DNA of 64,000 nucleotides. It comes from an uncultured Eubacteriales bacterium. GTDB taxonomy: Bacteria; Bacillota; Clostridia; UMGS1883; UMGS1540. Where the stretch lies: assembly GCA_900552775.1 (NCBI GenBank), contig USAP01000001.1, positions 12,006 to 76,005 of the forward strand, read 5' to 3'. Below the pieces are notes generated by a model. It worked only from the letters and a program-made list of their open reading frames with translations, was not told the origin of the DNA and made no database searches. Positions within the stretch are counted from its first letter, which is position 1. Each line of letters opens with the position of its first letter. Made by a program: the position numbers and the translations under genes. Below are positions 1 to 64,000 of the stretch, piece after piece.

Positions 1-449
1 TTGCATGATGCCGCGTTTTTCGGCTCGCGCCTTATATATTCAAGATGCGGCATATCCTCGGTTTTATACATCTCTGCAATATCGGACAGAACGCGCACAG
101 GATGACCCGTCTCCGTATTTATAAAAATCCAGACGGAAGCGGCACGCGCAATTTCCTCACCGTTTTCATCCTTCGCAACAAATGATCTGTAGCCGTAGCA
201 GCGGTCAAACCCTGTGGTGTATGTGGTTATTTCAAGCACATCGCGCTCACGCGGATAGCGCATAACCTCAATGTTCATGGAGATCAGAATCCACGCATGC
301 CCGAGAGAATAAAGATACTCTGCCGGGTAACCTGCCGCCGCGCTGTGATCCATGGCGCTGTTTTGAAAAAATCTCAGCATCGCCGCAAGGCTTGCGCTCT
401 TATTCGGCGCAAGATCGCTGAATTTAACCGTAACTTTTTCGGAAAACAC
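1..449 (-). CDS. Acyl-ACP thioesterase (partial, C-terminus off the window)
   Basis: Translation from the GTG at 449 reads VFSEKVTVKFSDLAPNKSAS and continues to the window edge without a stop. It resembles the N-terminal hotdog domain of acyl-ACP thioesterases (PF01643), which release free fatty acids from acyl carrier protein in the cytoplasm. Visible family features are a helix with FFQNSAMDHS, the WILISMNIEVMRYPR strand and GFDRCYGYRSF. About 149 residues are present of a family length near 240. The GTG lies 12 nt after the stop of the UPF0210 gene, with a GGGGG tract upstream as a weak ribosome binding site, so it is probably the last gene of that operon. No ATG is available upstream in frame. 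Confidence 0.75.
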   Translation of the reverse strand, partial: MFSEKVTVKFSDLAPNKSASLAAMLRFFQNSAMDHSAAAGYPAEYLYSLGHAWILISMNIEVMRYPRERDVLEITTYTTGFDRCYGYRSFVAKDENGEEIARAASVWIFINTETGHPVRVLSDIAEMYKTEDMPHLEYIRREPKNAASC

Positions 450-461
450 AAAAACGCCCCC

Positions 462-1814
462 TTAGTTTTTAAGACTGTGCATCGGAGCCGGGATTCTGCC
501 GCCGCGCTTTACAAATTCCTCGCACGAGAAACCGTTTATCGGCATTACGGGGCCGCTGCCCAGAAGACCGCCGAACTCCACCGTGTCTCCCACTTTTTTG
601 CCGCATGCCGGAATAACTCTGACAGCCGTGGTTTTTGTGTTTATCATACCTATTGCCGCTTCGTCCGCAATAAGACCCGAAATTGTCTCCGCGCTTGTAT
701 CGCCCGGTACCACAACCATGTCTATTCCGACAGAGCAAACGCACGTCATAGCCTCAAGCTTTTCTATTGTGAGCGCTCCGCAGCGCGCCGCGTCTATCAT
801 ACCCGCGTCTTCGCTCACGGGAATAAACGCACCGCTTAAGCCGCCAACGTAAGAAGAAGCCATGGTTCCGCCTTTTTTAACCGCGTCATTCAAAAGCGCC
901 AGCGCTGCCGTTGTGCCGGGCGCACCGCACTTTTCAAGACCCATTTCTTCAAGTATATGCGCAACGCTGTCACCCACCGCCGGAGTCGGCGCAAGCGAAA
1001 GATCAACTATTCCGAAAGGCACCCCGAGTCTTTCTGCCGCCTGTGTTGCCACAAGCTGACCCATTCTTGTTATCTTGAAAGCCGTTTTCTTTATTGTGTC
1101 GGCAACAACGCCGAAATCTTCGCCCTTTACCTTTTCAAGCGCGCACTTTACAACTCCGGGGCCGCTTACGCCGACGTTTATAACGCTCTCGCCTTCGCCC
1201 ACGCCGTGAAATGCGCCCGCCATAAAGGGATTATCCGGCACCGCATTGCAGAAAACAACAAGCTTTGCACACGAAAAGCCCGCACTCTCCGCAGAAAGTT
1301 CCGCCGCATTTTTTATGATAACGCCCATTTTGGCAACAGCGTTCATATTTATTCCCGACTTTGTGGAGCCTATGTTAACGCTCGAGCAAACACGCTCCGT
1401 TTCTTTAAGCGCCTCGGGAATCGATTCGAGAAATTCGATATCGCCCTTTGCGTAGCCTTTATGAACAAGCGCGCTGTAGCCGCCTATAAAGTTTACGCCC
1501 GTTTCCGCCGCGGCGCGGTCAAGCGCCTTTGCAAATTTTAAGTAATTTCCGCACGGACCGGCAACAATGGATATCGGCGTTACGGAAATACGCTTGTTTA
1601 TAATCGGTATTCCGTATTCGCTCTCTATCTCCTCGCCGCACGACACAAGGTGTTCCGCCGTTTTGGTTATCTTATCGTAAACTTTTTCCGCCGCAATGTC
1701 CGCGTCTTCGCCTATGCAGTCGATCAGGGAAATGCCCATCGTAATCGTTCTTATATCAAGGTTTTCCTCGCGGATCATATTAACGGTTTCCATTATTTCA
1801 AAAGGATTTATCAA
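462..1814 (-). CDS. UPF0210 (PFL/DUF711) family protein
   Basis: This 450-residue protein matches the conserved UPF0210 family along its length, with [16 protein letters not shown] near the N-terminus, [20 protein letters not shown] and [13 protein letters not shown] blocks, and a C-terminal [14 protein letters not shown]. The biochemical function is not established; the fold is related to glycyl-radical (PFL-like) barrels but I see no glycyl-radical motif. The chosen start is TTG at 1814, which has GGGAGG 9-10 nt upstream and gives the usual family N-terminus. It sits 15 nt after the UPF0237 ACT-domain gene, the partner with which it is almost always paired in Firmicutes, so the small ACT protein may regulate it by ligand binding (inference). 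Confidence 0.9.
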
Positions 1815-1829
1815 CTCTTAGCACCTCCC

Positions 1830-2099
1830 TTATATTCTGTGCATGGAATTGAACAAATCCTCATGCTTTATCGTAATCGACACGCCGAGTTTCTTGCCGC
1901 ATTCGGAAAGTTCCTCCGAAAGTGCCGCAACTTTTTTGCTGCTGCCGCTCAAATCAACAAGCATAATCATTGTAAACACGTTTTGCATAATTGTCTGCGA
2001 TATGTCAAGAATATTTACGCCGTTTTCCGCAAGCAGTGCCGAAACCGACGCTATTATACCAACCTTATCGTCTCCGAGAACCGTTATTATCGCTTTCAT
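1830..2099 (-). CDS. UPF0237 ACT-domain protein
   Basis: An 89-residue single ACT domain (MKAIITVLGDDKVGIIASVS, then NILDISQTI and FTMIMLVDLS), a small-molecule-sensing fold common in amino-acid regulation. Length and sequence match UPF0237 proteins (SP_0238-like), found directly upstream of UPF0210 genes, as here (15-nt gap). The likely role is a regulatory partner of the UPF0210 protein; the ligand is unknown. No enzymatic motif is present. Confidence 0.9.
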   Translation of the reverse strand: MKAIITVLGDDKVGIIASVSALLAENGVNILDISQTIMQNVFTMIMLVDLSGSSKKVAALSEELSECGKKLGVSITIKHEDLFNSMHRI

Positions 2100-2141
2100 A
2101 AAAATCTCCGTTTCTTTATTGTTTTATAATTTTCGCGTTTT

Positions 2142-2681
2142 TTACACCTCGTACACCGCGCGCGAGCCGCCTATATATTTCGGGCGCGTTCTGGCATATG
2201 TAACATGTGCACTGCCTATTGTATCTTTCTCAAGACGCACCGGAACCGCAACATGGCGAAGGTGCATTCCAATAAACGTATCGCCTATATCCATTCCGGC
2301 ATGACCCTTTACAAATTCAACAACCACGGGGTCGTCAAAAAATTTATACGCCGCCGTGCCCGCGCTGCCGCCGGCTTTTGGCTGCGGAACAACGCATACT
2401 ATTTCAAATCCGTATTTTAAAGCCGCCTCACGTTCGATAACAACCGCACGGTTTAAATGCTCACAGCACCCCACCGCAAGATATATTCCTCTCGGCTTTA
2501 ATGCCGCAAGCGCTCCGCTTATAACCTGTTCGCCGAGCTCATACACCGAGCCGTGTCCTATATGCTCGCCCGCAATCTCGCTTGTAGAACAGCCCAAAAC
2601 CATTATTTCTCCCGCATTAAGCTTTGCCGTATCCGCAAGAGATGTCATAGCGCGAAATACTTCTTCTTTAATATTTTCCAT
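2142..2681 (-). CDS. UPF0340 (YwlG/TIGR01440) family protein
   Basis: This 179-residue protein matches the UPF0340 family (B. subtilis YwlG): the N-terminal LGCSTSEIAGEHIG block, central VGCCEHLNRA, and C-terminal AGMDIGDTFIGMHLRHVAVP are characteristic. Function is unknown; a possible nucleotide or metal site is suggested only by conserved Cys, His and Asp residues. It is the first gene of the short unit running to the left edge of the window and has its own promoter at 2719-2746. The ATG at 2681 is preceded by GGAGG. Confidence 0.88.
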   Translation of the reverse strand: MENIKEEVFRAMTSLADTAKLNAGEIMVLGCSTSEIAGEHIGHGSVYELGEQVISGALAALKPRGIYLAVGCCEHLNRAVVIEREAALKYGFEIVCVVPQPKAGGSAGTAAYKFFDDPVVVEFVKGHAGMDIGDTFIGMHLRHVAVPVRLEKDTIGSAHVTYARTRPKYIGGSRAVYEV

Positions 2682-2718
2682 AACAATGTACCTCCGCTTC
2701 CCATTAATCTATAAGTAT

Positions 2719-2746
2719 ATTTTACCACAATAAAACGAAAAGTCAA
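2719..2746 (-). promoter_or_regulatory. Predicted sigma-A promoter of the UPF0340-UPF0237-UPF0210 unit
   Basis: On the minus strand a TTGACT (2746-2741) and a TAAAAT (2724-2719) are separated by 16 nt, 38 nt upstream of the UPF0340 start codon. The surrounding DNA is AT-rich and non-coding. Confidence 0.55.
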
Positions 2747-2876
2747 CACTTTTAATGTATTTCGTAGAAAAACACAAAAAAGTCCTGACTTTATCAGTAT
2801 TTAGTTGTAATTAGCAATAATAAGGCATCAATTTAATTTGCGGCAATCTCCGCTGTTGTCCTTGAGACGCGGACAG

Positions 2877-4304
2877 CTATTTTTCAAAAACCGAGATTGC
2901 GTCCTTTATGGTTTTTTCAAAAGCCTCTCTTCCGTATTTGTCAACCTGCGCCTTGTTTTTCTCTCCGTGAGTGAGACAGCCCGCGCCGCCTATACATCCG
3001 CCGATGCACGCCATCCCTTCTATAAAGTTTGCGTCGGACGCACCGTGACTTTTCTTTATGAGCGCCTTGCGGCATTCCTCTATACCGTCGCACGACTGAG
3101 CACAAAGCTCAAACTCCACTCCCTGTTCGCGCAGCCCTTCCGCAACAGCGTCCGCCAGTCCGCCGCAGCGCGCAAATATTCTTCCGAAATAGGAAGCGTT
3201 GTCGAGCACACCTTCGGGAAGGTCTGTTATTTCCATATCGCGGCTGTCAAACAGAGCCTGAAGTTCTTCAAAGGTTATGCACGAATCAACATACGGCTTA
3301 ACCTCTTCCTTTTTAACCTCGGCTTTCTTTGCCGTACACGGACCTATGAAAATGATTTTCGCCGTTTTATCCATATTTTCTTTGATGTATTTTGCAATGG
3401 TTGCCATAGGCGACAGATTGTGCGAAATATTTCCGCTCATCTTCGGGAATGCTTTTTTTACATAATCCACAAATGCCGGACAGCATGAGCTTGTGAGAAA
3501 GCCTTTTTCCGCAAGCTCGCGCGACTCCGCGTATGCCACCATATCCGCTCCGAGAGCCGCCTCAACCACAGAGTGGAACCCGAGCTTTAAAAGCCCCGTT
3601 ACCACCTGACCGAGTTTAGCGTATGTGAACTGGCTGGAAATTGACGGCGCCACAAGCGCATACGTTTTGTATTTTGTATTGTTTTCACTGTTTTTCAAAA
3701 TGTCAATCGTGTCCAAAATATACGACTTGTCCGCAATTGCTCCGAACGGGCACTGATACACGCACGCACCGCAGGAAATACACTTATCGTTATCTATTTT
3801 TGCGGACTTGTTTTCGTTCATGGAAATGGCTTTTATCTTGCACGCACTCTGGCAGGGACGTTTTCTGTTTATTATCGCGGAAAACGGGCATACCTTCGCG
3901 CAGGCGCCGCAGTCAACGCATTTTGACTTGTCTATATGCGCCACATGGTGGTGGTCAAACGATATCGCACCCTTTCGGCAAACATCCTCGCATCTGTGTG
4001 CCAGGCAGCCGCGGCACGAATCCGTAACTTCGTATCCGCCCATGGGACACTCGTCACAGGCGGTTTCGATAACCTCGATTACATTCGGGTTTTCATCGTC
4101 TCCGCCCATGGCAATTTTCACCCTGTCGGCAAGAATGGCGCGTTCTTTATACACGCAGCAGCGCATGGTGGGCGTAGTGCCCGGAATGATGCGCTTCGGA
4201 ATATCGGAAATATTTTTGTAAAGCGTACCCTTCCATGCTTCTCTTGCCACCTCTCTTAAGACCTTATATTTAATATACTGGACTTTAGTGTCAAATTTTC
4301 TCAT
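2877..4304 (-). CDS. Monomeric [FeFe] hydrogenase, group B type
   Basis: A 475-residue [FeFe] hydrogenase. An N-terminal ferredoxin-like region carries several CxxCxxCxxxC 4Fe-4S motifs (for example C129-C139 and C175-C185). The H-cluster domain follows: L1 TSSCCPAF (C274, C275), L2 FIGPCTAKKAE (C323) and L3 EGMACIGGCIGGAG (C433, C437). Absence of NuoG-like [2Fe-2S] and His-ligated clusters, together with the TSSCCPAF variant, places it with group B monomeric enzymes, whose physiological role is poorly known; they probably exchange electrons between ferredoxin and H2. It is the last gene of the hydrogen cluster, 22 nt after a small [2Fe-2S] protein. No HydEFG maturases occur in this window. 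Confidence 0.9.
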   Translation of the reverse strand: MRKFDTKVQYIKYKVLREVAREAWKGTLYKNISDIPKRIIPGTTPTMRCCVYKERAILADRVKIAMGGDDENPNVIEVIETACDECPMGGYEVTDSCRGCLAHRCEDVCRKGAISFDHHHVAHIDKSKCVDCGACAKVCPFSAIINRKRPCQSACKIKAISMNENKSAKIDNDKCISCGACVYQCPFGAIADKSYILDTIDILKNSENNTKYKTYALVAPSISSQFTYAKLGQVVTGLLKLGFHSVVEAALGADMVAYAESRELAEKGFLTSSCCPAFVDYVKKAFPKMSGNISHNLSPMATIAKYIKENMDKTAKIIFIGPCTAKKAEVKKEEVKPYVDSCITFEELQALFDSRDMEITDLPEGVLDNASYFGRIFARCGGLADAVAEGLREQGVEFELCAQSCDGIEECRKALIKKSHGASDANFIEGMACIGGCIGGAGCLTHGEKNKAQVDKYGREAFEKTIKDAISVFEK

Positions 4305-4326
4305 GCCCTCACTCCTCTACGAAACA

Positions 4327-4575
4327 CTATTTCACTTTCGGCATAACCGTTTCTTCAAAGAATTTAACGGCGGTTTCCGGCATAACGCGGTAGTCTTCTC
4401 CGTCAACCGACACCGAAACACCCTCTTTGCTGCATCTGCGCATGCAAAATGCGGCTTCGAATTTTATTTTATCGTGAAGGTCATGTTCCTCTATCATATG
4501 GCGGAATGAAGCAATTACATTCCTTGCGCCGTTTAAATGGCATGCGCTTCCGATGCAAACACGCAGTTCTGTCAT
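4327..4575 (-). CDS. Small thioredoxin-like [2Fe-2S] protein
   Basis: An 82-residue protein with the thioredoxin-like ferredoxin pattern seen at the C-terminus of NuoE/HydC: CIGSACHLNG near the N-terminus and AFCMRRCSKEG in the middle, giving the CxxxxC plus CxxxC ligand set of one [2Fe-2S] cluster. It starts at 4575 in a TAATG overlap with the hydA stop, so it is translationally coupled to the bifurcating hydrogenase. A stand-alone electron carrier or accessory subunit of HydABC or of the following group B hydrogenase is likely; no direct evidence decides. Confidence 0.8.
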   Translation of the reverse strand: MTELRVCIGSACHLNGARNVIASFRHMIEEHDLHDKIKFEAAFCMRRCSKEGVSVSVDGEDYRVMPETAVKFFEETVMPKVK

Positions 4576-6272
4576 TATTTTTTATCCCCCTTTACGTAAT
4601 CAACATGCAGAAGCTTATGAACCTTGCCTTTTATGATATCACTGTAAAGAGAATCTATAATCGGGTTTTCCTCTGCTCGTCTTATGCTTAAAAGTCTGTC
4701 TGCGTCATAAAGGCCGCGGCCGCGCTCCGCGCGCTCTTCAGCCATTGCAAACGGCTGACCGCCGCCGCAGATACATCCGCCGGGGCATGCCATAACCTCG
4801 ATAAAGTCAAACTTTTCGCCGTTTTTCATTCTCTTTATAACGCTTTCGGCGTTGTTAAGACCGCTTACAACCGCAATATGAAGATTTTTGTCGCCGTATG
4901 TAAGGTCAAATTCTTTAACGCCGTCCATTCCGCGCTGACCGGAGTTTGCAACCGTCATCAGCGCCGAACGTGATTTGTTTGAAACCACACGGCGCAAAAC
5001 GGCTTCCGTAACACCGCCCGTAACACCGAATATAAGTCCCGCACCCGAGATTGTGCCGAAAGGCATATCTATGGCTTCGGGTTCAAGTTCGGAAAATACA
5101 ATTCCCGATTCTTTTATCATGCGGATAAGCTCCTGAGTTGTTAAAACCGCGTCAACATTCGGTACGCCGTCTTCTTTAAACTCATCCCTCGCCGCCTCAA
5201 ATTTTTTGCCTGTGCACGGCATAACGGCAACATGGAACATTTTCTTTGAAGCCTTCGCGCTCTGATCCTTTATTAGAGACGCGAACATCTGCATGGGAGA
5301 GCGGCATGTTGAAATGTTTGGCAGAAGCTCCGGATGCTTTTTCTCGCAATACTGTATCCAACCCGGACAGCAGGATGTAATAAGAGGCATTGCCCCTCCG
5401 TTTTCGAGTCTTCCGAGAAATTCTTCCGATTCCTCCAAAACCGTGAGGTCTGCGCCCAAAGTCGTGTCATACACCTCGTCAAAGCCTATGCGGCGCAAAG
5501 CGGCAACAATTTTGCCCATAACATTTTCGCCGTCTTTTACCCCAAGCTCACGCCCGAGCGCCACGCGCACCGCAGGCGCCACCTGAACGCTTGTCTTAAC
5601 CCCGGGGTCTGAAATCGCCTTCCACACGGGAGCCATGCTGTTTTTAACCACAATCGCGCCCGTGGGACACACAACCGCGCACTGACCGCAGCCAACGCAC
5701 GGGGATTCCGCAAGCGGTTTGCCGAACGCTGTGCTTATCTCCATCTTCGAGCCGCGGAACGCAAAATCTATTGCGCCCACATTCTGCACCTCGTTGCACA
5801 TTCTCACGCAGTCACCGCAAAGAATACATTTGCCGTTGTCTCTTGTTATGCAAAGAGACGAAGTGTCTTCATCCTTCCTCGACTTTGCCGAGTTCGGAAA
5901 GCGAACGCCTTCTATATTAAATCTCATTGCCAGATCCTGAAGCTTGCAGCTGGTATTGTTTTCGCACGTTGTACAGTCTCTGCAATGGTTCGCCAAAACA
6001 AGTTCCAGAATATTTTTGCGGTATTTTCTGAGTCTTTCCGTGTTTGTCTTTATAACCATTCCGGCGCGGGGAGGAGTTGAACACGCCGCGTCAAGACCGC
6101 CGCGCTCGTTCTCCACCATGCACATACGGCAGGCGCCGTATACGGAAAGGTCGGAGTGGTAACAGAATGTGGGAAGCTTTATGCCCGCTTTTCTGATTAC
6201 CTCCAATATATTTTTCTCGTCTGTTATTTCAACCGGTATCCCGTCCACCGTCATATACTGTCTTTCGTTCAC
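4575..6272 (-). CDS. hydA: Bifurcating [FeFe] hydrogenase catalytic subunit HydA
   Basis: A 565-residue H2-forming subunit of trimeric NADH- and ferredoxin-dependent hydrogenase. Domain order: NuoG-like [2Fe-2S] (TFCYHSDLSVYGACRMCM), His-Cys3 4Fe-4S motif (NHCRDCTTCENNTSC), two 4Fe-4S clusters (CILCGDCVRMC, CVGCGQCAVVC), then the H-cluster with L1 TSCCPGW, L2 VMPCTGKKFEA and L3 EVMACPGGCICGGG; the ligand cysteines are all present. A longer frame exists, but GTG at 6272 is preferred: ribosome binding site GGAGGG lies 6 nt upstream and the hydB stop is 2 nt away. Order hydC-hydB-hydA is the standard operon. Cytoplasmic. Confidence 0.93.
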   Translation of the reverse strand: MNERQYMTVDGIPVEITDEKNILEVIRKAGIKLPTFCYHSDLSVYGACRMCMVENERGGLDAACSTPPRAGMVIKTNTERLRKYRKNILELVLANHCRDCTTCENNTSCKLQDLAMRFNIEGVRFPNSAKSRKDEDTSSLCITRDNGKCILCGDCVRMCNEVQNVGAIDFAFRGSKMEISTAFGKPLAESPCVGCGQCAVVCPTGAIVVKNSMAPVWKAISDPGVKTSVQVAPAVRVALGRELGVKDGENVMGKIVAALRRIGFDEVYDTTLGADLTVLEESEEFLGRLENGGAMPLITSCCPGWIQYCEKKHPELLPNISTCRSPMQMFASLIKDQSAKASKKMFHVAVMPCTGKKFEAARDEFKEDGVPNVDAVLTTQELIRMIKESGIVFSELEPEAIDMPFGTISGAGLIFGVTGGVTEAVLRRVVSNKSRSALMTVANSGQRGMDGVKEFDLTYGDKNLHIAVVSGLNNAESVIKRMKNGEKFDFIEVMACPGGCICGGGQPFAMAEERAERGRGLYDADRLLSIRRAEENPIIDSLYSDIIKGKVHKLLHVDYVKGDKK

Positions 6273-6274
6273 TC

Positions 6275-8149
6275 TTAACCCTCCTTTATTGCATGGAATG
6301 CACACGCCGTTATGCAGCTGCCGCAGCGGATACACTTTGAAAGGTCTATCTCAAACGGCTCTTTAATCTTTCCGCTTATTGCCTGAACCGGGCATTGGCG
6401 CGCACACTTTGAACATCCCTTGCAAAGCTCGGGGTCAATTGATATTGTCTTAAGCTTCTGACAGGCTCCCGCAGGACATTTCTTATCATATATATGCGCT
6501 TCGTATTCGTTTCTGAAGTTCTTTATTGTGCTTATAACGGGCTTGGATGCGGATTTTCCGAGACCGCACAGCGCCGTTGCCGAAATCGTCTCGGCAAGCT
6601 CGGACAGAAGCTCTATATCTCCGTCTTTGCCCTCTCCCGCAACTATTCTCTCCAGTATCTCAAGCATGCGCTTTGTGCCTTCTCTGCACGGGATACACTT
6701 GCCGCATGACTCGTTCTGCGTAAAATGCATGAAAAATCTCGCAACTTCAACCATGCATGTGTCCGAATCCATAACAACAAGTCCGCCCGAGCCTATCATT
6801 GCGCCGACTTTTTTAAGAGTGTCAAAATCAAGCGGCAAATCAAGATGTTCCTTTGTAAGACATGCGCCCGAAGGACCGCCTATCTGAACAGCTTTAAATT
6901 CACCGCCGCCGCGCATGCCGCCGCCGATATCAAATATGATTTTCCTCAAGGTTGTTCCCATCGGAACCTCAATGAGACCCGTGTTGCTTATATTTCCCGT
7001 AAGCGCAAACGCTTTTGTGCCGGAGCTGTTTTCCGAACCTATGGAGAGGAACCAGTCGGCTCCCTTTGTTATAATCGAAGGAACATTTGCATACGTTTCG
7101 ACGTTATTCAAAACCGTGGGTTTATCGAAAAGACCGTGCTCAACCGTGCGCGGCGGCTTAACGCGCGGAAAACCGCGCTTGCCTTCTATAGATGCCGTAA
7201 GAGCGCTTCCTTCGCCGCACACAAATGCGCCTGCGCCGCGGTTTATATGCATACGGAACGAAAATCCCGTGCCCAGAATATTATCGCCCAAAAGTCCGAG
7301 CTCCTCTGACTGTGCTATTGCGTTTTTAAGTCGCTGCACAGCCAGCGGATATTCTGCACGCACATAAATATATCCTTCGCTTGCGCCGCAGGCAACGCCC
7401 GCAATCATCATTCCTTCAAGCATACGGTGGGGGTCGCCCTCCATTATGCTTCTGTCCATAAACGCGCCGGGGTCGCCCTCGTCTCCGTTGCAGACAACAT
7501 ATTTCTGCGGCTCGCTCTGTGCCTTAACCTGTGCCAACTTTCTGCCTGCCGGAAATCCTCCGCCCCCTCTGCCGCGCAGATTTGATTTGCTTATCTCGTC
7601 AACAATCTCGTCTCCCGTCATGTCAAACAGCGCTTTTTCAAAAGCGGAATATCCGCCAATTGCAATGTACTCGCTCACGGAATCAGCGTCAATTTTGCCG
7701 CAGTGCTCCAAAACAACGCGCGTCTGCTGTTTGTAAAAAGGGATATCATCCTGTTTTTCGTAAACCTTGCCGTCTTTTTTATAAACAAGCCTGTCTATAC
7801 ATTCTCCGGCTTTAACTGTTTTTTCAATTATTTCTTCACAGTCTTCAAGCTTTACTTTTGTGTAAAGCCAGCCCTGCGGCTCTATCCTGAGCAGAGGCCC
7901 CATTTCGCAGAAGCCGTGGCAGCCGCTCTTTTTAAGTCCGACGCTGCCGTCATGAGGTTCTTTTTGAAGCTCCACTTCAACCCCGATACCCTGCTGCTCC
8001 AAAAGCTCTTTTAATCTGCCGTGAATCTTAAGCGATCCGCCCGCAACGCAGCCTGTTCCGCCGCACACAATAAGCTTTTTTGACTGTGCCTCGTAAGCTG
8101 CCGCGGCAGCCTTGCGGAATTTCTTCAGTTCTTCTCTGTTTTTAATCAT
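6275..8149 (-). CDS. hydB: Bifurcating hydrogenase flavoprotein subunit HydB (NuoF-like)
   Basis: A 624-residue NuoF-like subunit that oxidises or reduces NAD(H) through FMN. It has an N-terminal thioredoxin-like [2Fe-2S] domain (VCGGTGCVAGGS, then SGCHGFCEMGP), the NADH/FMN domain (NLRGRGGGGFPAGRK, NGDEGDPGAFMDRS), the 4Fe-4S site SCGKCIPCREG, and a C-terminal two-cluster ferredoxin domain (CKGCSKCARQCP, CIRCGSCITAC). The length and the extra terminal domains fit HydB of electron-bifurcating hydrogenases rather than complex I NuoF. It overlaps hydC by 8 nt and couples to hydA. Confidence 0.93.
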   Translation of the reverse strand: MIKNREELKKFRKAAAAAYEAQSKKLIVCGGTGCVAGGSLKIHGRLKELLEQQGIGVEVELQKEPHDGSVGLKKSGCHGFCEMGPLLRIEPQGWLYTKVKLEDCEEIIEKTVKAGECIDRLVYKKDGKVYEKQDDIPFYKQQTRVVLEHCGKIDADSVSEYIAIGGYSAFEKALFDMTGDEIVDEISKSNLRGRGGGGFPAGRKLAQVKAQSEPQKYVVCNGDEGDPGAFMDRSIMEGDPHRMLEGMMIAGVACGASEGYIYVRAEYPLAVQRLKNAIAQSEELGLLGDNILGTGFSFRMHINRGAGAFVCGEGSALTASIEGKRGFPRVKPPRTVEHGLFDKPTVLNNVETYANVPSIITKGADWFLSIGSENSSGTKAFALTGNISNTGLIEVPMGTTLRKIIFDIGGGMRGGGEFKAVQIGGPSGACLTKEHLDLPLDFDTLKKVGAMIGSGGLVVMDSDTCMVEVARFFMHFTQNESCGKCIPCREGTKRMLEILERIVAGEGKDGDIELLSELAETISATALCGLGKSASKPVISTIKNFRNEYEAHIYDKKCPAGACQKLKTISIDPELCKGCSKCARQCPVQAISGKIKEPFEIDLSKCIRCGSCITACAFHAIKEG

Positions 8150-8627
8150 TTGCCGCCTCCTCCCTGAGCTGCTTTAAAAGCTCCGAAGCCTTGTCGGGAG
8201 TCATTGCCGGATGAACCTCTTCGTTTACCATAAGCACCGGCGCAAGTCCGCAGGCGCCGAGGCACGAAACGGTTTCAAGCGTAAAAAGAAGGTCATCCGT
8301 CGTCTTTTTCTCCGCCGTGAGGTTCAGCTCTTTGCGCATACGATCCAGAATAGGAATCGAGCCGCGCACGTGACAGGCGGTTCCGTCACATATTCTTATA
8401 ACGTATTTGCCCTTGGGCTCCAACGAAAAATTCTCGTAAAACGTTGCAACGCTGTATATGCGCGCCTCGCTCATTCCGAGCTTTTCGGCTATATACGGGA
8501 ATACCTCGCGCGGCAGATAGTGATAATGCTCCTGAATTTCCTGCAAAATCGCAATTATCGCACGCGGTTTACTGTCATGTGCGGCAAGTATACCGTCTGT
8601 CACCGCAAAATCAAATGATTCACTCAT
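8142..8627 (-). CDS. hydC: Bifurcating hydrogenase subunit HydC (NuoE-like)
   Basis: A 161-residue NuoE-like [2Fe-2S] protein, with the thioredoxin-fold ligands in CDGTACHVRG and SCLGACGLAP and the N-terminal helical HYHYLPREVFPYIAEKLG segment. It is the third subunit of the HydABC complex, which couples NADH and reduced ferredoxin oxidation to H2 formation. Its end overlaps the hydB start by 8 nt. It follows nfnB by 27 nt, so nfn and hyd genes may share a transcript. Confidence 0.93.
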   Translation of the reverse strand: MSESFDFAVTDGILAAHDSKPRAIIAILQEIQEHYHYLPREVFPYIAEKLGMSEARIYSVATFYENFSLEPKGKYVIRICDGTACHVRGSIPILDRMRKELNLTAEKKTTDDLLFTLETVSCLGACGLAPVLMVNEEVHPAMTPDKASELLKQLREEAAND

Positions 8628-8654
8628 TTAATTTCTCCTCTCTTTTTCTGTCGT

Positions 8655-10061
8655 TTATTTTGATAGATAATCGTCTATAGCTTTTGCCGCATTTTTTCCG
8701 GCGCCCATCGCAAGAATTACCGTTGCGGCGCCCGTTACGGCGTCACCGCCGGCATATACGCCTTCGCGTGACGTAAGGCCTGTTTCTTCCTCGGTTATAA
8801 TTCCGCCCCATTTTTGTGTTTCAAGTCCCTTTGTTGTATTTTTGATAAGCGGATTCGGTGAAGTGCCCAAAGCCATTATTACACAGTCAACATCCATTGT
8901 AAATTCGCTTCCCGGGATTTTAACGGGTCTTCTGCGTCCCTTCTCGTCAGGCTCTCCAAGCTCCATTTTTATGCACTCAATAGCTGTAACAAAGCCGTTT
9001 TTCGGATCTCTCGGGTCATCGGGATTTTTGTAACCCATGATGCGCACGGGGTTTGTGAGAAGCTTAAAGTCTATGCCCTCCTCCTGCGCATGCTCAACCT
9101 CTTCGCGTCTTGCCGGAAGTTCTTCCATAGAGCGGCGGTATACAATGCTTACATCGGCGCCGAGTCTCAGAGCCGTACGCGCAGCGTCCATAGCAACGTT
9201 TCCGCCGCCGACAACAACAACCTTGCCGCCTTTCATAATCGGCGTGTCGCTGTCATCTCTGTACGCCTTCATAAGATTGCTTCTTGTTAAAAACTCGTTT
9301 GCCGAGTATACGCCCTTGAGCGATTCGCCTTCGATTCCCATAAACTTCGGAAGTCCGGCGCCGGAACCTATGAAAACAGCTTCAAAGCCATCGTCAAAAA
9401 GCTCGTCTATTGTCAGGGTTTTGCCTATAACAACGTTTGTTTCAAAGTCAACACCCAGCGCTTTGAGTCCTTCAATTTCCTTAGCCACTATAGACTTCGG
9501 AAGTCTGAATTCCGGAATGCCGTAAACAAGCACACCGCCGGCTGTGTGGAGCGCTTCGAAAACCGTTACTTTATAGCCTTTTTTAGCCAGATCGCCGGCA
9601 CATGTAAGTCCCGAGGGACCCGAGCCCACAACCGCCACGCGGTGACCGTTCGATTCGGGTTTTACAGCTTCGGCATCTGAATTTTCATTGTGCCAATCCG
9701 CAACAAAACGCTCGAGTCTGCCGATTCCCACAGGCTCAAACTTTATGCCGAGCGTACATTTGCTCTCGCACTGCGACTCCTGCGGGCAAACTCTGCCGCA
9801 GACCGCAGGAAGTGATGAAGAAAGGGAAATAACATCGTATGCTCCCTCAAAGTCGCCTTCTTTTATGCGGCTTATAAATCCGGGAATATCTATATTTACG
9901 GGGCAGCCGCCTATGCAAGGCTTATTCTTGCAGTTTAAGCAGCGCTGCGCTTCGTTTACGGCAACTTCGCTGCTGTAACCCAATGCAACTTCGTTAAAAT
10001 TTTTCGCCCTTGCGCCCGGGTCCTGTACGGGCATTTCATTTTTCTTCGGTTCTATTGCCAT
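8655..10061 (-). CDS. nfnB: NfnB / GltA-type NADPH-dependent flavoprotein
   Basis: A 468-residue homologue of NfnB and of the glutamate synthase small subunit. The N-terminal Fe-S domain has CLNCKNKPCIGGCPV and CGRVCPQESQCESKC, followed by an FAD dinucleotide fold (VVGSGPSGLTCAGDLAKKG) and an NADPH fold (VVVGGGNVAMDAARTALRLG, then YRRSMEELPAR). Next to nfnA this indicates NADH-dependent reduced ferredoxin:NADP oxidoreductase, which interconverts NADPH with NADH plus reduced ferredoxin by flavin-based bifurcation. Without nfnA next door, GltA would be the alternative. Cytoplasmic. Confidence 0.9.
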   Translation of the reverse strand: MAIEPKKNEMPVQDPGARAKNFNEVALGYSSEVAVNEAQRCLNCKNKPCIGGCPVNIDIPGFISRIKEGDFEGAYDVISLSSSLPAVCGRVCPQESQCESKCTLGIKFEPVGIGRLERFVADWHNENSDAEAVKPESNGHRVAVVGSGPSGLTCAGDLAKKGYKVTVFEALHTAGGVLVYGIPEFRLPKSIVAKEIEGLKALGVDFETNVVIGKTLTIDELFDDGFEAVFIGSGAGLPKFMGIEGESLKGVYSANEFLTRSNLMKAYRDDSDTPIMKGGKVVVVGGGNVAMDAARTALRLGADVSIVYRRSMEELPARREEVEHAQEEGIDFKLLTNPVRIMGYKNPDDPRDPKNGFVTAIECIKMELGEPDEKGRRRPVKIPGSEFTMDVDCVIMALGTSPNPLIKNTTKGLETQKWGGIITEEETGLTSREGVYAGGDAVTGAATVILAMGAGKNAAKAIDDYLSK

Positions 10062-10076
10062 TTTAAGTTTCCTCCT

Positions 10077-10925
10077 TTAAGCATTTTTGAACAGATTACA
10101 TGTCTTTTCATGTTCGCGGCGCTCAAAATCGAAATACATTCTGCCGCGCGACATAGCCTCGTCAAAGTCAATTTCGTATCCGTTAAAATCGGGTCCGTCA
10201 ACACACGCAAACTTTGTTATCTTCTCGCCGTCACGGTTCAGAGTGAGGCGGCAGCCGCCGCACATTCCCGTACCGTCAATCATAATCGGGTTCATAGAAA
10301 CCGTAACGGGTATATCAAACGGTTTCGCCGCCGCCACAACAAACTTCATCATGATAAGCGGACCTATTGTGATTATCATGTCAAACTTTTCGCCCGCTTC
10401 AAGCATTTCTTTAAGCGGAACGGTAACGTTTCCGTGTCTGCCGTACGAGCCGTCGTCCGTCATAAGAACAAGTTTATCGGAATACGCCTTAAACTCGTCC
10501 TCCAAAATTACTATATCCTTGCTGCGGAAGCCTATTATGCTTGTAACCTCCGCCCCCATTTCATGAAGCGCCTCGGCTATGGGCATTGCAATGGCGCAGC
10601 CTACGCCGCCGCCCACGATACAGGCTTTTTTGATTCCGTCAAGACGCGTTGCCGTGCCGAGAGGCCCTACAAAGTCGGCTATATATTCACCTTCTTTTTT
10701 ATGGTTTAGCTTTTCCGTTGTCGCACCGACTATCTGGAAGATAATCTTAACCGTGCCCTCCCCGGGATTGCAGCCTGCAACCGTCAGCGGAATTCTTTCT
10801 CCTTCTTCGTCAACGCGCAGAATGATAAACTGTCCGGGTTTTGCTTTTTTCGCTACCAGCGGCGCTTCGATTTCCATCTGCGTAACAGTGGGGTTGAGCG
10901 ATGCTTTTCTTACAATTTTGTACAT
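10077..10925 (-). CDS. nfnA: NfnA / ferredoxin-NADP reductase-like FAD protein
   Basis: A 282-residue FAD/NAD-binding reductase (dihydroorotate dehydrogenase PyrK-like family). It has the FAD-binding barrel (ERIPLTVAG), an NAD-binding GGGVGCAIAMPIAEAL loop and a C-terminal [2Fe-2S] site (GTGMCGGCRLTLNRDG, then KFACVDGP). Adjacent to nfnB (15-nt gap) this is the NADH-binding small subunit of Nfn. It lies 61 nt after the phosphatase gene of the sensory hydrogenase pair. Confidence 0.9.
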   Translation of the reverse strand: MYKIVRKASLNPTVTQMEIEAPLVAKKAKPGQFIILRVDEEGERIPLTVAGCNPGEGTVKIIFQIVGATTEKLNHKKEGEYIADFVGPLGTATRLDGIKKACIVGGGVGCAIAMPIAEALHEMGAEVTSIIGFRSKDIVILEDEFKAYSDKLVLMTDDGSYGRHGNVTVPLKEMLEAGEKFDMIITIGPLIMMKFVVAAAKPFDIPVTVSMNPIMIDGTGMCGGCRLTLNRDGEKITKFACVDGPDFNGYEIDFDEAMSRGRMYFDFERREHEKTCNLFKNA

Positions 10926-10986
10926 TGTTTCAAGATACTCCTTTCAAACACGGGAAATACGGCAAAACCGTTTTACCCTTTTTATA

Positions 10987-12159
10987 TTAAAAATAGCTTA
11001 CTTTAACTTTTTTTCCCATTTGCCTAAGGCAATCGGAAAGTTCTTTTACAAGATTCATTTTAATGCTGAAATTTATCGGCAGCTCGGGATTTTGATGAGC
11101 GGGGTTTATTGCTCTGCCGACAAAGAAATTAATATCCGTGGCTTCCTCGAAAAGCATGCGCGAGATAAGCGATGCGCCGTCTTTCTTATAGCCCCAGTCG
11201 GTGTAGCTTTCGTTGCTTTTTAAATAATCCTTTGCGTATTCCAGCACTTTATTTATAGTGATAACGCCCTCCGTCACCAAATCGACTCCGTCTATTTCGG
11301 CAGTCGGAGGTACGTCCGCACTTTCAAAAACAAGACTTGGACGAATTTCTTTATGCAGATATTTCGCGGCAATTGTTGAGGTTGTTCCTCCGCACACGAT
11401 GTGCTTTCCCTCTTTTGAGAAAAAGAGCGACATCATTCGGTTTGCATCGTCACGGTTTGCCGGCGGACCGAAAAGAAGATTGACAGGCTCTCTGCGCCGT
11501 ATTTTCACAACGCATGCCGTAGCGTCGTCTCCGGGTTTTTCGCCGTACAGCCTGAAGCACTCGTCCACAAGGATTGTGGCAAGAGTCTTTGCCGTAAATC
11601 CGCCGTAAGTCAGCGGCTCCAGAAATTTCGTAATATCTTCGCGTTTCCAGCCGAAATTATACGCCGTGCCTATACCGGCATGAGGGCAGCCGTCGCTCAT
11701 GGCAACAAAAATATCGTTTTCGCGCAAATCTATCACGGATTTATAAAGCGTTTTTCCGCCGACAACCATTTCCTCCGCTTTATACTCGCAGTTTTTATTG
11801 TCTCGGAAAAAAATTATATGCGGATTGTCATATTGAATGAGCTCCGCCTTTTCATTATCGATAAGATGAATTATTGTAAACGTCGAATATGCAACTCCGC
11901 GCACGGAGCATATCGGCAGCGTTGCCGCAATGGTTGAAACGCATTCTTCAAGCGCCATGCCCTCAGCCATCATTGTGGAAATAATCTTGGACGTGAGCGT
12001 AGACAAAATGCTTGCCTTAACGCCGCTCCCGAGCCCGTCCGCCAAGACTATGACGGGGGATGTTTCGCTTTGCTCGACAATGTCCACATGGTCTCCGCAG
12101 AGCTGCTCACCGTAATGATTTATGCTTTTATATCCGATATCGGCGCACAAATTATTCAT
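10987..12159 (-). CDS. SpoIIE-type (PP2C-like) serine/threonine phosphatase paired with HydS
   Basis: A 390-residue protein with an N-terminal PPM/SpoIIE phosphatase domain: VLADGLGSGVKAS and IFVAMSDGCPHAGIG and the metal-site GDDATACVV, the usual Asp-rich Mn/Mg ligands. The C-terminal ~170 residues (starting near REPVNLLFGPPANRDD) are a conserved extension, HIVCGGTTSTIAAKYL, of unknown role, probably SpoIIE-family specific. Its start overlaps the end of the HydS gene by 8 nt. This pairing of sensory [FeFe] hydrogenase and phosphatase is known in fermentative Clostridia and Thermoanaerobacter, where it is thought to relay redox or H2 state to downstream regulators; the target here is unknown. 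Confidence 0.85.
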   Translation of the reverse strand: MNNLCADIGYKSINHYGEQLCGDHVDIVEQSETSPVIVLADGLGSGVKASILSTLTSKIISTMMAEGMALEECVSTIAATLPICSVRGVAYSTFTIIHLIDNEKAELIQYDNPHIIFFRDNKNCEYKAEEMVVGGKTLYKSVIDLRENDIFVAMSDGCPHAGIGTAYNFGWKREDITKFLEPLTYGGFTAKTLATILVDECFRLYGEKPGDDATACVVKIRRREPVNLLFGPPANRDDANRMMSLFFSKEGKHIVCGGTTSTIAAKYLHKEIRPSLVFESADVPPTAEIDGVDLVTEGVITINKVLEYAKDYLKSNESYTDWGYKKDGASLISRMLFEEATDINFFVGRAINPAHQNPELPINFSIKMNLVKELSDCLRQMGKKVKVSYF

Positions 12160-13828
12160 CTGCTATAGTCTCCTTTAACTTCGTGAGGGCAATTTTCGTT
12201 TCCGCCGCCGTCTCACCCAAAAGCGACGCGATTTCCTGAACTATTCTCATCTGCTTATCCACAACCTTGTCGGCAATTTCAACCGTTTGTCTGCCGACGC
12301 TTTCTTTTCTCTCACGCGCTTTTTCTTCTTCCGTAATATCGCGCATGATGCATATAAGCAGCCTGTAATCCTGGTCGTAGGTTATGGTAACCTCAACGTA
12401 TTTCCCGTACTCGGCAAGATATAATTTTTTGTTTTTGAGATTCCATCGGCTTTCCAGAACGTCTGTAAAAAGCTTAGGGTCAAGCACGCGCACGATATGG
12501 TCTCCCAGTATGTCCGACGCGCTGCGAAGGTTTATAATTTTAAGCGCCGCTTCGTTAATCTGCTGCACCTCGAGCATCTCGTTTAAAACTATAAGTCCGT
12601 TAGGGGTGTTTCGTACAATGTTGTCGGAAAAGCTTTCCGCTTTGTCTTTAAGATACGGCAGACACATTGAAACCTCCGCCTTGCCCTGGTATATCGCCAC
12701 CGCCTTCTCGCGGCAGGTGTTGTAGCCGCACGAGCCGCAGTTTAATTCGTCGGACGGCTTGTATTTGCCCATTTTATGAAGTATTTCGGTTATCTCTTCC
12801 TCTGTGGGATCCTGAAGTTTTTTTTCTATAACCGAAAACGTCTTTTTGATTTCGAGACTGTCCGGCTGCTCAACCCTAAAATCCCGCGAACCGGCAAATT
12901 CCGCAACCACCATGTAGTCTTTTACCGGCGAATGGTGGAATTTTTCCATAACAGGTCCGCCTACGCAGCTGCCGGTGCATGCCGACATCTCTATAAAGCA
13001 CTTGTGAATTTTTCCGTTTTCTATGTCGCGCAGCGCCGCCATACAGTTTTCAACACCGTCTATCGCCATATAGGTATAACCCTCGGCGTCCTGCGCCATT
13101 GTTTTTAAAATTCCGCCCGTTGTCGGGAAAAAGCGTGCGCGGCTCTCTTCCTCATGTTCGTTTTCGGGCTCAATCTCTATTTTTTCTTCTTTAAACCACT
13201 TTGTCAGTTCGTCAAAAGTCAAAACCGCGTCAACAATTCCCTCGTAATACTCCGCCTCGTCTTTTTTGGCAACGCACGGACCTATAAACACGGTTTTTGC
13301 GTTTTTATCACGCTTTTTAAGTTCTATGCAGTGCGCCTGCATCGGAGACAGCACGTTTGCAAGATACGGCAGCTCCTTCGGAAAATATTTCTGCACCAGA
13401 AGGTTAACCGAATGGCAGCAGGAGGATATCACGATATCCCTTTTATCTTCGCGCAGCATTCTTTCATATTCGTTTTTAACTATTGTTGCGCCGACGGCGG
13501 TTTCCTCCGCGTCCGCAAAGCCGAGTTTTTTAAGTGCGGCGCGCATGGAGTTTATCCCGGCGCCCTCATAGTTTGCCACAAACGAGGGCGCAAGACTGAC
13601 ATATACCGGGTCGCCGCTTTTCAAAAGCACACGCACCTTTTCCGTCTCGTCAACAATCTGTTTTGCATTCTGCGGACAGACAACAAAGCAGTGTCCGCAA
13701 AGGATACATTCGTTGCTTATTATATACGCCTGATTGCCCGAAAATCTAATTGATTTTACGGGGCAGTGACGTATGCATTTATAGCAGTTCCTGCAGTTTG
13801 ATTTTTTAAGCGTAAGACAGTCGGACAT
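12152..13828 (-). CDS. Sensory [FeFe] hydrogenase with PAS domain (HydS, group C)
   Basis: A 558-residue protein. Domains in order: two ferredoxin-like clusters (CRNCYKCIRHCP, CILCGHCFVVCP; residues 12-51), an H-cluster domain with SSCCHS (C137, C138), FIGPCVAKKDE (C185) and EMSACTGSCVGG (C284, C288), an extra Fe-S motif CGSCGYNTC (C364-C372) with C389, a PAS domain (~395-500) and a C-terminal helical segment likely to form a coiled coil. This is the group C sensory hydrogenase layout. No kinase or GGDEF output is attached; the overlapping SpoIIE phosphatase is the probable output. Both cysteines of the L1 CC pair are kept. Confidence 0.88.
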   Translation of the reverse strand: MSDCLTLKKSNCRNCYKCIRHCPVKSIRFSGNQAYIISNECILCGHCFVVCPQNAKQIVDETEKVRVLLKSGDPVYVSLAPSFVANYEGAGINSMRAALKKLGFADAEETAVGATIVKNEYERMLREDKRDIVISSCCHSVNLLVQKYFPKELPYLANVLSPMQAHCIELKKRDKNAKTVFIGPCVAKKDEAEYYEGIVDAVLTFDELTKWFKEEKIEIEPENEHEEESRARFFPTTGGILKTMAQDAEGYTYMAIDGVENCMAALRDIENGKIHKCFIEMSACTGSCVGGPVMEKFHHSPVKDYMVVAEFAGSRDFRVEQPDSLEIKKTFSVIEKKLQDPTEEEITEILHKMGKYKPSDELNCGSCGYNTCREKAVAIYQGKAEVSMCLPYLKDKAESFSDNIVRNTPNGLIVLNEMLEVQQINEAALKIINLRSASDILGDHIVRVLDPKLFTDVLESRWNLKNKKLYLAEYGKYVEVTITYDQDYRLLICIMRDITEEEKARERKESVGRQTVEIADKVVDKQMRIVQEIASLLGETAAETKIALTKLKETIADE

Positions 13829-13882
13829 AGCTTTTCCTCCCCTAATTTCGGAATTTTAACACATTTTCGTTTAACGCCGCAA

Positions 13883-13908
13883 AAGCGTGCCGAAAATTCG
13901 ACACGCTT
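13883..13908 (-). terminator. Hairpin after the small [2Fe-2S] gene, possible attenuator
   Basis: AAGCGTGCCGAA (13883-13894) pairs with TTCGACACGCTT (13897-13908) apart from one wobble. On the minus strand it is followed by only four T residues, so it could be a weak terminator or attenuator between the [2Fe-2S] gene and hydS. Confidence 0.4.
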
Positions 13909-13919
13909 CACAAAGCGTC

Positions 13920-14162
13920 CTATTTAAGTTTATTTAAAATATTTTCTTTAAAAAAAGCTTCTACATCATCGGGCGATACGGAATAAAACTCATTATCCGC
14001 CGTAACGCATACTCCCTGTCTGCATTTTCCCATACAAAACGATCCGGATAGTTCAACTTTATCACTCAAGCCGTTTTCGGAAATGAGACTCTGCATTTTT
14101 TCAACAACTTTTCTCGAACCTTTTATATGACAGGAGGAGCCGATACATACAGTAACTTTCAT
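13920..14162 (-). CDS. Small thioredoxin-like [2Fe-2S] protein
   Basis: An 80-residue paralogue of the protein at 4327-4575: CIGSSCHIKGSRKVV at the N-terminus and SFCMGKCRQG centrally, the ligands of a thioredoxin-type [2Fe-2S] cluster. It is the first gene of the hydrogen cluster, 91 nt upstream of hydS. In related hydrogenase loci such NuoE-like stubs precede the sensory hydrogenase; a role delivering electrons to HydS is an inference. The ATG at 14162 is preceded by CCGGAGG. Confidence 0.8.
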   Translation of the reverse strand: MKVTVCIGSSCHIKGSRKVVEKMQSLISENGLSDKVELSGSFCMGKCRQGVCVTADNEFYSVSPDDVEAFFKENILNKLK

Positions 14163-14279
14163 ACCAATACCTCCGGTATAAAATTATTCATATGTGTATG
14201 TGCCATGTTTTTGCCCTTCTAATATATATTCGGAATTTATATTTGTTTTCCTTCCGTCCTGTTTAAATTTTTTATTCTA

Positions 14280-14579
14280 TTATGCATTTTCGCGCATTTT
14301 GTCAAGTTTTATATTTCTGAAATAAAGAGCAACATCAATTGAAATCATAATAAGGTTCAGCACATAGAAGAAAAAGCTCAGGAAAAATACAAAACCGCTT
14401 GAGCCCTGTGCCGTCTGTATAGCCTTGCGCACTATTCCGAACACATATCCCAAAAGCAGAAAAAGCTCAAAAAACAGGCTTTTTCCCTTTGCTGTACGTG
14501 AAATATATGACTTTCTTATTGAAATCGGCCACGAAAGACCGAAGCAAAGAATTGTCATAGCTTCAAGAAAATCCAACAT
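14280..14579 (-). CDS. Small membrane protein, PQ-loop/SWEET-like
   Basis: A 99-residue protein with three hydrophobic segments (about residues 6-22, 35-52 and 62-85) and the conserved CFGLSWPISIRKSYISRTAKG block near the N-terminus, which resembles small PQ-loop-like membrane proteins of unknown function widespread in Clostridia. The ATG at 14579 has AAAGGAGAA 7 nt upstream and is preferred over a longer frame. It is the last gene downstream of the fumarate-reductase flavoprotein, but it lacks histidines that could bind haem, so it does not look like a fumarate reductase membrane anchor. A hairpin at 14627-14667 separates it from the flavoprotein gene. Confidence 0.65.
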   Translation of the reverse strand: MLDFLEAMTILCFGLSWPISIRKSYISRTAKGKSLFFELFLLLGYVFGIVRKAIQTAQGSSGFVFFLSFFFYVLNLIMISIDVALYFRNIKLDKMRENA

Positions 14580-14626
14580 AAAAGTTCTCCTTTTTTTATG
14601 CGGAGCAAAAAAAATCCGGTCAAAGC

Positions 14627-14667
14627 CATTGCCAAAGGAGCAATTTAAAATCTCTCCTTTGGCAATG
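14627..14667 (-). repeat. 14-bp perfect inverted repeat between flavoprotein and membrane-protein genes
   Basis: CATTGCCAAAGGAG (14627-14640) is exactly complementary to CTCCTTTGGCAATG (14654-14667) with a 13-nt loop. A run of eight T on the minus strand lies 12 nt beyond the stem (14614-14607), so this is not a textbook intrinsic terminator. It may limit read-through or stabilise the upstream mRNA 3' end. Confidence 0.5.
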
Positions 14668-14696
14668 CTTAAAACCACCGCTTTTGCCGCCGCCTA

Positions 14697-16295
14697 TTAT
14701 TTTTGTCTCCTGTAATCGGGCAAGAGTTTTGGTGAAACAGCGTCTGTCTTTATTCCTGCCGCTTCTCTCTCGCTGTCAAACTTATTTATATGCGAAAGCG
14801 TGAGCTCACCCGGGGTTGTCTCCTTGGCTCTTGCAGCCGCATTTATTCCGGCATTTCTGCCGAAAACGATAATATCGAGAAGCGAGTTGCCCATAAGTCT
14901 GTTTCTGCCGTGGATTCCTCCGACAGCCTCGCCCGCAACAAAGAGGTTATGCACATTTGTTGTCTCGCCGTTTACGTCTATATCAAGACCGCCGTTCTGG
15001 TAATGCAATGTGGGGTAAACCAAAATGGGTTCTTTTCTGATATCTATTCCGAAGCTTAAGAACATACGCATCATTGCCGGAATACGCTTTTCGATTGTGC
15101 CTTCGCCGCCGATTTCTTCAATCATCGGAGTGTCAAGCCATACTGCCTTGCCGCTTCCCGTGTCAACGCCTTCTCCTCTGTCGGAGCATTCTCTTATTAT
15201 TGAAGCCGCCGAAACATCACGCGTTTCGAGAGGGTGCATAAACACCTTTCCGTCACGGTTTATAAGCTTTGCGCCCAAAGAACGAACTTTTTCCGTTACC
15301 AGTGCGCCGAAAATCTGCTGAGGGAAAGCCGCGCCCGTGGGGTGATACTGAAGGGTGTCGGCATAAAGAAGCTTTGCTCCCGCTCTGTAGCCGAGAACAA
15401 GTCCGTCAGCCGTTGCGCCGTAGTGGTTTGAGGTCGGGAAGCCCTGATAGTGCATTCTTCCCGCGCCGCCCGTTGCTATAATAACGGTTTTTGCCTTTGC
15501 AACCATGAGCTCTTGCGTTTCCATATTCATAAGCACTGCGCCTGCCGCATTGCCGTTTTCGTCGAGAATAAGCTCTATTGCAGCCGTGAAGTCAACAACC
15601 GGAATACCTCGGTTTATAACCTCGTCGCGCAGCGTTCTCATTATCTCAGCGCCGGAATAGTCCTTTGCCGCATGCATTCTCTTTCTTGAAGTTCCGCCTC
15701 CGTGAGTTGTGATCATGGTTCCGTCTTCGGCTTTGTCAAACTCAACGCCGAGTTCGTTAAGCCATTTTATGGCGCCCGGTGCGTCGCACACAAGCTTTGC
15801 CAAAAGATCGCGCTTTGCGGCAAAATGTCCGCCGCCGAAAGCGTCGAGAAAATGTATTGCCGGAGAATCGTTCTCTTTGTCCGCCGCCTGAATTCCGCCT
15901 TCCGCCATCATTGTATTTGCATCGCCTATGCGCAGCTTTGTAACAATCATAGCCTTGGCGCCTGCGTTATCCGCCTCTATTGCAGCCGAAGCACCGGCTC
16001 CGCCGCCGCCTATAATAAGTACGTCAACATCGTATGCCACGTTTTTGAGATCTACATCCTCAGCCTTTATTCTGCTGTGAGCCTCAAGCATTGCGCAAAG
16101 CTCGTGCGGAACTTTTTCGCCCTTGTTGGGGCCTATGGAAAGCTCTGAAAATTCGCTCTTTTTATAGTCGGGATGATATGCTGCAAGCAAATCGTCCTTC
16201 TCCTTTGCGGTCATACGTTTGGGCTCGTAAGCTATATTCTCTTTTCTTGCCGCCTCAACCGCTTTAAGTGATTCCTGAAATTCCTGTGAATACAT
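14697..16295 (-). CDS. Soluble fumarate reductase/succinate dehydrogenase-type flavoprotein
   Basis: A 532-residue flavoprotein of the FRD/SDH family. FAD fold DVLIIGGGGAGASAAIEAD (91-109), MAEGGIQAA, active-site QYHPTGA (H318), TEKVRSLG (R338), PTLHYQNGG (H431) and GRNRLMGNSLL (R466) match the fumarate/succinate site. The histidine that binds FAD covalently in classical enzymes (SHTxxAEGG) is replaced by N127 (ANTMMAEGG), so FAD should be non-covalent as in soluble TfrA-type reductases. An ~85-residue N-terminal extension precedes the FAD domain. It follows its iron-sulfur partner by 11 nt in the Flx-Hdr operon; no membrane anchor gene is nearby. It likely reduces fumarate to succinate. An APS-reductase-like or aspartate-oxidase role is less likely. 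Confidence 0.85.
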   Translation of the reverse strand: MYSQEFQESLKAVEAARKENIAYEPKRMTAKEKDDLLAAYHPDYKKSEFSELSIGPNKGEKVPHELCAMLEAHSRIKAEDVDLKNVAYDVDVLIIGGGGAGASAAIEADNAGAKAMIVTKLRIGDANTMMAEGGIQAADKENDSPAIHFLDAFGGGHFAAKRDLLAKLVCDAPGAIKWLNELGVEFDKAEDGTMITTHGGGTSRKRMHAAKDYSGAEIMRTLRDEVINRGIPVVDFTAAIELILDENGNAAGAVLMNMETQELMVAKAKTVIIATGGAGRMHYQGFPTSNHYGATADGLVLGYRAGAKLLYADTLQYHPTGAAFPQQIFGALVTEKVRSLGAKLINRDGKVFMHPLETRDVSAASIIRECSDRGEGVDTGSGKAVWLDTPMIEEIGGEGTIEKRIPAMMRMFLSFGIDIRKEPILVYPTLHYQNGGLDIDVNGETTNVHNLFVAGEAVGGIHGRNRLMGNSLLDIIVFGRNAGINAAARAKETTPGELTLSHINKFDSEREAAGIKTDAVSPKLLPDYRRQK

Positions 16296-16306
16296 ATTAC
16301 CCCTCC

Positions 16307-16981
16307 TTACTTCTCTATTTCTCTGTTGTTGTAAAGCTCAGAAAGTTCTTCAACGGGTTTGCCCATGAGATTTTCTATAAGCTCTTTGAATGTGCCGTCT
16401 TCGATTTCTTTTACGCGTTTTGTAAGATGCTTGCTTTCGGGCGCAAGATATTTTCCGTTTAATCTGCGCGCAAGCATTGCAACCTGCGGATGCGAAATTC
16501 CCGCCGGGCATCTTGAAGAACATACGCCGCACATAACGCAGTCGAAGGACTCCTCGGCGCATTTTTCAAACTCTCCGCGCTGAGCGTATGCTATATACTG
16601 CATAACGTTAAGGCTCTGCGTGCAGCTCTTTGTGCAGGCGTTGCAGCCCACGCAAGCGTAAATCTCGGGGTAAAGCTGCATCATAATCTGCTCTGTGGGT
16701 TTTATTTTTTCTATGTCGTAAACCTCTTTTACAAGCGGGAAAAACGGAAGGGTTGCAACGTACATATCGTTTTCAACCTTCGTCTGACATGCCAGACAAG
16801 TCTTAAGCTCCTTTTCTCCTTTTATGCGGTATATTGTCGCACAGGCTCCGCAGAAACCGTTTCTGCAGCCGCAGCCTCTGACAAGCTGATAACCCGCGTA
16901 TTCCATAGCGCGCATAATCGTAAGCTCTGCCGGAACGCTGTATTTCTTGCCAAAGAGATAAACATTTACCATTTTATCCAT
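16307..16981 (-). CDS. Fumarate reductase iron-sulfur subunit (SdhB/FrdB-like, short)
   Basis: A 224-residue protein with an N-terminal [2Fe-2S] ferredoxin domain (GCGCRNGFCGACATIY, then CLACQ) and two 4Fe-4S motifs, CVGCNACTKSCTQ and CVMCGVCSSRCPAG. It is the electron conduit to the adjacent flavoprotein. Compared with methanogen TfrB (about twice as long) it lacks the C-terminal CCG domains; those are present separately in HdrB of the same operon. Start at 16981 has GAGGAG 9 nt upstream. The third cluster region is not the 3Fe-4S type of membrane enzymes, agreeing with a soluble complex. Confidence 0.85.
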   Translation of the reverse strand: MDKMVNVYLFGKKYSVPAELTIMRAMEYAGYQLVRGCGCRNGFCGACATIYRIKGEKELKTCLACQTKVENDMYVATLPFFPLVKEVYDIEKIKPTEQIMMQLYPEIYACVGCNACTKSCTQSLNVMQYIAYAQRGEFEKCAEESFDCVMCGVCSSRCPAGISHPQVAMLARRLNGKYLAPESKHLTKRVKEIEDGTFKELIENLMGKPVEELSELYNNREIEK

Positions 16982-17003
16982 ATCACGTTACTCCTCTCAA
17001 AAA

Positions 17004-17837
17004 TTAATATTCATTCGGCAGCTCATCAAGCTCATCGCAGCGGAAAACAGGTCCGTCTTTGCAAACGTATTTTGAACCTATGTTGCATCTTCCGCATTTT
17101 CCGATGCCGCATTTCATGCGCAGCTCCATGGTTGTATAAATCTGAGTTTTGTCAAACCCGAGCTCCTGCAGCCCGGCAAGCGTAAATTTAATCATTATCG
17201 GCGGTCCGCACAAAATTGCGGTTTTGTCGGTTGTGAATCCGAGTTCTTTAACGTAGTTCGGAACAAAGCCGACATGACCGTCCCACTCCGGCTGCGGATT
17301 ATCTATCGTAAGATGCACCGAAACGCCGGCGTCGTTTGACCACTCTGTGATTATTTCGTTATAGTCCACCAGATCCTGCATACTGCGCGAGCCGTATACA
17401 ATATCTATTTTTCCGTATCTGTCGCGGTAGTGGCGGCAGTAATTTATAACCGAGCGCAGCGGTGCAAGACCGATACCGCCGGCTATAAAGAGCATATCCT
17501 GTCCGGCAAACGCAGTGTCAACCGGAAACGCGTTTCCGTAGGGTCCGCGGATGGTTATCTGCTGACCCACTTCCATCGAGTGAAGCCACTGTGTAACACA
17601 GCCGCATTTTTTTATTGAAAACTCCATAAACTCTTCATTTGTGGGCGATGAGGTTATGGAAAACATTGCTTCTCCCACACCCGGTATAGAAAGCATTGCG
17701 CACTGACCGGGTTTATGCTCGAAAGCCTTTTTCCCGTCGGGGGTTACAACGCGGAAGGTTTTAACATCCGGCGTATCTATTCTTATATCCGTCACAACGC
17801 CCACCGTGGGCATGAGCGGTTCTCTGATTTCAGCCAT
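17004..17837 (-). CDS. FlxA-like NADH/FAD oxidoreductase subunit
   Basis: A 277-residue ferredoxin-reductase-like protein: FAD-binding barrel, GGIGLAPLRSVINYC nucleotide loop, YGSRSMQDLVD, GPPIMIKF and a C-terminal [2Fe-2S] site (ELRMKCGIGKCGRCNIGS). The family includes hydrogenase gamma subunits, sulfite reductase AsrB and FlxA. With the MvhD-like and HdrABC genes downstream in gene order, FlxA, the NADH-oxidising entry of the FlxABCD-HdrABC complex described in Desulfovibrio, is the best assignment. It overlaps the next upstream gene by 8 nt, as expected for subunits made in fixed ratio. Confidence 0.8.
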   Translation of the reverse strand: MAEIREPLMPTVGVVTDIRIDTPDVKTFRVVTPDGKKAFEHKPGQCAMLSIPGVGEAMFSITSSPTNEEFMEFSIKKCGCVTQWLHSMEVGQQITIRGPYGNAFPVDTAFAGQDMLFIAGGIGLAPLRSVINYCRHYRDRYGKIDIVYGSRSMQDLVDYNEIITEWSNDAGVSVHLTIDNPQPEWDGHVGFVPNYVKELGFTTDKTAILCGPPIMIKFTLAGLQELGFDKTQIYTTMELRMKCGIGKCGRCNIGSKYVCKDGPVFRCDELDELPNEY

Positions 17838-18855
17838 TATCCTTACCTCCCAGTTTCTTCATAACCTTAACAATATTCATCTGAATCGGGCATTTTGCCA
17901 GACATCTTCCGCAGCCTACGCAGGAGAACATGCCGTCGTTATTTGTCGGGAAATACACAAGCTTATGCATAAATCTCTGACGGAAGCGCTCAAGCTGCGT
18001 GAGTCTGGGCTGACCTGCGGACATTTTCGTAAAGTCCGAATACATACATGAATCCCAGCAGCGGAAACGTTTTATTCCGTGACCGGTATTAAAGTCTTTT
18101 ATATCATAGCACTGGCATGTGGGGCATACAAAAGTACACGTTCCGCAGCCGAGGCAGTTTCCGGAAAGCTCTTTCCACTCGGGCGCACCGAAAAATTCTT
18201 GGGTTTTGTCCTTGCCGAACTTATCTGCCGAAAGATTTGCAAGCGGCAGCTTTTCAAAACGCTCATGCGTTTCTTTTTTCTGTTTTTCGGTTTCGGCGCC
18301 GTCCGATTCCTCACCGAGTGCGGCAATGCTCTTTATAAGCTTTTCGCCTTTGTCGGTTTTGGCTTCCATGTAAAGCGCGGAAGCGGTTTTATGGCAAACA
18401 ACATCTCCCTCGGGTTCCGCCGCGTCTATTCCGAACGTTTTGCAGAAGCACGTCTCAACGGGCTTTGTGCATGCAAGCGATATTATAACGCCGTGGTCGC
18501 GGCGGTTTTTATAATACGTGTCCACGGGATCTGCCAGGAACACGCGGTCAAGCACGTCAAAGCTTTTTACATCGCACGCGCGCACTCCGAAAACCACAAA
18601 ATTTTCGCTTTCGCTGCGCGTATCGATAATTTCTATATTTTTTCCTTCAACCTTAAAGTCCATAAGGTTCTCCGTCTGCGGAAAGAAGAAATCCTTTGCG
18701 CTTCTGACAGTGTTCAAAGCATCGGAAAGCTTTTTTCCCTCCTCCCACTTTTCAAACCTTGCGCCGCCCTTCCCGTCAACGGGCATATAAAGCGTCATAT
18801 CGGCGGCAATTTTTGCAAACATATTATCAATTTTATCAATCGATATTTTAAGCAT
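17830..18855 (-). CDS. FlxB-like 4Fe-4S oxidoreductase subunit (AsrA/HyhB-like)
   Basis: A 341-residue protein of the anaerobic sulfite reductase A / sulfhydrogenase beta family. The N-terminal two thirds contain the VFGVRACDVKSFDVLD and SLACTKPVETCFC blocks; the C-terminal third has two 4Fe-4S motifs, CLGCGTCTFVCPTC and CVGCGRCLAKCP. It probably transfers electrons between the FlxA flavin and the rest of the complex. ATG at 18855 is preferred to a GTG three codons upstream because GAGAGG lies 8 nt before it; it overlaps the neighbouring genes on both sides. Confidence 0.78.
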   Translation of the reverse strand: MLKISIDKIDNMFAKIAADMTLYMPVDGKGGARFEKWEEGKKLSDALNTVRSAKDFFFPQTENLMDFKVEGKNIEIIDTRSESENFVVFGVRACDVKSFDVLDRVFLADPVDTYYKNRRDHGVIISLACTKPVETCFCKTFGIDAAEPEGDVVCHKTASALYMEAKTDKGEKLIKSIAALGEESDGAETEKQKKETHERFEKLPLANLSADKFGKDKTQEFFGAPEWKELSGNCLGCGTCTFVCPTCQCYDIKDFNTGHGIKRFRCWDSCMYSDFTKMSAGQPRLTQLERFRQRFMHKLVYFPTNNDGMFSCVGCGRCLAKCPIQMNIVKVMKKLGGKDNG

Positions 18856-19840
18856 TGTCGTCACCTCTCTTTACAGCCTCATCGGGTTCGGCGTCATCTA
18901 CGGTGTAATTTACTATCGGAGCGCGGCTTCCGACTTCCGCTCCAGCCTGATAGTCTCCGTAAAGCTCGTCTATATCTTTTATAAATTTGCGGTTTAAAAG
19001 ATGGAGCGGTATGTGCTGCGGACATACGCGCGAGCACTCTCCGCAGTCGGTGCATCTTCCGGCAACGTGGAATGCGCGGATGATGTGGAACATCTTTTCT
19101 TCAAATTCCGTTGAAGGCGCTTTGTTTTCAACGCCCGAATCCGGATTGTCAAAAACACATTTTTCACATGTGCATGCCGGACAAACATCGCGGCAGGCAT
19201 TGCATCTTATACATCTTGAAAGCTCACCCTGCCAGAAGGCAAAGCGCTCGTCCGAAGACATTTTTTCGATTTTTGCAACCTCGTCAAACCTTGCGGAGTC
19301 AAGCACTTCTCCGTCCTCTCCCAAAAGTTCGTCATAAGCCACATGTTTTTTGGACTTGCAGTTTACGCATCTTTCTGCCAAAAGCTCTTCGCGCGGCACT
19401 TTAACGTCCCCGTCAAAAAGCGTGTGAAGCACTGCATTTTCGCCTTCAAAAGACACGTCCGAAAGTCCCTCCGCTTTTTCCTTTGCGCGGTTTATATCAA
19501 TCATACCGCAGCAGGGAACTCCAACGGCATAAACCTTTTCGCGGTCAAATCTGTGTTCGGTTAAAAGCTGATTAAAGCTGTAAGTATCGCACGGCTTTAA
19601 AAACACAAGCACCTTTTTATCGCTTTTAAGCGTTTCCGCAACAAGATATTTTGAAAAGTTTGCGCCGCAGAAGCCGTTCCATACGAAGTCTTCCGCAAGC
19701 TCGTCCGCCGAACCGAATACAGACGGCGTAACGTCATAGAAAAATTCACCTTTTCTCCAGCCGAGAACCCTGTCGCAGGTTCCGTCTTCAAGAAGCTTTG
19801 AGGCTTTTTCGATGAGAACATCGCGTGTTATTTCCTGCAT
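18848..19840 (-). CDS. FlxC-like 4Fe-4S protein (FrhB-like)
   Basis: A 330-residue iron-sulfur protein. The first half resembles coenzyme F420 hydrogenase beta-type domains (VFLKPCDTYSFNQLL, VGVPCCGMIDI, RCVNCKSKK); the second half has CIRCNACRDVCPACTCEKC and CTDCGECSRVCPQHIP 4Fe-4S motifs. The acidic C-terminal tail is unstructured-looking. Position between the FlxB-like and MvhD-like genes, with overlaps of 8 and 13 nt, marks it as the third Flx component. FrhB-type flavin binding is possible but not proven from motifs I can see. Confidence 0.72.
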   Translation of the reverse strand: MQEITRDVLIEKASKLLEDGTCDRVLGWRKGEFFYDVTPSVFGSADELAEDFVWNGFCGANFSKYLVAETLKSDKKVLVFLKPCDTYSFNQLLTEHRFDREKVYAVGVPCCGMIDINRAKEKAEGLSDVSFEGENAVLHTLFDGDVKVPREELLAERCVNCKSKKHVAYDELLGEDGEVLDSARFDEVAKIEKMSSDERFAFWQGELSRCIRCNACRDVCPACTCEKCVFDNPDSGVENKAPSTEFEEKMFHIIRAFHVAGRCTDCGECSRVCPQHIPLHLLNRKFIKDIDELYGDYQAGAEVGSRAPIVNYTVDDAEPDEAVKRGDDNA

Positions 19841-20262
19841 CTTAAATCCTCCAATCTTTTGTTTCTGCCGAGTTTTGCAACCTTTTCGGCAAAATCATTC
19901 ATTGTTGCGGCAAATTTTGCGCCCTCTGCCGCGCTGACCCATTCAACGCGCGTACGCTCTCTCTCGATTCCGAGATAGTCGAGCATTGAGAAAAGCAGCG
20001 ACATACGGCGTCTTGTATAGTAGTTGCCCGAAGTATAGTGGCAGTCACCGGGATGGCAGCCGCATATAATAACTCCGTCCGCCCCTCTGCCGAATGCGCG
20101 CAGTATAAACATCGGGTTTACTCTGCACGAGCAGGGTACGCGGATAACTTTAACGTCCGCCGGGTAATTAAGTCTGTTGTTTCCTGCAAGGTCCGCCCCG
20201 GCATATGAGCACCAGTTACAGCAGAATGCCACAATAAGCGGCTTATATTCGTTTACTTGCAT
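19828..20262 (-). CDS. MvhD/FlxD-like [2Fe-2S] linker protein
   Basis: A 144-residue protein matching the hydrogenase iron-sulfur subunit (MvhD/FlxD, DUF2148-like) family: FCCNWCSYAGADLAG, RVPCSCRVNPMFILRAF and CGCHPGDCHYTSGNY supply the cysteines of one [2Fe-2S] cluster. In methanogens and Desulfovibrio this small protein carries electrons into HdrA. Its start overlaps the hdrA stop by 10 nt, which supports that job here. Confidence 0.9.
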   Translation of the reverse strand: MQVNEYKPLIVAFCCNWCSYAGADLAGNNRLNYPADVKVIRVPCSCRVNPMFILRAFGRGADGVIICGCHPGDCHYTSGNYYTRRRMSLLFSMLDYLGIERERTRVEWVSAAEGAKFAATMNDFAEKVAKLGRNKRLEDLRCRK

Positions 20263-22247
20263 ATTGCGTCCACCTCCGCCATAATTTGTTGATTTGTGAA
20301 GCCTTTAAGGTTCATGGCTCCCGACATACACGCAACCGTGCATGCGCCGCAGCCCTGACATACCGCCTCGTTAACAGACGCTACGCGGCGTGCCCTTGTT
20401 GTTCTGTCAGGCATTCTGAAATCCTTCACAACATATGTTATCGCGCCGTACGGACATACGTTTTCGCATGTCGAACAGCCGTTACACATCATTTCGTCCG
20501 AATGAGCCACACAGGGGTTGCCCGTGAGCTTATCCTTGCACAGAAGACCTATAACCTTTGAAGCAGCGGCTCCCGCCTGAGAAACCGTTTCCGGAATATC
20601 TTTGGGGCCCTGGCACGCACCGGAGAGGTACACGCCCGCCGTCGGACTTTCAACGGGACGGAGCTTCGGATGAGCCTCTGTGAAAAAGTCGTTTGTATCC
20701 ATACTTGCGGTGAGCATTGTAGCAAGCGGACGTGCCGATTTATCCGGCTCTATCGCAGCTGCAAGCACAACAAGATCCGCATCTATATTTATCTGTTTGC
20801 CGGCGATGAGATCGGACGCGCGCACTTTAAGCTTTTTGCCGTCCGGCATAACTTTGCCGACCATGCCTTTTATATAGTGAACGCCGTATTCCTCAACCGC
20901 GCGGCGGTAAAACTCGTCAAAGTTTTTGCCGGGTGTACGAACATCTATATAGAAAACATAAACGTCTGTGTCGGGGTACTTGTCCCTTGTGAGCATTGCG
21001 TGCTTTGCCGTGTACATACAGCAGATTTTGGAGCAGTATTCCTTGCCCTTCTCGGCGCACGCTTCGCATCTTGAACCCACGCACTGAACAAACACTATTG
21101 TGTGCGGATGCTCTCCGTCCGAGGGGCGCAGAAGCTTTCCTGCCGTAGGTCCTGCCGCATTTGTAAGTCTTTCGAACTCAAGCGACGTAATTACGTCTTT
21201 TGACTGGCTGTACGCATACTCGTCGAATTTCTCCATGGAAATCGGGTTATATCCCGTAGCAACAACAATTGCGCCGTATTTTTCCTTTATATATTCGTCT
21301 TTTGCCTTATAGTCTATGGCGCCCGCCGTACATATCTTGGAACAGAGACCGCATTTGCCCGTTTTAAGCATTGTGCAGTAATCGGGGTCGATGGTTGCAA
21401 CCTTCGGCACAGCCTGAGCAAAAGGAATGTATATGGCGCGTCTTGTGTCCATTCCGAGGTTAAATTCATTGGGGACCTTCTTCTGAGGACATTTTTCAGT
21501 ACAAGCGCCGCAGCCCGTGCACGCCTCTTCTTTAACAAATCTCGCACGTTTTTTAATCGTCACTTCAAAGTTGCCGACAAAGCCGCCGACCTCCGTAACC
21601 TCCGAGTACGAGAAAATTCTTATATTTTCGTTCTGCGCAACGTCAACCATTTTCGGCGTTAATATACACGCCGCACAGTCAAGCGTCGGAAATGTCTTGT
21701 CAAGCTGAGCCATTTTGCCGCCTATTGTCGGTTTTGTCTCAACAATGTCAACCGGAAATCCCGCGTCCGCTATGTCAAGCGCCGTCTGGATGCCGGCAAT
21801 ACCGCCGCCTATAACGAGCGCGCGCTTTGTAACGGGGCTTTCTCCCGGTGTTAAGGGTGTGTTTAATTTAACTTTTGCAACAGCGGCTTTTGCCAGAATA
21901 ACGGCTTTTTCCGTGCCGACGGGCATTTCTTTATGAACCCATGAGCACTGCTCGCGTATGTTTGCAATTTCAACCATATACGGATTTATGCCCGCTGCCG
22001 CCGCCGTTTTTCTGAACGTCGCCTCATGCATACGCGGCGAGCACGAACATACCACGATTCCCGTGAGGTTATGCTCCGCTATGGCGTCTTTTATTATGTC
22101 CTGTCCCGCTTGGGAACACATATACTGATAATCGGTGGAGAAAACAACCCCCGGCTCATGTTTAAGAGCCTCCGCAACCGATTTAACGTCTACCGTTCCG
22201 GCAATATTCGTGCCGCAATGGCAAACAAATACACCTATTCTTTGCAT
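20253..22247 (-). CDS. hdrA: Heterodisulfide reductase-like subunit HdrA (flavin bifurcation core)
   Basis: A 664-residue HdrA. N-terminal Cys-rich domain (GVFVCHCGTNIAG, CSQAGQ, VVCSCSPRMHE), thioredoxin-reductase-like FAD fold (RALVIGGGIAGIQTALDIAD), internal CTGCGACTEKCPQ and CGLCSKICTAGA motifs, and a C-terminal ferredoxin pair (CNGCSTCENVCPYG, CQGCGACTVACMSG). HdrA carries the FAD that splits electron pairs between ferredoxin and an acceptor. No in-frame UGA suggests selenocysteine. It starts at 22247, 16 nt after hdrC, and lies in the Flx-Hdr-fumarate reductase operon. Confidence 0.92.
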   Translation of the reverse strand: MQRIGVFVCHCGTNIAGTVDVKSVAEALKHEPGVVFSTDYQYMCSQAGQDIIKDAIAEHNLTGIVVCSCSPRMHEATFRKTAAAAGINPYMVEIANIREQCSWVHKEMPVGTEKAVILAKAAVAKVKLNTPLTPGESPVTKRALVIGGGIAGIQTALDIADAGFPVDIVETKPTIGGKMAQLDKTFPTLDCAACILTPKMVDVAQNENIRIFSYSEVTEVGGFVGNFEVTIKKRARFVKEEACTGCGACTEKCPQKKVPNEFNLGMDTRRAIYIPFAQAVPKVATIDPDYCTMLKTGKCGLCSKICTAGAIDYKAKDEYIKEKYGAIVVATGYNPISMEKFDEYAYSQSKDVITSLEFERLTNAAGPTAGKLLRPSDGEHPHTIVFVQCVGSRCEACAEKGKEYCSKICCMYTAKHAMLTRDKYPDTDVYVFYIDVRTPGKNFDEFYRRAVEEYGVHYIKGMVGKVMPDGKKLKVRASDLIAGKQINIDADLVVLAAAIEPDKSARPLATMLTASMDTNDFFTEAHPKLRPVESPTAGVYLSGACQGPKDIPETVSQAGAAASKVIGLLCKDKLTGNPCVAHSDEMMCNGCSTCENVCPYGAITYVVKDFRMPDRTTRARRVASVNEAVCQGCGACTVACMSGAMNLKGFTNQQIMAEVDAICK

Positions 22248-22263
22248 GGCTTGTATCTCCTTT

Positions 22264-22656
22264 CTACTTCGAGTATTTTCTGAATGCGCTCACAATCGCC
22301 TGCTGAGGCATATCCTCATCCGCAATCTCGGGTATGTTGTCTGCCAAAAGATGATTTGCGCCTTTTTCTCTTACTGCAACAAGTCTCACCGCTTCTATAA
22401 GCTTAGCCGGCTCCACTCCGCGCGGACATCTCTCAACGCACGCAAAGCATGAGAGGCATTTGTATATCGAATCGGACTTTAAAAGTGCGTCGATATCTCC
22501 GGTTTCAACCATATATACAAACTGATGCGGATGATATTCCATCTCGTCGTAGGAAGGACATGTGCCCGAGCATTTGCCGCATCTCATGCACTTTAAGGGA
22601 TTAACTCCGCTTGTACGCAGAATCTGTTCTTTGATACGTTCCGTTTTACTCTGCAT
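22264..22656 (-). CDS. hdrC: Heterodisulfide reductase-like subunit HdrC
   Basis: A 130-residue ferredoxin-like subunit with two 4Fe-4S motifs, CMRCGKCSGTCPSY and CLSCFACVERCPRGVEP, the standard HdrC layout. It links HdrA to HdrB. Its start overlaps the hdrB stop region by 11 nt. The length matches cytoplasmic HdrC rather than the HdrDE type. Confidence 0.9.
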   Translation of the reverse strand: MQSKTERIKEQILRTSGVNPLKCMRCGKCSGTCPSYDEMEYHPHQFVYMVETGDIDALLKSDSIYKCLSCFACVERCPRGVEPAKLIEAVRLVAVREKGANHLLADNIPEIADEDMPQQAIVSAFRKYSK

Positions 22657-23452
22657 CGTCTTCCTCCTTCACTCCGAGAGCCTCTGCCAAAAGTTCCGTG
22701 AAATATACCACGGGTACAGGGCTTTCGTTCTTTACGAGATTGTATTTGCAAAGCGGACAAGCGGTAACAATCGTATCCGCTCCGCCTTTTTGCGCGCTTT
22801 CCGTCACGCTGCGGCTCTTCTTTGCCGCGGATTCCGCGTCTTCCAAAGCCACATAGCCGCCGCAGCACTCGTTTCTGAAAGGATATATCACGGGCTCTGC
22901 GCCGAGCGCTCTTATAAAGTCCTCCATTATACGGGGATTCTCCGGATCGTCAAGCGCCATTACTTTGCCGGGGCGCAGCAAAAGGCAGCCGTAATATGCC
23001 GCGATTTTTCTGCCTGTGAGCGGGTTTTTAACCGCCTCGCGCACCTTGTCAAAGCCTATTTTGTCGCGCAGAAGCTCCAGATAATGACAAACCTCCGCTT
23101 CGCCTTCATACGGGGATTCAAAGTCTTTGTCCTGCGCCATGTAATTGTTTACGCGCGCGGTGAAATCCGCATCTGTCCGAATCTGATGATTCGTCTGTTT
23201 TATTACGTTATGACAGGCTGAACATACCGTAACGAGGGGGCGCGAATTGTCTCTCGCTTCCTTGAGCGCACGAACGCTTGAAAGCTTTGTGGCAATTTCG
23301 TCTCCCGCGCTTACGAATACTCCGCCGCAGCACTGCCAGTTTTCTATCTCACAGAGCTCTGCGCCGAGAATCTCGGCGCAGCGGCGAGCGTAGAAATCAA
23401 GCTTTTTTGCTTTTGTGCGGAGGGTACAGCCCGGAAAATAACTGACCTTCAT
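22646..23452 (-). CDS. hdrB: Heterodisulfide reductase-like subunit HdrB (two CCG domains)
   Basis: A 268-residue HdrB. Both CCG domains are complete: first FPGCTLR, WQCCGGVF and CSACH; second YYGCLLLR, NECCGGYV and CPLCKYN. These bind the paired noncubane 4Fe-4S clusters in methanogen HdrB. The ATG at 23452 has GGAGG 8 nt upstream; a longer frame begins inside that ribosome binding site. The physiological substrate is probably not CoM-CoB disulfide; because the fumarate reductase iron-sulfur gene in the same operon lacks the CCG half of TfrB, HdrB may feed fumarate reduction (inference). Confidence 0.9.
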   Translation of the reverse strand: MKVSYFPGCTLRTKAKKLDFYARRCAEILGAELCEIENWQCCGGVFVSAGDEIATKLSSVRALKEARDNSRPLVTVCSACHNVIKQTNHQIRTDADFTARVNNYMAQDKDFESPYEGEAEVCHYLELLRDKIGFDKVREAVKNPLTGRKIAAYYGCLLLRPGKVMALDDPENPRIMEDFIRALGAEPVIYPFRNECCGGYVALEDAESAAKKSRSVTESAQKGGADTIVTACPLCKYNLVKNESPVPVVYFTELLAEALGVKEEDDAE

Positions 23453-23469
23453 TTGTTTTACCTCCATTT

Positions 23470-24846
23470 TTACACCATTTGCTCGGGGTGGAACACCTCG
23501 TCAAATTTCTCTGCCGTAAGGAAACCGAGCTCAACACAGGCTTCCTTCAAAGATATATTGTCCTTATACGCTTTTTTTGCGGTTTTTGCAGCGTTTTCAT
23601 ATCCGATATACGGATTGAGCGCCGTAACAAGCATAAGCGAATTATAAAGATTGTGATGCATTTTTTCCTTGTTTGCCTTTATGCCGACTGCGCAGTTTTT
23701 GTTGAAGGACACTATAGCCTCCGCCAAAAGCCTTGCCGACTGCAAAAAGTTATAAGCCGCAACGGGCATGAACACGTTAAGCTCAAAGTTGCCCTGCGAT
23801 GCCGCAATGCTTATCGCCGTGTCGTTGCCCATAACCTGAACCGCTACCATTGTAACCGCCTCGCACTGCGTGGGGTTAACCTTGCCCGGCATAATCGAGG
23901 AGCCCGGCTCGTTTTCGGGAATAAATATCTCTCCGAGACCGTCTCTGGGGCCGGACGCCAGCCATCTTATATCGTTTGCTATTTTAAGCATATCGCACGC
24001 TGTGGCTTTGATTGCTCCGTGTGCGAACACAATCTCGTCTTTTGATGTGAGCGCGTGGAACTTGTTTGCAGCCGTAACAAACGGTTTGCCCGTTAAAAGC
24101 TCAACTTTTTTTGCCACAAGCTCCGAAAAGCCTTTCGGCGCGTTAAGACCCGTGCCGACAGCCGTGCCGCCCAAAGCAAGTTCATACAAAGGCTTCAAAG
24201 CCATGTGCAGCAGCTCTGCGTCTCTCTCAAGGCTTGATCTCCAGCCGCTTATCTCCTGGCTGAATTTAATGGGAGTTGCGTCCTGAAGGTGCGTACGCCC
24301 CGATTTAACTATGCCTTCGTTCTCTTCCTCGAGCTTTTTAAATGTTTCTATAAGCGTTTCTACAGCCGGAAGAAGCTTGTCCTCTATAGCCGTTACCGCC
24401 GAAATATGCATAGCCGTGGGGAAAGTGTCGTTTGAAGACTGGCTCATATTAATATCGTCATTGGGGTGCGCAATTTTTTTGCCCGCTATCTGATTTGCGC
24501 GGTTTGCGATAACCTCGTTTGCGTTCATGTTAGACTGCGTTCCCGAACCCGTCTGCCATACGACAAGCGGAAAATGGGCGTTAAGCTCGCCCGAGATAAC
24601 CTCATCGCATGCCTTTTCTATTGCCGCAAGTTTTTCATCCGTCATTTTTTCGGGTTTGAGTTCGTGATTTGCAAGTGCGGCAGCTTTCTTTAATATTCCG
24701 AAAGCGTGTGTGATTTCGCGCGGCATTGTTTCAATATCCACGCCTATTTCAAAATTCTCATGGCTTCTCTGCGTCTGTGCCGCCCAAAGCTTATCTGCCG
24801 GCACCAAAACTTCACCCATGGAATCATGTTCTTTACGGTATTCCAT
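23470..24846 (-). CDS. fumC: Class II fumarate hydratase
   Basis: A 458-residue fumarase [21 protein letters not shown] near residue 100, [12 protein letters not shown], and the signature [16 protein letters not shown]. It interconverts malate and fumarate in the cytoplasm without an Fe-S cluster. Aspartase, the closest relative, is less likely given the GSGTQSNMN and PTQCE signatures and the neighbours. It lies 12 nt after the malate/lactate dehydrogenase-family gene and 17 nt before hdrB, placing fumarate supply in the same transcript as the putative fumarate reductase. Confidence 0.93.
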
Positions 24847-24858
24847 TAAAGCACTCCC

Positions 24859-25803
24859 TTATATATCAAGATTTTTTATAACTTCTTTAAGCGTTGCTTC
24901 ACTCTTATGCAGCTTTGCAATCTCTTCTTCCGTAAGCGGAACAAGCACTTTCGAGCGCGCACCGTCTTTTCCGACGATGTTAAGCACACTGAGACAAACA
25001 TCGTCAACGCCGTATTCGCCGTGCATCAATGTCGAAACCGTCATGGTTGTGTCAATTCCGCCCAAAAGGCATTTAACTATATGACAAACCGAAATGGAAA
25101 CGGCATAGAAAGTCGCACCCTTGCGCTCTATAACTCTTGCGCCCGATTTGCGCACATACTGCTCGACCTCCTCGTAGCTGAACTCGGGATAAGCCGAATC
25201 GGCGCGTGTAATAAGTCTGTCGCAGTCGGCTATCGGAATGTTTGAAATGTTTGCAATCGACCACGGCACAAACGATGAATCACCGTGCTCGCCGTATACG
25301 TACGCGTGCACGTTGCCCTGGTTGATATCATAGTACTCGGAAAGTCTCGCTCTTAAGCGCGCCGTATCCAAAATCGTGCCGGAGCCTATGATTCTGTTTT
25401 CCGGCAGACCCGACCTTTTGCAGAAAGTATACGTCAGTATATCAACCGGATTACTTACTATAATATAAGTAGCGTCCGGCGCATGCTTTGTGATCTGGGG
25501 GATAATCTGTTTCGTGATATTTACGTTTGTCTGCGCAAGCTCAAGTCTCGACTGACCTGCCTTTCTTGCCATACCCGACGTAATTATTACAATATTTGAA
25601 CCCTCCGCGTCGCGGTAATCGCCCGCGTAAACCGAACAAGCTCCGCAGAAAGGGATGCCCTGTCTTATATCCAGCGCTTCACCCAGAGCCTTTTCGTTGT
25701 TAATGTCGATCATAACTATTTCGGAAGCCGTTCCCATAACCGCAAGCGTATACGCTATTGTGGAACCTACGCTTCCGGTTCCGATAATAGAAATCTTATT
25801 CAT
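24859..25803 (-). CDS. Malate/lactate dehydrogenase family enzyme with malate-type specificity residue
   Basis: A 314-residue L-lactate dehydrogenase-like protein: IIGTGSVGSTIAY NAD fold, SNPVDILTY, GSGTILDTARLR (D146, R149) and catalytic GEHGDSSF (H173). By overall similarity it would be called L-lactate dehydrogenase, but the substrate-discriminating residue (Gln102 in LDH numbering, as in ANQKPGETR) is Arg80 here (MARKAGQSR), as in malate dehydrogenases. The position next to fumC and fumarate reductase also favours oxaloacetate to malate. ATG at 25803 has GAGG 7 nt upstream and is preferred to a GTG two codons earlier. First gene of the operon. Confidence 0.82.
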   Translation of the reverse strand: MNKISIIGTGSVGSTIAYTLAVMGTASEIVMIDINNEKALGEALDIRQGIPFCGACSVYAGDYRDAEGSNIVIITSGMARKAGQSRLELAQTNVNITKQIIPQITKHAPDATYIIVSNPVDILTYTFCKRSGLPENRIIGSGTILDTARLRARLSEYYDINQGNVHAYVYGEHGDSSFVPWSIANISNIPIADCDRLITRADSAYPEFSYEEVEQYVRKSGARVIERKGATFYAVSISVCHIVKCLLGGIDTTMTVSTLMHGEYGVDDVCLSVLNIVGKDGARSKVLVPLTEEEIAKLHKSEATLKEVIKNLDI

Positions 25804-25818
25804 ACACACACCTCATTT

Positions 25819-25853
25819 ATTCTTATTTTCTCGACAATATAGTATCATATTGT
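25819..25853 (-). promoter_or_regulatory. Possible promoter of the mdh-fumC-hdr-flx-frd operon
   Basis: On the minus strand TTGCTA and TACTAT are spaced 17 nt, just upstream of the dehydrogenase start at 25803. The match is moderate and coordinates are approximate. Nearby GATATATC repeats and a palindrome at 25885-25910 may be operator sites. Confidence 0.35.
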
Positions 25854-25884
25854 TAAAGTTTTAGCAATGTTTATTTTTGCATGT

Positions 25885-25910
25885 CAGATATATCAAAAAT
25901 GATATATCTG
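25885..25910. promoter_or_regulatory. Palindrome CAGATATATCA-4 nt-TGATATATCTG, candidate operator
   Basis: An 11-bp perfect inverted repeat (25885-25895 and 25900-25910) upstream of the operon; a third GATATATC occurs at 26027-26034 near the lysR stop. It could bind the LysR regulator encoded alongside or another repressor. No T-run makes it a terminator. Confidence 0.45.
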
Positions 25911-25933
25911 CAAAAAAACGCGCCAAAACGCCG

Positions 25934-25970
25934 TTTCAGCAGTTGTTCTGATTAGAAGCAACTGCTGAAA
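25934..25970 (-). terminator. Hairpin downstream of lysR
   Basis: TTTCAGCAGTTG (25934-25945) pairs perfectly with CAACTGCTGAAA (25959-25970), with further pairing inside the loop. It lies 80 nt past the lysR stop on the minus strand; a run of T follows only about 15 nt later, so efficiency as a terminator is uncertain. Confidence 0.5.
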
Positions 25971-26050
25971 ACTTTCATTTATTTTAATTGTAAAAGAGAA
26001 TTTTTATACTTCGCATTATAAAAAATGATATATCGGAAAAATAAGGGAAA

Positions 26051-26977
26051 TCAGCCGAAGACATTTTTTTTGGATTTTCGCAGTTCTTCGAGGAAAATTC
26101 TGTCAAGCTGCGTAAGGCGGTATGTTTTTTTTCTTATTATGACATCCTTGCACGACCTTCCGCTGTCGCTGCACGGAATCTGGACAAGTCCGTATCTTTC
26201 CGCCGTCTCATGTGACACCGGTGAATCCCATATAAAAGCCTGCGGATTTTTTGATATAAGCTCCAGTCTTCCGGCGCGTTCGTAAACATAGATGCGGCGG
26301 CTTGATTTTGTTTCGTCCTCGGGTTTCTTTCTTTCGGAAGTTGCGGATGAGGGCACAAAGGGGTCTGCGTGGGCAATTTCAATATAGTTTTTCACATCTT
26401 CGTAACTCACGCTTTTTTTCTCCGCAAGAGGGCTTTTGATGCTGACTATAAGCACATAGTTAAATTCCGCCGCCACTTCATAGGAAAGTTCTTTTTCGGT
26501 TAAAAGCTTTCTGTAATATGTGTCAAGATTTTCGGCATAACGGATTATTCCTATCCTGTAGCCGGCTTCGTAAACATTTCTTATGGTTTGGCGCGCATTT
26601 GTCTCGGTATAAATTATCTCCGCACTTTTTTCGCGGTTTACGGCAAGCGAAAATTTAACAAAAGCTTCCGATATATATTCGGCGCGCGGCACTGAAGCCG
26701 AAAACTTTTTTTTGCCCGGCATATTGCTTTTGAAAATCGCCTCAACCTCGTAAACCTGATTTAAAATATTATTGGCATATACCAAAAAAGTCTCCCCTTC
26801 GGGTGTTAGTGACATTCCCTTCGGATTGCGCACAAAAAGCTTAACTCCGAGGGAGCTTTCAAGCTCTTTTATAGAGCGGCTGAGATTCGGCTGATTCACA
26901 AGCAGATTTTCCGCCGCTTTATTAATGGAGCCGCACCTTGCCACCTCAAGCGCATATTTCATTTGAAGCATATTCAT
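26051..26977 (-). CDS. LysR-family transcriptional regulator
   Basis: A 308-residue LysR-type regulator. The N-terminal winged helix-turn-helix reads ALEVARCGSINKAAENLLVN and RSIKELESSLGVKLFVRNPKG; the remaining 220 residues are the periplasmic-binding-like effector domain. The gene follows the DtxR-family gene by 16 nt and precedes the mdh-fumC-hdr-flx-frd operon on the same strand, so it may control that operon in response to a metabolite. The effector cannot be told from sequence. Confidence 0.88.
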   Translation of the reverse strand: MNMLQMKYALEVARCGSINKAAENLLVNQPNLSRSIKELESSLGVKLFVRNPKGMSLTPEGETFLVYANNILNQVYEVEAIFKSNMPGKKKFSASVPRAEYISEAFVKFSLAVNREKSAEIIYTETNARQTIRNVYEAGYRIGIIRYAENLDTYYRKLLTEKELSYEVAAEFNYVLIVSIKSPLAEKKSVSYEDVKNYIEIAHADPFVPSSATSERKKPEDETKSSRRIYVYERAGRLELISKNPQAFIWDSPVSHETAERYGLVQIPCSDSGRSCKDVIIRKKTYRLTQLDRIFLEELRKSKKNVFG

Positions 26978-26993
26978 AAAACATTCTCCGTTT

Positions 26994-27377
26994 TCAGTCC
27001 GTATTGTCTACTTTGAATTTCAAAAGATGTTCCTTAAGCTTGTCAAACGTTTCGGGGCTTATGTCATGCTCTATGCGGCAGCTGTCTTCATACGCGGTTT
27101 TTTTGTCAACCCCCAGGGCTATAAGCGCTTTTGCTATAAGTTCATGTCTCTCGTAAACTTTTGAAGCTATCTCCATTCCCTTGTCGGTGAGGTTTATGGC
27201 GCCGTCATGCTCCATTGTTATATACCCTTCCTCACGGAAACCTTTCATCGCCACCGACACACTCGGCTTTGTGAAATTTAAGTGATTGGCAATATCCACG
27301 CTGCGCACATTGCCTTTTTCCTTCTTTATCATAAGTATTGCTTCGAGATAGTTTTCCGCCGATTCTTTAATTATCAT
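26994..27377 (-). CDS. DtxR/MntR-family metal-dependent repressor, iron-type
   Basis: A 127-residue short DtxR-family repressor: N-terminal winged HTH (VRSVDIANHLNFTKPSVSVA) and dimerisation/metal domain with YERHEL and SCRIEHDIS. The Cys-x2-Glu-His set (DSCRIEH) matches the iron-type site of DtxR/IdeR rather than the Glu of MntR; the position of DtxR Met10 is Asn. There is no SH3-like C-terminal domain. It is divergent from feoAAB, whose promoter carries three palindromes of the DtxR-box type, so autonomous iron control of feo is very likely. Confidence 0.88.
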   Translation of the reverse strand: MIIKESAENYLEAILMIKKEKGNVRSVDIANHLNFTKPSVSVAMKGFREEGYITMEHDGAINLTDKGMEIASKVYERHELIAKALIALGVDKKTAYEDSCRIEHDISPETFDKLKEHLLKFKVDNTD

Positions 27378-27406
27378 ACTTCTACCCTCTGATTAGTTTT
27401 TCTTAC

Positions 27407-27435
27407 AGTATATCACATTAAACCGCGTATGTCAA
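27407..27435 (-). promoter_or_regulatory. Promoter of the dtxR-lysR unit
   Basis: TTGACA (27435-27430) and TATACT (27412-27407) on the minus strand with a 17-nt spacer, 30 nt before the dtxR start codon. No GTTAG-type box overlaps it, suggesting the repressor is not autoregulated from here. Confidence 0.75.
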
Positions 27436-27528
27436 ATATCTAAAAACCATTCTTTGCACAAAGCAAGCCCAAAATGAAACATCTTCTCTATTCAAATTTA
27501 CAAATTTTAAAAAAATTTTTAAAAGCTA

Positions 27529-27557
27529 TTGACACGCAGAGTTAGTTATGCTAAACT
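27529..27557 (+). promoter_or_regulatory. Promoter of the feoA-feoA-feoB operon
   Basis: TTGACA (27529-27534), 17-nt spacer, TAAACT (27552-27557). The -10 lies inside the first of three inverted repeats, as expected for a repressor-controlled promoter. Confidence 0.75.
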
Positions 27558-27618
27558 AACAGTAAAAGGTTAGCATTGGCTAACCAAAAAAATGTCTATC
27601 GGTTAGACCCTTCTAACC
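27541..27618 (+). promoter_or_regulatory. Three palindromic operators for the DtxR-family repressor
   Basis: Three inverted repeats: GTTAGTTATGCTAAACTAAC (27541-27560, overlapping the -10), GGTTAGCATTGGCTAACC (27568-27585) and GGTTAGACCCTTCTAACC (27601-27618). The last two share the pattern GGTTAG-N6-CTAACC. They resemble the TTAGGTTAGCC-type boxes bound by iron-dependent DtxR regulators. Placement from -10 to just before the feoA ribosome binding site implies repression when iron is plentiful. Confidence 0.8.
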
Positions 27619-27634
27619 CGAATGGAGGTTACTT

Positions 27635-27847
27635 ATGATGCCGCTCAGCTTGGCTAATGTGGGAGAAAACAACATAATAAAAAAAATAGGCGGAAACCCG
27701 GAGGTTAAAAAGCACCTCGAAAATTTAGGCTTTGTGGTTGGCGGGAACGTGCAGATTGTAAGTGCGCTCGGCGGAAACGTTATAGTCAACGTAAAGGAAG
27801 CGCGCGTTGCAATAAGCGAAGAAATGGCACGTAAAATCATGGTTTGA
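27635..27847 (+). CDS. feoA: FeoA-like protein (first copy)
   Basis: A 70-residue SH3-like FeoA domain (PLSLANVGENNIIKKIGGN, HLENLGFVVGG, GNVIVNVKEARVAISEEMA). FeoA supports the ferrous-iron permease FeoB at the cytoplasmic face. ATG at 27635 follows GGAGG by 7 nt; a second ATG is the next codon. First gene after the operator cluster. Confidence 0.88.
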   Translation: MMPLSLANVGENNIIKKIGGNPEVKKHLENLGFVVGGNVQIVSALGGNVIVNVKEARVAISEEMARKIMV

Positions 27848-27870
27848 ATTTTTTATAAGGAGGAAGAAAA

Positions 27871-28092
27871 ATGCGTACACTGAAACAGGCAAAAATCGGG
27901 GAAACGGTTACGGTTGTAAAGCTGCACGGCGAAGGCGCCGTAAAGCGCAGACTTATGGACATGGGTATAACAAAGGGCGTATCCGTTTTCATAAGAAAGG
28001 TAGCGCCTTTGGGCGACCCCGTTGAAGTTACCGTCCGCGGCTATGAGCTTTCGCTCAGAAAAGCGGACGCAGAAATGATTGAGGTTGAGTAA
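27871..28092 (+). CDS. feoA: FeoA-like protein (second copy)
   Basis: A 73-residue FeoA domain protein (KIGETVTVVKLHGEGAVKRR, LMDMGITKGV, VRGYELSLRKADAEMIEVE), clearly diverged from the first copy. Two consecutive feoA genes before feoB are common in Clostridia. AAGGAGGAAG lies 6 nt before the ATG. Confidence 0.92.
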   Translation: MRTLKQAKIGETVTVVKLHGEGAVKRRLMDMGITKGVSVFIRKVAPLGDPVEVTVRGYELSLRKADAEMIEVE

Positions 28093-28119
28093 CATCAGCC
28101 CGGAAAGAGAGGAAAAGGT

Positions 28120-30615
28120 ATGAATAATATCAGAATTGCCCTTGCAGGTAACCCAAACAGCGGCAAAACCACACTGTTTAACGCTCTGACAGGTTCAAAC
28201 CAGTTCGTGGGAAACTGGCCGGGCGTTACCGTAGAGAAAAAAGAAGGAAAACTTAAAAAACATGAAGGCGTAACAATTACAGACCTTCCCGGAATTTATT
28301 CGCTTTCTCCGTACACACTGGAGGAAGTTGTTGCGAGAAACTATCTTATAGACGAAAAGCCGGATGCCATCTTAAACATAATAGACGGCACGAACCTTGA
28401 GAGAAACCTGTATCTCACAACACAGCTCACCGAGCTCGGTATTCCGGTTGTAATCGCCATCAACATGATGGACGTTGTTAAGAAAAACGGAGACAAAATC
28501 AACATAGATGAGCTTTCACGTGAGCTTGGCTGCAAGATAGTTGAGATTTCCGCTCTGCGCGGCGAAGGCGTTATGCAGGCGGCGGAAGAAGCCGTAAAGG
28601 CGGCAAAAAACGGCAAAACGGTTCCCATGCACACATTCAGCGGTGCCGTTGAGCACGCAATAGCGCATATCGAAGAAGCGGTGCTTCACTCCATGCCGGA
28701 AAACGAGCAGAGATGGTACGCTATAAAGATTTTTGAGAGAGATGCAAAAATTCTTGAAAAGCTCAAAATTGACCCCTATGTTATGAAGCACATCGAGGCA
28801 GACATCAAAGCTGCCGAGGAAGAGCTTGACGACGATGCCGAAAGCATCATAACAAACGAGCGCTACATATATATCGCTCAGATTATAAAAGGCTGCTACA
28901 AGAAGAAAAACACAGGTAAGCTTTCAACCTCGGACAAAATCGACAGAGTTGTTACAAACCGCTGGCTCGGTCTTCCGATTTTCGCGGCTGTAATGTTCCT
29001 GGTTTACTACATTTCAATGGTCGGCATAGGCTCTGCCGCAACGGACTGGGCAAACGACGGAGTGTTCGGCGACGGCTGGCACCTCTTTGGTATAGGCACT
29101 GCGGAATATGAAGAAGTTGCGGATGAATTTTCCGGCGCTTCCGAAGTTGTAAACGGCTTCATAGAATACGCTGCGGAAAAAGGCGTTGACACGGAAGACA
29201 TTGAAGCGGCTCTCGACACGGAGTCCGAAGACTTCGACCCTGCTGCCGCAAACGAAGCTTTGTCGGAATTTAAAAATACACTTGAAGAAGAAAACCTTGA
29301 CGAAGCGACATACACGGTTGTTGACGAAGAAACAATGGCAGACGAAGAAGTTACTTCAAGCCTTGACGATTTTATTGACGCCGAGGAAGTGTATGCAAAA
29401 TATGACTGCACAGAGCCCGATCCCGCAGATTACGGCTTATGGGTTCCCGGCATACCGGTTCTTATAGAATCGCTTCTCAGCAAAATAAACTGTGCCGATT
29501 GGCTTTCGGGCCTTATCTTAGACGGTATAGTAGCCGGCGTGGGTGCGGTTCTCGGATTCGTTCCCCAGATGCTTGTCCTCTTTCTGCTCCTTGCGTTTTT
29601 GGAGGCATGCGGCTACATGGCAAGAATCGCGTTCGTGCTTGACAGGATTTTCAGAAAATTCGGTCTTTCGGGCAAATCGTTTATCCCGATGCTCATAGGC
29701 ACGGGCTGCGGCGTTCCCGGCATTATGGCTTCAAGAACAATTGAAAACGACCGCGACAGAAAAATGACGATCATGACCACAACATTTATCCCCTGCGGCG
29801 CAAAGGTTCCGTTTATCGCAATGATTGCCGGCGCTATATTCGGCGGTTCGGCGTGGGTTGCAACATCGGCATACTTCGTAGGTATGGCTGCAATAATCAT
29901 CTCGGGTATCATGCTTAAGAAAACAAAAATGTTTGCAGGCGATCCCGCTCCGTTTGTTATGGAACTTCCGGCATACCATATGCCCACACTCTTAAACGTA
30001 CTCCGCAGCATGTGGGAGCGCGGCTGGTCATTCATCAAAAAGGCAGGAACAATCATCACGCTTTCAACAATTCTCGTATGGTTCACATCGTACTTCGGAT
30101 TTGTTGACGGAAGCTTTACAATGCTCTCCGAAGATCAGCTTGATATGAGTATTCTCGCCGCTGTCGGAAACGCAATAGCGTGGATATTCAAGCCTCTGGG
30201 CTGGGGCAACTGGCAGGCTGCCGTGGCTTCAATCACGGGTCTTGTTGCAAAGGAAAACATCGTAGGAACAATGGGTATTCTCTACGGAGCAAACGGCACC
30301 GTATACTCCGCTCTGCAGGAAGCCTTCACCCCCATCACGGGCTATTCGTTCCTTGTATTCAACCTCTTGTGTGCACCGTGCTTTGCGGCAATCGGCGCCA
30401 TAAAGCGTGAGATGAACAATGCAAAATGGACATGGTTTGCCATCGGTTATCAGTGCATATTCGCTTATGCGATTGCACTTATAGTAAACCAGATAGGCGC
30501 AATGTTTACGGGCACGGCAAGCGTTTTAGGCGTGGCTGTTGCGGCAATTCTTATAGCCGGTATCATATACATGCTCTTTAAACCGTACAAAGAATCAAAT
30601 ACTTTGAAATATTGA
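28120..30615 (+). CDS. feoB: Ferrous iron transporter FeoB with acidic insert
   Basis: An 831-residue FeoB. Cytosolic G domain: GNPNSGKTTLFN (G1), DLPGIYS (G3), NMMDV (G4); then a helical GDI-like region and, from about residue 285, a membrane domain with the conserved GCGVPGIMASRT and FIPCGAKVPF blocks. Between the first and second transmembrane segments, about residues 325-435, lies an unusually long, strongly acidic, alanine-rich stretch (roughly a third Asp/Glu by eye) predicted to be outside the cell. It imports Fe2+ under the three upstream iron boxes. Confidence 0.95.
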   Translation: MNNIRIALAGNPNSGKTTLFNALTGSNQFVGNWPGVTVEKKEGKLKKHEGVTITDLPGIYSLSPYTLEEVVARNYLIDEKPDAILNIIDGTNLERNLYLTTQLTELGIPVVIAINMMDVVKKNGDKINIDELSRELGCKIVEISALRGEGVMQAAEEAVKAAKNGKTVPMHTFSGAVEHAIAHIEEAVLHSMPENEQRWYAIKIFERDAKILEKLKIDPYVMKHIEADIKAAEEELDDDAESIITNERYIYIAQIIKGCYKKKNTGKLSTSDKIDRVVTNRWLGLPIFAAVMFLVYYISMVGIGSAATDWANDGVFGDGWHLFGIGTAEYEEVADEFSGASEVVNGFIEYAAEKGVDTEDIEAALDTESEDFDPAAANEALSEFKNTLEEENLDEATYTVVDEETMADEEVTSSLDDFIDAEEVYAKYDCTEPDPADYGLWVPGIPVLIESLLSKINCADWLSGLILDGIVAGVGAVLGFVPQMLVLFLLLAFLEACGYMARIAFVLDRIFRKFGLSGKSFIPMLIGTGCGVPGIMASRTIENDRDRKMTIMTTTFIPCGAKVPFIAMIAGAIFGGSAWVATSAYFVGMAAIIISGIMLKKTKMFAGDPAPFVMELPAYHMPTLLNVLRSMWERGWSFIKKAGTIITLSTILVWFTSYFGFVDGSFTMLSEDQLDMSILAAVGNAIAWIFKPLGWGNWQAAVASITGLVAKENIVGTMGILYGANGTVYSALQEAFTPITGYSFLVFNLLCAPCFAAIGAIKREMNNAKWTWFAIGYQCIFAYAIALIVNQIGAMFTGTASVLGVAVAAILIAGIIYMLFKPYKESNTLKY

Positions 30616-30724
30616 TTGAGATTGAGTTTTTCTGGGGCGGCGCAAGCTGCCCTTGAAAACTATCCGAAAATATATTATAATAAATTTGCGCTTAAAAAAG
30701 CGGCTGAAGAAGGAGGATTTTCTC

Positions 30725-30895
30725 ATGACATGGCTAATAAACAATATTGGAACCGTGATAACGTTTATAATTCTGGCTGCGGTTATCGTGCTTATAATTT
30801 TGCGGATAAAAAAAGACAAAGCGGCAGGAAAATCCTCGTGCGGCTGCAATTGCCGCAACTGTGCACTGCACGGTAAGTGCCACGGCGGGAGGTAA
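30725..30895 (+). CDS. FeoB-associated Cys-rich membrane protein
   Basis: A 56-residue protein: one transmembrane helix (NIGTVITFIILAAVIVLIIL), a basic linker, and a Cys-rich tail SSCGCNCRNCALHGKCHGG. This is the FeoB-associated Cys-rich family (PF12669). ATG at 30725 has GAAGGAGGA upstream; the longer open frame from 30653 lacks a ribosome binding site. The tail probably faces the cytoplasm and may bind metal. Confidence 0.85.
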   Translation: MTWLINNIGTVITFIILAAVIVLIILRIKKDKAAGKSSCGCNCRNCALHGKCHGGR

Positions 30896-30901
30896 TTCGC
30901 C

Positions 30902-31039
30902 GTGAACCATGGATTTGAATCGTTTTTATACGGTCTTACCGCTCTGCTTTTCTGCTCGGCGGTATTTACCATATTATCATATATCAAAAGAAAGTGTAAA
31001 AACTACTTGGAAAGGATGAAAAATCATGAAAATTATTGA
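30902..31039 (+). CDS. Small single-helix membrane protein in the feo operon
   Basis: A 45-residue open frame starting at GTG 30902, with GGGAGG about 10 nt upstream. It encodes one hydrophobic segment (LYGLTALLFCSAVFTILSYI) followed by a basic tail KRKCKNYLERMKN. It fills the gap between the Cys-rich protein and the next gene, overlapping the latter by 14 nt, so it fits the compact operon. I do not recognise a family; function unknown. Confidence 0.55.
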   Translation: MNHGFESFLYGLTALLFCSAVFTILSYIKRKCKNYLERMKNHENY

Positions 31040-31271
31040 CTGCTTGAAAAACGAAAAATTTCTTTGCTTTGCCGGCGGAGTTCTCGCTGCAACATACGGC
31101 GTTAAGGCGCTTAAAAGCGACAAAACGCGCAAAGTCTGCGTAAACGCTCTCGCAAAAGGCATGACGCTGCAAAACGAAGCGCGTGAAGCTTTCAAAAACA
31201 TGAAAGACGAGGCGGAAGACATCTGCTGTGACGCACGCCGCAAAGCTTCGGAAGCTTCCGAGGAAGCTTAA
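31026..31271 (+). CDS. DUF6110-like small protein next to P-type ATPase
   Basis: An 81-residue protein with an N-terminal hydrophobic stretch (FLCFAGGVLAATYGVKAL) followed by a charged helical tail (AREAFKNMKDEAEDICCDARRKASEASEEA). It resembles the DUF6110 proteins that precede heavy-metal P-type ATPases in Clostridia. A chaperone or regulatory role for the ATPase is inferred only from the neighbourhood. Confidence 0.7.
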   Translation: MKIIDCLKNEKFLCFAGGVLAATYGVKALKSDKTRKVCVNALAKGMTLQNEAREAFKNMKDEAEDICCDARRKASEASEEA

Positions 31272-31295
31272 TCTCCGCCAAAGAAGGTATTTACA

Positions 31296-33368
31296 GTGAA
31301 ATACAAGATTGTATACGATTCACCCGGCAGAATAAGGCTGCGCTGCGGTTTCGGCGCTTTTGAAAGAGATTGTGAGGATTCGCTCACATCACTTCTCACG
31401 GGCATAAGCGGCGTAACCTCTGCCAATGTTTCTTACGAAAACGGAGGTATGCTGATTTATTACACGGGTGATGCGAGAGAAGAAATACTTGACGCCGTAT
31501 CGTCCCTAAAAGCTTCGGAGCTTACTCCGCAGCCGCCGGATTCCATGCAGATTATAGATGATGAATTTAAAAAAGATTTTTTCGGCATTCTGCGCCAAAG
31601 AATACTTTTAAAGCTGTTTCTGCCGCCGGCTTTAAGGCTTCCGCTGACGGTGTGGCGCGCGGTTCCGTTTGTTAAAAAAGGAATTGCCTGTCTCGGAAAA
31701 GGCAGACTCGGGGTAGATGTTTTGGACGCTGCTTCAGTTTCGGCGGCGATTTTAAGCGGAAATATTTCCACAGCGTCATCCGTTATGACGCTGCTTAACA
31801 TATCTGCGCTGCTCGAGGGCTACACACGCAAAAAAGCGAAAAATGCGCTATCCGAAAGTCTTGCGCTTAATATTGACAAGGTTTGGCTTGTAAGCGGAGA
31901 TGCGGCGGAGCTTACACCGGCTTCCAAAGTGAATATCGGCGATACGGTCCGCGTGCAGAGCGGCAGCATGATTCCGTTTGACGGCGTTGTGAAAGACGGC
32001 TCCGCAGGCGTTAATGAGGCTTCTCTCACGGGTGAGGCATTGCCTCAGCTTAAAACATGCGGCATGTCGGTATTTGCCGGAACGGTTATTGAAGAAGGCT
32101 CCCTTGATATAGAAGTTTTAAAGCTTCAGAACGACAGCAGGATTCATTCTCTCATAGAGCTTATAGAAAACTCCGAAGACCTCAAAAGCTCCGCTCAGAC
32201 AAAAGCCGAGAGCCTTGCCGACAGACTTGTTCCGTTAAGCTTTATAAGCAGTGCGGCGCTGTATCTTTTAAGCGGAAATCTCTCAAAAGCGCTCTCTGTG
32301 CTTATGGTTGACTATTCATGCGCCATAAAGCTTTCAACGCCGATTTGCGTTATTTCCGCAATGAAAGAAGCGGCGGGCAAAGACATTATGATAAAAGGCG
32401 GCAAATTCCTTGAAAGCTATGCCACGGCAGACACTGCCATGTTTGACAAAACGGGCACGCTTACAACCTCTTGTCCGCACCTTGCAAAAATATGCGCGTT
32501 TGAATGTTACGGCGAGGATGAAATTTTGAAAATATCCGCCTGCCTTGAAGAGCATTTCCCCCACAGCGTTGCAAAAGCCATTGTTCATGCCGCCGAAACG
32601 CGCGGCATACGTCACCGCGAGGAACACGCGGAGGTTCAGTACATAGTGGCTCACGGAATAGCTTCTATTTTAAACGGGAAACGCGCTCTTATCGGCAGCG
32701 CACACTTTGTGTTTGACGATGAGAAAACCGAATTTTCCGAAGAGCAGAAGCACATTGCCGAAGAGCTTTCGGAAAAATATTCGCTTGTGTATCTCGCCGT
32801 CGGAGGAAAGCTCTGCGGAATACTCTGCATTGAAGACCCCATAAGACCCGATGCCAGGGACGCGCTTGCCGCCCTTTACGAAAGGGGCATAAAAAATATT
32901 ATAATGCTCACGGGTGACGGGGAAAGTACCGCCGCAAACGTATGCCGCCGTCTCGGGATAAAAGAATACCACGCAAAGGTTCTTCCCGAAGACAAGCTCA
33001 GGCTTGTAAATGATGCAAAGGCAAAAGGCGGCAAAGTTATTATGATAGGTGATGGAATAAACGATTCCCCGGCTCTTGCCGCGGCGGACGTTTCCGTTGC
33101 AATGAAGGATTCCTCCGATATTGCACGCGAGGTTGCGGATATCACGCTTCTTGTTTCCGATCTTTCGCGTCTTGCATTGCTGCGCGACTTAAGCGTTGAG
33201 CTTTTTAAGAAAATTCATTCAAATTACAGATTTATAACGGTTTTTAACAGCGCTCTGCTTATTTTGGGCGTGTGCGGCATTTTGCCGCCCGTTACAAGCG
33301 CTTTGCTGCATAACGCCTCAACAATGGCTATATGCGCAAACAGCATGAGACCGCTTTTGAAACCGTGA
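31296..33368 (+). CDS. P1B-type heavy-metal transporting ATPase
   Basis: A 690-residue P-type ATPase. N-terminal degenerate HMA-like domain (no CxxC), actuator LTGEALP, phosphorylation DKTGTLTT, hinge GDGINDSPALAA. The metal-site helix reads VDYSCAIKLSTPICV: the usual CPC or SPC is replaced by Ser-Cys-Ala (C342), an uncommon signature. Start is GTG at 31296 with AAGAAGG upstream. As the last gene of the feo operon under iron boxes, an iron- or manganese-related export or loading role is plausible, but the substrate cannot be decided by sequence. Confidence 0.85.
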   Translation: MKYKIVYDSPGRIRLRCGFGAFERDCEDSLTSLLTGISGVTSANVSYENGGMLIYYTGDAREEILDAVSSLKASELTPQPPDSMQIIDDEFKKDFFGILRQRILLKLFLPPALRLPLTVWRAVPFVKKGIACLGKGRLGVDVLDAASVSAAILSGNISTASSVMTLLNISALLEGYTRKKAKNALSESLALNIDKVWLVSGDAAELTPASKVNIGDTVRVQSGSMIPFDGVVKDGSAGVNEASLTGEALPQLKTCGMSVFAGTVIEEGSLDIEVLKLQNDSRIHSLIELIENSEDLKSSAQTKAESLADRLVPLSFISSAALYLLSGNLSKALSVLMVDYSCAIKLSTPICVISAMKEAAGKDIMIKGGKFLESYATADTAMFDKTGTLTTSCPHLAKICAFECYGEDEILKISACLEEHFPHSVAKAIVHAAETRGIRHREEHAEVQYIVAHGIASILNGKRALIGSAHFVFDDEKTEFSEEQKHIAEELSEKYSLVYLAVGGKLCGILCIEDPIRPDARDALAALYERGIKNIIMLTGDGESTAANVCRRLGIKEYHAKVLPEDKLRLVNDAKAKGGKVIMIGDGINDSPALAAADVSVAMKDSSDIAREVADITLLVSDLSRLALLRDLSVELFKKIHSNYRFITVFNSALLILGVCGILPPVTSALLHNASTMAICANSMRPLLKP

Positions 33369-33387
33369 CACGGTTATAAAAGCGGTC
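33349..33387 (+). repeat. Long imperfect hairpin at the P-type ATPase stop codon
   Basis: GACCGCTTTTGAAACCGTG (33349-33367) is nearly complementary to CACGGTTATAAAAGCGGTC (33369-33387), two mismatches. It lies across the end of the ATPase gene and the end of the transposase remnant. No T-run follows on either strand, so a terminator function is doubtful. Confidence 0.35.
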
Positions 33388-33538
33388 TTGACTGCCATTC
33401 ACGAACAACAGGCAGTATTTTATCTGTTATTCGGCTTATGGTTGTGTCTGAACATTCTAAACCGTAAATATCCTTGATGTGAGCCTCTATATCACTTGTG
33501 GTCATGCCCTTTGCATACAATGATATTTTTATTATATA
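33374..33538 (-). pseudogene. IS256-family transposase remnant
   Basis: The minus strand translates to SLYAKGMTTSDIEAHIKDIY, LECSDTTISRITDKI and VVREWQSRPLL followed by a stop. This is the start of the N-terminal catalytic-region consensus of IS256-family (MULE-like) transposases, about 50 of ~400 residues. The remainder is missing. Just upstream (33545-33585) the text CCCCGAATTTTGTGTAAAG resembles the terminal inverted repeats of IS256 elements (GGT..TTTTGTGTAAA), consistent with a decayed, internally deleted copy. Confidence 0.75.
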
Positions 33539-33572
33539 TCATCTTGGAGGTCTCGTAAAGACTTTACACAAA

Positions 33573-33656
33573 ATTCGGGGCTGACTCTATAAAATCTATG
33601 TCGTTCAATATCTTTTTTATTCTATAATCTTCTCTCATATAGAACATCCGCTTATT
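33573..33656 (-). other. Short open frame, probable remnant next to the IS256 scar
   Basis: A 27-residue frame begins MFYMREDYRIKKILNDIDFI and runs into the IS-like end (SAPNFV stop). It starts directly after the grpB stop, without a clear ribosome binding site. It looks like the truncated start of a gene interrupted by the element; I do not recognise a product. Confidence 0.35.
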
Positions 33657-34187
33657 TTATTTGTCTTCATATTCTTTTTTTGCACAAGAAATAACATTTA
33701 AAATAAACTTAGATTTGCCTTCGGTATACAATTTTCTACAGTCGCCATGTTCAGCGGCTAAATTTTTCTTCAACTGTTCATATTCGTTTAATGCGTCTTT
33801 GTGTTTTAATAAATAGTTTTTAAACAAAAGAATGTTATTCCATTCGTTGCTATCGTGCTTTACGATGTGGAGGTGGTGAGTCCTGTTATTTGTACTGCCT
33901 TTTGCAAAAAATAAACGATAAGAATAACTTGCCTTAGGTCTGTATTCGTATCCAACTGATTCCAAGCCTTGCATGATGTGTTCAGATAGATTCAAACTAT
34001 CAACACCCACTAAAATATCAATTATGGGTTTAGCACATATTGGCAATGCCGTACTTCCTATATGTTGTATATCAATTACATGATCACCAAAAATATCACT
34101 TAAGATATTTTTCTCATTTTCAAACGCGATTTCCCACTCCTTATCATGTGGCAGTAGACTTGCTTTTTCTCTATTTAAACCAAGCAT
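33657..34187 (-). CDS. GrpB (UPF0157) family nucleotidyltransferase-fold protein
   Basis: A 176-residue GrpB-family protein: DIQHIGSTALPICAKPIIDILVGV is the nucleotidyltransferase-like core, RTHHLHIVKHDSNEW the second conserved block, and a C-terminal lysine-rich helix. Substrate is unknown in most members. Base composition and codon use are clearly more AT-rich than in flanking genes (many AAA, AAT, ATA), which together with the adjacent IS256 scar and hic module suggests horizontal acquisition. AGGAGGAGG upstream supports the start. Confidence 0.87.
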   Translation of the reverse strand: MLGLNREKASLLPHDKEWEIAFENEKNILSDIFGDHVIDIQHIGSTALPICAKPIIDILVGVDSLNLSEHIMQGLESVGYEYRPKASYSYRLFFAKGSTNNRTHHLHIVKHDSNEWNNILLFKNYLLKHKDALNEYEQLKKNLAAEHGDCRKLYTEGKSKFILNVISCAKKEYEDK

Positions 34188-34324
34188 TTTTCCTCCTCCT
34201 TATTTGAAAAATAAAAAAATTCATTAATACAACCAGATAAAACACGAAAATTAAAAAACATTTTTGTCGGAAATCCAGTAAAAATATCATTCTGCTGTTG
34301 AAATGCGCGACAATATTAAGCCGA

Positions 34325-34675
34325 TTATAAAGCAACCGAATCCCGCTTTACCTGCATCGCTATTGCTTCTTCCACATAGCTGTTAAGGGATATATTTTTT
34401 GCCATAGCATCAAGACTTGCCTTTCGATGAAGCTCCGGCGCTATTCTCACATTAAAACTTCCCTTATACTGCTGCTGAGGTTCTTTTCCGTTCTCTGCAC
34501 AAAATTCCAAATAATCGTCAATGGCAACGTGAAAGTCCTCAATCAGATTATCAACGGTATCTCCTTCAAACGAAATTGAATCTGTTATTCCTATTACTTT
34601 TCCAAAAAAAACCTTATCTTCCTCCGAAAATTCCACGGTACCGATATAGTTTTTGTAATTTAAAATATTTTTCAT
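34325..34675 (-). CDS. hicB: HicB-like antitoxin
   Basis: A 116-residue HicB: partial RNase-H-like domain (TVEFSEEDKVFFGKVIGITD, SFEGDTVDNLIEDFHVAIDD) followed by a ribbon-helix-helix DNA-binding domain (FNVRIAPELHRKASLDAMA, SLNSYVEEAI). HicB neutralises HicA mRNA interferase and represses the operon through the RHH domain. The partner upstream is internally deleted, so this antitoxin now appears orphaned. Its start overlaps the hicA-remnant stop (ATGA). Confidence 0.85.
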   Translation of the reverse strand: MKNILNYKNYIGTVEFSEEDKVFFGKVIGITDSISFEGDTVDNLIEDFHVAIDDYLEFCAENGKEPQQQYKGSFNVRIAPELHRKASLDAMAKNISLNSYVEEAIAMQVKRDSVAL

Positions 34676-34806
34676 ATTAAATCACGCTCCTTCAAATCAG
34701 AAATGAGGTTCTGCACCTGATATGTTTTCAGAATTTTTCTCGGGTGCGGTTTGTGCATCTGTATATAGTCCTTTAACCTTGCTATAAGTTTCTCTTTTTT
34801 ACTCAT
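34672..34806 (-). pseudogene. hicA: hicA toxin remnant with internal in-frame deletion
   Basis: A 44-residue frame reads MSKKEKLIARLKDY then MHKPHPRKILKTYQVQNLI and SDLKERDLI. The first part matches the N-terminus and the second the C-terminus of clostridial HicA proteins (~80 residues); the middle ~40 residues, including the double-stranded-RNA-binding core with the catalytic histidine, are absent. The frame, start and stop are intact and overlap hicB, as in real hicAB operons. An ORF this short could be taken for noise, but the two ends match HicA. Confidence 0.6.
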
Positions 34807-34825
34807 TTTTTATCCGCACGCTCTT

Positions 34826-34879
34826 TGCAACTATATTTAGTTGCAGTGTTATTTTACACCTATATTTGATTTTTGTCAA
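34826..34879 (-). promoter_or_regulatory. hicAB promoter and palindromic operator
   Basis: Minus-strand TTGACA (34879-34874) and TAAAAT (34856-34851) are 17 nt apart. Directly downstream is the palindrome TGCAACTATATTTAGTTGCA (34826-34845: 8-bp arms, 4-nt centre), a likely HicB RHH operator. The control region is intact although hicA is deleted. Confidence 0.75.
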
Positions 34880-34995
34880 TACTTTTATATAACTTAATCA
34901 GCCGCGTGCAAAGCTCCGAAACCGGTCATACAAACCGCGGCAATTAAAAGCGTTTTGGGCACATGTGTTCGAATTGCTTATTCCTATACATGTGA

Positions 34996-37341
34996 CTATT
35001 CCCTGTTTTTAAGTATATCCGTGATTTTAATTTTTCTCAGATACCTCAGGAGCAGCATTCTTGTGACAGCGTACGAACATATCACAATTGCCGCCACGAT
35101 TACATATTGCAAAGGCGAAATTTTTGCCTCAAACCCGGCATTTACGTTTGAAACGCAGAAAGGATATGCATATCCGACAATTACTCTGCAAAGCGGAATC
35201 CCGAAGATCACCGCCGCGGCGGTTATATAAAAAGAGCTTCCTATATAAAACGAATTTACTGTTTTTTCGGGATAGCCCAAAGCTTTTAAAAGCGATACCG
35301 AAAAGCTGCTCCTGTCAATTTCAAGCTTCATAAGAAGATACATCACGGCAATGAAAATTATAACGGACACGCCTATAAGCATAACTATCATATCAAACAT
35401 CAGAACCATAAATTTGTCCGCTCCGCTTTTCATCTTCGCCTTCGAAACCTCCGAAAGCATCATATTATGCTTAAATTCAAGCTTTTTATCCGAAAACACG
35501 GCGTTATAATAATAATCCTCGGTTTTCGGCATTCTTTCGCCCTTTTTAAGATCCTCTTTGTCAAAATACGGCTGCCCGAACGCCTTTCGCATGGCGTTTA
35601 TGTTCATGAAGAAATAAAGACCGCTTCCGTACTTCACCTCGTCCGCCACGGTGAAGGCATACATTTTGTCGTTTGCATTATCCTTTAAAACGACCTTGTC
35701 CCCGGGTTTATACCCGAATTTTATCCGCGCGGAATCGGACGTATATATTTCATCCTCGTTTTCGGAAAGATACGCAGAAAACGGAAAATACGGATTATCG
35801 TGATCAATTCCCAGCAACGTAACCTCCATTTCGCCGCCGGTCAGTGGATAGTCAACATAAAAGCCGCGCGCATACCCGACACAGGCTTTCTTAGGCAAAT
35901 CCGTAACAGGATTCCTTAAAATATACATGTATGAAAAATTTACGTCCTTTGTTATATCCTCTATATATACGCTTATGCTGCCGTAGCACGCAACCGAAAG
36001 TATAATAAGCAGCAGTGACAGCGTAACGCCGAAAAACAGCGTTATATTTCCGCCGAGCTCGCGGAAAAACTGACGGATTTTATACTTTGTTTCATATTTT
36101 ACGTTTTTGAGTCCGGGCTTTACCGCACCCTTTGTCAAAGGCGTATCCCTCATCATCTTAAGAGGAGTGGCGCTTAGCTTTTTTGACAGCACATATCTGT
36201 TTACAAGATACGAAAAAACAACGGGTATTCCGAGCGCATAAGCCAAAAGGTATGGCGGATAAACATTATTTATTGCCGGGAACGAATACATTGCCACATA
36301 CGACGAAGACATCGCACCCGTCAGCGAAAATCCTCCGACAACGCCCAGCGCCGCACCGGACACCGATATTATAAGCGGCGTTTTCATGTAATGTGACAAT
36401 ATTTCTTTTTTCGTGTATCCGAGCGCATAAAGCGTTCCTATCACAAAGCGTTCTTTTTCGATTGTTCCGCTTGCGAAAATCGAAAGCATATAGACCAGGA
36501 GAATCAGCATAATAACACCGCTTACAAGCGCGGACTGCTTTGCTATTTTCGAGTCATCAAGCGCATCGTTTATACGTATATTGTATTTTCGCTCATCAAA
36601 GGACGAAAGCGTTCCCTCCTGCACAATACCGCTTTCCATATGCGCCTTGAGATATGTATCCCGTATTTCGGATTTGTTAAATTTAAGCCGCTGAAGCTTA
36701 TCCTTAAGCTCCCTCGCGCCGTAGCCCTCGCCGAGTCTGTATGCATAGTTATATATGATTTTTCCGTTTCCGCACAAATCCGCAAAATCCTCTTTGCATA
36801 CCACCGCCACCGTAAACTCGTCGTTTGCCGCAACATCGCTTGTGTTTTGCTTTACGTAGCAATAGTCGGGCAGACAGCCCGTTGCGCTTATAATAAGCTC
36901 TCCCGCGTTACTGCTTACGGAATCTCCGACGGAAAGCTTGTGCGTCAGAGCAAAATTTTTTTCAAGAAAGATTTCGCCTCTCTTTTCCGGCATACGTCCT
37001 TCCTCGACATACGGCAGATTTATACGCTGCCGCAGCGGAAAAATGCGCAGAACCGACTGCCCCGAATTAATGCTTATATCCGAATAAAACATTTCCTCAA
37101 CGCTCACGTCGATCTCTGAAAGCTCCTTCAAATTTCTCTTTGAAAGAGGCGCGTATGTTTCAAAGGCGCCGTCCTCCACACAGCACTGCTCCCACTCCCT
37201 CATTATTGCATCCGTTATACATTCGGTCGAGGAGCAAAGCGACACAACCAGCGTCATTGAAAGCGTGATAATCAAAATCATCGCGCCGTTGCGCACAAAA
37301 TTTTCCCTGAAATCCCTTTTAATCTTTCTGTTTAAAATCAT
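34996..37341 (-). CDS. ABC transporter permease, FtsX/MacB-type
   Basis: A 781-residue permease with two FtsX-like transmembrane modules and large extracellular regions. Membrane segments are visible near residues 17-40 (AMILIITLSMTLVVSLC), 265-290 (LVSGVIMLILLVYMLSIFAS), around 320-375, 430-455, and three near the C-terminus (VMLIGVSVIIFIAVMYLLM, SFYITAAAVIFGIPLC, YVIVAAIVICSYAV). This is the layout of MacB/LolE-like exporters of peptides, lipids or antimicrobials. The ATPase is 6 nt upstream. The substrate is not predictable. Confidence 0.85.
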   Translation of the reverse strand: MILNRKIKRDFRENFVRNGAMILIITLSMTLVVSLCSSTECITDAIMREWEQCCVEDGAFETYAPLSKRNLKELSEIDVSVEEMFYSDISINSGQSVLRIFPLRQRINLPYVEEGRMPEKRGEIFLEKNFALTHKLSVGDSVSSNAGELIISATGCLPDYCYVKQNTSDVAANDEFTVAVVCKEDFADLCGNGKIIYNYAYRLGEGYGARELKDKLQRLKFNKSEIRDTYLKAHMESGIVQEGTLSSFDERKYNIRINDALDDSKIAKQSALVSGVIMLILLVYMLSIFASGTIEKERFVIGTLYALGYTKKEILSHYMKTPLIISVSGAALGVVGGFSLTGAMSSSYVAMYSFPAINNVYPPYLLAYALGIPVVFSYLVNRYVLSKKLSATPLKMMRDTPLTKGAVKPGLKNVKYETKYKIRQFFRELGGNITLFFGVTLSLLLIILSVACYGSISVYIEDITKDVNFSYMYILRNPVTDLPKKACVGYARGFYVDYPLTGGEMEVTLLGIDHDNPYFPFSAYLSENEDEIYTSDSARIKFGYKPGDKVVLKDNANDKMYAFTVADEVKYGSGLYFFMNINAMRKAFGQPYFDKEDLKKGERMPKTEDYYYNAVFSDKKLEFKHNMMLSEVSKAKMKSGADKFMVLMFDMIVMLIGVSVIIFIAVMYLLMKLEIDRSSFSVSLLKALGYPEKTVNSFYIGSSFYITAAAVIFGIPLCRVIVGYAYPFCVSNVNAGFEAKISPLQYVIVAAIVICSYAVTRMLLLRYLRKIKITDILKNRE

Positions 37342-37347
37342 ATCCGC

Positions 37348-38049
37348 TCACCATTCCAGGCTTTGAGCCGATTTTCTGTGCTCGTTTATCTCCGTACGGC
37401 TCACCGCTCCGTCCTTTAAATACACAGTCTTGTGAGTCATCTCGCTTATTGCTCTGTTATGCGTTACGATTAAAATTGTCGTGCCGAATTTTTTATTTAT
37501 GCTTTCCGTAAGTTCCAGTATATCTTTTGATGTTTTATAGTCCAGCGCCCCCGTAGGCTCATCGCAAAGCAGAAGTTTAGGGTTTTTTATCAGCGCGCGC
37601 CCTATCGAGCAACGCTGCTGCTGACCGCCCGAGAGCTCCTGCGGAAATCTGCCGCAAAGATCTTCAAGACCCAAAACCGAGAGAATTTCTCCCATGTCAA
37701 GGGGATTGTCCGAAAGGTATTCTCCAACCTCTATGTTTTCAAGCACGGTAAGATTGGGAACAAGGTTGTAAAACTGAAATACAAACCCAAGATATTTTCT
37801 TCTGTACTCCGAAAGCTCGTCGGCATTTGCCGCCGCAATGTCCTCTCCGTCAACAAAAATATGTCCGCCGTCCGCACCGTCAAGTCCGCCCACAACGTTT
37901 AAAAGTGTTGATTTTCCGCTGCCCGACTGCCCTAAAACCGTGCACATCTCCCCTTTTTCAAGGGACATGCTTACGCCGTTTAAAACCCTGACCTTTGCCG
38001 TACCCTCTCCAAAGCTTTTTGTAAGATTTGTAATTTCAAGAAACGCCAT
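37348..38049 (-). CDS. ABC transporter ATP-binding protein (LolD/MacB-type)
   Basis: A 233-residue ATPase: Walker A GQSGSGKST, Q-loop FQFYNL, signature LSGGQQQRCSIGRAL, Walker B LLLCDEPTGALD and H-loop VTHN. It partners with the FtsX-type permease 6 nt downstream. The promoter at 38087-38115 is nearly consensus and is followed by a GTTAG-N6-CTAAC palindrome like those of the feo operon. Confidence 0.93.
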   Translation of the reverse strand: MAFLEITNLTKSFGEGTAKVRVLNGVSMSLEKGEMCTVLGQSGSGKSTLLNVVGGLDGADGGHIFVDGEDIAAANADELSEYRRKYLGFVFQFYNLVPNLTVLENIEVGEYLSDNPLDMGEILSVLGLEDLCGRFPQELSGGQQQRCSIGRALIKNPKLLLCDEPTGALDYKTSKDILELTESINKKFGTTILIVTHNRAISEMTHKTVYLKDGAVSRTEINEHRKSAQSLEW

Positions 38050-38066
38050 TTTTCCGCCTCCTTTCG

Positions 38067-38084
38067 AGTTAGCTCTTTCTAACT
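38067..38084 (-). promoter_or_regulatory. Palindrome AGTTAGCTCTTTCTAACT upstream of the ABC exporter
   Basis: A 6-bp inverted repeat with a 6-nt centre lying just downstream of the -10 box. It has the same GTTAG-N6-CTAAC architecture as feo operators 2 and 3 (27568-27585, 27601-27618), so the DtxR-like repressor may also bind here. Confidence 0.55.
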
Positions 38085-38086
38085 TT

Positions 38087-38115
38087 ATTATACTATTTCA
38101 TGATATGTTTGTCAA
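38087..38115 (-). promoter_or_regulatory. Consensus promoter of the ABC exporter
   Basis: TTGACA (38115-38110) and TATAAT (38092-38087) on the minus strand with a 17-nt spacer. The upstream end abuts the T-run of the ATP synthase terminator. Confidence 0.85.
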
Positions 38116-38116
38116 T

Positions 38117-38148
38117 AAAAAAATCACTGCCGTAAAAACAGCAGTGAT
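38117..38148 (-). terminator. Intrinsic terminator of the ATP synthase operon
   Basis: ATCACTGC (38123-38130) pairs with GCAGTGAT (38141-38148), loop 10 nt; on the minus strand the stem is followed immediately by a run of seven T. It lies 50 nt after the atpC stop. Confidence 0.85.
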
Positions 38149-38197
38149 AAAAAACATATTTATTTTATTTCAAACGACTCTTAAATCATGACGGCAT

Positions 38198-38613
38198 CTA
38201 TTTGCCGTGATTTTCATATTCTTTTACATTGATTCTGCTCATGGCTCTTGCCATTCTCGCCTGTGCCGCATAATATTCTCTGCGGCTTCTTTTTTGGAGC
38301 ATTGCCTCTTTTGCCTGCTCTCTGGCGCGTTTTGCGCGGTTTTCGTCTATCTCTTCGGGTTTTTCAAGCGTATCGACAAGCACCAGCACGGAATTTCCCG
38401 AAACCTCGGCAATTCCGCCCGACACGGCGGCAACTTTTTCCGTATTGTCGGGCAGCGTAACCTTCATGAGTCCCGGCACGATTGCCGCAATCATATCCGA
38501 ATGGTTTGCCCATATTCCGTACTGTCCCTCGCTTGTGGGCATCACAAGCGAAATGCAGTTTCCTTCATAAAACGGTTTATCCGCCGCAAAAACGGTAAGC
38601 TTAAATTCATTCA

Positions 38614-38614
<1 letters not shown>
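38198..38614 (-). CDS. atpC: ATP synthase F1 epsilon subunit
   Basis: A 138-residue epsilon subunit: N-terminal beta-sandwich (FKLTVFAADKPFYEGNCISL, GQYGIWANHSDMIAAI, GIAEVSGNSVLVLVD) followed by two helices (ENRAKRAREQAKEAMLQKR). It rotates with gamma and can inhibit ATP hydrolysis. It overlaps the atpD stop by one nucleotide and ends the atp operon. Confidence 0.93.
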
Positions 38615-40900
<2,286 letters not shown>

Positions 40901-40906
40901 TTTAAA

Positions 40907-42634
40907 TCACCGTCCTTCGATAAATTTTTCGGCTGTCTTTAAAATCTCCGCTTTGTCATCATCGCCGAGCTGTCCGCTTTTCTCTATTTTTTCAAGAATA
41001 TCGGCTCTTTTATCTTTGAAATACTGCAAAAGCTTTGCAATAACGCTTTTTATGTCTCCCGGCTCCACCGCACGCAATACGTGCGCCAGCATTATGACAA
41101 GAATTACTACCTGCTCGCTCATTGTATACGGGCTGTACTGCTCCTGGCGAAGCATCTGCATAAGTCCCTGTCCGTAAACAAGCTGATTGCGCGTTTCATC
41201 GTCAAGATCTCCGGCAAACTGCGTAAATACTTCCATTTCGCGGTACTGTGCCAGATCAAGCCTTATTGCTCCGGAAGCCTTTTTCATTGCTTTTGTCTGA
41301 GCATCTCCGCCGACACGCGAAACCGAAAGTCCAACGTTTACCGCCGGACGCTGACCTGAGAAGAACAGGTCACTCTCAAGGAAAATCTGTCCGTCCGTAA
41401 TCGATATTACGTTGGTGGGGATATATGCCGAGATATCTCCCGCCTGCGTTTCAACTATAGGCAGCGCCGTCATGCTGCCGCCGCCTTTCTCGTCGCTCAG
41501 ATGCGCCGAGCGCTCCAAAAGTCTTGAATGGAGATAAAATACGTCTCCGGGATATGCCTCTCTGCCGGGCGCTCTCTGAAGAAGCAGACTTAAAGAACGG
41601 TATGCTATGGCATGCTTTGACAAATCGTCATAAACTATCAGAACATCTTTGCCGCGCTCCATAAAATACTCGCCGTGCGCACAGCCGGCGTACGGCGCAA
41701 TATACTGAAGCGGTGCCGGATCGCTTGCCGAAGCGTTTATAACTATTGTATAATCCATCGCGCCGCGCTTTTTGAGATTCTGCACAAGCTGAGCCACGGA
41801 GCTTGCCTTCTGACCTATGGAAACATATATACAGATAACGTCCTTGCCCTTCTGGTTTAAAATAGTATCAACCGCAACGGCTGTTTTGCCCGTTTGTCTG
41901 TCGCCTATAATAAGTTCACGCTGACCTCTTCCTATCGGGAACATCGAATCAATTGCCAAAATGCCCGTATCAAGCGGTTTTTGAACAGGCTGACGGTCGA
42001 TAATTCCGGGTGCCGGGTGCTCAACGGCTCTGTAACCCGAAGCCGCAATGGGACCGGAGCCGTCAATAGGTGTGCCGAGCGCGTCAACAACTCTGCCTAT
42101 AAATTCTTCTCCGACGGGAACACCTGCCGTTTTGCCTGTTCTTCTCACCGTGCTTCCGGCGGAAATTTCTTCATCGTCACCAAAGAGAATACAGCCTATT
42201 TCATCATCTCTCATGTCCTGAACCATTCCTCTTATGCCGCCCGAAAAAAGCAGCGTTTCGCCGTATGTTGCGTTCTGAAGTCCGGAAACTTCGGCAATTC
42301 CGTCACCGACGGTTATAACCGTTCCGACTTCCTCTGCCATAGCACTCGGAATCCATGTATTAAGCGTGTCGCGGATAAGAGGAATTATGTTGTCTCCTTC
42401 ACCCTTTATCCCCGCAAGAGCCTCCTTAAGCTGGGCGAATCTTCCTTCAGCCGTCCAGTCGTAAACCTCAGCTCCGACAAAAAGTTTGAAGCCGCCCTTT
42501 ATCTTATCGTCATGCTCCCAGGAGAGCAGAACTCCGCTGCCGTATTTTTTTGTAAGGAAATCCATAAAGGCCTTTTTCTGTCCCTCATTGGGTTCCGTAT
42601 CGGAATATATCGTAGCCTTTAAAAACTCATTCAT
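40907..42634 (-). CDS. atpA: ATP synthase alpha subunit with N-terminal delta-like domain
   Basis: A 575-residue protein. Residues ~12-76 match the C-terminal domain of the delta/OSCP subunit ([20 protein letters not shown], then [20 protein letters not shown] and [10 protein letters not shown]), normally encoded by the end of atpH. Residues ~82 onward are a standard alpha subunit ([19 protein letters not shown], Walker [33 protein letters not shown]). There is no separate atpH between atpF and atpA. ATG at 42634 has GGGGAGAG upstream; a longer frame reading into atpF has no such site. The delta N-terminal domain appears absent. Confidence 0.9.
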
Positions 42635-42656
42635 TGCCCTCTCCCCTTTCAAAAAA

Positions 42657-43142
42657 TTACTGTTTTTCGGACACAGTGTCAAGAAAACTGTCAAATGCCT
42701 CTGAAGTTCCGCCGCCTGCCGCAAGTTTTGCCGCAGCGTTTGCAGCCATATCGGAAATTTCGCTCTGAGCTTCGGAAATCATTTTGCGGTGTTCTCTTTC
42801 GCTTGCCGCACGCGCGTCATCAATAATCTTTTTCGCCTCGGCTTCCGCGTCTTCAATTCTGCGTGCACGCGCACCGTCCGCCTCGCGGCGTGCGCTTTCC
42901 TTCATCTCGTCTATTTCTTTCTCGGCATTTGAAATCTTATCCTTATATTCCTTCATGGCGTTTTCGGAATTTTCAAGATTTTTCTTTGCGTCATCATCCA
43001 TCTTTTTGTAGTATTCCTCGCGTTTTGCCATAAATTTCTTTACGGGGCTGTACAAAAGGTAATACAATATTCCGAAAAGCACCGCGAAGTTAAAAAGATG
43101 CAAAAGTATCTGCTGCCAATTTATATTAAGCGGAATTTTCAT
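42657..43142 (-). CDS. atpF: ATP synthase Fo b subunit
   Basis: A 161-residue b subunit: one N-terminal membrane helix ([19 protein letters not shown]) and a long charged helical stalk rich in Glu, Lys and Ala. It forms the peripheral stator that normally binds delta. Its C-terminal partner here would have to be the delta-like domain fused to alpha. It lies 22 nt upstream of atpA and 20 nt after atpE. Confidence 0.93.
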
Positions 43143-43162
43143 ATTCCTTCACCTGCCTTAAA

Positions 43163-43492
43163 TTAAAGTACAAATATAATAAGAATTGCTATAACCAGCG
43201 CATAAATGATAGCCGTTTCAACGAAAACCAGACCGAGCATAAGCGTTGTGCGGATTTTGTTTTCTGCCTCCGGCTGGCGCGAAATACCTTCCGTTGATTT
43301 TGCAACCGAAAGGCCCATGCCTATAGCGCCGCCCATTGCAGCAAGTCCCACGGCAATTGCCGCACCTATTGCCTTTGCGCCCATGGCTCCGTCCGCCGCG
43401 GTTTCACCGTCAGCAAATGCCGGAAGCGACATAAGCGCAAGCATTGCCGCAACAAGTAATATAAGTCCAAGAATTTTAAATGTTTTTTTCAT
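43163..43492 (-). CDS. atpE: ATP synthase Fo c subunit with N-terminal extension
   Basis: A 109-residue c subunit. A leader-like region (KTFKILGLILLVAAMLALMS, then LPAFADGETAADG) precedes the usual two-helix hairpin (AIGAAIAVGLAAMGGAIGMG, ISRQPEAENK loop, LMLGLVFVETAIIYALVIAI). The ion-carrying Glu lies in FVETA. The Gln that helps ligand sodium in helix 1 of Na+-type rings is not present at the equivalent position (Met/Gly), so H+ coupling is favoured. The extension may be a cleaved signal peptide. Confidence 0.92.
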   Translation of the reverse strand: MKKTFKILGLILLVAAMLALMSLPAFADGETAADGAMGAKAIGAAIAVGLAAMGGAIGMGLSVAKSTEGISRQPEAENKIRTTLMLGLVFVETAIIYALVIAILIIFVL

Positions 43493-43507
43493 CTTAATTT
43501 CCTCCCA

Positions 43508-44317
43508 TTATTTATTTTTTTGAGACGGCTCGGAAACTTCACCGTAGAAAAGAGCCGTAAGCATTGTCAGCACGTATGCCTGAATGAGTGCGTGCAAAAG
43601 CGTGAAGAGCACACCTACCACAACCGGCAGTCCGTAGCTTAAAAACAAGGCGCTGTAAACAAGCTCCGTTACAAGCGCACCGCTCAAAAGTGCGCCGAAC
43701 AGACGAAAACTCATTGATATCGGGAGCGAAAACTCCTTTAACGTGAGTCCCACGCCGCGCAAACCGTTTTTCGCAATGCCGCCAGACAAAATCACAAGAT
43801 ATGAAAGGCAGCCAAGCATCAGAGCCCCGTTTATGTCCGACAAAGGCGCCGGAAGCGAAACGGACGCGCCGTTTGTTGCAATCACCTGTACTCCCAAAAG
43901 TTCAAAAACCGTTCCGACAAAAATGTAAACGCCCGCCGCAAATATATAGGCTCCCAAAAAGCCGTTGATTCTCGGACTGCTTGATTTTGCAAGATTGTCG
44001 AAAAATCCTACAAGCGCTTCCAGCGCCGATTGAAGCTTTCCCGGTACCATCTTAAACCTCGGTACGGCAAATATTCTTATGCACAGCGCCGCAATAAGAA
44101 TTGCCGCCGTTACAACATATGCTGACACAAGACCCGGATTTATATCCATAATTCCGAAAAGGCTTATTTTGTTTGTTTCGTGCAGCACCGCGTCTCTCAT
44201 CAGAACCCTTACGGATTCCCCGTCGCCGCCACCGCCCGTTAAAAACGAACCGACAAACGAAAGCACCGCTATGCATGCAAAAAATATCAAGCCTTTTTTC
44301 TTTGCGTTCCTGTCCAT
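43508..44317 (-). CDS. atpB: ATP synthase Fo a subunit
   Basis: A 269-residue a subunit with several hydrophobic segments and the essential arginine in LPISMSFRLFGALLSG, plus the C-terminal HALIQAYVLTMLTALF helix. It provides the ion half-channels. The ATG at 44317 has GGAGGAG upstream; the longer frame starts within the ribosome binding site. It is the first gene of the atp operon; no atpI precedes it. Confidence 0.93.
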   Translation of the reverse strand: MDRNAKKKGLIFFACIAVLSFVGSFLTGGGGDGESVRVLMRDAVLHETNKISLFGIMDINPGLVSAYVVTAAILIAALCIRIFAVPRFKMVPGKLQSALEALVGFFDNLAKSSSPRINGFLGAYIFAAGVYIFVGTVFELLGVQVIATNGASVSLPAPLSDINGALMLGCLSYLVILSGGIAKNGLRGVGLTLKEFSLPISMSFRLFGALLSGALVTELVYSALFLSYGLPVVVGVLFTLLHALIQAYVLTMLTALFYGEVSEPSQKNK

Positions 44318-44351
44318 AATACCTCCTCCTTTCACGCTTCATTTGCCTACT

Positions 44352-44380
44352 ATTTTACAACTTTTAATTATAGTTGTCAA
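44352..44380 (-). promoter_or_regulatory. Promoter of the ATP synthase operon
   Basis: Minus-strand TTGACA (44380-44375), 17-nt spacer, TAAAAT (44357-44352), 35 nt before the atpB start. Confidence 0.82.
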
Positions 44381-44464
44381 TCGTTTTTAAATCAAAATTT
44401 TTATGATTTTAAAACGCGAATTTGTTTATTTTTTAACAATCTTTTTACCTCTTTGCACCGCATC

Positions 44465-44511
44465 AAAAAAAAGAGGCTGAAGCAAAATTATTTTTCCGTT
44501 GCTCCAACCTC
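44465..44511 (-). terminator. Intrinsic terminator after ddh
   Basis: On the minus strand GAGGTTGGAGCAA pairs with TTGCTTCAGCCTC (44511-44473, 11 of 13 pairs) and is followed by eight T. It ends the phosphoesterase-ddh unit. Confidence 0.8.
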
Positions 44512-44539
44512 ACCGGTTTATTATTTTATGACGTATATA

Positions 44540-45523
44540 TCAAAGCATATGTGCTCTGAGTTCTTCCCCCGAAAGAGGCGATATCAAAGCCGGCGCAAAA
44601 TCAAACACTGTTCTTGCCCCGCTTTCGCCGCGTTTTGCCATGCGGTACACGCCCCTTGCATAAGCCGCCAAAACACACGAGGTAAATTCGGGGTTTGAAT
44701 CAAGCTTTAACGAATACTCTATAACGTGCTTATTTCCGCCCAAGGTTTCGCCGCTTCTTATAACAAAACCGCCGTGCGAAAGCTTTGAATGGTTTTTCAA
44801 AAGCTCATCTTCGGAAATAAAATGCACGGTCGTGTCATACTCGTCAAAATAATTCGGCATCGTCTTGATGCTTTCTTCTATTTTGGCTTTGTCCGCTCCG
44901 TCCTCCGGAACAACAAAGCATTCGCGAAGATGTTTTTCACGCGTTGTAAGCTCGGGGTTTTCTCCGTTTCTTACGCGCTCCATAGCTTCTTCCACGGGGA
45001 TTGTATACTGAATTGCGTTTTTAACGCCTTCTATTCTTCTTATTGCGTCCGAATGGCCCTGGCTCACGCCCTTGCCCCAGAACGTATAGTTTTCGCCGCA
45101 GGGGAGTACGCTCTCGGCATAAACGCGGTTAAGCGAAAACATGCCGGGATCCCAGCCCACTGATATTGCCGCAACATGACCGCTTTCTTTTGCCGCCTTG
45201 TCAACCGCCGCGAAATGCTCCGGGATTTTAGCGTGTGTGTCAAAGCTGTCCACGGTGTTAAAAAGCTTTGCAAACCGAGGTCCCTGGCTGCAAAGATCGG
45301 TTGCGCTGCCGCCGCAAAGCAGAAGCACATCTATTTTATCGCGCCAAGCCTCCGCATCGTCTGTGCTGACAACAGGTACGCCCTCCGTTTTTATTTTAAG
45401 CTCCGCGGGGTTTCTTCTTGTGAACACCGCCGCAAGCTCCATATCATCATTCTGTCGCACCGCAAGCTCCGCGCCCTTGCCCAAATTTCCGTAGCCGCAA
45501 ATGCCGATTCTTATTTTTTTCAT
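44540..45523 (-). CDS. ddh: meso-Diaminopimelate D-dehydrogenase
   Basis: A 327-residue NADPH enzyme: Rossmann IRIGICGYGNLGKGAELAV, active-site SVGWDPGMFSLNRVYAE and WGKGVSQGHSDAIRRIEGV. It converts tetrahydrodipicolinate plus ammonia to meso-DAP, for lysine and peptidoglycan, in one step, bypassing the succinyl or acetyl routes. ATG at 45523 has AGGAAGG about 10 nt upstream; the longer frame has no support. It follows the phosphoesterase gene by 16 nt. Confidence 0.94.
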   Translation of the reverse strand: MKKIRIGICGYGNLGKGAELAVRQNDDMELAAVFTRRNPAELKIKTEGVPVVSTDDAEAWRDKIDVLLLCGGSATDLCSQGPRFAKLFNTVDSFDTHAKIPEHFAAVDKAAKESGHVAAISVGWDPGMFSLNRVYAESVLPCGENYTFWGKGVSQGHSDAIRRIEGVKNAIQYTIPVEEAMERVRNGENPELTTREKHLRECFVVPEDGADKAKIEESIKTMPNYFDEYDTTVHFISEDELLKNHSKLSHGGFVIRSGETLGGNKHVIEYSLKLDSNPEFTSCVLAAYARGVYRMAKRGESGARTVFDFAPALISPLSGEELRAHML

Positions 45524-45539
45524 AAATATCATGTCCTTC

Positions 45540-46211
45540 CTATAAAATCTTTTTCGGCATAAATTTAAGAAAATCAGCCGAAGTAAGTATATTTCGTTCT
45601 TTGTCCGAGCGTTTTTCCCATGCCGCAGCACCGTGCAGATGACCGTACACACAGATCTCCGTGCCGTATTCGTCAAGCAGCATGTCAACGGCAAAATCTG
45701 GCGGATAATGCACCATTGCAATAATTTTGCCCGAAAGCTTTTTGCCCTCCTTAAGCGACAGCTCAAGCCTTATAAGTTCACGCTCGTAAATTTTTCTGTC
45801 CTCCTCCGTGAAATTTTTTTCAAACGGAGAACGCCAGCCGCGCGAACCGCAAACCGCGGCGCCTTCGCACAAGACGGCATTGTTTTGCAGGAAAATTATA
45901 TCATCAAAGCCTTTTTCTTCTTTGAATTTTGAAAGCTTTGAAGCGGTTGTCCACCAATAATCATGATTCCCTTTTGTTATTATTTTTTTACCCGGAAGAC
46001 TGTGTATAAAATCAAAATCTTTTTCGGCTTCTTCAAGATACATCGCCCACGAAACATCTCCGCCTATAAGCACGGTATCGTTTTCGCTTATTACGGAGCG
46101 CCAGTTTTTTTCTGTTCTTTCAACATAGTTTTCCCATCCCGCTCCGAAAACATCCATGGGCTTTTCGATTCCGAGAGGAAGATGTAAATCCGAAATTGCA
46201 AAAACGGACAA
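45540..46211 (-). CDS. Metallophosphoesterase (calcineurin-like)
   Basis: A 223-residue phosphoesterase with the full set of metal motifs: AISDLHLP, GGDVSW, TKGNHDYWW, MVHYPP and YGHLHGAA. Substrate not predictable; similar proteins are annotated as putative serine/threonine phosphatases. Start appears to be TTG at 46211 with GAAAGG about 10 nt upstream. Co-transcribed with ddh. Confidence 0.87.
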   Translation of the reverse strand: MSVFAISDLHLPLGIEKPMDVFGAGWENYVERTEKNWRSVISENDTVLIGGDVSWAMYLEEAEKDFDFIHSLPGKKIITKGNHDYWWTTASKLSKFKEEKGFDDIIFLQNNAVLCEGAAVCGSRGWRSPFEKNFTEEDRKIYERELIRLELSLKEGKKLSGKIIAMVHYPPDFAVDMLLDEYGTEICVYGHLHGAAAWEKRSDKERNILTSADFLKFMPKKIL

Positions 46212-46299
46212 TGGGCTTCAACCTTTCTGTATAAAAAAATTTATTCGTGTTAAACTAACGGTGACAAACAGTCAAATTTAAATAAGGGAGTAATTCAAA

Positions 46300-46494
46300 A
46301 TGAGTTTTGACAAACCTCAAAAAACCGACTGCCCCATCGAGGGCGTAAAATGCACCGTTGACAACTGCTATTACAACAGCTGCGACTGCGGCTGCACAGC
46401 TTCCATGATAGAAGTTTCAAATTCTCGCACGGGAAGCAAAACAGACTGTGAAACATTTATGCCCAAAAAAGACGGCTGCGGTCACTGCAAATAA
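46300..46494 (+). CDS. DUF1540 cysteine-rich protein
   Basis: A 64-residue protein with the DUF1540 pattern: CPIEGVKCTVDNCYYN, CDCGCTA, TDCETFMPKK and CGHCK, about nine cysteines likely to bind metal. Such proteins are widespread in Firmicutes, often in several copies; function unknown. AAGGGAG lies 9 nt before the ATG. It is the only plus-strand gene between the atp and pst loci and has its own terminator. Confidence 0.9.
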   Translation: MSFDKPQKTDCPIEGVKCTVDNCYYNSCDCGCTASMIEVSNSRTGSKTDCETFMPKKDGCGHCK

Positions 46495-46501
46495 TGCATC
46501 G

Positions 46502-46534
46502 GGAGGTGTGGAAAATTTTTTCACACCTCCTTTT
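46502..46534 (+). terminator. Intrinsic terminator after the DUF1540 gene
   Basis: GGAGGTGTG (46502-46510) pairs perfectly with CACACCTCC (46522-46530), followed by TTTT. It also separates the convergent thrC gene. Confidence 0.8.
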
Positions 46535-46557
46535 ACGCGTTTCTTAAACGCCGCACA

Positions 46558-48057
46558 TTATATTCCGAGAAGCGACTTAACCTGCTCCTTCATATCCATC
46601 GGCTCGCAAACTTCTTTAAATCTGATTTCTTTATTTTTAAGCTGCGCCAAAGAATCCGGCACGGGCAGCTTGGATATTTCAAAAAGCTTGTCTATTATGC
46701 CGAATTCGTCAAGACCCGAGAGAGCGTCTTCCCCGAGTATTGCCGAAACAACGCTTGCGCTGAATTTATACGGACTTGCGGTTGAAGCGATAACGGTTTT
46801 GGTATTGTCTCCCGTTTCCTTTACATAATTTTCATACACGTTGACAGCCACGGCAGTATGCGTATCCAAAGTATAGCCGTACTTTTTAAACGTTTCTCCG
46901 ATTGTTTTGCATGTGTCCGCATCATTGCAGCAGCCGGCGGACATAATCTCCGTCATTTCCGAGAGCAGTTCTGCACCTATATCATACTTTCCGTCATTTT
47001 TAAGGCTTTCCATAAAGCCTTTTACGCGCGCATCGTCTCTGCCCGAGATATCATACAAAAATCTCTCGAGGTTGCTTGAAATAAGTATATCCATCGAAGG
47101 CGAAATGGTTGTCATAAACTTTCTGTTTCTGTCATACACGCCGGTTTTTATAAAGTCTGTCAAAACGTTGTTGCTGTTTGACGCGCATATGAGTTTTTTA
47201 ACCGGAAGACCCATTTGTTTTGCGTAGTATGCGGCAAGAATATTTCCGAAGTTACCCGTGGGAACCACGATGTTGATTTCGTCTCCGGCGGAAATTTCGC
47301 CGTTTTTCAAAAGGTCTGCGTACGCCGAGAAGTAATATACAATCTGCGGTACAAGTCTGCCCCAGTTTATGGAGTTTGCGGAGGACAAAACGATGTTGTT
47401 TTCTTTCAGGAAAGCGGCAAATTCCGTATCCGTGAATATCCTCTTAACGCCGTTTTGCGCATCGTCAAAATTGCCGTGAACCGCGGAAACATAAACGTTT
47501 TTGCCGTCCTGCGTCACCATCTGAAGTTTCTGAATACGGCTTACTCCGTCGGCAGGGAAAAATACAATAATTTTTGTCCCGTCAACATCGCGGAAACCGT
47601 CAAGCGCGGCTTTGCCGGTATCTCCGCTTGTTGCAACCAAAATTGCCACGTCCTCTTTTATTCCGGCCTTTTTTGCCGAACGCGTCAAAAGGTGCGGCAA
47701 AATCTGCAGCGCCATATCCTTAAAAGCGCACGTGGGGCCGTGCCACAGCTCCAAAATATGCGCGTTTTCACAGAGCTTATGCAGGGGCGCCGTATCCTCT
47801 CCGCCGAATTTCCCGGCGCCGTACGCACCCGAAACACATTCATGCAGCTCTTCGGGCGTAAAATCCGTCAGATATTTGCCCAGAATAAACTCCGCGCGCT
47901 TTTTATATGACATTTCCGCCATGCTTTTTATATCGGCTTCCGAAATATGCGGAAACTCCTCCGGCACAAAAAGACCGCCGTCGGGCGAAAGTCCTTTGGC
48001 TATCGCCTCGGCGGAAGCCACCTTAACATCGTTATTTCTTGTACTGTTGTACTTCAT
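46558..48057 (-). CDS. thrC: Threonine synthase
   Basis: A 499-residue PLP enzyme: N-terminal KGLSPDGGLFVPE, PLP-lysine motif GPTCAFKDMALQ, ATSGDTGKAAL, and SSANSINWGRLVPQIVYY. It converts O-phosphohomoserine to threonine. The ATG at 48057 gives the family N-terminus (MKYNSTRN) with GGAAGG upstream; the longer frame has no support. It follows the P-loop protein by about 77 nt, a GC-rich gap with no clear promoter. Confidence 0.93.
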   Translation of the reverse strand: MKYNSTRNNDVKVASAEAIAKGLSPDGGLFVPEEFPHISEADIKSMAEMSYKKRAEFILGKYLTDFTPEELHECVSGAYGAGKFGGEDTAPLHKLCENAHILELWHGPTCAFKDMALQILPHLLTRSAKKAGIKEDVAILVATSGDTGKAALDGFRDVDGTKIIVFFPADGVSRIQKLQMVTQDGKNVYVSAVHGNFDDAQNGVKRIFTDTEFAAFLKENNIVLSSANSINWGRLVPQIVYYFSAYADLLKNGEISAGDEINIVVPTGNFGNILAAYYAKQMGLPVKKLICASNSNNVLTDFIKTGVYDRNRKFMTTISPSMDILISSNLERFLYDISGRDDARVKGFMESLKNDGKYDIGAELLSEMTEIMSAGCCNDADTCKTIGETFKKYGYTLDTHTAVAVNVYENYVKETGDNTKTVIASTASPYKFSASVVSAILGEDALSGLDEFGIIDKLFEISKLPVPDSLAQLKNKEIRFKEVCEPMDMKEQVKSLLGI

Positions 48058-48134
48058 CTTCTTCAATCCTTCCGGTATATTAGTAAAGGGCCGGCCGTCT
48101 GCCCGACGCACCGACCCCCGATATGTAAAATAAA

Positions 48135-48545
48135 TTACGCCAGATATCTTTTGATGCCTTCGCTTGCATCTTCAGGCTTTATGCTTGCCGTAACAAGCAG
48201 AGAAACCTCAAACTTTTCGCAGATTGCATTAAGTTTGTCCAAAAACTTTGCAATATCGTCCATGCTTCCGTCAGCAATTTTTGTTATGCTGTCAAGAAAC
48301 ATATCGGTAATATCGAAATTCTGGGAAATTATTCCGCAGATAAGCCCGTAAAGCTCTTCAAAATTTGTGATTGAAAACTCTGACGTATCAACCATTCTTA
48401 TTTTATAGTTCAAATCAAGAACATGTCTTTTGTTATTGTTGATAAAAACAACCGAACCGTGATCGCGGTCAAGAGCAGCCTGAACACCGTCAAGCATAGC
48501 TTTTGTCTTTCCTGTGCCTTTTTCACCGATTAATAATTTTATCAT
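48135..48545 (-). CDS. Small P-loop NTPase-like protein of unknown function
   Basis: A 136-residue protein starting MIKLLIGEKGTGKTKAM, a clear Walker A loop, followed by VVFINNNKRHVLDLNYKIRM and ITDMFLDSITKIAD, which may be a degenerate Walker B strand, and VSLLVTAS. I do not recognise a named family; similar short P-loop proteins occur in Clostridia. AGGAGGTAG precedes the ATG. Cytoplasmic by composition. Confidence 0.75.
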   Translation of the reverse strand: MIKLLIGEKGTGKTKAMLDGVQAALDRDHGSVVFINNNKRHVLDLNYKIRMVDTSEFSITNFEELYGLICGIISQNFDITDMFLDSITKIADGSMDDIAKFLDKLNAICEKFEVSLLVTASIKPEDASEGIKRYLA

Positions 48546-48671
48546 ACAAACTACCTCCTTAAATTCTGTCGGAAAGAAAGGATTTATCTCTCCCCTTAAC
48601 TATATAATACTATAAAACGCGTTTAATTTCAACTTAAAAATTAAAAATTCACAGAATATTTTTCTTTTCGG

Positions 48672-50021
48672 CTATTTTGCCAATCTTTTAAGAAGTTTTT
48701 CTCTGATTTCGTCATATCCCTTTTTGCCCAAAAGCGCAAACATATTCTTTTTATACGCCTCAACGCCCGGCTGATTAAAGGGATTTACACCGAGGATATA
48801 TCCGCTTATGCCGCATGCCTTTTCAAAGAAATATATGAGATTGCCGAGGCAGTATTCGGAAAGTTCTTCAATATTTATAACAAGATTCGGCACACCGCCG
48901 TCGTTATGCGCCATAACCGTGCCGAGATATGCCTGCTTGTTTACATAATCCACGGTTTTGCCTGCAAGATAGTTAAGCCCGTCAAGGTCCTCGGCGTCTT
49001 TTTCTATAACAAGGTCTTTCTTCGGCTTATTAACCGCGATAACCGTTTCAAAAAGATTTCTTCTGCCGTCCTGAATATACTGTCCCATGGAGTGCAGATC
49101 CGTTGAAAAGTCAACCGCAGCCGGGAAAATACCTTTTTTGTCTTTACCCTCGCTCTCGCCGTAAAGCTGTTTCCACCATTCACCTATATAGTGCAGTGCA
49201 CTTTCGTAATTTACAAGAATCTCCGTGGTGTAGCCCTTTCTGTAAAGCGCATTTCTTGCCGCGGCGTAGAGATAGCAGTCGTTTGATTTTAAGTCGCGCT
49301 TTGAGTATTCCTCCATAGCGTCGCGCGCACCGCGCATAAGCTCGTCTATGTCAAGTCCTGCCGCCGCAATGGGCAAAAGTCCTACCGGCGTGAGCACCGA
49401 GTATCTGCCGCCTACATTATCGGGAATTACAAATTTTTCATATCCTTCTGCCGTCGCAAGACCGTAAAGCGCTCCGCGTGCCGCATCCGTCGTGGCATAA
49501 ATTCTGTCTTTTGCACCGGCGCCGTATTTTTTCTCCATCAGTTCTTTAAAAGCTCTGAAAGCTATCGCAGGCTCCGTTGTTGTTCCCGATTTTGAAATGA
49601 CGTTTACGGAAAGTTCTTTATCCTTTGCAAGGTCCAAAAGCTCCGCCAGGTACGCCGAGCTTATGGAATTGCCGGCAAAAAATATCTGAGGGCCGCGTCT
49701 TTCTTCGCGCGTTTTGTTATTGTAGAACGGACCGCAAAGCATGTCTATTGCCGCCTTTGCGCCAAGATACGAACCGCCTATGCCTATTACAACAAGCATT
49801 TCGGAGTCGTCTCTGATTTTTTCCGCAGCTTTTTTCACTCTTTCAAATTCTTCTTTATCGTAATTTTCCGGAAGGCGCAGCCAGCCCGTAAAATCGTTTC
49901 CGGCGCCGCTTCCGTCCTCAAGTGCGTCGTGCGCCGCAAGAGCGGCGTCCGAAAGCATTGTAAGCTCGTCCTCACTCATGAAATCAAGAGCGTTTTTAAA
50001 ATCAAATTTAAGTTTTGTCAT
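48672..50021 (-). CDS. pgi: Glucose-6-phosphate isomerase
   Basis: A 449-residue Pgi of the short bacterial type: [65 protein letters not shown] and [14 protein letters not shown]. It interconverts glucose-6-phosphate and fructose-6-phosphate. ATG at 50021, 5 nt after the ispF stop, is preferred to a longer frame overlapping ispF. Confidence 0.94.
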
Positions 50022-50026
50022 TCTTC

Positions 50027-50509
50027 TCAGTCCCTTTCTTTTTCTTTCAAAAGGCATACAGCCTGTGCGCTTATGCCCAATTCCTCTCCTTCAAAGCCCA
50101 TGCCCTCCGTGGTTGTTGCTTTAACGCTTACGCGCGAAAGCTCAATTCCGCAGCGGGCGGCTATATTTTCCCGCATCTGCTGTATGTACGGAGAAAGACG
50201 CGGTTTCTGCGCCGTAACGGTTGAATCTATATTGGAAATTTCAAACCCGTTTTGTTTTAAAAGCTCCGAAACCCTGTCAAGCAGCAAAAGACTGCTTATT
50301 CCTTCGTACCTCTTATCACTCGGCGGAAAATGTTTTCCGATATCGCCCAAAGCCGCCGCGCCCAAAAGTGCGTCCATCACTGCATGCAAAAGCACATCCG
50401 CATCCGACACACCGAGAAGTCCTCTCTCATGCGGCACTAAAACGCCGCCGAGTACAAGCTTTCTGTTTTCGGCAAGGCGGTGCGCGTCATATCCTGTTCC
50501 TATCCTCAT
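50027..50509 (-). CDS. ispF: 2-C-methyl-D-erythritol 2,4-cyclodiphosphate synthase
   Basis: A 160-residue Isp[21 protein letters not shown], metal-binding [28 protein letters not shown], and AQKPRLSPY. Fifth step of the MEP isoprenoid pathway. It overlaps ispD by 4 nt (ATGA). Confidence 0.95.
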
Positions 50510-51168
50510 ATTTTTCTGTCCCTTTTCTTTGCAATTTCTGCTGCAATTATAATATCAAATTTCGTTGTCAGCTTTATGTTTTCCGAATCTCCCTCAACAT
50601 ATGCGACAGGATGAATTTTTTCCACCGCTGACGAATCGTCCGTCACATCGAATTGAATTTCTTCGTAAGCGCGGCAAAGCAAGTCTTTTCTGAAAATCTG
50701 CGGCGTCTGTGCGCCGAAAATACGGCTTCTGTCAAGCGTTTTTTCTATTTTGCCGCCCGATATCGCCTTAAGCGTGTCCGTTATCGGCACGCAAGGCACC
50801 GCGGCGCCGCTTTTTTCCGCACATGCGGCAATTTTCTCTATCAGCTCGGGACTTACAAAAGGTCTCGCCCCGTCATGCACCGCAATAAAATCGCAGTCTC
50901 CCGAAAAAGCCGCTCCGCGTTTTACCGACTCCGCTCTCGATTCTCCTCCGCACACAATGTGCGAAACTTTGGAAAATGCGCGCGCAAGCTTTGCAATCTC
51001 GCCTTCCGGCGATGTTACAAGCACAATTTCGTTTATACAGCCGCTTTTCTGAAAAGCCTCAAGCGTTCTTTCAATAACCGTTTTTCCGTTTACGGGAATG
51101 AGCAGCTTGTTTCCCTTTCCCATTCTTGTTCCGCTGCCGGCAGCGGCAATAACAGCCGTAATCTTCAT
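50506..51168 (-). CDS. ispD: 2-C-methyl-D-erythritol 4-phosphate cytidylyltransferase
   Basis: A 220-residue Isp[51 protein letters not shown] and AQTPQIFR. Third step of the MEP pathway. ATG at 51168 gives the family N-terminus; the longer frame runs through the hairpin at 51192-51226. It follows carD. Confidence 0.95.
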
Positions 51169-51191
51169 ATTTACCCGTCTTTCCGCAAAAC

Positions 51192-51226
51192 ATGCCGCTG
51201 TCGACATTCTACGCCGACAGCGGCAT
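51192..51226 (-). terminator. Hairpin between carD and ispD, possible attenuator
   Basis: ATGCCGCTGTCG (51192-51203) pairs perfectly with CGACAGCGGCAT (51215-51226). On the minus strand it lies 5 nt after the carD stop and is followed by GTTTTG, so it may terminate part of the carD transcripts before ispD-ispF-pgi. Confidence 0.55.
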
Positions 51227-51230
51227 ATTA

Positions 51231-51713
51231 TCATTCGTTTACCACTATGTTTTCGATAAGCGTTTCAATTTCTTTTTGCTGCATACCCTTTGCCAAAACA
51301 AGCTCGCTTATAAGAATCTGCTTTGCGTTTGAAAGCATTTTTCTTTCTCCCGTGGAAAGTCCCTTTTCATGCTCACGGCTCATAAGCGCCTTGACAACGT
51401 GCGCAACTTCATAAATATTGCCGCTTTTTATCTTTATCATATTTTCTCTGTAGCGTTTGTTCCAGCTCTGTGTTTCGTCAATAACATAGCTGCGTATCTC
51501 GTCAAGAACCTTGTCCGCCTCCGCACGCCCGATAACGTCACGTATGCCGATTTCTCCGCTGGTCTTCATCGGAACCATAACCTTCATATCACCGTACGGC
51601 ATTTTCAGAACATAGTAATTTTGAGTTTTTCCGAGAATTTCCTTTTCTTCTATTGCCTCGATTACGCCCGCTCCGTGCATTGGATATACAACTCTGTCAC
51701 CGATACTGTACAT
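51231..51713 (-). CDS. carD: CarD-family transcription factor
   Basis: A 160-residue CarD/CdnL protein: N-terminal RNA-polymerase-interacting Tudor-like domain (YSIGDRVVYPMHGAGVIEAI, YYVLKMPYGDMKVMVP) and helical DNA-binding C-terminal part (RYRENMIKIKSGNIYEVAHV, LSTGERKMLSNAKQILISEL). It stabilises open promoter complexes. It has a consensus promoter at 51774-51802. CarD next to ispDF is a conserved arrangement. Confidence 0.92.
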   Translation of the reverse strand: MYSIGDRVVYPMHGAGVIEAIEEKEILGKTQNYYVLKMPYGDMKVMVPMKTSGEIGIRDVIGRAEADKVLDEIRSYVIDETQSWNKRYRENMIKIKSGNIYEVAHVVKALMSREHEKGLSTGERKMLSNAKQILISELVLAKGMQQKEIETLIENIVVNE

Positions 51714-51773
51714 AAAAAGACTCCATTCTGCCGAAGGAATATCAAAACAATTCCTTTGCCTATCTATACCTAT

Positions 51774-51802
51774 ATTATACTACTTTTTTCGGCGTTTGTC
51801 AA
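51774..51802 (-). promoter_or_regulatory. Consensus promoter of carD
   Basis: Minus-strand TTGACA (51802-51797), 17-nt spacer, TATAAT (51779-51774), 60 nt before the carD start. Confidence 0.88.
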
Positions 51803-51854
51803 AAAAAATTTTTAAAATTGTAATCAAAATGTTACTTTCGGCAGATAATCGGCA

Positions 51855-53042
51855 TTACCAATACAGCTTCCAATCCTTTTTAAGCCTTATCAGGGCCTCC
51901 ATATAGAAGTAACAGCCCCAGATATTGCACTCGTCTACACCGATATTACCGGGCTTTGAATAAACGGCATGCAAAAGCAGTCCGTTTGACTCCGGCGTGT
52001 CTTTTGTGCTGTAGTTTTCGTAAAGCGAGTTCATCATAAGTTTTACGGCATTCATGTAAAGAGCGTAGTTTTCATCAGACTCGGGCAAATATTTCAGCAT
52101 CTCTAAAATTCCGCAAACGGCAATTGCATCGGCAGAACTGTCACGCGGCTCGTCTCCGCTTGTAAAGCTCATATCCCAGTATGCAACATAATCCTCCGGC
52201 AAGCGGTTTAAGAAATAATCCGTTGCTTTTTTGCAAACGTCTACAGCGTCGGGGTCATCTCTGTAAATTCTTGTGAGCATCATGCCGTATATAACCCATG
52301 CCTGACCTCTCGCCCAGCAGGAATCATCGGAAGCGCCCTGTGCGGTAACGCCTTTTTTCGGAGCGCCCGTTTCCGGGTCAAAATAAAACGTGTGATAGGA
52401 GGATGCGTCTTCTCTTATCGCGTTTTCGAGCGTGGTGCGAAAATGCTTGTAAGCAATTTCGCCGTATTTTTCGTCTCCCGTCACATCGCTCGCCCAGTAA
52501 AGCAGAGGTATGTTCAAAAGGCAGTCTACGATAAGTCTGTAGGAGTTGGGGTCGTTTACATCTCCCCACGCCTGAATAAATCCGCCTTTTTCGTGATATC
52601 TTGAAATGAGCTGGTCGGCAGCCATAAGCGCCGCTTCCTTTGCCTGCTCGTTGCCCGTGAGCTTATATGCCGCAACGCAGGAGGGTATAAACACAAAGCC
52701 CATATCATGATGGTTGACGCCTATTTTTTCCTTTATTCTTCTGTAATATGTGGGAATATGACGCTCGGCGAGTTTTCTGTATTTTTCGTCTCCCGTAAGC
52801 TCATATGCTATCCAGAGCATCCCCGTCCAGAAGCCGCAGTTCCAGCCTCCGTCGTTTTCGACGGGCAAATAAACTCCGTTTACGCTGTTATGCGAAGCAA
52901 ACTTATCTCCCAGCGTTTCCATGGCGTAATCTATTTTTTTAAGAGCCTCGCTTATTGCCTTGTTAAGCTTTTCTTCGGTGTATCCCGAATCCTTCAGAAA
53001 CTTTTCTCTGTCTTTAATTCCTTCATCGTGTATTTTGTTCAT
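51855..53042 (-). CDS. Glycoside hydrolase family 88/105-like unsaturated glucuronyl hydrolase
   Basis: A 395-residue (alpha/alpha)6-barrel enzyme of the GH88 type: GGWNCGFWTGMLWIAYELTG, NHHDMGFVFIPS, SYRLIVDCLLNIPLLYWAS, DDSCWARGQAWVIYGM and RDSSADAIAVCGILEML, the last with the conserved catalytic-region aspartates. It removes 4,5-unsaturated uronic acids from lyase-cleaved oligosaccharides. There is no signal peptide, so it acts in the cytoplasm on imported oligosaccharides. Its promoter carries a large inverted repeat at 53086-53123. Neighbouring gene 53138-55117 may act on the same glycan. Confidence 0.88.
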   Translation of the reverse strand: MNKIHDEGIKDREKFLKDSGYTEEKLNKAISEALKKIDYAMETLGDKFASHNSVNGVYLPVENDGGWNCGFWTGMLWIAYELTGDEKYRKLAERHIPTYYRRIKEKIGVNHHDMGFVFIPSCVAAYKLTGNEQAKEAALMAADQLISRYHEKGGFIQAWGDVNDPNSYRLIVDCLLNIPLLYWASDVTGDEKYGEIAYKHFRTTLENAIREDASSYHTFYFDPETGAPKKGVTAQGASDDSCWARGQAWVIYGMMLTRIYRDDPDAVDVCKKATDYFLNRLPEDYVAYWDMSFTSGDEPRDSSADAIAVCGILEMLKYLPESDENYALYMNAVKLMMNSLYENYSTKDTPESNGLLLHAVYSKPGNIGVDECNIWGCYFYMEALIRLKKDWKLYW

Positions 53043-53077
53043 GCCCGTTCTCCGCCTTTCAAATAAAATCTGCTTTT

Positions 53078-53106
53078 ATTATACAATAACCTGTCTTTTT
53101 TGTCAA
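53078..53106 (-). promoter_or_regulatory. Consensus promoter of the GH88 gene
   Basis: Minus-strand TTGACA (53106-53101), 17-nt spacer, TATAAT (53083-53078). The -35 sits between the arms of the inverted repeat 53086-53123. Confidence 0.88.
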
Positions 53107-53123
53107 ACAAAAAGACAGGTTAT
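53086..53123. promoter_or_regulatory. Inverted repeat ATAACCTGTC...GACAGGTTAT flanking the -35 box
   Basis: ATAACCTGTC (53086-53095) and GACAGGTTAT (53114-53123), extended by T/A tracts, bracket the -35 of the GH88 promoter. As DNA it is a strong candidate operator for a repressor sensing the glycan; as RNA from the upstream gene it could also form a hairpin. No T-run follows on either strand. Confidence 0.65.
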
Positions 53124-53137
53124 CAAAAACTCTTTAT

Positions 53138-55117
53138 TTATTTAATGAAAACCGTAACCGCGCTCCACGCGTCCGTCTCCGGAAGCGTAACGGTTATACT
53201 TCCGTCACCGTTGTCTTCGGATACCGCAATTCCGCTCCCGTTATACTGAGACATATACGAAAATTCGGTTCCGGCGGTATTTCTTACACGGAGCTTGAGA
53301 TTTTTTGCCTTGCCGACAGTCGCATTTATAACGGTGACGCTCACAAGCTTTCTCTCCTTGTTTTCTCTCGGAAGAACGATTGCCTTTGCGTGCGTTTCCA
53401 AAACGGCGCTGAGACGGCCGGGATTAATATATTCTGCCGTATTTAAAATCTCGCTGCGTCTTTCGCCGCTCATGATTTTACTCCACAGTCCGTCACCGAA
53501 TACTGCCCATTTTCCGCCAAACGGCGTTGTAAATATCACCGCTGCCGCCTCTCCGACGCCGGGCACCTTTTCATTGTCTGTTTGCGCATAGCGCATAATG
53601 GTTTCACAGTCGCTGCCGATTAATGAATATGCGTTTTGAGTTGCCCACGGCAGTCTCCATTTTCTTCCCTCAAAGCCGCGGTTTACCGTATGATCTTCAT
53701 ACACGCAGTTTATGCCGAACGCGCCGACGCGATGCACTTCAATTCCGGGTTCAAAGCCTCTCTGCAGGAGTATTTCAATTGTTTCGGCGTCAGTGATAAC
53801 AGGTTTTCTCATGAAATTTTCAAGCTCTTCGTTTGTCATAAGGCGCGCGCAATCGTTGTGCAGAAAATAGGCGCTCTCCGTATCATGCGAATATGCGGGA
53901 GAAAGTCCGCAAAGCGTAAGCTCAGTTCCGCTGCTCCACGGTTCGTAATTCCAGCCGAAATCCTCTTCCGTTTTTGCAAGATATGCCTTTTCCGGAAGCG
54001 CCAGGACAATGCCTGCCTGCGTTGTCTGTTTTGAACACTCGGCAAGCTTTTCCCAGTAAGGCGCGTGCCGCGCAAACTCGGCGAGCATTTCTCCGTGCCA
54101 TTCCATGGGCTCGTAATCGTTCATCAGCATGGCGTAGCTTGCCGACGTACAGCCCGATGCAAGATAAAGAGTTGTTTCAAGGCAGGTTCCCGCTATTGTT
54201 TTGCCGAACTTTACATCGGGGAGATTTTCAATCTCGGGGCATTTTTCCTCCACAAAGGAAGGCAGCATATGGTTCTGATAATTTATAAGACAAGCCTTTT
54301 CCAAAAAGGCGTTTACGTCATAGTCATCGTATGCGCCGCCGCCCGGACGTGTGCGCGGGGCTTTTCCTGTGGCGTCGCGCATTGCGGAAAACATATGCTC
54401 GTAGCCGTAACCGGTCAATCCGCCGTACGCGCAATACTGCTCTCCGACAGCGCTGTCACCGCATGCGGAATTTACTGTTTTCGAAAACAGATACGCAATC
54501 TCCTTTTGCGACCTGCGCAAAAATCCAATGAATAAAACTCTCACCGCGAGATCGTCGTTTACCGCGCGGACAAGCTCTTCCCTTGAATAATTAAAATTGT
54601 TTTCGGCGTTGAATCTCTTTATGCAATCGTCGCAGAAGCAGCCAAAATCCACCGGCGCATGGTTTGTCCAGCGCAAATCGTCATCAAACCACACACAGTC
54701 GGGTTTTATGGCGGAAACATATATTTTTATTTCCTCCGTTGTGTACTTGCGGAAATAATCGCCGTTTGGGCAGAAGCAATAATTTGCTTTTGTTCCGTCG
54801 GGGCCCGTGAAGCGTGTAGCGGGGGAATTTTCAAATACAAGACCCGAGCAGTCGCAGGAGCGAATATATTCGCCGTGTCCTATGGTGTTGCTTATCTGCA
54901 GGCTTACGCCGACGCCGATTTTACGAAACTTTTCGGCAACCTTTGAAAGCTTTTCCGCAGTTTTTTTATGTTCCTCGATGCTCGGAAAACCGTATTTGCT
55001 CGCAAGCCAAACATCTGTGCACGAGCCGGGGTTTTCCTTTATTTTTTCAATCAAGGCGTCAATAAAATCATCCTTCAGCTGAGTTTCGGAACCGAGTCTC
55101 TGTATAAGAGTAATCAT
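53138..55117 (-). CDS. Putative glycoside hydrolase (beta-galactosidase-like TIM barrel)
   Basis: A 659-residue protein, no signal peptide. The N-terminal ~330 residues look like a TIM-barrel glycosidase: GVGVSLQISNTIGHGEY, KPDCVWFDDDLRWTNH (acidic residues after a beta strand) and FGCFCDDCIKRFN, the last like the Cys-rich segment of GH42-type enzymes. The C-terminus (AVTVFIK end, SVTVINATVGKAKNLKLRVR) is beta-rich. I cannot name the family with certainty. It has its own promoter (55153-55181) and the GH88 gene follows, so both probably serve one uronic-acid-containing glycan. Confidence 0.65.
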   Translation of the reverse strand: MITLIQRLGSETQLKDDFIDALIEKIKENPGSCTDVWLASKYGFPSIEEHKKTAEKLSKVAEKFRKIGVGVSLQISNTIGHGEYIRSCDCSGLVFENSPATRFTGPDGTKANYCFCPNGDYFRKYTTEEIKIYVSAIKPDCVWFDDDLRWTNHAPVDFGCFCDDCIKRFNAENNFNYSREELVRAVNDDLAVRVLFIGFLRRSQKEIAYLFSKTVNSACGDSAVGEQYCAYGGLTGYGYEHMFSAMRDATGKAPRTRPGGGAYDDYDVNAFLEKACLINYQNHMLPSFVEEKCPEIENLPDVKFGKTIAGTCLETTLYLASGCTSASYAMLMNDYEPMEWHGEMLAEFARHAPYWEKLAECSKQTTQAGIVLALPEKAYLAKTEEDFGWNYEPWSSGTELTLCGLSPAYSHDTESAYFLHNDCARLMTNEELENFMRKPVITDAETIEILLQRGFEPGIEVHRVGAFGINCVYEDHTVNRGFEGRKWRLPWATQNAYSLIGSDCETIMRYAQTDNEKVPGVGEAAAVIFTTPFGGKWAVFGDGLWSKIMSGERRSEILNTAEYINPGRLSAVLETHAKAIVLPRENKERKLVSVTVINATVGKAKNLKLRVRNTAGTEFSYMSQYNGSGIAVSEDNGDGSITVTLPETDAWSAVTVFIK

Positions 55118-55152
55118 ATCTGTTTTTCCTCACTTTTTTAGAATATAAGCCA

Positions 55153-55181
55153 AGTATAGCATAACGGAAAAACTATGTCAA
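55153..55181 (-). promoter_or_regulatory. Promoter of the putative glycosidase gene
   Basis: Minus-strand TTGACA (55181-55176), 17-nt spacer, TATACT (55158-55153), 35 nt before the start codon. Confidence 0.82.
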
Positions 55182-55297
55182 TGATTTATACAACGAAAAA
55201 GTTTCGTAGTCTCAGACAGGCGGCGGATTGTACGAAAACAAATTGCGGCTTTTCAAGTTCTTAAGCATAAGTCTTGCGCCGTCCCGCGCAAACGGAT

Positions 55298-56944
55298 TTA
55301 TCCGAAAATAACCGTAACCTCCGTCCCCTCTCCGAGGGTGCTTGTAAGCTTTATTTCCGCGCCGTGATACATTGCGCCGTGCTTTACTATGGAAAGACCG
55401 AGTCCCGTTCCGCCCTCCGCCTTTGAGCGGCTTTTGTCCACTCTGTAAAATCTTTCAAAAACGCGGCTCTGCTGAGACGGAGCAATTCCTATACCGGTAT
55501 CGCGTACCGAAAGCACGGTTTTTCCGTCCTCTTTTTTTACACGGATTTCAACCGTGCCGCCTTCCTTGTTGTACTTTACGGCATTGTCGCAAAGGTTGAA
55601 TATCATTTCATCCAGAATCTTGCGAACCCCGTAAACGCTTATATCTTCGCCGGAAATGCCGATTTTGACATTCTTTTTGTCGGCGCTCATTTTCAGTCTG
55701 CGTGCAACGTCTCTTGAAAGCTCCGTAATATTTACGTTTTCTTTTTCGTAGCATACGCTTTTTTCGTCAAGCTCCGAAATTTTGATTATGTCACTTACAA
55801 GAGATATGAGTCTCTGCGCCTCGGTATAAATTGTCTTTGCAAAATCCGTCACCGTATCCTCCGGCACACCGCCTGCCGAAAGAAGCTCCGCAAATCCGGA
55901 AATGGACGTCAGCGGCGTTTTGAGCTCGTGCGAAACATTTGCCGTAAACTCGCGGCGTATCAACTCGCGGCGGCGGCTCTCCGTCACATCTATTATAACA
56001 ATAACGGCGCCTATGGTTTTATCTCCTTCAAAAACAGGGTTTGCAATAAGATTGTATGTATTTTCCCCGTGAGTCATGGTGTTTTCCGCTCTCTCGCCGC
56101 TAAGTGCCGCATGAACGGTTTTTCTGAAATCGCCAGTGCGGTTCAGAGAAAGCACGGTTCCGTCGTTTTCGTCCGCGTCCAAAAGCTTCAGCGCCGCGCT
56201 GTTGCAGGAGAGAAGCCTGCCGTCGCGGTCGGTAATAAGAAATCCTTCGCTCATGTTTTCGGTGATAAGCTTAAACTCATCCCTGTGTTTTTTCGCCTCG
56301 TTAAGCTGCTTTTTTATGGTTTTCTGCTGATTTAAAATTCTGTGCAGCAGCGGCGTAAGCTCCTCGTATGCGTCCGAATTTTCGGGATGATCCAAATCTA
56401 TTTCGTTTATAGGTTTTATAACGCTTTTTGACACGCGCGACGAAAGCGCGAACGACAAAATAAGCGCCAGAACCAAAACATATATAAGCGGCTGCAAAAG
56501 TCCCAAAACAACCGTCATAACGGTATACTGTGTTGTTGAAATACGCAGCACATTGCCGTTTTCCATGCGGCGCGCATAATAAACCGTTTTTTCCGTAAGC
56601 GTTTTCGAGTATCGCACGCTTGTGCCGCTGCCCTTGAGAAGGGCGTCTTTAACCTCTTCGCGGTCGGCATGGTTATCCATCTCGGCAGGATTTGCGCTTG
56701 TGTCTTCAAGCACCGTTCCGTCCGCTCCTATGAGAGTTATTCGTTTTTCGCCGGAGGAAAAATTCTTAAAAAAGCCTTCCTCATGTTGTGTTACGGCATA
56801 TTCTATGTAGTCTGCCTCGCTCTGCAGCTCTTTTTTTATCTGTCCCTCAAAAAAGCTGAAAAGTATGCCCATTGTAAGAACAAGACTTATTATAAGCACC
56901 AGAACGGATGTTAAAAAAGTGGATTTGAATATCTTGGCAGTCAT
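55298..56944 (-). CDS. phoR: PhoR-like sensor histidine kinase
   Basis: A 548-residue membrane kinase: two N-terminal membrane helices (about residues 8-30 and 140-165) bracketing an extracellular domain, a HAMP-like linker, PAS (GFLITDRDGRLLSCNSAALK), H-box REFTANVSHELKTPLTSI with the phospho-acceptor His, N-box FNLCDNAVKYN, and G-boxes RDTGIGI and GGTGLGLSIVKH. Next to phoB and pst genes it is the phosphate sensor. Starts 17 nt after the response regulator stop. Confidence 0.92.
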   Translation of the reverse strand: MTAKIFKSTFLTSVLVLIISLVLTMGILFSFFEGQIKKELQSEADYIEYAVTQHEEGFFKNFSSGEKRITLIGADGTVLEDTSANPAEMDNHADREEVKDALLKGSGTSVRYSKTLTEKTVYYARRMENGNVLRISTTQYTVMTVVLGLLQPLIYVLVLALILSFALSSRVSKSVIKPINEIDLDHPENSDAYEELTPLLHRILNQQKTIKKQLNEAKKHRDEFKLITENMSEGFLITDRDGRLLSCNSAALKLLDADENDGTVLSLNRTGDFRKTVHAALSGERAENTMTHGENTYNLIANPVFEGDKTIGAVIVIIDVTESRRRELIRREFTANVSHELKTPLTSISGFAELLSAGGVPEDTVTDFAKTIYTEAQRLISLVSDIIKISELDEKSVCYEKENVNITELSRDVARRLKMSADKKNVKIGISGEDISVYGVRKILDEMIFNLCDNAVKYNKEGGTVEIRVKKEDGKTVLSVRDTGIGIAPSQQSRVFERFYRVDKSRSKAEGGTGLGLSIVKHGAMYHGAEIKLTSTLGEGTEVTVIFG

Positions 56945-56961
56945 CTCGTCACCTCATTTTA

Positions 56962-57633
56962 TTAATCATCGCTGAGCTTGTATCCCACGTTTTTCACGGT
57001 TTTGATAAGCTCGCCGGCGTCGCCGAGTTTTACGCGCAGCTTTCTTATGTGCACATCAAGCGTTCTCGACTCGTCGTAAAACTCTCCCCATACTTTAGAA
57101 AGCAGCATATCGCGCGTGCAAACCGCGCCGTGCGCATTTAAAAGTTCATAGAGCAGAGTATATTCTTTAAACGAAAGCGAAATTTCTTCTCCCCGCACCT
57201 TAACCGTATGCTTTGAAGGATTTACCGAAAGTATCCCTACCTTGTACTCTTCATTTTTTTCCGTGTTTCTGCCCACACGTCTTAAAAGCGCCTTCACTCT
57301 CGAAATAAGCTCAATCATTCCGAAAGGCTTTGATATATAGTCGTCCGCGCCCATATCAAGTCCCGTAACTTTATCATATTCGCTTCCTTTTGCCGTCAGC
57401 ATAATTACGGGCAAATCCTCTGTTTCCGCCGCAGAGCGCAGTCTTTTCAGAATAGAAAGCCCGTCCTCTTCCGGCAGCATTATATCGAGCATAACAAGCT
57501 CCGGAACACACTCACGCACCGCCGCCCAAAATTCCGATGGCAGAGCAAAGCCGCGCACTTCAAATCCTTCTTTTGAAAGCGCGTAGCATACAAGCTTTCT
57601 TATATTGTCATCATCTTCAACAAAATATATCAT
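56962..57633 (-). CDS. phoB: PhoB/PhoP-like response regulator
   Basis: A 223-residue OmpR-type regulator: receiver with FVEDDDNIR, phospho-acceptor LVMLDIMLPEEDG and PVIMLTAKG, KPFGMIEL; winged-helix output with SFKEYTLLYELL and DESRTLDVHIRKLRVKLG. ATG at 57633 follows CGGAGG by ~8 nt; the longer frame is not supported. It likely activates the pst operon through repeats upstream of pstS. Confidence 0.93.
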   Translation of the reverse strand: MIYFVEDDDNIRKLVCYALSKEGFEVRGFALPSEFWAAVRECVPELVMLDIMLPEEDGLSILKRLRSAAETEDLPVIMLTAKGSEYDKVTGLDMGADDYISKPFGMIELISRVKALLRRVGRNTEKNEEYKVGILSVNPSKHTVKVRGEEISLSFKEYTLLYELLNAHGAVCTRDMLLSKVWGEFYDESRTLDVHIRKLRVKLGDAGELIKTVKNVGYKLSDD

Positions 57634-57683
57634 GCTAAAGCACCTCCGTATGAAATTTATTCTATCACAAAAAGAGAAAACAA

Positions 57684-58337
57684 TCAACCGTCAATTTCCG
57701 CATGCTCTCCCGTAATTGAATAAATAACCCATTCTGCAATATTTTCGGCATGGTCTCCGATGCGTTCGAAATACTTTGCTATCATAAGCAAATCTATAAG
57801 CGCTTCCGCATTGTCCGTTTCGTCTTTGACGGCGGAAATGAGCTCGTTTTTAACTTCTTCGAAAAGTCCGTCCACAACATCGTCGTGCTTTATAACGCTT
57901 TCTGCCGCCGAAACATCCTTTTTGACAAAGGATTCTATGCTTTCCGTAACCATCTTTATTGTGGCGCGCGCCATATCGGCTATATGCACCTTGCTGCCTA
58001 TGCCGCTTTTCGTAACAAAACCGGCTATTTCCGCAATGTCGGAAGCCTGATCGCCTATTCTCTCCATATCCGAAATCATTTTAAGCGCTGAAGAAACCGT
58101 GCGCAAATCCTTTGCCACAGGCTGCTGGCAAAGCAAAAGCCTCATGCAGAGGTCTTCTATGTCACGTTCCTTTCCGTCTATCTGTCTGTCGGTTTCAATT
58201 ATATTTTCTTTCAGACTTTCGTCTCCTTCGGCTAAATATTTTGCCGCCGCAGAAATTGCTTCCTCGCACAGCGCGCCCATAATAATAAGCTCGTCATTAA
58301 GTCTCAGAAGCTGTCCGTCAAAACGATTTCTCATCAT
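57684..58337 (-). CDS. phoU: Phosphate signalling protein PhoU
   Basis: A 217-residue PhoU with two three-helix repeats, each carrying a metal-binding motif ([20 protein letters not shown] and [17 protein letters not shown]). It links PstSCAB transport activity to PhoR. Its start overlaps the pstB stop by 4 nt. Confidence 0.94.
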
Positions 58338-59086
58338 CCGAACCTCCCCGTTATATAATCCTCCGTTCGCTTGTCACGCGGAGCCGAAAACATTTTTTCC
58401 GTATCGTCATACTCAACTATTTCACCAAGCAGGAAAAATGCCGTTTTATCTGCCACGCGCACCGCCTGCTGCATGTTGTGAGTAACCATAATAATCGTAT
58501 ATTTTTCGCGAAGTTCCATTGCCAGATCTTCTATTTTCGATGTTGAAATAGGGTCAAGGGCTGAAGTGGGCTCGTCCATAAGAAGCACTTCGGGCTCCAC
58601 CGCCAGCGCACGCGCTATACAAAGCCTCTGCTGCTGACCGCCGCTCATTGAAAGGGCGCTCTTTTTAAGTCTGTCCTTGCACTCATCCCATATTGCCGCC
58701 TGTTTTAATGCGCGCTCCACAATTTCCTCAAGCTTTATGCGCGAACGGATTCCGTGTATTCTCGGACCGTATGCAACATTGTCAAAAATGCTCATCGGAA
58801 AGGGGTTCGGCTTCTGAAACACCATGCCCACGCGCTTGCGCAGCACGGTATCGTCTATATCTTTAAATATATTCACGCCGTCCAGTGTAACAAGTCCTTC
58901 CGTACGGCAGCCTTCAACCAAATCGTTCATTCTGTTCAGCGTCTTCAAAAAAGTTGATTTTCCGCACCCCGAAGGCCCTATAAGCGCGGTTATTTTATTT
59001 TTGGGAATCGAAATATTTATGTCTTTTAACGCATGGTTTTCGTTGTACCAAAGGTTTAAGCCTTCGACTTTAATTATATCGCTCAT
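58334..59086 (-). CDS. pstB: Phosphate ABC transporter ATP-binding protein
   Basis: A 250-residue PstB: Walker [20 protein letters not shown], signature [17 protein letters not shown], Walker [15 protein letters not shown]-loop VTHNMQQA. Energises phosphate uptake. It overlaps pstA by 4 nt. Confidence 0.96.
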
Positions 59087-59949
59087 TCCGATTTTCCTTT
59101 CTGTAATTTTTTTGCGGCCAATCTTGCCGAAATATTTATGGCAAGAGTGATTGAAAGCAGTATCGCCGCAATTGCAAAAGCTATGTCAAATTCTCCGCGC
59201 TCTTTTGCGTACATGTAAAGCGCAACCGTGAGCGTGGAACCCGCACGGCCGGGCATCGGGGCTTCGAAGAGACCTATTATCTCGTTTGCCATACCTGCCG
59301 TAAAAAGAAGCGCCGCACTTTCACCCACAACTCTTCCGATTGACAGAATACACCCCGTGACAATTCCGTCCACGGCAGACGGCAGCACGGCTGTGCGAAT
59401 CATATACCATTTTCCGCATCCGAGTGCGAGTGCGCCCTCCCTGTAGCTTTGAGGAACGGTTTTAAGGCTTTCCTGAACCGTTCGTATGACCGTCGGAAGG
59501 GTCATAACCGCAAGTGTTGCGGCACCGGCAACAAGACTTGTGCCGAGGGAAAAGAACCGCACAAATATAAGCATTCCTGCAAGACCGTATATAATAGACG
59601 GTATACCGGCAAGCGTTTCGGTTGCAAGCTCCACGAGTGCAACCGCTTTCTTGTTTTTTGCATATTCTGTGAGGTATATCGCCGCACCTATGCCTAACGG
59701 CAGCACCAAAATGAGCGTCATAAGTATTATGTAAAGCGTATTTAAAATATTGGGAAGTATGCCCACCGTTTCTTTAACAAGACTCGGCTTTGTGCTCAAA
59801 AAGCTCCACGTAATATGAGGCAGACCGCGCAAGAGAATATATCCTATAAGAAATATAAGCAGCGCCGCCGTAAGCCCCGCCGCCGTATACATCAAAATGT
59901 TGAACACGCAATCTTTCGCTTTTCTTCCGCCGGATATTTTGTTTTTCAT
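59083..59949 (-). CDS. pstA: Phosphate ABC transporter permease PstA
   Basis: A 288-residue permease with about six membrane helices and the EAA-type loop ([20 protein letters not shown]). The ATG at 59949 has AGAGG 8 nt upstream; a GTG three codons earlier overlapping the pstC stop (GTGA) is an alternative. It partners with PstC. Confidence 0.94.
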
Positions 59950-59954
59950 TGCGC

Positions 59955-60809
59955 TCACCTCTTTTTCAACGCGTTTAATATGATATTAATTATAAGAATA
60001 AAAACGAAAAGCACCAGTGCCACGGAAAAAAGTGCCTGCCTCTGAAGTCCCGATGAATAAGACATTTCCGAAGCCACGGCGGTTGTTAAAAAACGTACGC
60101 TTTTAAAAAGCTTCGGCATATTCGAGACATTGCCCGAAACCATCATAACCGCCATTGCCTCGCCTATTGCACGCCCCGTTCCGAGCACCGCAGAGGCAAA
60201 TATTCCGCTTTTTGCCGCCGGGAGAATTACGCGGAAAATCGTTTCGTTGCGCGTTGCTCCGAGAGCCAGAGAGCCTTCCTCGTATTCCCTCGGTACGGCT
60301 TTTATCGCCGTTTCCGAAACGCTTATAACAGACGGCAGAATCATAATTGCCAGCACCAGTATCGCCGCAAAAAGACTCGCCCCGTCGGGCAAGCCGAAAA
60401 CATTTCTCACTGCCGGCACCAAAACTATCATACCAACCAGGCCGTAAACCACCGAGGGTATTCCCGAGAGCAGATTTACAGCCTCCGAAAGGGCGGCGGC
60501 TATCGGGCGCGGAGCAGCTTTTGCCATATATGCCGCGCAGAGAATGCCCATCGGCACTCCCAAAACAACAGCGCCCAGAGTTCCGTATACGGAGGAAAGA
60601 ATAAAAGGCAGTATTCCGTATGCCGGTTCCGCTCCGGTGGGATTCCACTCCTTGCCGAGAATGAATTTTAAAAATCCTATTTCGCGTATTGCCGGTATTC
60701 CCGAAAGGCACAGAAAGAGCGTTATTGCCGCCGCGAATGCGAGCGCCGCAAGACCGCATACGGTGAATACGGCACTCATTGTTTTTTCCAAAGCATGTGA
60801 CTTTTTCAT
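59955..60809 (-). CDS. pstC: Phosphate ABC transporter permease PstC
   Basis: A 284-residue permease with about six membrane helices; KAVPREYEEGSLALGATRNE is the ATPase-contact loop and GIPSVVYGLVGM is a typical PstC segment. It lies 13 nt after pstS. Confidence 0.94.
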   Translation of the reverse strand: MKKSHALEKTMSAVFTVCGLAALAFAAAITLFLCLSGIPAIREIGFLKFILGKEWNPTGAEPAYGILPFILSSVYGTLGAVVLGVPMGILCAAYMAKAAPRPIAAALSEAVNLLSGIPSVVYGLVGMIVLVPAVRNVFGLPDGASLFAAILVLAIMILPSVISVSETAIKAVPREYEEGSLALGATRNETIFRVILPAAKSGIFASAVLGTGRAIGEAMAVMMVSGNVSNMPKLFKSVRFLTTAVASEMSYSSGLQRQALFSVALVLFVFILIINIILNALKKR

Positions 60810-60822
60810 TACACATCATTCC

Positions 60823-61668
60823 TTATTTGATAACCGGGATTGCGCCTGCTTTTTCAATAAGACTGTCTGCCGCAGAGCTTGTTGCAAAGTCGAAGAACTT
60901 CTGTGCCTCCGCGCTGAGCGCCGTACCCTTGCGTGTTACCAAAACAAAATTTCTCTGAATCTTATATGTTTTATCCTGAATTGTCTCTTTTGAAGGTTTA
61001 ACTCCTTCAACGCTCAAAACTTTTATCGTATCTTTAACCGCTGCCAGTGAAGCGTAGCCGATTGCATTGGGGTTGCCTGAAACTGTCTGAATAACATCGC
61101 CCGTTGATGTGAGCTCCTGGCTGTATTTGCATTTGTCCTTTGTGCCGGTGATAGACTCAAAGCCGTCTCTTGTGCCCGATGCCGCTTCTCTTCCTATCGG
61201 AACTATCGGTTTGTCTTCGCCGCCGACTTCTTTCCAGTTTGTAATTTCACCCGTGTAAATCTTGCCTATCTGCTCAACACTCAAATCCTCCACGGTGTTT
61301 TCCGGGTTTACTATAATTGCGATACCGTCGATTGCAACAACAGTTTCTTCGAGGTTCTGCTTTTCGTCATCTTTTAAGTCGCGGCTTGAAAGACCGATGT
61401 CGCATCTGCCTTCGGAAACCGCCTGAATGCCGGAACCCGAACCTGTGGGATTGTAAGTTACCTTAACATTTTTGTTTTCATCCATGTAAGCTTCGCTCAA
61501 ATAGCCTATTACCTTCTCCATCGATGTAGAACCGTCTGTCGATACCGTTGCCTGTGTGCCGGAAGGCGCTGCCGTCTGCCGGGCCGTGTCTCCTCCGGTT
61601 GAGCCGCATCCGCTCAGCATACCTACCGCAAGCGCTGCCGCCAAAACTGTTTTCATGATTTTCTTCAT
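60823..61668 (-). CDS. pstS: Phosphate-binding lipoprotein PstS
   Basis: A 281-residue substrate-binding protein with lipoprotein signal (TVLAAALAVGMLSGC, lipobox LSGC) and phosphate-site motifs GSTSMEKVIG, NPTGSGSGIQAV and REAASGTRDGF. Anchored outside the membrane. ATG at 61668 has AAGGAGAG 8 nt upstream and is preferred to a GTG three codons earlier. First gene of the pst operon. Confidence 0.95.
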   Translation of the reverse strand: MKKIMKTVLAAALAVGMLSGCGSTGGDTARQTAAPSGTQATVSTDGSTSMEKVIGYLSEAYMDENKNVKVTYNPTGSGSGIQAVSEGRCDIGLSSRDLKDDEKQNLEETVVAIDGIAIIVNPENTVEDLSVEQIGKIYTGEITNWKEVGGEDKPIVPIGREAASGTRDGFESITGTKDKCKYSQELTSTGDVIQTVSGNPNAIGYASLAAVKDTIKVLSVEGVKPSKETIQDKTYKIQRNFVLVTRKGTALSAEAQKFFDFATSSAADSLIEKAGAIPVIK

Positions 61669-61713
61669 CAAAATCACTCTCCTTAAAAATTCCTTTTATT
61701 TTTTACATTTTTG

Positions 61714-61758
61714 ATTATACTGCTTTCAATGTTAATTCCGAAAGCTTCTTTTTGTTAA
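61714..61758 (-). promoter_or_regulatory. pstS promoter with possible Pho box
   Basis: Minus-strand TATAAT (61719-61714) has no good -35. TTAACA occurs at 61735-61730 and 61758-61753, 23 nt apart (close to two 11-bp repeats), as in Gram-positive PhoP/PhoB boxes that replace the -35. Activation by the response regulator encoded downstream is likely. Confidence 0.5.
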
Positions 61759-61780
61759 TTCTAAGTAAATAAAGAGAAAA

Positions 61781-61827
61781 ATTAAAAACAGTGCAGCAAA
61801 AATGCTTTTTGCTGCACTGTTTTTAAT
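61781..61827 (-). terminator. Strong terminator after the EF-G-like gene
   Basis: A 22-bp perfect stem, 61781-61802 with 61806-61827, loop TGC, with A/T tracts at its base so that it could work on either strand. It lies 12 nt after the EF-G-like stop codon and insulates the pst operon. Confidence 0.9.
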
Positions 61828-61839
61828 ATCAATATAAAT

Positions 61840-63915
61840 TTATTCCGTCTCTTTTTTCGATTTTTCAATAATCGCCTGAGCAACATTTGCCGGAGCCTCT
61901 TCATATCTTTCGAATTCGAGCGAGAATTTGCCTCTGCCCTGAGTCATCGAGCGCAAATCGGTTGCGTATTTGTTCATTTCGCTCATCGGCACCTCAGCTT
62001 CAACCAAAGCCTTGCCGCCGCCTATCGGGTTCATACCGAGGATTCTGCCGCGGCGTTTGTTTACGTCGCCGACAATATCTCCCATGCTGCTTTCCGGAAT
62101 CGTTACGGAGAGCTTTCCGAAGGGTTCAAGCAAAACGGGATTTGCCTGCTTTAAGCCTTCCTTATATGCCAGCGAAGCCGCCACCTTAAACGCCATTTCC
62201 GAAGAATCAACCGGGTGATACGAGCCGTCAACAAGCGTTGCCTTGAGGTTAACAACCGGATATCCCGCCAAAACGCCGTTTTGAATACATTCTCTCAGAC
62301 CCTTTTCAACAGCCGGGAAATAGTTTTTCGGGACAGCGCCGCCGAAGATGTTTTCGGAAAATTCAAGATCTTCCTGTTCGCCCGGTTCAAACTCAATCCA
62401 GACATGACCGTACTGACCGTGACCGCCGGACTGTTTCTTGTGTTTTCCTTCAACCTTGACTTTTTTGCGTATAGTCTCTCTGTACGGAACTTTGGGTTCG
62501 AAAAGATCAACCGAAACGCCGAATTTTGCTTTAAGTTTGCTTACGATAACGTCAAGGTGCTGCTCGCCCACACCGGAAATCAGCATCTGACGTGTTTCTT
62601 TATTATTTGTTACTTTAAAGCACGGATCTTCTTCTTCAAGCTTGCGCAGACCCGAGCTTACCTTCTCCTCATCGCCTTTTGCCTTTGGCGCAATTGCCAT
62701 GGACAAAACGGGAACGGGGAATTCTATGGAGTCGAGAAGGACGGGCTTTGAAGCCGAGCAAAGCGTGTCTCCCGTTGCGGTTGCGGCAAGCTTTGTAACG
62801 GCGCCTATATCTCCTGCCGTTATCTCCGAAGCTTCAAGCTGCTTTTTGCCGCGCAGGCAGAAAAGCTTGCCTATCTTCTCATTTGTATCTTTATTTGCAT
62901 TGTATACGCTTGAATCAGACTTGATTGTGCCCGAATATACGCGGAATATTGAAATTTTTCCGACAAACGGATCGGCAACTGTTTTAAATACCAAAGCCGA
63001 AAGCGGAGCGTTCTCACTTGGCTCAATCTCAATATCTTCGCCGGTTTTTGCGTCTTTTGCCGCTACATTTCCGTTATCTGCCGGGGACGGGAAATATTTG
63101 GTTATCGCTTCCAAAACGGAAGAAACGCCGAGGTTTGCTATAGCGGAACCGCCGAACACCGGAACTATTGTTCCGCTCTTAACACCGCTTTTAACCGCCG
63201 TGTAAATTTCATCCTGCGTAAATTCTTCTCCGGCAAAGAACTTCTCCATGAGTTCATCGTCCGTTTCGGCAACGGCTTCCATCAAAAGCTCGCGCACGGA
63301 GGCTATATCATCCGCCATGTCGTCGGGTACTTCAATCTCGTCAACGCCGCCGCCCGCATTGTATTTAAATGCGCGCATCTTAACCACATCGACGTGACCC
63401 AAAAGCTTGCCGTTTTCCTTTATCGGGAACTGGAACGGAGCAATTGCCGTTCCGAAACGCTCTTTAAGCTCTTCTATAACCTTCATGTAATGTGCGTTCT
63501 CATCTTCCATCTTATTTATGAAAAACGCAACCGGAATACCTTTTTCTTTGGCATAATCCCATGCCTGCTCTGCGCCCACGGATATACCGGAGCGGCCGCT
63601 GATAAGTATAATCGCACTGTCCGCAACTCTCAGACCTTCAAAAACTTCGCCTACAAAATCAAAATAGCCCGGTGTGTCAATGATATTTATTTTAACGTCA
63701 TTCCACTCAATCGGAGCCATACTGGTGTTGATTGAAATAGCGCGTTTTATTTCTTCAGGATCATAATCTGTTACCGTGGTGCCGTCAGAAATCTTCCCGA
63801 GACGGTCGGAAGCCTTGGAATCAAAAATCATTGCCTCGGCAAATGATGTCTTACCTACTCCTCCGTGTCCCATTAAACAAACATTTCTTAATTTCTCTGT
63901 TGAATACTTTTTCAT
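61840..63915 (-). CDS. EF-G-like GTPase (EF-G2/FusA2 type)
   Basis: A 691-residue elongation factor G homologue with all five domains. The P-loop is GHGGVGKTSFAEA (AHIDAGKTT in canonical EF-G) and the G3 motif DTPGYFDF has Tyr where EF-G has the catalytic His (DTPGH); G4 is NKMED. These are traits of the EF-G2/FusA2 paralogues, GTPases that bind ribosomes but whose role in translocation or recycling is unclear. Domain IV and C-terminal domains (YHPVDSSEMAFKVAASLAYK, GGGKALVEAEVP) are intact. ATG at 63915 follows AGGAGG by 6 nt. A canonical fusA is expected elsewhere in the genome. Confidence 0.88.
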   Translation of the reverse strand: MKKYSTEKLRNVCLMGHGGVGKTSFAEAMIFDSKASDRLGKISDGTTVTDYDPEEIKRAISINTSMAPIEWNDVKINIIDTPGYFDFVGEVFEGLRVADSAIILISGRSGISVGAEQAWDYAKEKGIPVAFFINKMEDENAHYMKVIEELKERFGTAIAPFQFPIKENGKLLGHVDVVKMRAFKYNAGGGVDEIEVPDDMADDIASVRELLMEAVAETDDELMEKFFAGEEFTQDEIYTAVKSGVKSGTIVPVFGGSAIANLGVSSVLEAITKYFPSPADNGNVAAKDAKTGEDIEIEPSENAPLSALVFKTVADPFVGKISIFRVYSGTIKSDSSVYNANKDTNEKIGKLFCLRGKKQLEASEITAGDIGAVTKLAATATGDTLCSASKPVLLDSIEFPVPVLSMAIAPKAKGDEEKVSSGLRKLEEEDPCFKVTNNKETRQMLISGVGEQHLDVIVSKLKAKFGVSVDLFEPKVPYRETIRKKVKVEGKHKKQSGGHGQYGHVWIEFEPGEQEDLEFSENIFGGAVPKNYFPAVEKGLRECIQNGVLAGYPVVNLKATLVDGSYHPVDSSEMAFKVAASLAYKEGLKQANPVLLEPFGKLSVTIPESSMGDIVGDVNKRRGRILGMNPIGGGKALVEAEVPMSEMNKYATDLRSMTQGRGKFSLEFERYEEAPANVAQAIIEKSKKETE

Positions 63916-63967
63916 TACAATCCTCCTAAATATGATATTACTTAATGCAAAATCCTGCACTAATTAT

Positions 63968-63996
63968 ATTATAATACATATCCGGATATGATTAAA
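63968..63996 (-). promoter_or_regulatory. Possible promoter of the EF-G-like gene with palindrome in the spacer
   Basis: Minus-strand TATAAT (63973-63968) with a weak TTTAAT 17 nt upstream. The spacer contains the perfect palindrome CATATCCGGATATG (63977-63990), a possible operator. The -35 match is poor and the window ends just beyond. Confidence 0.4.
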
Positions 63997-64000
63997 TACT

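Follow-up and report, generated by a model that had tools for sequence, protein, structure and literature searches.

An operon of eleven genes in the window, the 64 000-nucleotide stretch of DNA that was analysed, probably encodes a bifurcating NADH–ferredoxin–fumarate system (Flx-Hdr-FrdAB) by which succinate would be made without quinone. The seven FlxABCD-HdrABC subunit genes and the fumarate reductase genes frdBA lie together in it and are kept together in related loci, and the residues required for fumarate reduction are present. A wider reading is put forward tentatively: one lineage of Flx-Hdr may be dedicated to a single soluble, bifurcating NADH–ferredoxin–fumarate complex and thereby give gut Oscillospiraceae their principal way of making succinate without quinone, in some of them alongside a succinate exporter of SemiSWEET fold; FrdAB may be an acceptor module that can be exchanged and that is combined with different electron inputs in other clostridia.

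Gene content of the operon

Eleven open reading frames were found on the minus strand between 25809 and 14697 with gaps of at most 22 nt, which bears out the tightly spaced same-strand cluster of the preliminary description; the gene families named there agreed with the profile matches, with refinements. The order from 5′ to 3′ is MDH, fumC, hdrB, hdrC, hdrA, flxD, flxC, flxB, flxA, frdB and frdA, followed by a gene for a small membrane protein, and the intergenic distances from MDH to frdA are 12, 2, −11, 16, −10, −13, −17, −8, 22 and 11 nt. RBS-like sequences were seen by eye 5′ of most of the eleven frames. Scans of promoters and terminators gave 23 and 27 sites, respectively, somewhat above the 15.1 (s.d. 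4.6) and 17.4 (s.d. 4.4) obtained in shuffled sequences. A LysR-family gene (26051..26977, minus strand), 241 nt upstream of the MDH gene, is a candidate regulator of the operon. The neighbouring HydABC and NfnAB cluster claimed earlier is real: HydB (6275-8149), HydC (8142-8627), NfnB (8655-10061) and NfnA (10077-10925) were identified by profile search, HydA (4575-6335) by visual inspection of its translated sequence. The host is a gut bacterium and a relative of Ruminococcus.

The first gene (24859..25809) encodes a malate-type dehydrogenase of the LDH/MDH family. Its NCBIfam name is L-lactate dehydrogenase (344.5 bits against a cut-off of 339), and the malate dehydrogenase models of NCBIfam stayed below their own cut-offs. 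Arg82 aligned with a Gln of 4m1q, the best-matching solved lactate dehydrogenase, at what we take to be the substrate-discriminating site of the family, where Arg would specify malate; 1y6j, the second-best solved match, is also called L-lactate dehydrogenase, yet has Arg there. Because Arg82 stands where 4m1q has Gln, malate dehydrogenase is the more likely product, and lactate dehydrogenase was judged less likely in spite of the NCBIfam name. The second gene (23470..24846) encodes FumC, a class II fumarate hydratase (TIGR00979, 702.7 bits against a cut-off of 664.75).

HdrB (22646..23467) was assigned by PF02754 and aligned to solved HdrB (8rvv_B), in which alignment both CCG motifs, the two non-cubane cluster sites, were intact with all CCG cysteines kept. 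The presence of both disulfide-reducing cluster motifs counts against the bifurcating fumarate reductase proposed below. HdrC (22264..22656) has two [4Fe-4S] motifs and matched its profiles. The flavin subunit HdrA (20253..22247) matched NF040770 with 796.9 bits over profile positions 1–641 of 777 and 5odc_A with 688.6 bits; the match to bifurcating HdrA is full-length and includes both ferredoxin domains, and HdrA is presumed to be the bifurcating subunit. Downstream follow the MvhD-like FlxD (19828..20262; PF02662, E 4.3e-55), the FlxC-like Fe-S protein (18848..19840; Pfam), which was used as the marker for the co-occurrence count, and the FlxB-like Fe-S protein (17830..18864; profile matches), which is related to AsrA and sulfhydrogenase beta. 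The FlxA-like FAD/NAD(P) oxidoreductase (17004..17837; PF00175, PF10418, PF00970) is the presumed entry point of NADH.

FrdB (16307..16981) was recognised by Pfam and by cysteine motifs, read by eye as one [2Fe-2S] and two four-Cys [4Fe-4S] motifs. FrdA (14697..16295), the fumarate reductase flavoprotein by profile matches, is extended at its N terminus by about 85 residues. In an alignment with Escherichia coli SdhA, its His318, Glu335, Arg338, His431 and Arg466 corresponded to the FRD/SDH catalytic set and were invariant in 37 sequences, throughout which Asn127 stood at the position of the covalent-FAD His; the FAD is expected to be noncovalent. Fold-match lists for FrdA do not tell fumarate apart from other enoate substrates. 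Where frdBA lacks a nearby hdr gene it adjoins genes for fumarase alpha/beta and malic enzyme (L138), malic enzyme (L112), pyruvate carboxylase (L121) or an MDH-like protein (L137), and fumarate is for this reason the likely substrate. Identity as NadB (L-aspartate oxidase) was rejected at 267 bits against an NCBIfam cut-off of 452.75; nadC is not a neighbour of the gene, and separate above-cut-off NadB-NadC loci were found in two of ten relatives. A quinol:fumarate reductase (membrane complex II) was also rejected, as the operon contains no recognisable anchor gene, the covalent-FAD His is missing and the UbiA family of quinone prenyltransferases was absent in nine of ten relatives (present in 14/14 controls).

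The small membrane protein (14280..14579, minus strand; 99 residues, three helices) may, by prediction, have a SemiSWEET-like fold. Its full frame covers 14280-14678; translation probably starts at the ATG at 14579, near the start of most homologues, which places the gene 117 nt after frdA. The profile of the family gave no matches among solved sequences. It may be a SemiSWEET-fold exporter with succinate as candidate substrate.

Conservation, co-occurrence and the Flx tree

Eighty related FrdA loci were kept, of which 57 with at least 7.2 kb upstream were testable and 53 had 10 kb upstream. HdrB, HdrC, HdrA, FlxD, FlxC, FlxB, FlxA and FrdB stood beside FrdA in 57/57 testable loci and the hdr-flx-frd order was held, so the arrangement is not a product of chance. 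FumC was encoded in 50 of the 53 loci with 10 kb upstream; in 46 of the 53, an MDH gene immediately precedes fumC or hdrB. The same nine hdr, flx and frd genes were present in L125, L133, L136 and L142 in another order, with frdBA first.

Full-length FlxC was found in 32/39 FrdA-positive versus 57/359 FrdA-negative genomes (Fisher p 4.5e-17, the genomes being related to one another), and four of the 39 FrdA genomes gave no FlxC match at E <= 1e-30. A FlxABC tree of 98 rows, including 57 FrdA-negative ones, was built from related genomes; the program issued a long-branch warning. One branch (support 100/97) comprised 19 of the 98 rows, all from FrdA-positive genomes, with none of the 57 FrdA-negative rows inside; for eight of the 19 the Flx-Hdr cluster was either distant from frdBA or carried by a different contig. 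A smaller tree of 48 rows, which included 18 FrdA-negative genomes out of the 57 (taken from the 30 with the best scores) and left out eleven further FrdA genomes whose Flx cluster lies elsewhere, gave this branch a support of 96/98; the branch was kept, with higher support, in the 98-row tree. Only 13 of the 32 genomes that have both FrdA and full-length FlxC carry Flx of the Frd-only lineage. Among the rows examined the other 19 had other Flx types only, mostly with frdBA beside hdrCB or long HdrA-like proteins, and L115 has a linked operon, yet its Flx falls outside the Frd lineage.

Some close relatives of frdBA adjoin a b561-type cytochrome/ferredoxin protein, or FMN-binding and NrfH-like proteins, and in L113, L127, L141 and L149 frdBA is accompanied by hdrCB alone. 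Since frdBA lies beside such other electron-input modules, FrdAB does not everywhere need a bifurcating Flx-Hdr partner. The label 'Rnf-like' for the frdBA neighbourhoods of L124 and L131 was discarded: the L124 neighbourhood encodes NrfH-like cytochromes, and none of the six proteins scanned matched an Rnf family at E <= 1e-10.

Proposed mechanism and alternatives

The operon would cover the last three steps from oxaloacetate to succinate (MDH, FumC, FrdAB) together with the electron supply for the final one. Two NADH would be taken up by FlxA and their electrons passed via FlxBCD to the FAD of HdrA, where they would be split. The downhill pair would run through HdrC and HdrB to FrdB/FrdA and reduce fumarate to succinate, and the other pair would pass from HdrA to ferredoxin, giving 2 NADH + fumarate + 2 ferredoxin(ox) → 2 NAD+ + succinate + 2 ferredoxin(red). 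The computed standard free energy of this net reaction is about −49 kJ/mol with ferredoxin at −420 mV, or −33 kJ/mol at −500 mV. The mechanism proposed before, a soluble fumarate reductase that is driven by NADH, needs no quinone and is coupled to ferredoxin reduction, is the best supported one; in it we infer bifurcation itself as well as complex formation, direction and NADH specificity. Reduced ferredoxin was earlier expected to feed HydABC and NfnAB, and both clusters are indeed adjacent; they need not be its sole outlets, because RnfC scored above cut-off in seven of ten related genomes. Ferredoxin could be re-oxidised by HydABC (H2), by NfnAB (NADPH) or, in most relatives tested, by Rnf (ion gradient), and succinate possibly exported by the SemiSWEET-like protein.

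Transfer of NADH electrons by Flx-Hdr to FrdAB without ferredoxin reduction, as a soluble redox sink, is unlikely. Even when nothing is coupled to it, electron flow from NADH to fumarate releases much free energy, and homologues of hdrABC or etfAB alone are no proof of bifurcation, according to a passage of PMC5861303. Against this, HdrA resembles bifurcating HdrA along its full length, with both ferredoxin domains, and keeping seven Flx-Hdr subunits across many species would be costly if simple transfer were enough.

In a quite unlikely two-step route, HdrB would be the site at which Flx-Hdr reduces the disulfide of a small molecule or of a protein, and the resulting thiols would be the electron donors of an FrdAB that acts like thiol:fumarate reductase, HdrB plus FrdAB being comparable to TfrAB. 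The retained CCG cysteines of HdrB and the four loci with hdrCB alone would fit such a route. TfrA is the top NCBIfam match of FrdA, but at 330.3 bits against a cut-off of 718. The operon has no recognisable gene for a dedicated disulfide partner, and the DsrC family, the known bacterial partner, was found in none of ten related genomes.

For the coupled fumarate reductase, the reverse direction, in which ferredoxin and NAD+ would drive succinate oxidation (confurcation), is very improbable: bifurcating enzymes are reversible in principle, but loss of the covalent-FAD His disfavours succinate oxidation in FRD mutants and Asn127 replaces it here, the operon carries genes of the reductive branch, and the host group consists of fermentative bacteria. 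Action of FrdA on another enoate (urocanate or acrylate-type), with an incidental fumarase linkage, is just as improbable given the invariant catalytic residues (37 sequences) and the repeated proximity of frdBA to genes for fumarase, an MDH-like protein, malic enzyme or pyruvate carboxylase.

Significance and comparison with known systems

The bifurcation interpretation is not new. Passages of PMC7282089 describe a 'succinate operon' of Pseudoclostridium thermosuccinogenes that holds fumC, Flx-Hdr and fumarate reductase genes plus one for a hypothetical protein. They put forward the bifurcation hypothesis, citing a preprint of Koendjbiharie and van Kranenburg from 2019, and report about 4-fold upregulation of the operon under CO2 limitation, not significant for all subunits. 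A similar idea has been published for tubeworm symbionts, where tfrAB is interspersed with flxABCD-hdrABC and a complex was suggested (PMC6315080). The earlier remark that no enzyme of this composition is characterised thus holds for biochemistry, as no proof of such a ferredoxin-coupled fumarate reductase was found in the literature searched (a term search of PMC12174285, PMC8578096 and PMC7325909 gave nothing on it), but nearly this gene set and the same hypothesis had been published for P. thermosuccinogenes. A gnotobiotic-sheep study reports, with data not shown there, that fumarate reductase transcription was not high in R. albus and R. flavefaciens, which would count against the model insofar as these species carry the operon.

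New here are the order in 57/57 loci, the FrdA–FlxC co-occurrence and the Frd-only Flx lineage, which together with the unlinked pairs offers clear targets for testing the 2019–2020 proposal. Succinate is a major gut product and cross-feeding metabolite, and many Gram-positive gut anaerobes are without quinones. If the mechanism is correct, what quinone-free gut anaerobes gain from succinate formation would be explained by a soluble fumarate reductase able to store energy in reduced ferredoxin, fumarate would join the acceptors of Hdr-type bifurcation, and succinate output would be linked to H2 and Rnf.

Methanogen TfrAB has a soluble FrdA-like subunit and an HdrB-like CCG domain next to fumarate reductase, whereas HdrB is here a separate protein attached to the bifurcating module. 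All seven subunit types are shared with FlxABCD-HdrABC of Desulfovibrio vulgaris, for which Ramos reportedly proposed the DsrC disulfide as acceptor in 2015; FrdAB is added here, and DsrC was absent in the relatives tested. Moorella MetFV-HdrABC-MvhD, as described in part of PMC5861303, likewise joins HdrABC-MvhD to a substrate reductase, but has MetFV instead of FrdAB and no FlxABC. The tubeworm symbionts and Thioflavicoccus mobilis also have fumarate reductase genes among flxABCD-hdrABC; that reductase is TfrAB by the paper's assignment and not this FrdAB, korABCD is also present, and the system serves the reverse TCA cycle (PMC6315080). The P. thermosuccinogenes operon, compared by its description, belongs to a different lineage and no MDH gene is named in the passages on it (PMC7282089), but it shares fumarate hydratase, Flx-Hdr tags spanning seven genes, two fumarate reductase tags, one hypothetical gene and the same proposed function.

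Gene order in the window

The preliminary description of the operon is right. Eleven successive genes, with intergenic distances of -17 to 22 nt, occupy 25809-14697 on the minus strand in the order described: LDH/MDH-family dehydrogenase, fumC, hdrB, hdrC, hdrA, flxD (MvhD-like), flxC, flxB, flxA, frdB and frdA. The wider gap placed before the small membrane-protein gene was likewise confirmed, at 117 nt 3' of frdA when measured from the likely start, ATG 14579. The operon is preceded, at a distance of 241 nt, by a LysR-type gene. Downstream are genes for a NuoE-like [2Fe-2S] protein, a PAS-containing [FeFe]-hydrogenase-like protein, a SpoIIE-type phosphatase and the expected NfnA, NfnB, HydC and HydB, with HydA (4575-6335, assigned by eye) beyond HydB.

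The first three of these downstream genes (10987-14162, between the succinate operon and NfnAB/HydABC) look like a sensory hydrogenase module. An additional [FeFe]-hydrogenase-like ORF of 475 aa, distinct from HydA and the PAS-type protein, was identified by eye at 2877-4304. Residues ~1-85 of FrdA (14697-16295) form an N-terminal extension with invariant positions, mostly outside the listed structural matches, which begin at residue 67 or later; it may serve in docking to the Hdr module.

Conservation of the operon and contexts of frdBA

Genome-level claims were tested on relatives of the window organism, of which a genome scan returned at least 571; the best 80 were kept for locus comparison. 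The closest named relatives among these 80 were Ruminococcus sp. (FrdA identity 88-89%). The proposed search for FrdAB, HdrABC and Flx genes in one operon was run on the same best 80 of at least 571, and HdrB, HdrC, HdrA, FlxD, FlxC, FlxB, FlxA and FrdB were all found beside FrdA in 57/57 testable loci, that is, those with at least 7.2 kb upstream. Among the loci of this set with 10 kb upstream, FumC was present in 50/53 and MDH was immediately upstream in 46/53. The small membrane protein is a minority companion of the operon, since it was encoded within 400 nt past FrdA in only 19 of the 77 loci, again from the best 80 of at least 571, with at least 500 nt downstream. The operon was also present in a record titled uncultured Treponema sp. 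(L078, FrdA identity 79%), perhaps through misbinning or transfer.

A sample of 398 genomes from the same phylum was searched for FrdA at E <= 1e-90, giving 40 copies in 39 genomes with 50-90% identity to the window protein. The surroundings of the 40 frdBA copies were sorted by hand, several stretches ending at contig edges. The window gene order was found in two copies (G001, L115), and all nine hdr/flx/frd genes with frdBA first in four (L125, L133, L136, L142). Eleven copies adjoin hdr genes, one for a long HdrA-like protein among them (760-1489 aa over the visible part), with FlxD and a FlxC-like protein; neither FlxA nor FlxB was found in the stretch at these loci, nine of which encode two HdrA-like proteins, the stretches of L111 and L144 being cut. 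Four copies have hdrC-hdrB-frdB-frdA only, and in 19 adjacent hdr genes were not seen. Among those of the last group that were annotated in full, frdBA adjoins fumarase alpha/beta and malic enzyme (L138), malic enzyme (L112), an MDH-like gene (L137) or pyruvate carboxylase (L121). At L116, the second FrdA copy of genome G101, a FrdB match was absent.

In three more of the 19 (L118, L119, L120) a b561-type cytochrome membrane protein with ferredoxin domains follows frdA, and some relatives of the window FrdAB may therefore be membrane-linked. FMN-binding/Fe-S proteins precede frdBA at L124 (5079-8516) and L131 (12658-13590), both also of the 19, with NrfH-like cytochromes upstream in L124; these neighbours may form an electron route to fumarate at the cell surface. 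HdrA-like proteins of 1070-1489 aa adjoin frdBA, with FlxD and a FlxC-like protein, at L114 (10122-14591), L126 (13284-16562) and L128 (13532-16744), the one at L114 also matching NfnB. FlxA and FlxB were not seen beside these three, which are perhaps another bifurcating input to FrdAB.

Distribution of the Flx module

Full-length FlxC, judged by hand from query coverage in the match list, was present in 32/39 FrdA genomes vs 57/359 FrdA-negative genomes (odds ratio 24, p 4.5e-17, which overstates the evidence because genomes share ancestry); for any FlxC match (E <= 1e-30) the counts were 35/39 vs 100/359. In seven genomes with frdBA lacking an hdr neighbour (L157-L163), a Flx-Hdr cluster in the window's order hdrB-hdrC-hdrA-flxD-flxC-flxB-flxA lies on a separate contig. 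It is complete in 5/7; L157 ends before flxA, and at L162 hdrA is split into two ORFs and the contig stops before hdrB, so the cluster may be linked to frdBA in that genome. In G101 the cluster (L167) is ~1.4 Mb from frdBA on the same contig.

Concatenated FlxA, FlxB and FlxC were used for a tree (IQ-TREE, LG+G4) of 98 rows, comprising every one of the 57 FrdA-negative genomes in which FlxC is full-length, 12 linked loci and, from FrdA genomes, 29 Flx clusters remote from frdBA. A branch with support 100/97 separates 19 rows, each from a FrdA genome: the window itself, six loci in the window's order, four permuted ones, L157-L163 and L167. No FrdA-negative row falls among them; an earlier 48-row tree gave the identical 19 rows (support 96/98), and the program issued a long-branch warning for both trees. 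This Frd-only Flx lineage thus exists exclusively with window-type FrdA, linked or unlinked. Every one of the 57 FrdA-negative rows lies opposite this branch, together with L115 and 21 remote rows from FrdA genomes. By hand count of the rows examined, the lineage occurs in 13 and is missing from 19 of the 32 FrdA genomes whose FlxC is full-length, so window-type FrdA is not limited to it.

Many Flx-Hdr clusters of FrdA-negative clostridia have an in-frame TGA in hdrA (L152, 5803; L164, 6434; several among L170-L187) where the window has Cys (motif TLDCxA-Cys/TGA). In the 18 FrdA-negative loci (of 57) that were examined for the motif, TGA was found in nine and Cys in two, with seven unmatched; in the best 80 of at least 571 relatives Cys was found in 62/62 showing the motif, 18 being without it. 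This points to a selenocysteine-containing HdrA outside the Frd-only lineage.

Physiology and published precedents

The NADH-ferredoxin-fumarate bifurcating mechanism is likely. With standard potentials of +33 (fumarate), -320 (NADH) and -420 mV (ferredoxin), as given in PMC5861303, the coupled reaction was computed at about -49 kJ/mol, or -33 kJ/mol for ferredoxin at -500 mV. Ten related genomes, whose assemblies are possibly incomplete, were compared with 14 controls. RnfC was above cut-off in 7/10 relatives; the UbiA prenyltransferase family, which quinones require, was found in 1/10 vs 14/14 controls, and DsrC in 0/10, its only match among the controls being in E. coli.

The accessible part of PMC8092306 reports that, in sheep, neither R. 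albus nor R. flavefaciens was seen to transcribe fumarate reductase at a high level, which speaks against a large role in the classic ruminococci if they carry the operon. Succinate rose by 2.2 mM in R. albus cultures while fumarate fell by 5.5 mM (PMC6776011, excerpt).

The preliminary description knew of no characterised enzyme of this composition. This holds in that none of the matches listed from open-licence literature and few subscription papers proves biochemically that a fumarate reductase bifurcates; fumarate reductase is not among the characterised Hdr-type bifurcating enzymes listed in the available portion of PMC5861303, which cautions that homologues by themselves are no proof of bifurcation. 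The composition has, however, already been proposed in print, as extracts of two papers show. PMC7282089 reports a succinate operon that encodes fumarate hydratase, a Flx-Hdr block of seven locus tags, a fumarate reductase covering two and a hypothetical protein, up ~4-fold at CO2 limitation though not significantly for every subunit, and assumes a ferredoxin-coupled fumarate reductase on the basis of a 2019 preprint. In tubeworm symbionts tfrAB is interspersed with flxABCD-hdrABC, and a complex was suggested (PMC6315080). New from the present analysis are the breadth of the operon, the Flx lineage confined to FrdA genomes, the modular contexts of FrdAB, the tests for quinones and DsrC and, tentatively, a fold for the small membrane protein.
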